From: a virus | DNA length: 20,697 bases | IMG/VR virus record: IMGVR_UViG_3300046028_004047 | Coordinates: 1 to 20,697 of that record | Reading direction: 5' to 3' (one strand) | Shown: positions 1 through 20,697 of the stretch, piece by piece | Numbering within the stretch: the stretch's first letter is position 1 | Layout of the letters: each line of letters starts with the position of its first letter | Notes under the pieces: model-generated | What the model saw: the letters and a program-made list of their open reading frames with translations, nothing else | Database searches by the model: none | Told to the model about the DNA's origin: nothing | Position numbers and translations under genes: made by a program

Positions 1-2
1 AT

Positions 3-344
3 GCTGGCGGCGGCGTTGCAGGCCGAGTTCCGGATGTGCAGGCCACAATACTTGGGGGGTCAGCAGGACAAAGTTCTGTAGCGTTGACATTGCCGAACCT
101 ACCAGAACACAGTCATACACTGTCAACTCCCACTCAAGACTATTCTGCAGTTGCACTTACAACAACACTCGATCCGTTAGCCACTTCCGGACCTGGCCCA
201 ACAGCCCCAGGTCAGGCACAATATCTCAAAGACAGCGGCGGAGTAAAAAAAGCCGTGGGAGTAACACTAGCAACACCAGTAGGTTTAATGAATCCTTTCT
301 TGGCAATGAATTATATTATAAGATCTGGACCACCAGCTTTCTAA
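3..344 (+). CDS. Phage tail-collar domain protein, 3' end only
   Basis: The reading frame is open from the left edge, so the gene starts outside the window and only about 113 C-terminal residues are present. The visible part reads GRVPDVQATILGG, then NLPEHSHTL, and ends in NPFLAMNYIIRSG. This matches the phage tail-collar family: a G-R-V-P strand, an L-P-x-H-x-H histidine motif, and a terminal P-x-L-A-x-N-Y-I-I-R strand. Such domains form the receptor-contacting tips of short tail fibres and related virion proteins. A GTG at base 36 could be mistaken for a start, but the collar homology continues upstream of it, so I treat the gene as truncated by the window. It ends 11 bases before the next structural gene. 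I am confident about the domain; the size and role of the complete protein are unknown. Confidence 0.8.
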   Translation, partial: AGGGVAGRVPDVQATILGGSAGQSSVALTLPNLPEHSHTLSTPTQDYSAVALTTTLDPLATSGPGPTAPGQAQYLKDSGGVKKAVGVTLATPVGLMNPFLAMNYIIRSGPPAF

Positions 345-355
345 CAGAGTAAAAC

Positions 356-2170
356 ATGGCATATCAAATAAACAAAACTGACGGCACAATTGTAGCAACT
401 GTAGCAGACGGCCAGATCGACGATCTTTCCACTGATATCACTCTTATAGGAAAGAATTTCAGCGGTTTCGGCGAAGCATTTAACGAGAATCTTATTAAAT
501 TGCTAGAGCATTTTTCTAGTAATACAGCCCCCATACACCCCATTAAAGGTCAAATATGGTTTGACGCTAGCCAGTCAAAATTAAAAGTTTACAACGGTAT
601 TACTTTTGTTCCGGTAAGTTCGGCTACGGTATCGAGCTCCCAACCAAGCACACTGGCCACCGGTGACCTTTGGTATGACGATATCGGAAAACAACTATAC
701 TTTTTTGATGGGGTTACAGCGGTGTTACTTGCACCGGCGTATAGTAGTGTGCAAGGTCTTAGCGGACTGAGAGTAGATACTATTTTAGATACACTAAATC
801 AAACTAGGGTAGTAACTAGTCTTTATAATAATGGTGTGTTACTGGGAATTTTTTCCAAAGACAGTTTTACACCCAAAGTAGGAATCATAGGATTTAATGG
901 CAATATAGAACCTGGTTTCAATGCAGGCACATTATCTAATTTTAAAATACGTGCGACTTGTATAAACAGCGATAGTTTAGGCGGAGCTCCGGCAACCACC
1001 TATGTTAGAACTGACACTTCTAATAGCATAAATGGGCAACTGCAGATTACTAGTGATTTAGGTATCACAGTAGGTTCAGCAGGCCAGGCAAATCTATTTG
1101 TTAGTGCAGGAGATGTATTGATAAGCAATGCTGCAACTGATAGGAATATTCAGTTGAGTGTTCGAAAGGGTATTACACAAGAAGCAGCTATCACGATTAA
1201 TGCAGCAACAAGAAACATCGATCTATATTCTGGATTTACCAACAGCACAGTGGTCGCCGGCGGCGATCTAATAGTCAATGGTAATCTCACAGTCGAAGGA
1301 ACGACTACAACTATTAATACCACAACAGTGGCGATAGAAGACAAAAATATTGTTATAGCTAATGTGGTTAGTCCTACAAACATCACGGCCGATGGTGCAG
1401 GTATCACAATCAAAGCGTCTACAGATAAAACTATAACTTACAACAACAGTAGTAATTGGCTTGATATATCCGAGACACTGAATTTAGCCGCAGGACGAGC
1501 AGTATATATTGGCGGAACTAAGGTAATAGATGGCAACAGTCTGGGTTCGGCTATTACAAGTATTCCAGGAGTTAGTTCCTTTGGTACACAGACTGTAGTT
1601 AACATAGGTCCGGGTGCTCCTGCAGTCACTCAGATGAGACTGGAAAATCACAGAATCAGCACGGTGAGTACGAATTTTGATATTGAGTTAGAACCAGACG
1701 GCTCAGGAAATGTTGCATTGATCGGGTCTCCAAGAATCACCGGCATGCAAGATCCTGTGGCAGCTCAAGATGCTGCCACCAAAGAGTATACAGATAACAG
1801 GGTGGAATCAAGACCTGTGATTTTTACTATTGATTTATCCGATGGCAAATCTAATACATATATTATTACAAACATATTGAATAATCTTGCTCCTGTGAGC
1901 GAGTATAGAGCATTCACATATGCTAGAATTTTATGTAATTTGATAAGCAATAACGCTCAATCTTTAAGTATAAATTCATTGCCACCGTCAATTTCCACAG
2001 CAGCATTTTTAACCAATCTTGGTGGAGCCAGCAGCCAAGCAATCACAAACATTAGTTTCCCCACAGCAACTATAGCTGCGGCAAGTGTCTCGGTAACAAG
2101 AATTATCAAAGTATTTCGAATAATCGGAGGAGTGTGGACATGGCAGTCGGATCTACCACTACCTCCATAA
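356..2170 (+). CDS. Fibre-like virion structural protein, paralogue 1 (604 aa)
   Basis: This is the first of three tandem paralogues. It begins MAYQINKTDG and has the shared N-terminal module: VADGQID, then L-I-G-K-N-x-x-G-F-G-E, then KGQIWFD at residues 64-70, followed by a second half-repeat with GDLWYDD. From memory this N-terminus is common in marine T4-like phages, where it is annotated as virion structural. A fibre-type NGNLTVEGTTTTINTTT and IEDKNIVIA segment starts near residue 308. A G-x-x-D-P-x-A-A-x-D-A-A-T-K-x-Y segment at about 463-477 is typical of phage fibre proteins. Unlike its two neighbours it lacks the YADLAE...GRVPCK C-terminal module and ends in a different tail of about 125 residues. 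The ATG follows a modest AGAG six bases upstream. No catalytic motif is seen. Attachment to the baseplate or fibre is inference. Confidence 0.75.
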   Translation: MAYQINKTDGTIVATVADGQIDDLSTDITLIGKNFSGFGEAFNENLIKLLEHFSSNTAPIHPIKGQIWFDASQSKLKVYNGITFVPVSSATVSSSQPSTLATGDLWYDDIGKQLYFFDGVTAVLLAPAYSSVQGLSGLRVDTILDTLNQTRVVTSLYNNGVLLGIFSKDSFTPKVGIIGFNGNIEPGFNAGTLSNFKIRATCINSDSLGGAPATTYVRTDTSNSINGQLQITSDLGITVGSAGQANLFVSAGDVLISNAATDRNIQLSVRKGITQEAAITINAATRNIDLYSGFTNSTVVAGGDLIVNGNLTVEGTTTTINTTTVAIEDKNIVIANVVSPTNITADGAGITIKASTDKTITYNNSSNWLDISETLNLAAGRAVYIGGTKVIDGNSLGSAITSIPGVSSFGTQTVVNIGPGAPAVTQMRLENHRISTVSTNFDIELEPDGSGNVALIGSPRITGMQDPVAAQDAATKEYTDNRVESRPVIFTIDLSDGKSNTYIITNILNNLAPVSEYRAFTYARILCNLISNNAQSLSINSLPPSISTAAFLTNLGGASSQAITNISFPTATIAAASVSVTRIIKVFRIIGGVWTWQSDLPLPP

Positions 2171-2189
2171 TGAATCAGGAGCGGCATAA

Positions 2190-4292
2190 ATGGCCTATGT
2201 AATAAACAAGTTCAACAAGGAACAATTAGTGGTGTTGCAAGATGGCACCATTGATACTACTACTAGTCTAGGATTGGTTGGTAGAAACTATGTAGGCTAT
2301 GGCGAAATACAGAATGAAAATTTTGTGTTCCTCTTAGAAAATTTTGCTAATACAGCTCCTCCATCAAGACCGTTGACTGGACAGATATGGTTTAATACCA
2401 CAAACGACATAGCTCATGCCTATGATGGCACACAATGGAATCCTATAGGATCTGCTATTGTGAGTGCAACAGTCCCATCCAGTGCTAGCCCGGGATCGTT
2501 ATGGTTCAAGACTCCTATCAATCAATTGTTTACATATACCGGTACATCATGGAGATTGATAGGTCCAGAGGCCGTAGAAGGATTTGGATCTACCAAAGCA
2601 AGATCAGGAACACTGGACGACAATACCGGTAATCCTCGTCCAGTGATATTCTTAGAAACCAATGGCGTGATATTTGCTATCTGCACTGCGGCAGCTTTTA
2701 CTATCAACACAAACAATCAAGTTGAGGGGTTCGGCAACAGTCTATTGGTGGGAATCAATCTTTCTAGCACAGCCAAGATCAATGGCAGTGTAACCGGCAA
2801 TGCTGCCACAGCTGATCAGTTATCAACACCTAGACTAATCAATGGAGTACCATTTACAGCTGCGTCAAATATCACAATCACAGCAAATACTACCAATACA
2901 TTGAAAAAAGGTGATTATATTGTAGGATCAGATTTCAATGGTGCGGTGGAAAGAACATGGAACGTAGACGCATCGTCTGCCAATCTTATAGGCAAGATAG
3001 TTGCCAGAAATTCACAGGGCGGGTTTTCAGCAGGTATCATTACAGCAGATTTCGTTGGCAACCTTACCGGAAATGTCACAGCAACCAGCGGAACCAGCAC
3101 ATTTAACATAGTTCAGGCCACCCAATTTATTGGTGAACAGTTGTCCGGAAATGCAAACACTGCTACTAGATTAGCTACTGCTAGAACTATTAATGGTGTG
3201 AATTTTGATGGTTCTAACAATATCACAGTCACAGCTGATGCTGCAACCTTGACGGGAAGCAGTCTTAATAATTCTGTGACACTGAGTGGACTCACACAGC
3301 TAGGAACACTGAGTTCGTTGAATGTCAGTGACACTGGAATATTGTTAGGCAGTGGAAATCAACTGAGGTTGTTTGTTCATTCGAGTGGTCCTACGATAAG
3401 ATCTACTAGCGGAAAATTAAAATTTGATATGTTAGGAATAGGACCCGAGTTATCGTTTATAGATGCTCCGGAATCATTGTCTTTAGGCGGTCCTAACGAG
3501 CCTGCAATTATTTCTGATAATACATCAAATTTAGGTATTCCAGGTCATAAATTTAAGAATGTGTATGCAACATATTTCAAGGGCACTAATGTTGAAGTTA
3601 ATAGCATAACGTCGGCAGACCCTGGTAATGATATAACAGCTAACGGCAATTTAATTGTAACTGGAAATTTAACAGTTCAAGGAAATGTAACAGCAGTCAA
3701 TTCTACAGAACTTACAATCGAAGACAAATTAATAACATTGGCCAGCGGAGCAGCTACAGCAGCTGAAGCTAACGGTGCTGGTATATTTATTAATGGGTCT
3801 GGCGCTTCGGTTATGTATTCAAGCATTGGTAACAAGTGGGTTTTAAACAAAGTTTTAGATACAGGTAGTAATGATATTTTTACCACCGGGTTATTTAGAG
3901 GAACAGCAACAACTGCTCAGTATGCGGATCTAGCAGAAAATTATGTAGCTGACAGAGAATATGAACCTGGCACAGTTTTGGAAATTGGCGGAGAATATGA
4001 AGTTACTTTAGCTCACCCAGAAACTAATAAAATTGCTGGTGTTGTTTCTACTAATCCTGCGTATTTAATGAATTCCTTGTGTGCAGGCAACAATGTAGTT
4101 GCTGTAGCATTGCAAGGGCGAGTTCCGTGTAAAGTTACAGGAAAAATTAATAAAGGTGATATGTTAGTCAGCGCCGGTAACGGGTTTGCTAAAGCAACTA
4201 ATCAACCGAAGTTCGGTAATATAATAGGTAAATCTTTAGAAAATTTTGACGGAACTGAAGGAATTATTGAAGTTTTAGTTGGAAGAAACTAA
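2190..4292 (+). CDS. Fibre-like virion structural protein, paralogue 2 (700 aa)
   Basis: This is the longest of the three MAYxINK paralogues. The N-terminal module includes QDGTID, Y-G-E-I-Q-N-E-N-F and GQIWFN at residues 64-69. Two copies of an ATxLxTxRxINGVxF...NITI fibre motif follow, near residues 208 and 325; this motif recurs in T4-like tail fibres. A GNLTVQGNVTAVNST and IEDKLITLA segment near 492 matches the one in paralogue 1. The last ~123 residues start at YADLAENY (Y578), continue through GVVSTNPAYLMN and GRVPCKVTGKINKGD, and are shared with paralogue 3. That end vaguely resembles the C-terminal cleavage domains of some phage appendages (Y-A-E-x-F and G-I-V-S-x-N-P), but I cannot assign protease activity. 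The start is supported by AGGAG at 2178-2182, seven bases before ATG. A virion role is likely; the exact position is unknown. Confidence 0.75.
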   Translation: MAYVINKFNKEQLVVLQDGTIDTTTSLGLVGRNYVGYGEIQNENFVFLLENFANTAPPSRPLTGQIWFNTTNDIAHAYDGTQWNPIGSAIVSATVPSSASPGSLWFKTPINQLFTYTGTSWRLIGPEAVEGFGSTKARSGTLDDNTGNPRPVIFLETNGVIFAICTAAAFTINTNNQVEGFGNSLLVGINLSSTAKINGSVTGNAATADQLSTPRLINGVPFTAASNITITANTTNTLKKGDYIVGSDFNGAVERTWNVDASSANLIGKIVARNSQGGFSAGIITADFVGNLTGNVTATSGTSTFNIVQATQFIGEQLSGNANTATRLATARTINGVNFDGSNNITVTADAATLTGSSLNNSVTLSGLTQLGTLSSLNVSDTGILLGSGNQLRLFVHSSGPTIRSTSGKLKFDMLGIGPELSFIDAPESLSLGGPNEPAIISDNTSNLGIPGHKFKNVYATYFKGTNVEVNSITSADPGNDITANGNLIVTGNLTVQGNVTAVNSTELTIEDKLITLASGAATAAEANGAGIFINGSGASVMYSSIGNKWVLNKVLDTGSNDIFTTGLFRGTATTAQYADLAENYVADREYEPGTVLEIGGEYEVTLAHPETNKIAGVVSTNPAYLMNSLCAGNNVVAVALQGRVPCKVTGKINKGDMLVSAGNGFAKATNQPKFGNIIGKSLENFDGTEGIIEVLVGRN

Positions 4293-4305
4293 TAGTATTT
4301 GAATA

Positions 4306-4313
4306 GATAAATA
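4306..4313 (+). promoter_or_regulatory. Possible T4-type late promoter box (GATAAATA)
   Basis: The eight bases GATAAATA match the T4 late -10 box TATAAATA at seven positions. They lie in the only sizeable gap among the fibre genes, 28 bases before the ATG of the 600-residue protein, which is a sensible distance. The gap also holds AGAGGT at 4325-4330 as a ribosome site. The region is AT-rich, so a seven-of-eight match could be chance. Confidence 0.4.
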
Positions 4314-4340
4314 TAAAACATAGCAGAGGTTCTTACTAAC

Positions 4341-6143
4341 ATGGCATATGAAGTCAACAAATTTAACGGTGTATTTTTAACGTCTGTAGCCGACGGCACC
4401 ATCGACACCAATACCGACCTAAGGCTAGTAGGTAAAAATTACGCAGGTTACGGCGAAGTGCAGAATGAAAATTTTGTGCACCTATTGGAAAATTTTGCCA
4501 ATACAACAGCACCACCAAAAGCCATAACCGGACAAATTTGGTTTGATACAGCAATTAAAAAACTAAAATTTTATGATGGCGCTAAGTTTAAAACAGCCGG
4601 TGGTGCTGAAGCCAGCGCATCAGCACCTAGTGGATTATCTATCGGTGATTTTTGGTGGGACACAGCGGCTAAACAGTTGTATACATACACCGGGAATGAT
4701 TTCACACTCATTGGTCCTATAGCTAGTCCCGATCTAGGCACATCAATTATTAGTCCGGCAGTGGTATATGGAACATTGGCTACTGCAGAAGGTCCTCATA
4801 CTATACTTAAAGTCATAGCAGACAACAAAACCATAGCTGTGATCAGCAAGACTGCTTTTACTCTCGACACTAGTAAAAACCCCATTGACGATTTCACAGT
4901 GATTAAGAAAGGTGTAACATTAGTAAAATCACAGACTGGTGTTTCTACGGATGATTTTACCTTTTGGGGCACCGCAAGCAATGCTACCAAGCTAGGCGGG
5001 TTCACCGCTGATCAATATATTAAAACAGGTGAAAGTGCATTTATTTCTGAAGTGAATTTTGGTGATCCTGGATTTCAATTGGGCGATGGCAACGATCTCA
5101 GAGTCAGGGTTGAAAACGGTACTGATGTAATTGTAGAAAATCGTTTAGGCAATGATATAACATTTAGGATCACAGTAGACGATGTTATCGATGAGAGAGA
5201 TATTGCGATTATAAAACGCACAGGCGTAGAACCTGGTATCTCTAATGCATACACATTAGGATCAACTACAAAGCGGTGGAGCAATGTTTTTTCTACAGCA
5301 TTCACCGGTGCATTAACCGGAGCAGTGACCGGAAACACCACAGGAGTTCATACAGGTAATGTGTTAGCCAATGACAGTACAGTTCTGATAAACGCTACGA
5401 CGAAAGAAATAGGATTTGCCGGTGCTAATATTATTGGTACTCTTACTGGGTCAGTTACTGGGTCTGCGTCAACAGCGGTAAATGCCAGTAAACTAAACAA
5501 TTTAGATCCGAGTGCTGTTATACCTGGATTAGCAATTTCGACAATAGCTGTGCGAAACTCCAACGGCGATATATTAGCCAATCAATTTGTAGGTATAGCA
5601 GACAACGCTGATAGAACGTTCATCGATAGAACCAACGCAAGAATTGATCCTACGTGGGCGGATGGCACAGCCAGCACTCAATATAGAACTGCAAGAATCA
5701 CAGCCACAGCTTACAGTATAGCAGCTAGAGATGTCAGCGGTAACATCACCGCAAATATTTTTAATGGCACAGCCACAGCTGCTCGTTATGCAGATTTAGC
5801 TGAAAAATATCTTGCTGATAAAGAATACGAAGCAGGAACAGTGATGATAATAGGTGGAGAAAAAGAAGTTACAGCCGGTGATGTTAATACTCGTGCTATA
5901 GGAGTCGTTAGTGCAGATCCTGCTTTTATGATGAACAAAGATCTCGAAGGTGGGATATATGTTGCTCTCAAAGGAAGGGTTCCATGTAAGGCATACGGTT
6001 CAGTAACAAAAGGAGATAGACTGATAGCTGGCCCAAGCGGCACAGCTATGGCAGCCCACGGTAATTATGCCAATGTGTTTGCAGTTGCTCTAGAATCAAC
6101 CGGAACACGAACTGGCAATATCATTGAAGTATTGGTGCTGTAA
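4341..6143 (+). CDS. Fibre-like virion structural protein, paralogue 3 (600 aa)
   Basis: This is the third MAYxxNK paralogue. Its N-terminus (VADGTID, Y-G-E-V-Q-N-E-N-F, GQIWFD at 64-69) is closer to paralogue 2 than to paralogue 1, and an 18-base run (CAGAATGAAAATTTTGTG) is identical to the one in paralogue 2. The middle carries repeated short ALTGAVTGN and TLTGSVTGS motifs typical of trimeric fibre shafts. The C-terminus from Y483 (YADLAEKY, GVVSADPAFMMN, GRVPCKAYGSVTKGD) is homologous to the end of paralogue 2. The NGNLTVxG segment of the other two is absent. The gene stands alone after a 48-base gap with a possible late promoter, and its stop overlaps the next start by one base (TAATG). 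A fibre or baseplate-attached structural role is inferred from family resemblance; no enzyme motif is seen. Confidence 0.75.
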   Translation: MAYEVNKFNGVFLTSVADGTIDTNTDLRLVGKNYAGYGEVQNENFVHLLENFANTTAPPKAITGQIWFDTAIKKLKFYDGAKFKTAGGAEASASAPSGLSIGDFWWDTAAKQLYTYTGNDFTLIGPIASPDLGTSIISPAVVYGTLATAEGPHTILKVIADNKTIAVISKTAFTLDTSKNPIDDFTVIKKGVTLVKSQTGVSTDDFTFWGTASNATKLGGFTADQYIKTGESAFISEVNFGDPGFQLGDGNDLRVRVENGTDVIVENRLGNDITFRITVDDVIDERDIAIIKRTGVEPGISNAYTLGSTTKRWSNVFSTAFTGALTGAVTGNTTGVHTGNVLANDSTVLINATTKEIGFAGANIIGTLTGSVTGSASTAVNASKLNNLDPSAVIPGLAISTIAVRNSNGDILANQFVGIADNADRTFIDRTNARIDPTWADGTASTQYRTARITATAYSIAARDVSGNITANIFNGTATAARYADLAEKYLADKEYEAGTVMIIGGEKEVTAGDVNTRAIGVVSADPAFMMNKDLEGGIYVALKGRVPCKAYGSVTKGDRLIAGPSGTAMAAHGNYANVFAVALESTGTRTGNIIEVLVL

Positions 6144-7045
6144 TGACTAGCGGAACACAAATATTTGCTTCGCAGTATGTGGCCATACAGGACAAGGCCG
6201 AATCTTTGTTAGGCATAGGATCTGCTACTAGGGGATATGGGCAAGCAGTGCAATCTTCGGATGTCTTCATCGGCAACTCGATCACCAAAGCACAGTGGGA
6301 TCTATTGAGATTTGATATCATCAATATAAGATTACATCAAGACGGTGTGATGCCCAATGTGGTGCAAGTTAATGTCGGCGATGCAATTGGATTTGGACCA
6401 AGTTCTCCAAATACCAATTACGATATATTGTTAGAACAGGCTATTACAAATAGATTCAATCTTGCCGACAATCAATCCGTAGTCTCAGCTAAAGCCACAC
6501 AGACATTCAGTTCTCCGTGGACAACACAAGCCCAGACAGTATTGACCTGTAACTTTGCTGATGCTACCACAGCCAGATATTTTTTCAATAGTGGTGGAAA
6601 AATCAGAATTACATCGGCGTTGACAGCTGGTGTATCAACCGCGCAGGTTACAGCTTGGGTAAACTTTTTGAACAGTGTTGGAACACGAAGCTTTGGTGCC
6701 GGCACGGATCCTACAGTTAATTACTACACTCTGACAAATTCTTATCAGACATTCTATCAAGATTCTCTCAGCAGCCCTTATTCTGCAAATAATTATAGAC
6801 TTGAAGCCAAGACCGATGTAGCAAATAACTCCACAGGAACAGCTACGCAAGTTCAGATACGTATTACACTGACAGACACGTATACTGATCCTGGACCAGA
6901 ACCTAGTCCACCTCCAGGAGATTCTGTATCGGGCACGTTGACAGTAAATGTGGCAGAAGTCAAAGCTTCTGGACTGCTACAGCCATCAGGCAATTTTACA
7001 GTTACAGGACCGACATATTCACTTTCAAGCATTGTAGCATCATAA
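6143..7045 (+). CDS. Putative virion structural protein, paralogue A (300 aa)
   Basis: This gene and the next are tandem paralogues. Shared landmarks are an N-terminal Y-x-x-I-x-x-K segment with GxGxxxxGYGQ, the string LRFDIIN, a central ARYFFNSGGKIRI (residues 144-156), a Y-Q-T-F-Y...S-S-P-Y-S-x-N-N-Y-R-L-E-A segment, and a C-terminal PPPGD-x-x-x-GTLTV linker leading to a short beta-type end. The composition is rich in T, S, N and G with no Cys pattern or catalytic motif, as expected for a beta-rich virion protein. The ATG overlaps the stop of the fibre gene, implying translational coupling. I have an uncertain memory of similar proteins encoded beside fibre genes in marine T4-like phages. 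The specific function is unknown; a fibre-associated or decoration protein is the best guess. Confidence 0.6.
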   Translation: MTSGTQIFASQYVAIQDKAESLLGIGSATRGYGQAVQSSDVFIGNSITKAQWDLLRFDIINIRLHQDGVMPNVVQVNVGDAIGFGPSSPNTNYDILLEQAITNRFNLADNQSVVSAKATQTFSSPWTTQAQTVLTCNFADATTARYFFNSGGKIRITSALTAGVSTAQVTAWVNFLNSVGTRSFGAGTDPTVNYYTLTNSYQTFYQDSLSSPYSANNYRLEAKTDVANNSTGTATQVQIRITLTDTYTDPGPEPSPPPGDSVSGTLTVNVAEVKASGLLQPSGNFTVTGPTYSLSSIVAS

Positions 7046-7061
7046 TCTCTTAAATATTCTC

Positions 7062-8042
7062 ATGCCAGCTGTTAACAGTACAATAGTCCAAGCAGACTAC
7101 AATTCGATAAGAAACAAAATCGTTGCTGTGTTAGGCAACGGCAGTGGAAACTCTGGATATGGTCAACAGGTCAGAATAGTCTCTACAGAAGTTCTTGAAG
7201 GACAACGAGTCACCATTAACGAATGGGCAAATCTACGATTTGACATCATCAATGCCTACAAGCACATCAACGGATCTAATCCGACTACGGCTGTGGTCGC
7301 AGACGGTGATACTATTAGATATACCAGTTCATTTACTCCTGATACCGGAACTCTCGACGTACCGCAAAAGCAATATGATGATTGGGCCGATAATATCACA
7401 ACTAATAGATTTACGATAGCCACTAGTGAATCAGCTACCACAGCAGCGACCACATCAAGCAGAACCGGAGCATGGATCAGCCAGTGTGAATGCGTCATAC
7501 AGTTTTATTGGACCAATGCCAATGATGCTAGATACTGGTTCAATAGTGGCGGTAAAATTAGGATCAGTGCGAGTCGAACCGGTGGGGTGCTTGGCACCCA
7601 GCAAAACACTAGTTGGACTAGTCTTCTCAGTGCTGCAGGTACACAGAACTTTGGCGGTGCTGTGCCTAGTGCAGGAACTTCTCCTAACGATGGCACCAAT
7701 TGGTATAAAACCACTAATACTTTTCAAACATTTTATACAGCCACAGCCAGTAGCCCTTACGGATCTAACAACTATCGATTACAAGCTAGATGTGTTGATG
7801 TACCTTCGAACAGCGGAGGCACATCGGCTAGCGGTGAAATACGAGTGTTGTTCACAGACGGATACACCGACTCGGGTGCAATAGGTCCTCCGTTTTTAAA
7901 CCCACCCCCGGGTGATGACATAGATGGTACTCTCACAGTGAGTGTTTCGACATTATTTGCCACGGGTATCATGGCTCCTAGCAGCGCAGTATTCACCGTA
8001 ACTCAACCCACAGTTTCTATTGGGGCTGTCACTGGCTCGTAA
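7062..8042 (+). CDS. Putative virion structural protein, paralogue B (326 aa)
   Basis: Homologous along its length to the preceding 300-residue protein: LRFDIIN near residue 60, ARYWFNSGGKIRI at 157-168, then F-Q-T-F-Y...S-S-P-Y-G-S-N-N-Y-R-L-Q-A, and a PPPGDDIDGTLTV linker before a beta-type C-terminus. It is slightly longer than paralogue A because of small insertions, including a glycine-rich turn and a longer loop before the proline linker. It follows paralogue A after 16 bases with no clear Shine-Dalgarno sequence, and it is the last gene before the cassette promoter. A 152-codon open frame lies inside it in another phase (7426-7884); I regard that as a shadow. The role is unknown but probably structural, from position and composition. 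Confidence 0.6.
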   Translation: MPAVNSTIVQADYNSIRNKIVAVLGNGSGNSGYGQQVRIVSTEVLEGQRVTINEWANLRFDIINAYKHINGSNPTTAVVADGDTIRYTSSFTPDTGTLDVPQKQYDDWADNITTNRFTIATSESATTAATTSSRTGAWISQCECVIQFYWTNANDARYWFNSGGKIRISASRTGGVLGTQQNTSWTSLLSAAGTQNFGGAVPSAGTSPNDGTNWYKTTNTFQTFYTATASSPYGSNNYRLQARCVDVPSNSGGTSASGEIRVLFTDGYTDSGAIGPPFLNPPPGDDIDGTLTVSVSTLFATGIMAPSSAVFTVTQPTVSIGAVTGS

Positions 8043-8066
8043 TTTATTTCACACCACATAGTTCTC

Positions 8067-8074
8067 TATAAATA
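8067..8074 (+). promoter_or_regulatory. T4-type late promoter box TATAAATA
   Basis: This is an exact match to the T4 late -10 consensus TATAAATA, in the 59-base gap between the structural block and the accessory cassette. It lies 27 bases before the ATG of the first cassette gene, leaving room for a short leader with a strong ribosome site. In T4 such boxes are read by host RNA polymerase with phage late sigma and clamp factors; those factors are not in this window. No -35 element is needed for this class. Only this gap in the window contains an exact copy, which makes it the probable start of the cassette transcript. Confidence 0.7.
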
Positions 8075-8090
8075 AACTACGCAGTTTATC

Positions 8091-8097
8091 AAGGAGA
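8091..8097 (+). promoter_or_regulatory. Strong Shine-Dalgarno site (AAGGAGA)
   Basis: AAGGAGA lies four bases before ATG 8102 and is the best ribosome site in the window. It fixes the start of the first cassette gene and, with the late box upstream, supports this gap as the head of a new transcription unit. Confidence 0.75.
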
Positions 8098-8101
8098 ACT
8101 C

Positions 8102-8452
8102 ATGAACGCACAGTTAAAAGCTGTATTGGATTTTGCCAATTATCAGCAGACTTTTTCAATCCACAAAAAAATTCTCAAAGAACGCACAGCTGCCAAACTG
8201 ATGTACGGTTTCTCCGGCGGGCTGTTTGCCATTGATAGAAATCTGTTGACATTTGTTGAAATGCTGTGTAGCAAAGGCAGAGTTTCTGGAACGGTGCTGT
8301 TAGACGTCAATGAAAATCCCATATTGATAGAAAATCTAGAAGCTTTTCGTGATGAAATCTTCAGCAGATATTTCGAAGTCACTAATGAATACTTTCAAGA
8401 ATTTGATAAAATCAAGAAATCTAGATCTGTAGAAAAACTTATCACACAATGA
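8102..8452 (+). CDS. Small conserved phage protein of unknown function (116 aa)
   Basis: No catalytic motif is recognised. The protein appears mostly helical: an N-terminal segment LKAVLDFANYQQT, a basic stretch around HKKILKERT, a central YGFSGGLFAIDRNLLTF segment, then an acidic-rich helical end. I recall similar short proteins beginning with an L-x-x-V-L-x-F-A-N-Y pattern in marine T4-like phages, next to fibre and sugar-transferase genes, without known function. There is no signal peptide or membrane segment. It leads the cassette behind the TATAAATA box and AAGGAGA, so it should be made in quantity late in infection. Its last four bases overlap the first glycosyltransferase start (ATGA). 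It could be a chaperone or scaffold for the cassette or a minor virion protein; I cannot choose between these. Confidence 0.65.
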   Translation: MNAQLKAVLDFANYQQTFSIHKKILKERTAAKLMYGFSGGLFAIDRNLLTFVEMLCSKGRVSGTVLLDVNENPILIENLEAFRDEIFSRYFEVTNEYFQEFDKIKKSRSVEKLITQ

Positions 8453-9309
8453 CCAATGGCATTTTAATTTTCGCACACAATAATCGTGAAGTAGATTATG
8501 GATTATTAGCAGTGATCAGCGGCGGTCTTGCAAAAAAACATCTTAATGTTCCAGTTTCATTGGTCACAGATCTCAGCACCAAGGAATGGTTGATTGAATC
8601 ACATACATGGCAGCAGGTTGAAACAGTATTCGAGCATGTGATAATTGTAGATAAACCTGTCACAGATAATCAACGTGGATTACACGACGGTGTAATCAAT
8701 AAAAAAATACCATTTTGTAATACCAATAGACACTCTGTATGGGACCTCACACCCTACGATAGAACGCTACTGATAGACAGCGATTTTTTGATATTCAGTG
8801 ATAATCTAAACAAATATTGGAATGTGGAAGCTGACGTAATGATAGGTGATTCGATCAACGATATCTACAGTGAAGAAAGATTAGGCTACCTTGATAGATA
8901 TGTCTGTGAAACCAGCTGTAAAATGTATTGGGCAACCACAGTGATGTTCACGAAAAATCCACAATCTAAACTGTTTTTTGATACTGTGAATTTAGTCAAA
9001 GAAAATTACAAGCACTATGCTGATGTCTTCCGATTCGATCACAGACAATATCGAAATGACATAGCGTTTAGTGTTGCCAAACACATGCTAGATGGATTTG
9101 AGAACATGCACACACCAACACTCCCACCCGTGTTATCAGTCATGGACAAAGACATACTCACTGCTGTCGACAAAGACAAATTAACATTCTTGATTGATCA
9201 TCGATTAGATGCCACATATTGTGCAGCATCTGTGACTGGAGTTGATATACATGTGATGAATAAACAAAGTATATTGAGACATCGACAACAGTTAATGGAG
9301 TTGATATGA
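8449..9309 (+). CDS. Glycosyltransferase-like protein with DxD motif (286 aa)
   Basis: The layout fits a GT-A fold nucleotide-sugar transferase resembling family 8. An opening strand ILIFAHNN is followed by SLVTD near residues 40-45, then RTLLIDSDFLIFSD with D110-S-D112 as the probable metal- and UDP-sugar-binding DxD. A later WATTVMFTKN segment matches the region after the DxD in this class. A C-terminal histidine-containing segment could supply a further metal ligand, but this is a weak call. No signal peptide or membrane helix is seen, so it should act in the cytoplasm. It overlaps the genes on both sides by four bases (ATGA) and is paralogous in layout to the next gene. Donor and acceptor are unknown. 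The enzyme class is likely; the family number is uncertain. Confidence 0.65.
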   Translation: MTNGILIFAHNNREVDYGLLAVISGGLAKKHLNVPVSLVTDLSTKEWLIESHTWQQVETVFEHVIIVDKPVTDNQRGLHDGVINKKIPFCNTNRHSVWDLTPYDRTLLIDSDFLIFSDNLNKYWNVEADVMIGDSINDIYSEERLGYLDRYVCETSCKMYWATTVMFTKNPQSKLFFDTVNLVKENYKHYADVFRFDHRQYRNDIAFSVAKHMLDGFENMHTPTLPPVLSVMDKDILTAVDKDKLTFLIDHRLDATYCAASVTGVDIHVMNKQSILRHRQQLMELI

Positions 9310-10145
9310 ACTTTGGATATCTGTTGTTTGTAGCACACTATGATGACATTGATTATCTCAAGTGCGCCTATGCTCTAGCTTTGAGTATAAAAACCACTCA
9401 AAAACCAGGGTATGACAGGGTGGCACTGGTAATTGACAACAAAGAATCACTTGCAAAATTATCAAGTCCGTGGGTGTTTGACACAGTGATCGAATGGGAC
9501 CAAGAGAAATATTGGGATGGCAGATCATGGATGGACCAACTGTCTCCGTTTGATCACACAGTATGCCTTGATGCTGATATGTTATTCCTACGAGATTACA
9601 GTCATTGGATTGATTATTTTATTGCCAACAGCGAATTGTATGTGGCCAATCAGGTCTATACCTATAGAGGCGAAACAATCACAGATCGCACATATAGAAA
9701 AACCTTTGACAGAAATTGTCTGCCGGATTTATACTCCATGTGGACTTTTTTCTCTAAAGGATCTGTGCTATGCCAAGAATTTTTTGAATTAGGTCGACAG
9801 ATTATAAAAAATCCCCGCGAATTCGCCAATCAGTTTTTAAGTGAACACAGGCCTAAGGTAATTGGCACAGATGAAGCATTCGCATTGGCTGCTAACATAC
9901 TAGACATCACTGACGACATTGCCTACGATTTACCATTTCCTCGAGTAGTGCATATGAAACCAATGCTGCAAAAATGGCCATGGCCGGCTGATACTTGGAG
10001 CGATCATGTGGGATTTTATCTTAATGCAGACGCTAGACTAAAGATAGGAAATTTTCAACAGAATGATATTGTGCATTACGTAGAGAAAAATTTAATCACA
10101 AATGAGTGTATACATATCTTGGAGACTAAAGCATGGAAACTATAG
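9306..10145 (+). CDS. Glycosyltransferase-like protein with DxD motif (279 aa)
   Basis: Second GT-A-like protein, similar in layout to its upstream neighbour. It opens with FGYLLFVAHYDD, continues with LALSIKTT and RVALVIDN as the nucleotide-binding half, and has FDHTVCLDADMLFLRDY with D89-A-D91 as the DxD. A later GTDEAFALAANI segment resembles the acidic acceptor-side motif of family-8-like transferases, and a VVHMKP stretch near residue 215 offers an HxK-type motif seen in that group. These are motif matches by eye. The start has GGAG at 9297-9300 with five-base spacing and overlaps the upstream stop (ATGA). The gene end overlaps the next start by 13 bases. Substrate unknown. Having two adjacent transferases suggests sequential sugar additions (inference). 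Confidence 0.68.
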   Translation: MNFGYLLFVAHYDDIDYLKCAYALALSIKTTQKPGYDRVALVIDNKESLAKLSSPWVFDTVIEWDQEKYWDGRSWMDQLSPFDHTVCLDADMLFLRDYSHWIDYFIANSELYVANQVYTYRGETITDRTYRKTFDRNCLPDLYSMWTFFSKGSVLCQEFFELGRQIIKNPREFANQFLSEHRPKVIGTDEAFALAANILDITDDIAYDLPFPRVVHMKPMLQKWPWPADTWSDHVGFYLNADARLKIGNFQQNDIVHYVEKNLITNECIHILETKAWKL

Positions 10146-10750
10146 AAGATTTTGATAAATGGCTGAGAGAATACAAGCCACCAATTACACAGTATGTAGC
10201 GGTGTTTGATCCAAATACGGGTCAAGTTATCAGCGTGGGGCCAGATCATGCTTTTGCAGATCAAAAACATATAGTGCAGATATCACAAGAAATTGCTGAA
10301 TCCATAATCACAGCTGAAATACAGATACACAACTGTCAAATAAATGTAGAGTCAGGACAGTTAGACATAGCTGAAAAAAAGACACTAAACAAATTAGATG
10401 ATGTGTTGCATAGAATTCCTGATATCAAATATTCAGATCAAATTGAATCGGATATACATATAACATATAATTCAAAAAACAAATATTTGAAAATTCAACT
10501 GTCTACAGAATACGGCGGAACCAAAAAATACAAAGGCAACGACGGAACAAGAAAATTTATTTGGGATGGTAGCACCGATCTGGATTTTTTAATCACAGAT
10601 TACAACGATCCCAACTTGATTTTTCAGATGTTTTCTGTTAAACTAAATGAACTAATAGGGCATAATGTAACAATTAAAAATATTGACTATGATAAGTTTA
10701 GTGTGTATACAAGACGCCTATTTAAAAATTATGTGATTGAATATAAATGA
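10133..10750 (+). CDS. Protein of unknown function between glycosyltransferases (205 aa)
   Basis: I do not recognise this family with confidence. The N-terminus (KPPITQYVAVFDPNTGQVISVGPDHAF) looks like a strand-turn-strand around PNTGQV. It is followed by a helical, glutamate-rich stretch and LDIAEKKTLNKLDDVLHRIP. The C-terminal half has FIWDGSTDLDFLITDYNDPN, then IFQMFSVKLNELIG and a basic end. No Cys cluster, DxD or hydrolase motif stands out, and there is no signal peptide. The PNTG turn and WDG...D-F-L-I-T-x-Y-N-D-P-N pattern seem familiar from marine T4-like phages, where I recall only hypothetical annotations. GGAG at 10121-10124 supports the ATG. It is embedded between transferases by overlaps of 13 and 4 bases, so a partner or acceptor role in the same process is plausible but unproven. 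Confidence 0.6.
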   Translation: METIEDFDKWLREYKPPITQYVAVFDPNTGQVISVGPDHAFADQKHIVQISQEIAESIITAEIQIHNCQINVESGQLDIAEKKTLNKLDDVLHRIPDIKYSDQIESDIHITYNSKNKYLKIQLSTEYGGTKKYKGNDGTRKFIWDGSTDLDFLITDYNDPNLIFQMFSVKLNELIGHNVTIKNIDYDKFSVYTRRLFKNYVIEYK

Positions 10751-11664
10751 AAGTAATTGAATTTGATGTAGTTTTTTTAAGTTACGACGAACCTAACGCA
10801 GATCTGCATTATGCTGACTTGTGTAATAAAGTACCTTGGGCTAAACGTATTCACGGAGTCAAAGGATCAGACCACGCCCATAAAGCCGCAGCAGAAGCCA
10901 GTGAAACAGATTGGTTTATCACTGTTGATGCTGATAATATTGTAGATCCTAGATTTTTTAATATCGACCTTGACATGAGTGATCCCAAGATACAGGTCTA
11001 TGGTTGGTGCGGCCGCAATGCAATTAATGGTCTTCGATATGGCAACGGTGGATTGAAAATCTGGCGTAAAGATTTTGTTCTTAACATGAAAACGCATGAA
11101 AACTCCAACAGTGATCGCGGCCAAGTAGACTTTTGTTGGGAAGATGGGTATAGAAATTTTCCATTGACGTTCAGTGAAAGCGTTATCACAGGATCACCAT
11201 TCCAAGCATGGAGAGCAGGATTCCGTGAAGGTGTTAAGATGACTTTGCTAGACGGGGTCAAAGTTCCTCCTATGGAAATTAAAGAACGCATATGGTGGCA
11301 CAATATCCATAGACTGCGCATGTGGTCAACTGTGGGTGCTCACGAAGAAAACGGAATTTATGCAGTATATGGTGCTAGATTAGGAACATGGATGGCTAAT
11401 TGCACACAGTGGAATTATGTCGATGTTCGAGATTTTGAAATACTCAGAGATATATGGAATCAATACGGTAAACCGTATGAAGATGTAAACGGTGATGGTC
11501 TAGTAGATGAGATTAAAAATTTAGGCGAAAAAATAAAAATGAGTTTGGGATTAGATTGGCCGTTTCTTGATGCGCAGCAAAGTAAATTTACTTTAGATTT
11601 GTATAATGAAACCATGAATCTCAACGACACTTATTTTAAGATGCCGGTGCCAGCCAATGTATGA
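10747..11664 (+). CDS. GT-A-like glycosyltransferase (305 aa)
   Basis: It begins FDVVFLSYDEPNADLHY, then AKRIHGVKGSDHAHKAAA, then DWFITVDADNIVDP with D61-A-D63. This order (first strand with a Y-D-E-P-N-A-D turn, a K-R-I-H-G-V segment, and an acidic DxD after a hydrophobic strand) fits a GT-2-like GT-A nucleotide-sugar fold. After it come GLRYGNGGLKIW, SPFQAWRAGFREGVKM, and an R-L-x-x-W-x-x-x-G motif in RLRMWSTVGAHEENG. The same series reappears at the end of the next gene, so the two are paralogues. The family is common in marine T4-like phages in my memory, with no proven substrate. The last ~60 residues contain VNGDGLVDEI, which resembles a calcium-loop acidic stretch. It overlaps neighbours by 4 and 8 bases. 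The transferase call is moderate to good. Confidence 0.65.
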   Translation: MKVIEFDVVFLSYDEPNADLHYADLCNKVPWAKRIHGVKGSDHAHKAAAEASETDWFITVDADNIVDPRFFNIDLDMSDPKIQVYGWCGRNAINGLRYGNGGLKIWRKDFVLNMKTHENSNSDRGQVDFCWEDGYRNFPLTFSESVITGSPFQAWRAGFREGVKMTLLDGVKVPPMEIKERIWWHNIHRLRMWSTVGAHEENGIYAVYGARLGTWMANCTQWNYVDVRDFEILRDIWNQYGKPYEDVNGDGLVDEIKNLGEKIKMSLGLDWPFLDAQQSKFTLDLYNETMNLNDTYFKMPVPANV

Positions 11665-13966
11665 TATTTTTTATGTTTCAAAAGGCGAAGGAAATACTAA
11701 AGATTGGAATGCAATAAAGTCTAGGTATCCCCTTGCTCAAAAATTAACAAACATAAAGTCTTACGAAGAAATTCGATCTAAATCTTTTACAAAAATGTTC
11801 TGGGTAATCTGGGACGATATAAATCTTACAGAATTTAATTTATTAGATTATAAAGCCACTAAGTGGGATGACATGTATGTTCACGTTTTTAAAAACGGAG
11901 AACACTATGATGGTATTTGTTTGTTTCCTAAATCGTTGACGATTTCTCAGCGTGAATTTCATCATAGATTTTTTACAGCTAAAAAAGAAATTGATATTGT
12001 TGCTAGTATTCCAAAACAATATAAAACATACAGTCCTAATACATTCAACGAATACCAACACATAACCGACGACATGTTTTGGCTAGTATGGCCAGAAGTT
12101 ACTGTAACTGACAAATCAATTTTTGACATATATTTTAGTCATCATAATAGTTATGACCGCAGAGAAAATCATGTATTTAAAAATCTCTGCAATAGTGTTG
12201 AATCTTATCTCAGCGGAGTAATCCTTTGCAGCAAATATAAACCTTTATCAAATCGAGAGTTTGATAAACAGTATGCTGTAGATAAAAAAGAGCACAACAA
12301 AGTTGTCAGCAAATATCAATACCCAGTTTATAAAATTAATTCTTATGCTGATTATTTAGAGATTATTGACAATGAAAAACAACAAATGTTTTGGTGTCAG
12401 TGGCCTAGTATAGAAATTATTGACGATACAATATTTGATTTTTATCTTGATCCTAACAATGGTGCATTAGATTATGATAGGCAAGAAAATCATGTATTTA
12501 AAAATTTATGCAATGATAAAGAATCATATCTAAGCGGAGTTGTTTTATTTTCTAAATCTAAAATTATTTCTAAGAAAGAATTTGATAGAAAATATTTAAT
12601 TGACAAAAAAGAACATACCCGCATAGTTAGTAGGTATAGATATAATCGATACAATATTTCCAGTTACGAAGAATATAAACAAATTATAGAAACAGAAACT
12701 CAACCTTTATTCTGGGGTATCTGGCCCGAAATAGCTGTTACAGATAATTCTGTTTTTGATTTATATTTTGATCCCAATGACGGAAAATACGATCAAGATA
12801 GAAAAACAAATCATATGTTTAAAAATTTGTGTAACGATAAAGAAACTTATCTTTGTGGATTAGTATTGTTTTCAACAACACAAGTTATTTCACAGAAAGA
12901 ATTTAATAGAAGATATTTAATAGATAAAAAAGAACATGCAGAAGTTGTAAGCCGTTACAGATATAATAGATATGTGTTATCGTCATATGACGAGTATACC
13001 GACATTGTTAAAAAAGAAACCCAACCACTATTTTGGGGAATCTGGCCCGAAATAGATATTATCGACGAATCGATATTTGATTTATATTTTGATCCCAATG
13101 ACGGAAAATACGAACACGATCGAAAAGAAAATCATACATTTAAACACTTATTCAATGAAAAAGAAATTTTTGTTAACGGTGTAGTGTTATTGTCTAAAGA
13201 TAAAATAATTGGTCAAAGAGAATTTAAACACAGATTTTTAATTGAGAAAAAAGAACATGATAGATTAGTATCTAAACATTCTTTATATGATGTTGTTTTT
13301 ATTTCTTATAACGAACCCAATGCCGATGAAAACTGTAACAAGTTATTAGAAATGTGTCCAAGAGCAAAACGTATTCACGGAGTTAAAGGAATTCACCAGG
13401 CGCATATACAAGCAGCTAAAATGTGCAATACTGACATGATATGGATCGTTGACGGTGATGCTATTGTCGAAAATGATTTTAATTTTAATTTAGTTATGAG
13501 TAGTTACGACATAGACTGTGTTCATGTTTGGAAAAGCCGCAATCCTATTAACAATCTAGAATACGGCAACGGAGGTGTTAAGTTATTACCAAGACAATTA
13601 ACAATATCTGTTGATGTTAATTCGCCCGATATGACCACTAGCATATCGAAAAAATTTAAAGCTATGAATACTGTGTCTAACACGAATTCATTTAACACAG
13701 ATGAATTTGCTACATGGAGATCAGCATTTAGAGAATGTTGTAAACTAGCTAGTCGTGTAATCGAAAGACAATACGAGGAAGAAACTACACATCGTTTAGA
13801 TGTATGGTGCTCAGTTGGTGTTGATAAACTATTTGGCAAATATGCAATTAAAGGTGCTCAGGCAGGTAGAGAATACGGCGAAACTAACAAAAACAATCCA
13901 GAGGCCCTTAAGAAAATTAATGACTTTGATTGGTTAAAGGAACAGTTCAGTGGAATACAATCGTAA
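11657..13966 (+). CDS. Tandem-repeat protein fused to a GT-A-like domain (769 aa)
   Basis: Residues 1 to about 540 contain five related units, whose (M/L)FWxxW cores begin at residues 47, 140, 244, 351 and 458. The units share FW-x-x-WPEI, a D-x-x-x-F-D-x-Y segment, NHxFKNL, a GxxLxSK strand, an EFxxR segment and a closing DKKEH. From residue 544 a second domain starts YDVVFISYNEPNAD. It continues with AKRIHGVKGIHQAH and IWIVDGDAIVEN (D599-G-D601), then NLEYGNGGVKLL, FATWRSAFRECCK, and HRLDVWCSVG. This parallels the 305-residue protein just upstream. The C-domain is probably a GT-A sugar transferase or an inactive relative; the repeats may bind acceptor or scaffold. By eye the gene is more AT-rich than the structural block, especially at third positions. 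It overlaps the genes on both sides. Repeat function is unknown. Confidence 0.65.
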   Translation: MYDIFYVSKGEGNTKDWNAIKSRYPLAQKLTNIKSYEEIRSKSFTKMFWVIWDDINLTEFNLLDYKATKWDDMYVHVFKNGEHYDGICLFPKSLTISQREFHHRFFTAKKEIDIVASIPKQYKTYSPNTFNEYQHITDDMFWLVWPEVTVTDKSIFDIYFSHHNSYDRRENHVFKNLCNSVESYLSGVILCSKYKPLSNREFDKQYAVDKKEHNKVVSKYQYPVYKINSYADYLEIIDNEKQQMFWCQWPSIEIIDDTIFDFYLDPNNGALDYDRQENHVFKNLCNDKESYLSGVVLFSKSKIISKKEFDRKYLIDKKEHTRIVSRYRYNRYNISSYEEYKQIIETETQPLFWGIWPEIAVTDNSVFDLYFDPNDGKYDQDRKTNHMFKNLCNDKETYLCGLVLFSTTQVISQKEFNRRYLIDKKEHAEVVSRYRYNRYVLSSYDEYTDIVKKETQPLFWGIWPEIDIIDESIFDLYFDPNDGKYEHDRKENHTFKHLFNEKEIFVNGVVLLSKDKIIGQREFKHRFLIEKKEHDRLVSKHSLYDVVFISYNEPNADENCNKLLEMCPRAKRIHGVKGIHQAHIQAAKMCNTDMIWIVDGDAIVENDFNFNLVMSSYDIDCVHVWKSRNPINNLEYGNGGVKLLPRQLTISVDVNSPDMTTSISKKFKAMNTVSNTNSFNTDEFATWRSAFRECCKLASRVIERQYEEETTHRLDVWCSVGVDKLFGKYAIKGAQAGREYGETNKNNPEALKKINDFDWLKEQFSGIQS
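12755..12792 (+). repeat. 38-base exact direct repeat, copy 1
   Basis: This 38-base run is identical to bases 13076-13113, 321 bases (107 codons) downstream. It encodes FDLYFDPNDGKY within units 4 and 5 of the repeat protein. Exact identity over 38 bases, including synonymous positions, implies recent duplication or gene conversion and makes unit loss or gain by recombination feasible. Confidence 0.85.
13076..13113 (+). repeat. 38-base exact direct repeat, copy 2
   Basis: Second copy of the identical 38-base run in unit 5 (first copy 12755-12792). The flanking bases differ on both sides. A nearby 16-base run (ATCTGGCCCGAAATAG) is also shared between units 4 and 5. Confidence 0.85.
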
Positions 13967-15383
13967 TATAAAAGGCAACGAACTTAAAGAGATTAACGGT
14001 AGATATGAATCTCGATATCTTGCTGATGCTGACTACGTGTATAAAGAACTAAACAAAGTTAGTCCGAGCTTTTGTCTTGCTAAATGGTATAATGTTAGTC
14101 TACACATTCCTACGGGAAAAACACATAGTTGTTATCATCCTAGGACACATCAAGTTCCTTTAGAAGAAGTTCGAATTGATGTTAGTGCATTACATAATAC
14201 AAAATATAAAAAAGAACAACGCAAATTAATGTTAGCTGGAGAACGTCCTAAAGAATGTGAATTTTGTTGGCAGATAGAAGATAGTGGTACGCAGTTAAGT
14301 GATCGTGCATATCGAAGTAAAGATGTTTACGAACACGGTTTAATAGAAGAAGCACAGTTAGTAGAAAATCCTAATCCACGCTACGTTGAAGTAAATTTTA
14401 ATCAAGCCTGTAATTTTAAATGTAGTTATTGCAGCCCTCATCTAAGTACAGCATGGCACAACGATATTCAACATAACGGTGCGTTTATTTTAAAAGATCG
14501 TTGGCACAATGATATTAATTGGATGAAGAGTCTTAACATAGATAACGGGCCAAACAATCCTTACTTGCTAGCGTTCTGGGAATGGTTGCCACAGATATAT
14601 CCAACACTACATACATTCCGTATGACTGGCGGTGAGCCATTGATGGATAAGAACACGTTCCGTATGTTTGACTATGTTAAAGAACATCCTAAAGAAGATC
14701 TGCATCTAAGTATTACTAGTAACTGTTGTCCGCCGGGTGATCAGTGGGCTAAATTTATGACTAGTCTTAAAGAGATTACAGATGTAGATGCAATTGATCA
14801 TTTTATGTTGTATTGTAGTTTAGACTCTTGGGGTAATCAAGCAGAATATATTCGCAACGGTATGGATTTTAATCTACTGTATAATAATGTATGTGATTAT
14901 TTGCAAAATAGTGATAAACACAGTTTAACATTTATTATAACTTTTACCGCATTAAGTTATACAGGATTTTATTCTTACATAGAAAATATTTTAAAACTTA
15001 GAAAACAATATAACAAAGGACGTCAATTAGTTTGGTTTGATGTTCCACAGTTATTAGATCCTGATTTTTTAAATCCTAAATTATTACCAGAAATGGTTAG
15101 TGAATTAGAACGCACTATAGAATTTATGAAATACAATCCTGAAACACGCTGGAACGAATTTAAAGGATTTAGTGATTTTGAAATTAGTAAGGTTCAGCGT
15201 TTAATTGATTGGATTAAATCGGATACAGGTTTTAATCGTGAGCTGGCGATGGAAAATTTTTATTTGTTCTTTAGCCAGCATGATGCACGTAGAGATACAA
15301 ATTTTTTAAATACTTTTCCAGAGTTAGAAAATTTCTGGAAAGAATGCGAGGTAAAATGCAAGAAAGCAATACACAAGCAATGA
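13950..15383 (+). CDS. Radical SAM protein with N-terminal twitch-like domain, no. 1 (477 aa)
   Basis: The radical SAM core has C154-N-F-K-C158-S-Y-C161 (CxxxCxxC, ligands of the SAM-binding 4Fe-4S cluster) and RMTGGEPLMD as the glycine-rich SAM-contacting motif. Before the core are C42, C61, C103 and C106 in the pattern FCLAKW...HSCYHPRTH...ECEFCWQIED. This resembles a twitch/SPASM auxiliary cluster placed ahead of the core, as in the family usually named twitch-domain radical SAM. The start is a GTG with AAAGG thirteen to nine bases upstream; no ATG occurs until about residue 95. A near-paralogue lies at 16050-17408, sharing SALHNTK and KKEQRK. The C-terminus has NTFPELENFW, a feature repeated in the other family members here. 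Reaction and substrate are unknown. Family confidence is high, function low. Confidence 0.85.
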   Translation: MEYNRNIKGNELKEINGRYESRYLADADYVYKELNKVSPSFCLAKWYNVSLHIPTGKTHSCYHPRTHQVPLEEVRIDVSALHNTKYKKEQRKLMLAGERPKECEFCWQIEDSGTQLSDRAYRSKDVYEHGLIEEAQLVENPNPRYVEVNFNQACNFKCSYCSPHLSTAWHNDIQHNGAFILKDRWHNDINWMKSLNIDNGPNNPYLLAFWEWLPQIYPTLHTFRMTGGEPLMDKNTFRMFDYVKEHPKEDLHLSITSNCCPPGDQWAKFMTSLKEITDVDAIDHFMLYCSLDSWGNQAEYIRNGMDFNLLYNNVCDYLQNSDKHSLTFIITFTALSYTGFYSYIENILKLRKQYNKGRQLVWFDVPQLLDPDFLNPKLLPEMVSELERTIEFMKYNPETRWNEFKGFSDFEISKVQRLIDWIKSDTGFNRELAMENFYLFFSQHDARRDTNFLNTFPELENFWKECEVKCKKAIHKQ

Positions 15384-16060
15384 CGATTTTCATATACGGT
15401 GATAGTTTTAGCATGTCTAGTGAAGTGAGATGCACTTCGTGGATTGATCAATTACATGGAAAACATCAACTAATAAATCGATCAATTGCAGGTGCAAGCA
15501 ATCATTATATATTTTTAAGATTCATGGAAGACTTAGACCGTATAACACCTGACGATTTAGTTGTTTTTTGTTGGTCTGAGAATCAAAGATATTATCAGAA
15601 AGATTCTAAGAAGACACAAGAAATTCACCAGTTGTATCATAAACACTTTTATAATCAACGTCTTCTTGAAATGCAGTCTGATATGTATTTGGATAAGATC
15701 GAAGCGGTTGTTAAAGAACGAAAGATCCGCATGTTGTTTTTCTGGGCTTTCCCTTCCGGATACGGTGATTCGAGCAATTGGGTATCTACTAAATTTGTAT
15801 CCGAGGATAGCTTAGTTTATTCGCACACATTTGAAAACGAAGTTAGGCCAGCTCTGATATATTTCTCTAGAATAGAAATACCAAAAAAATATTTAAACAC
15901 AGAAGAAAAACTGCTTGAGTTTGCCTCTAAAGATATGAGACCTAATCATATGGCTAACCAAAAATTGCACGACGAACTATTTAAAATAGTAGATGATGTT
16001 TTTCATCATAGACTAGCAGGTCAAATTAATTTAAAAAACAGGTTACATAATGAGTCATAA
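15356..16060 (+). CDS. SGNH/GDSL-type hydrolase-like protein (about 234 aa)
   Basis: The opening IFIYGDSFSMSSE is the SGNH block-I pattern with the GDSFS serine at S17 (from this start). RSIAGASNHY offers the glycine of block II. VVFCWSENQRYY replaces the usual GxND, as in the W-S variants I know from phage SGNH-like proteins. Near the end DMRPNHMANQ supplies D193 and H198 as candidate catalytic residues. Such proteins remove or transfer acyl or acetyl esters, often on glycans. Three in-frame starts compete: 15344; 15356, with GAGG at 15348-15351 but only four bases spacing; and 15380, which gives the ATGA overlap style of this cassette. I chose 15356 with low certainty. It lies between two paralogous radical SAM genes. 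Fold is likely; catalytic activity and substrate are unproven. Confidence 0.6.
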   Translation: MQESNTQAMTIFIYGDSFSMSSEVRCTSWIDQLHGKHQLINRSIAGASNHYIFLRFMEDLDRITPDDLVVFCWSENQRYYQKDSKKTQEIHQLYHKHFYNQRLLEMQSDMYLDKIEAVVKERKIRMLFFWAFPSGYGDSSNWVSTKFVSEDSLVYSHTFENEVRPALIYFSRIEIPKKYLNTEEKLLEFASKDMRPNHMANQKLHDELFKIVDDVFHHRLAGQINLKNRLHNES

Positions 16061-17408
16061 ATTACAATATATTAAAAACGTAAGAGATAGATTAAACAAA
16101 GTCGGTACGGGATTCTGTGCAATGAAGTGGTTGCACCAAACTCTGTATCTACACACCGGTGATAATCACAGTTGCTATCATCCGCGCCCACATCATATTG
16201 GTTTAGATGAAATTGCAGCAGATCCTAGTGCATTACACAATACAAAATGGAAAAAAGAACAGCGTAAAACCATGTTAGAAGGCGGTCGCCCTAACGAATG
16301 CCAATATTGTTGGAATATTGAAGATCTACCAGGCGAGCATATCAGTGACAGAATGATACATAGTTCCAGTGATTTCAGCGAACCACTGATTGAAAAACTA
16401 GCAGAATTACCTTGGGATGCTCCGGTTAATCCTCGTTACTTAGAAGTGAGTTTTGGTAACGGATGTAATTATCGTTGCGGTTATTGCTGCCCACAAGCAA
16501 GCACCATGTGGACAGAAGAAATCAAGAAGCATGGCAATTACGATCTAACCTATAATCAGTATGGCATTGAGTTTATGACCAACGGAACATACTACGGTCC
16601 TAAAGACGAAAATCCCTACATTGAAGCATTCTGGAAATGGTGGCCAAGTTTAAAAAATGACTTACATACTCTGCGTATTACTGGCGGCGAACCTCTAATG
16701 AATCCAGGGGCTATGCAGTTTTTTGATTTGCTAGAAACAGAACCAAGTCCTCATTTAGAAATTACATTAAACAGTAATCTAGGTGTAACCTTTGATCGTG
16801 TTGACAGACTTATTCAAAGAGTAACTAGTCTTGTTCGTCAAAAGAAGATCCGTAAATTTAGTTTCTTTACAAGCATTGATAGTTGGGGCGAGCAAGCAGA
16901 ATATATGCGTACAGGACTTAAATGTGATCACTGGGAACGCAATATGATAGAAGTAATCAAGGCAGGTGCTACTGTAAATTTGATGTGTACCTATAATGTC
17001 TTGTGCGTTACTAACTTTCAACAACTATTAGAAAAGGTAATCGAATGGCGCGAGAAGTTTGGATTTGAGTCAGTGTCTTTTGATACACCGTACTTGAAAG
17101 AACCACCACATTGGATGATTAACATTCTCACAGATGATTTTATAGCACATCAAGAACGTCAATTACAATTTATTGTAGACAATAAAAAATGGTTCACCGA
17201 CGTCGAATATGAAAAAATGCTTCGTGTTACAGACTATATGAAAGAGAATCCGGTAAGCAAAGAAAAGATTCATGCTGGCAGAAGAGACTTTTATAGTTTT
17301 TTTAAAGAAAATGACAAACGTCTAGGTACAGATTTACTAAAGACATTTCCAGAATACACAGAATTTTATAATCTGTGCAAACAAATTTACGAAAATTATG
17401 ACAAATAA
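16050..17408 (+). CDS. Radical SAM protein with N-terminal twitch-like domain, no. 2 (452 aa)
   Basis: Paralogue of the 477-residue protein. Auxiliary cysteines C23, C42, C84 and C87 sit in FCAMKW...HSCYHPRPH...ECQYCWNIED. The core CxxxCxxC is C139-N-Y-R-C143-G-Y-C146, with RITGGEPLMNPGAMQF as the glycine-rich motif and FFTSIDSWGEQAEYMR in the later barrel. SALHNTKWKKEQRK and HSCYHPRPH are nearly identical to the sister protein, and TFPEYTEFYNLC closes the protein as TFPELENFW does there. It starts by overlapping the hydrolase by 11 bases and overlaps the next gene by 11 bases. The two may act on similar substrates in successive steps (inference). The reaction is unknown. Confidence 0.85.
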   Translation: MSHKLQYIKNVRDRLNKVGTGFCAMKWLHQTLYLHTGDNHSCYHPRPHHIGLDEIAADPSALHNTKWKKEQRKTMLEGGRPNECQYCWNIEDLPGEHISDRMIHSSSDFSEPLIEKLAELPWDAPVNPRYLEVSFGNGCNYRCGYCCPQASTMWTEEIKKHGNYDLTYNQYGIEFMTNGTYYGPKDENPYIEAFWKWWPSLKNDLHTLRITGGEPLMNPGAMQFFDLLETEPSPHLEITLNSNLGVTFDRVDRLIQRVTSLVRQKKIRKFSFFTSIDSWGEQAEYMRTGLKCDHWERNMIEVIKAGATVNLMCTYNVLCVTNFQQLLEKVIEWREKFGFESVSFDTPYLKEPPHWMINILTDDFIAHQERQLQFIVDNKKWFTDVEYEKMLRVTDYMKENPVSKEKIHAGRRDFYSFFKENDKRLGTDLLKTFPEYTEFYNLCKQIYENYDK

Positions 17409-18600
17409 ATCCACTTACTGTGTGAATCCATACATGAATCTAAGTATTCATCCTAAAGGCATAGTTAAAACATGCTGCATGAGTACTCGAGAATTGGTTA
17501 CTGACTCAGGGAAGACTACCATTAATAATGCTAGTATTTTGGAGTTTTGGAATAGTAAAGATCGTCAACAAATGATTAGCAATCTTAATAACGGGGTTAA
17601 AATACCGGAATGCACATTTTGCTGGCAAGAAGAGGAAGCCGGCAAGGAAAGCAAACGAATTAGAGACAATAAAACGTATGCAAGTATTATTACTGATAGT
17701 GACATGTTACCAGTAGTTGTAGACCTAAGTATGGGAAATCTATGCAATATAAAATGTAGGATATGTAGCCCAACACACTCTACTCCTTGGATGATTGAAG
17801 AAGCTAGTATACATTTTCCAAATAATAAACAAGCATATTTAAAACAACCGAGGTGGCAAACTGTTAAAGATAGTTTTGATTACGAAAATAAATTTCTGTG
17901 GGATGATATTACTGCATTATTGCCCAATGTAACTAAATTTGATTTTGCCGGAGGCGAACCTTTTTATATCGAAAAACACTGGAGTATTGTAAACAAATGC
18001 GTTGAGGAAGGGTGGAGTAAAAAACAACACATTCATTATAACACTAATGGCACTATCTACCCAGAGAAATATATGTCATTGCTAGAAGAGTTTAGACTTG
18101 TGGATATACAAATCAGCAGTGATGGTGTCGGTAAGAAATTTGAATATTGCCGTCATCCAGCTGTTTGGGAAGAAGTAGAAGAAAATATTGATAAGTTTAT
18201 TTCTGCAAAAAATAATAGCAAAACTGAATGGTTGCTATCTGCTTGTATTTCTGTTTCAGCATTTAATGTATATGATTTTTTTGAAACATTTGAGCATTAT
18301 GCCAGCAAGGGCATCGGTATATATGTTAATATGGTGCACGATCATCATAGTATCAAAGTGTTGCCTTGTGAATTAAAACAATCAATAATTAATAGACTCA
18401 ATGCATCTGAATCTAAATATCTGCCACAACAGTGGAACAATGATAGAAATATGGTTATACAATACCTATCTAACACAGAATTTTTTGAATCAGACTGGAT
18501 TAATTTTTGGGCAGAACTCGAAAAGCGAGATACAATAAGAAAAGAATCTTTCAAAGAGATCTTTCCTGAATATTTCAACGAAATTAAAAAATACTTATAG
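17398..18600 (+). CDS. Radical SAM protein with N-terminal twitch-like domain, no. 3 (400 aa)
   Basis: More diverged than the first two but with the same order. N-terminal cysteines C8 and C26/C27 (TYCVNPYMNLSIHPKG, then KTCCMST) plus C72 and C75 (ECTFCWQEEEAG) precede the core. The core is C116-N-I-K-C120-R-I-C123-S-P, with DFAGGEPFYIE as the glycine-rich motif. The CC doublet and P-x-x-x-L-x-I-H-P-x-G pattern are typical of twitch-domain auxiliary cluster sites, and the IFPEYFNEI end echoes the other members. Shorter at 400 residues. No leader, signal peptide or membrane segment is seen, so it should be cytoplasmic. No Shine-Dalgarno sequence is evident; the start overlaps the previous stop by 11 bases, so coupling is probable. 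Substrate unknown. Confidence 0.85.
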   Translation: MTNKSTYCVNPYMNLSIHPKGIVKTCCMSTRELVTDSGKTTINNASILEFWNSKDRQQMISNLNNGVKIPECTFCWQEEEAGKESKRIRDNKTYASIITDSDMLPVVVDLSMGNLCNIKCRICSPTHSTPWMIEEASIHFPNNKQAYLKQPRWQTVKDSFDYENKFLWDDITALLPNVTKFDFAGGEPFYIEKHWSIVNKCVEEGWSKKQHIHYNTNGTIYPEKYMSLLEEFRLVDIQISSDGVGKKFEYCRHPAVWEEVEENIDKFISAKNNSKTEWLLSACISVSAFNVYDFFETFEHYASKGIGIYVNMVHDHHSIKVLPCELKQSIINRLNASESKYLPQQWNNDRNMVIQYLSNTEFFESDWINFWAELEKRDTIRKESFKEIFPEYFNEIKKYL

Positions 18601-18608
18601 GATATAAT

Positions 18609-19835
18609 ATGTGGAATGATGCAGTAACACAGGTTCATTGGGAACCAACAGACAAATGTAACAGTGGATGTTCTATGTGTCCAAGATATGATTCAAAAGG
18701 TTTTGAGATAAGCACATTAGAAAATAAAGAATGGACTTTAGAAAGTTTTAAAAAAGCATGGTCTGTAAAATTTTTATCGCAATTGCAAAAGATACTTGCT
18801 TGTGGTAACTTTGGTGATCCTTGCGCCTGTAGAGAATTTGTAGACATATATGAATACTGCAGAGAAATCAATCCAGGCATGGGGCTTGCCTGTAACACTA
18901 ACGGTAGCCTTAGAAATCCAGCATGGTGGAGTCGGTTAGGGGCTGTGATGCGTGAAGATCAAAATCTAGGTAACTACTGTACGTTTAGTCTAGATGGACT
19001 TGAAGACACAAATCATCTTTATCGTCGAAATACCAACTGGAAAAAAATCATGGAAAACGCCAAAGCATTTATTGATGCTGGCGGTGTTGCTCATTGGGAT
19101 TTTATTGTATTTGAGCACAATGAACATCAAGTTGAGGAAGCTAGAGAACTAGCACGTTCTATGGGCTTTAAGAACTTTAACGTTAAAAGAACTACCCGTT
19201 GGGCAAAATACAAAGACGGTGTTGGGTCATATCCTGTTTATTCCAAAGGCATACACTTGTATGATCTTAAACAACCCAATGAAGATAAATTCAAACACAA
19301 CTTTGAAGATTCGCAATACTTCAAGCAGAGCAAATATCAAAGTATCACGCTGAATGATTTTAAAAATATGGTAGGTATCAAGAATGGGGACATGAGATTT
19401 GTAAATGGAAAATGGGAAACTATTGATCTAGATTCACTTAACATAGCGTGCCGCGCAGTCAAAGATGCTAGAATGCATCAACCGCACAATGAAATATTTG
19501 TAAGTGCAGGAGGACATGTTGCTCCTTGTTGTTTTTTAGGTTCCGAGCCTATGATAGATACCAAAGTTAAAGACCGAGACGAAAATTATATCAGTATGAT
19601 TAATGCTCAAGGTGGACTACATAGACTTAATATGCATATCAACGATATCTACGACATACTGCAATTAGATATTTTCCAGAAATGGATTCCCGACACGTGG
19701 GATAACGAAAATGGTAATACTTCAATGCGTCCAGCGAAATGCGGACAATGCTGTGGTGTAGAATTTAATGGTCTCGATTTTGGAGAACTTGGAAACAAAA
19801 AAGATTCATACATTATCAAGGAAAACAATGAATAA
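18609..19835 (+). CDS. Radical SAM protein with C-terminal twitch/SPASM-like domain (408 aa)
   Basis: Differs from its neighbours in domain order. The core comes first: WEPTDKC17-N-S-G-C21-S-M-C24-P-R, the CxxxCxxC motif. The auxiliary cysteines follow at the C-terminus: C281, C307/C308 (HVAPCCFLG), C378 and C381 (KCGQCCG), the normal SPASM/twitch layout. The usual GGEP motif is replaced by CGNFGDPCAC, a variant seen in some SPASM-type radical SAM proteins, which could affect SAM binding geometry. FSLDGLED lies in the later barrel. Only eight bases separate it from the previous gene, with AGGA just upstream, and it overlaps the following gene by eight bases. Peptide-modifying and sugar-modifying radical SAM enzymes both use this architecture; nothing here chooses between them. 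Confidence 0.82.
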   Translation: MWNDAVTQVHWEPTDKCNSGCSMCPRYDSKGFEISTLENKEWTLESFKKAWSVKFLSQLQKILACGNFGDPCACREFVDIYEYCREINPGMGLACNTNGSLRNPAWWSRLGAVMREDQNLGNYCTFSLDGLEDTNHLYRRNTNWKKIMENAKAFIDAGGVAHWDFIVFEHNEHQVEEARELARSMGFKNFNVKRTTRWAKYKDGVGSYPVYSKGIHLYDLKQPNEDKFKHNFEDSQYFKQSKYQSITLNDFKNMVGIKNGDMRFVNGKWETIDLDSLNIACRAVKDARMHQPHNEIFVSAGGHVAPCCFLGSEPMIDTKVKDRDENYISMINAQGGLHRLNMHINDIYDILQLDIFQKWIPDTWDNENGNTSMRPAKCGQCCGVEFNGLDFGELGNKKDSYIIKENNE

Positions 19836-20697
19836 TTTATGTGTCTTACCTTTTAATAGCATAAGCATAGATGCAGTCGGGCAATTTAGAGCTTGTTGTA
19901 GCAGTGGAACCAATGGATTCAAATTATATGCCAAGGATTTAACTCCTGAAGAATTCATTAATAATAAAAAAATTGTAGAACTAAGACAGGATTTTTTAAA
20001 TGGACAAAAGCCTAGTAACTGTGATCGATGCTGGAACATGGAGGCTATCGGGAATCCTAGTTTTAGACACGTAGCAAATGAAAATCAATCTTATGGAATA
20101 AAAAATAACAAGACGATTGAATTTAAAAGTCACATAGGTTTTGAAAATATACAGTATCTTGATATTACACTAGGAAATAAATGTAATCTCGCCTGTCGAA
20201 TGTGCAGTCCTTATAGCAGTTCTTTAGTTGCCAAACAATGGAATATCATTAATAAATCACAGGGTCACAAGGAAATCATCGAATTTGATAGATCTACCAA
20301 AGACAAAATACTTGACACAATCAACAAATCTGTTAACTTAACAGAAATATACATGTTGGGAGGAGAACCACTGGTATCTGAATTTCACGATGAGATTGTT
20401 GAACTGCTCATTGCGAACGGTAGATCAAAAAATTTAATCTTGCATTACAATACAAACCTACAAATTGATGCTGAACGTAAATTAGAAGTATGGGAAAAAT
20501 TTAGAAATATAGATTTAAGCATCAGTATAGACGGCCATGGTGATACTTATGAGTATATAAGGTGGCCTGGAAATTGGGCTAAATTACATAAAAATATAAA
20601 CCTTGTAATTGATTATTCTAAACAGAATAAGAATATACTACCTGGAATAGCCACCACTGTGCAAAATTTAAATGTTGATAACTTAGACCAACTTTCC
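19828..20697 (+). CDS. Radical SAM protein with N-terminal twitch-like domain, no. 4, cut by window end
   Basis: An open frame of 290 codons starts at ATG 19828, overlapping the previous stop by eight bases, and runs off the right edge without a stop. N-terminal cysteines C5 (LCVLPFNSISIDAVG), C23/C24 (FRACCSS) and C65/C68 (NCDRCWNME) precede a core with C119-N-L-A-C123-R-M-C126-S-P and YMLGGEPLVSE. It therefore returns to the reversed order of nos. 1 to 3 and looks closest to no. 3, sharing CxxxCRxCSP, the CC doublet and the LHYNTN segment after the GGEP. LSISIDGHGDTYEYIRWPG lies in the later barrel. The 3' part is missing from this window, so total length is unknown. The substrate is unknown. 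Confidence 0.82.
   Translation, partial: MNNLCVLPFNSISIDAVGQFRACCSSGTNGFKLYAKDLTPEEFINNKKIVELRQDFLNGQKPSNCDRCWNMEAIGNPSFRHVANENQSYGIKNNKTIEFKSHIGFENIQYLDITLGNKCNLACRMCSPYSSSLVAKQWNIINKSQGHKEIIEFDRSTKDKILDTINKSVNLTEIYMLGGEPLVSEFHDEIVELLIANGRSKNLILHYNTNLQIDAERKLEVWEKFRNIDLSISIDGHGDTYEYIRWPGNWAKLHKNINLVIDYSKQNKNILPGIATTVQNLNVDNLDQLS

Follow-up and report, generated by a model that had tools for sequence, protein, structure and literature searches.

Five radical SAM genes (R1 to R5) form the 3' half of what its promoter motif indicates is a late-expressed operon of a T4-like jumbo phage. Our leading, still tentative, interpretation is that the encoded enzymes edit a glycan on the tail fibres or on the host surface in a series of radical reactions. 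The most likely target would be a glycan carried by the tail proteins whose genes immediately precede the operon, with a host surface polysaccharide in second place.

The late operon and its radical SAM array

The window, i.e., the whole stretch of 20,697 nt that was analysed, recurs letter for letter within a 281,658-bp jumbo-phage contig. The phage origin assumed in the first-pass annotation was confirmed by matches of head, portal and polymerase PHROGs to this contig, on the basis of which we take the phage to be of the T4 type. Tail PHROGs match upstream of the operon, and tail-fibre genes lie directly upstream of it. The contig contains 19 radical SAM matches, namely the five of the array, one QueE-like protein and 13 in a second island. 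By eye, this island also contains 2OG oxygenase-, SDR-, PP-loop ATPase-, amidinotransferase- and SGNH-like proteins.

All features of the operon are located on the plus strand. The sequence TATAAATA (8067–8074), which we take to be a T4-type late-promoter motif, is found 35 bases upstream of the first gene. It is the sole match within the window, a count that is uninformative alone because about three matches are expected by chance. TAAATA is present at the same position ahead of the first gene in 15 of 15 distinct upstream regions, while the exact TATAAATA precedes none of the 617 other plus-strand ORFs, and the conserved motif thus supports the late transcription unit proposed earlier. The first gene encodes a 116-aa protein (8102–8452) with no Pfam or PHROG match, and orthologues with a readable upstream region were found in 47 of 70 loci. 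It is followed by G1 (8449–9309), G2 (9306–10145), a 205-aa protein conserved in the operon of related loci (10133–10750), G3 (10747–11664) and G4rep (11657–13966), after which come R1, an SGNH-like gene, R2, R3, R4, R5 and another SGNH-like gene.

G1, G2 and G3 are candidate glycosyltransferases, as suggested by motifs and one weak predicted model. A DSD motif in G1 and DAD motifs in G2 and G3 were recognised by eye, and the aspartates (D110 and D112, D89 and D91, D61 and D63, respectively) are invariant in alignments of 10 sequences each. None of the three has a Pfam match or a PDB-sequence match at E ≤ 0.1; G1 and G3 also have no PHROG match, and G2 weakly matches PHROG 1903. The weak model of G3 (pLDDT 65.7) gave weak GT-A/nucleotidyltransferase fold matches with Z up to 7.9. 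G4rep consists of direct repeats of about 107 aa (321-base spacing) followed by a G3-like domain; its C-terminal part shares 34% identity with G3, and its match to Glyco_tranf_2_3 (E 0.0037) is under the cut-off.

The array comprises R1 (13950–15383, GTG start), R2 (16050–17408), R3 (17398–18600), R4 (18609–19835) and R5 (19828–20697), the last of which is cut by the window edge and ends at base 151774 of the contig. In agreement with the first-pass annotation, the ORFs were found with a CxxxCxxC motif in all five proteins, and the auxiliary cysteines it had placed ahead of the core in four of them are the twitch cysteines of R1, R2, R3 and R5. The genes had also been described as consecutive and overlapping. 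This applies to most junctions, but R1 and R2 are separated by an SGNH-like ORF (15344–16060, 238 aa, GDSF motif by eye, no Pfam or NCBIfam match), and R3 and R4 lie 8 bases apart. The expected continuation beyond the right edge is ruled out: R5 is the last radical SAM gene of the array, since one SGNH-like gene and then a switch to minus-strand genes come next in the contig.

Family membership and predicted structure

R1, R2, R3 and R5 belong to the N-terminal-twitch radical SAM family NF033640 (N_Twi_rSAM, here N_Twi), scoring 307, 295, 286 and 256 bits, respectively, against a cut-off of 170 bits, with the value for R5 derived from its in-window part. These matches substantiate the earlier assignment as twitch radical SAM enzymes. 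R4, which has no N-terminal twitch, falls outside the family with 37 bits. The general model PF04055 (Radical_SAM, cut-off 29.5 bits) was exceeded by R4 (40.6), R5 (40.4), R2 (30.5) and R3 (30.4); R1 remained below it with 21.9 bits, yet its predicted model (pLDDT 90.3) has a confident radical SAM core. In R3, the SPASM model PF13186 matches residues 8–76, ahead of the core. R4 has C-terminal cysteines, as noted by eye. Across an alignment of 32 phage and bacterial members, the cysteines of the twitch and the core are invariant, as are GGE and further residues.

The best PDB fold matches of the R1 model include the sugar-acting enzymes BlsE and DesII as well as RiPP maturases, MoaA and viperin; the top Z score of SkfB, a RiPP maturase (13.8), is tied with that of BlsE (13.4), in a comparison that bears mainly on the core and barely on the parts outside it. 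BtrN is a 2-deoxy-scyllo-inosamine dehydrogenase, acting on a cyclitol. In sequence, the N-terminal part resembles the C-terminal twitch of BtrN (E 0.0014), in a search whose stronger matches, including viperin and SkfB, lie in the core. However, the matched twitch of BtrN is located near the C-terminus, whereas the twitch cysteines of R1, R2, R3 and R5 precede the core, so that a BtrN-like C-terminal twitch was not found here. PDB sequence searches with R4 and one N_Twi protein of the second island returned nothing at E ≤ 0.1.

Conservation across related phages

Relatives of R1 were found in 70 related viral loci, and each of the 43 loci that span 15 kb or more contains four to five radical SAM ORFs. 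The cysteines of core and twitch are retained in 70 of 70 R1-like, 54 of 55 R2-like, 62 of 62 R3-like and 9 of 9 R5-like ORFs, as are the core cysteines in 49 of 49 R4-like ORFs, and dN/dS values of 0.03–0.11 indicate strong purifying selection on the array. The SGNH-like protein between R1 and R2 has a relative in several, not all, loci. In 8 of the 70 loci, the array occurs in a different phage context in which G3 and G4rep do not adjoin, so these two genes are not obligatory for it. Because the cassette recurs in order across related phage loci, the opposite case, homologues that always occur singly and unlinked, is excluded. In addition, the wide distribution of N_Twi enzymes is illustrated by 540 viral stretches confirmed to be related to one query.

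In the phylogenetic tree, the R2 position forms one clade (support 100), as does the R1 position (support 89). The remaining array positions are drawn from several deep lineages, and the 3' members are swapped between loci. The tree was built from 62 representatives, chosen to stand for 218 sequences no shorter than 350 aa, and the tool warned of long branches. On the basis of this tree, a recent tandem duplication of one gene was rejected. Such deeply diverged paralogues under purifying selection would fit a multi-step pathway and are compatible with the multi-step modification suggested earlier.

The search of isolate phages covered R1, R3, R4, R5, G3 and the window. R1 and G3 had no tblastn match in 50,697 phage records, and the window had none at megablast level. 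R5 has matches of 24–28% identity only, in 40 Vibrio phages, R3 has two weak Vibrio phage matches, and R4 has four weak matches in Pelagibacter and Campylobacter phages.

Bacterial relatives and their gene context

The best functional clue to the N_Twi family comes, by analogy, from bacterial relatives. A zetaproteobacterial O-antigen export operon encodes RmlD, an ABC-2 membrane protein and a fusion of Wzt with an N_Twi radical SAM enzyme (854 aa), after which follow three further N_Twi genes, together with methyltransferases and WbsX. In Mesorhizobium, an N_Twi gene is found about 8 kb from Wzt, surrounded by GDP-mannose dehydratase, epimerases and FkbM methyltransferases. Among 385 alphaproteobacterial genomes, two carry the family at E ≤ 1e-30, one of them already in focus here, and nucleotide-sugar-type genes adjoin in both. 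One cyanobacterial fusion protein combines an N_Twi enzyme with a sulfotransferase and a class-III aminotransferase. At E ≤ 0.001, 15–37 N_Twi matches each were found in six bacterial MAGs, of which five are Bdellovibrionota-type, with 9–18 each over the family cut-off; a first scan of genome contigs had found no relative. The first-pass annotation had left open whether peptides or sugars are modified, and we infer from this bacterial context that it points to glycans.

Within 10 kb of N_Twi genes, 18 of 133 GT2 genes were found versus 4.1 expected, an approximately four-fold enrichment in eight genomes that were chosen for holding N_Twi, calculated without a matched control family and ignoring the clustering of glycosyltransferase genes. 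Two of the eight have no GT2 gene within 5 kb of several N_Twi clusters, and the genome with the Wzt fusion has none within 15 kb. Where neighbours of bacterial N_Twi genes were recognised, most proved to be other radical SAM genes, and just 5 of 90 matched Glycos_transf_2. Wzt_C was found in three of 11 bacterial genomes and not in the other eight, with N_Twi linkage for two of four matches; in one genome (G021), both matches lie on contigs other than those with N_Twi. In bacteria, N_Twi genes are thus seen linked or fused to genes of polysaccharide export; in phages, a search of 10 contigs gave no Wzt_C, and the array has glycosyltransferase-like neighbours only.

Proposed function and alternative explanations

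In the proposed mechanism, the glycosyltransferase-like proteins would build a glycan whose sugars R1 to R5 would then edit in turn. In each enzyme, the core 4Fe-4S cluster would generate a 5'-deoxyadenosyl radical, and this would abstract a hydrogen from one of the carbons of a sugar. The auxiliary cluster may take the electron or hold the substrate. The product would be a dehydrogenated, deoxygenated, epimerised or cross-linked sugar, to which SGNH-like proteins may add, or from which they may remove, acyl groups. A more general proposal is rather doubtful. In it, N_Twi enzymes would be serial radical editors of polysaccharides, and these phages would use a multi-enzyme line of their own to equip the tail fibres, or else the host surface, with a glycan of sugars not known elsewhere, thereby adding a new level to host recognition or to virion shielding.

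SPASM and twitch domains are typical of peptide maturases. The array could accordingly modify protein, introducing thioether or C–C cross-links or epimers into tail-fibre or other virion polypeptides in the manner of RiPP maturases. The position directly after the tail genes, the presence of SkfB, SuiB and anSME among the best fold matches of R1 and the many below-cut-off matches to peptide maturases among the NCBIfam models listed (E ≤ 0.01) are in line with this. None of these maturase models reached its cut-off, however. The genes of the array either overlap or are separated by no more than 8 bases, leaving no room inside it for a precursor peptide gene, which might still lie elsewhere. Given also the bacterial Wzt fusion and its O-antigen context, we regard protein modification as unlikely.

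The array and the second island might instead jointly produce a small molecule, such as an unusual nucleoside, sugar or amino-acid product, with effects inside the infected cell or on competitors. The mixture of enzyme types in that island and the cyanobacterial fusion would suit such a pathway, which is nevertheless distinctly improbable: the array lies beside the tail genes in a separate operon that has a late-promoter motif to itself, and 11 of 12 contigs searched, possibly fragments, show the array plus at most one or two other radical SAM matches. Phage radical SAM enzymes and glycosyltransferases are also known to take part in DNA hypermodification, and the array might decorate a modified base. 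The usual source of 5-hydroxymethyl pyrimidines is the thymidylate-synthase family, for which none of six possibly incomplete contigs gave a match (PF00303); together with the late-promoter motif and the position beside the tail genes, this makes decoration of DNA very improbable. Serial editing of a glycan thus remains our preferred reading.

Comparison with known phage systems

Radical SAM cassettes in phages are already known, and the R1–R5 array is a variant not seen before. A possibly comparable case is the pelagimyophage host recognition cluster, a hypervariable region of T4-like phages with tail fibres, glycosyltransferases and radical SAM cassettes (PMC7029224). In the passages of that source that concern its radical SAM genes, no order of genes, promoter, family or function is described, whereas here a five-gene ordered late cassette is found in a jumbo lineage. 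Judged by description, the upstream tail PHROGs and swapped 3' members would fit this type, and the glycosyltransferase identity here is weak. Another T4-like environmental genome, TARA_ERS488813_N000010, also carries many radical SAM genes, 12 in number, which the relevant part of the source discusses with Fe-S cluster proteins (PMC5332604); here there are 19 matches, and five of these belong to a conserved operon next to tail genes. Pelagibacter phage Mosig EXVC030M has Asp/Arg hydroxylase, aminotransferase, MoaA-like and carbamoyltransferase annotations close to tail-fibre genes. R4 shares 24% identity over 47% with its radical SAM protein, and this phage is not among the matches listed for R1, R3 and R5. 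The excerpts of the literature joining radical SAM, O-antigen and Wzt concerned other proteins, and PMC12619734 deals with another jumbo lineage, the word "radical" being absent from the portion of its text consulted.

N_Twi radical SAM enzymes are widespread in viruses and bacteria, and the family name carries neither a substrate nor a reaction. The Wzt fusion, together with the ordered late phage cassette, makes the hypothesis on the substrate concrete and narrows the enzymes to a small set that can be tested. If the hypothesis is true, phages would apply radical chemistry to surface or virion glycans, which would bear on host range, superinfection and enzyme discovery.

Composition and extent of the array

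The five open reading frames proposed as radical SAM genes in the first-pass annotation, from R1 (13950-15383) to R5 (19828 to the window edge), are all present on the plus strand as placed there, but they are not strictly consecutive, as R1 is separated from R2 by an SGNH-like ORF with a GDSF motif (by eye), for which a Pfam search returned no match. PF04055 scored above its cut-off in all except R1, which fell below it, and R1, R2, R3 and R5 belong to the N-terminal twitch family NF033640, here N_Twi (307, 295, 286 and 256 bits; cut-off 170), whereas R4, with C-terminal cysteines (by eye), is a non-member at 37 bits.

The window corresponds to bases 130748-151441 of G001, a T4-like jumbo-phage contig of 281,658 bp in IMG/VR, with 100% identity across 20,694 bases. 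In this contig R5 ends at 151774 and is followed by an SGNH-like ORF of 280 aa (by eye; 151768-152610), after which the next ORFs lie on the minus strand. The array is thus complete at five genes, and the expectation that it continues past the right edge was not borne out. PHROG matches of G001 include the major head protein, portal and DNA polymerase, which are of T4 type. Among isolates, Sinorhizobium phage Phosso, Vibrio phage 2.275.O and the PA5oct group have the most similar head proteins (67-72%). Applied to all but the last 1,658 bases of G001 (14 of its 15 pieces), ARAGORN predicted 28 tRNA genes, and a search for exact end repeats in G001 found none.

PF04055 matches 19 places in G001, namely R1-R5, one QueE-like gene and 13 genes of a second island, these lying between 230 and 262 kb. 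Together with the QueD-like ORF of a related phage (by eye; L046:17240-17755), the QueE-like gene (by eye; at 158 kb, L083:17650-18504) suggests 7-deazaguanine metabolism. The second island, at about 229-262 kb (L087:9777-20000, L088, L089:1-2544), also encodes 2OG oxygenase-, SDR-, PP-loop ATPase-, SGNH-, amidinotransferase- and kinase-like proteins (by eye). Compared with the window array, this island may be the more unusual one. Parts of it recur elsewhere: among 41 viral loci with a length of 15 kb or more, 32 have the PP-loop-like and 33 the kinase-like protein.

Late-promoter motif and probable transcription unit

The window has a single copy of the T4 late-promoter motif TATAAATA, at 8067, which precedes the 116-aa gene at 8102 by 35 bases; with about three chance occurrences expected in the window, only its position and conservation carry weight. 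TAAATA lies at the same distance before this gene in all 15 distinct upstreams, nine of which have NATAAATA and five of these nine TATAAATA. The upstream tail-type gene T3 has its own late-promoter motif (TAAATA) in 10/11 distinct upstreams. ATAAATA was found within 50 bases upstream of none of the genes from G1 (glycosyltransferase-like) to R5 and D280 in any distinct upstream, and the shorter TAAATA precedes only the SGNH-like gene (1/6), R2 (2/54), R3 (1/60) and R5 (1/68) of this set, the R-gene upstream sets having paralogues in common. Exact TATAAATA precedes none of 617 other plus-strand ORFs. Between 8000 and 20697, sigma-70 sites (68 versus 57 in shuffled sequence) and terminators (7 versus 5.5) were about as frequent as in the shuffled control. 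Given the position and conservation of the motif before the 116-aa gene and its rarity before downstream genes, the array most likely lies within a late operon beginning at 8102, which agrees, on motif grounds, with the late transcription unit proposed previously.

Conservation across viral loci

The linked genes recur in related contigs: the R1 scan yielded 70 viral loci, and 43/43 of those of at least 15 kb (27 shorter loci being excluded) contain four or five radical SAM ORFs, counts that are lower bounds because overlapping genes may be lost when ORFs are chosen. Two other N_Twi proteins served as queries in a second viral scan, which confirmed 540 stretches; among the best 80, all 41 loci of at least 15 kb contain 4-9 such ORFs. 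The stable part of the array is R1 and R2; the 3' members are swapped among deep lineages. The dN/dS values against relatives are 0.03-0.06 for R1 and R2 and, from one pair each, 0.11 (R3), 0.04 (R4) and 0.05 (R5), several pairs being near saturation at synonymous sites.

In the window, G4rep is the gene directly before R1, and in 60/70 loci no more than 200 bases separate R1 from the end of a G4rep relative. Eight loci without it (L040, L045, L046, L047, L051, L060, L067, L072) have a 278-280-aa ORF before R1 and a different phage context, and in two (L066, L073) the contig starts within R1. G4rep (about 11657-13963) consists of three to four repeats of ~107 aa, spaced at 321 bases, preceding a glycosyltransferase-like domain. 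The model of G3, another glycosyltransferase-like gene upstream of R1, is weak (pLDDT 65.7); GT-A glycosyltransferases and nucleotidyltransferases, including the PBCV-1 capsid glycosyltransferase (Z 6.2), make up most of its matches (best Z 7.9), which at Z under 8 may reflect a common arrangement only. Further upstream, three long tail-type proteins (356-6143) have common N-terminal matches to PHROG 15511 and 14394.

Bacterial relatives and possible function

The species-genome scan yielded 52 bacterial loci, from 17 of which two neighbour sets (90 and 57 proteins) were chosen by hand. Radical_SAM matched 35/90 and 25/57, the latter set including the N_Twi genes of L111 itself; among the 25 commonest families listed, Glycos_transf_2 occurred in 5/90, sugar-nucleotide dehydratase/epimerase models in 3/57 and Wzt_C in one. 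The clearest locus, L111 from Zetaproteobacteria, encodes an 854-aa protein combining ABC_tran, Wzt_C, the N-terminal twitch and Radical_SAM, surrounded by RmlD, an ABC-2 membrane protein, three further twitch radical SAM genes, TylF, a second methyltransferase and WbsX. In Mesorhizobium, the sole Wzt_C match of the genome lies ~8 kb from an N_Twi gene, in a region with GDP-mannose dehydratase, epimerases, FkbM methyltransferases and an ABC-2 partner. Only 2/385 genomes of its class have the family at E <= 1e-30, one being the Mesorhizobium genome on which the search was centred; in the other, N_Twi adjoins a methyltransferase and an NAD-dependent epimerase. Across eight genomes, 18/133 GT2 genes lie within 10 kb of N_Twi (4.1 expected) and 14/133 within 5 kb (2.7 expected); none lies near N_Twi in the genome with the Wzt fusion. 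A Bdellovibrionales ORF of 876 aa contains two N_Twi units, an arrangement compatible with consecutive action. Six mostly Bdellovibrionota-type MAGs (G013-G017, G020; genomes of L094, L096, L098, L104, L108, L095) have 15-37 N_Twi matches each (E <= 0.001), many densely clustered. A 1597-aa Synechocystis fusion (L262:9475-14268) of sulfotransferase, N_Twi radical SAM and class-III aminotransferase gives, on its own, no indication of polysaccharide.

The predicted structure of R1 is confident (pLDDT 90.3, pTM 0.88), and a sequence-profile search links its N-terminal part to the twitch of BtrN (E 0.0014). The core of the R1 model matches SkfB (Z 13.8), BlsE (13.4), MoaA (12.9), SuiB (12.8), DesII (12.1) and viperin (12.1), which between them act on peptides, sugars and nucleotides; with Z values differing so little, the fold does not choose a substrate. 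It is the bacterial gene context that favours glycan editing by R1-R5, tentatively the most likely reading, with the eight viral loci lacking G4rep before R1 among its weakest links. Protein modification by the same enzymes ranks second and is rather unlikely, a small-molecule product of the array, third, is less probable still, and DNA hypermodification, fourth, is very improbable. Late timing and the position adjoining tail genes speak for the virion rather than for early host remodelling, without being decisive.

Radical SAM cassettes adjoining tail fibres and glycosyltransferases have already been published for T4-like phages (PMC7029224). The highest published count found in the open-licence literature is 12 genes in one phage genome (PMC5332604), as opposed to 19 matches in G001. 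Within the limits of the searches of that literature, the new elements are a conserved array with a fixed order, the late-promoter motif belonging to it, the count of 19 radical SAM matches for a single phage contig, and a Wzt fusion that links N_Twi to polysaccharide. The isolate Vibrio phage K566 carries three closely spaced genes with a radical SAM annotation (L091:7971-12373) and is a possible culturable model.
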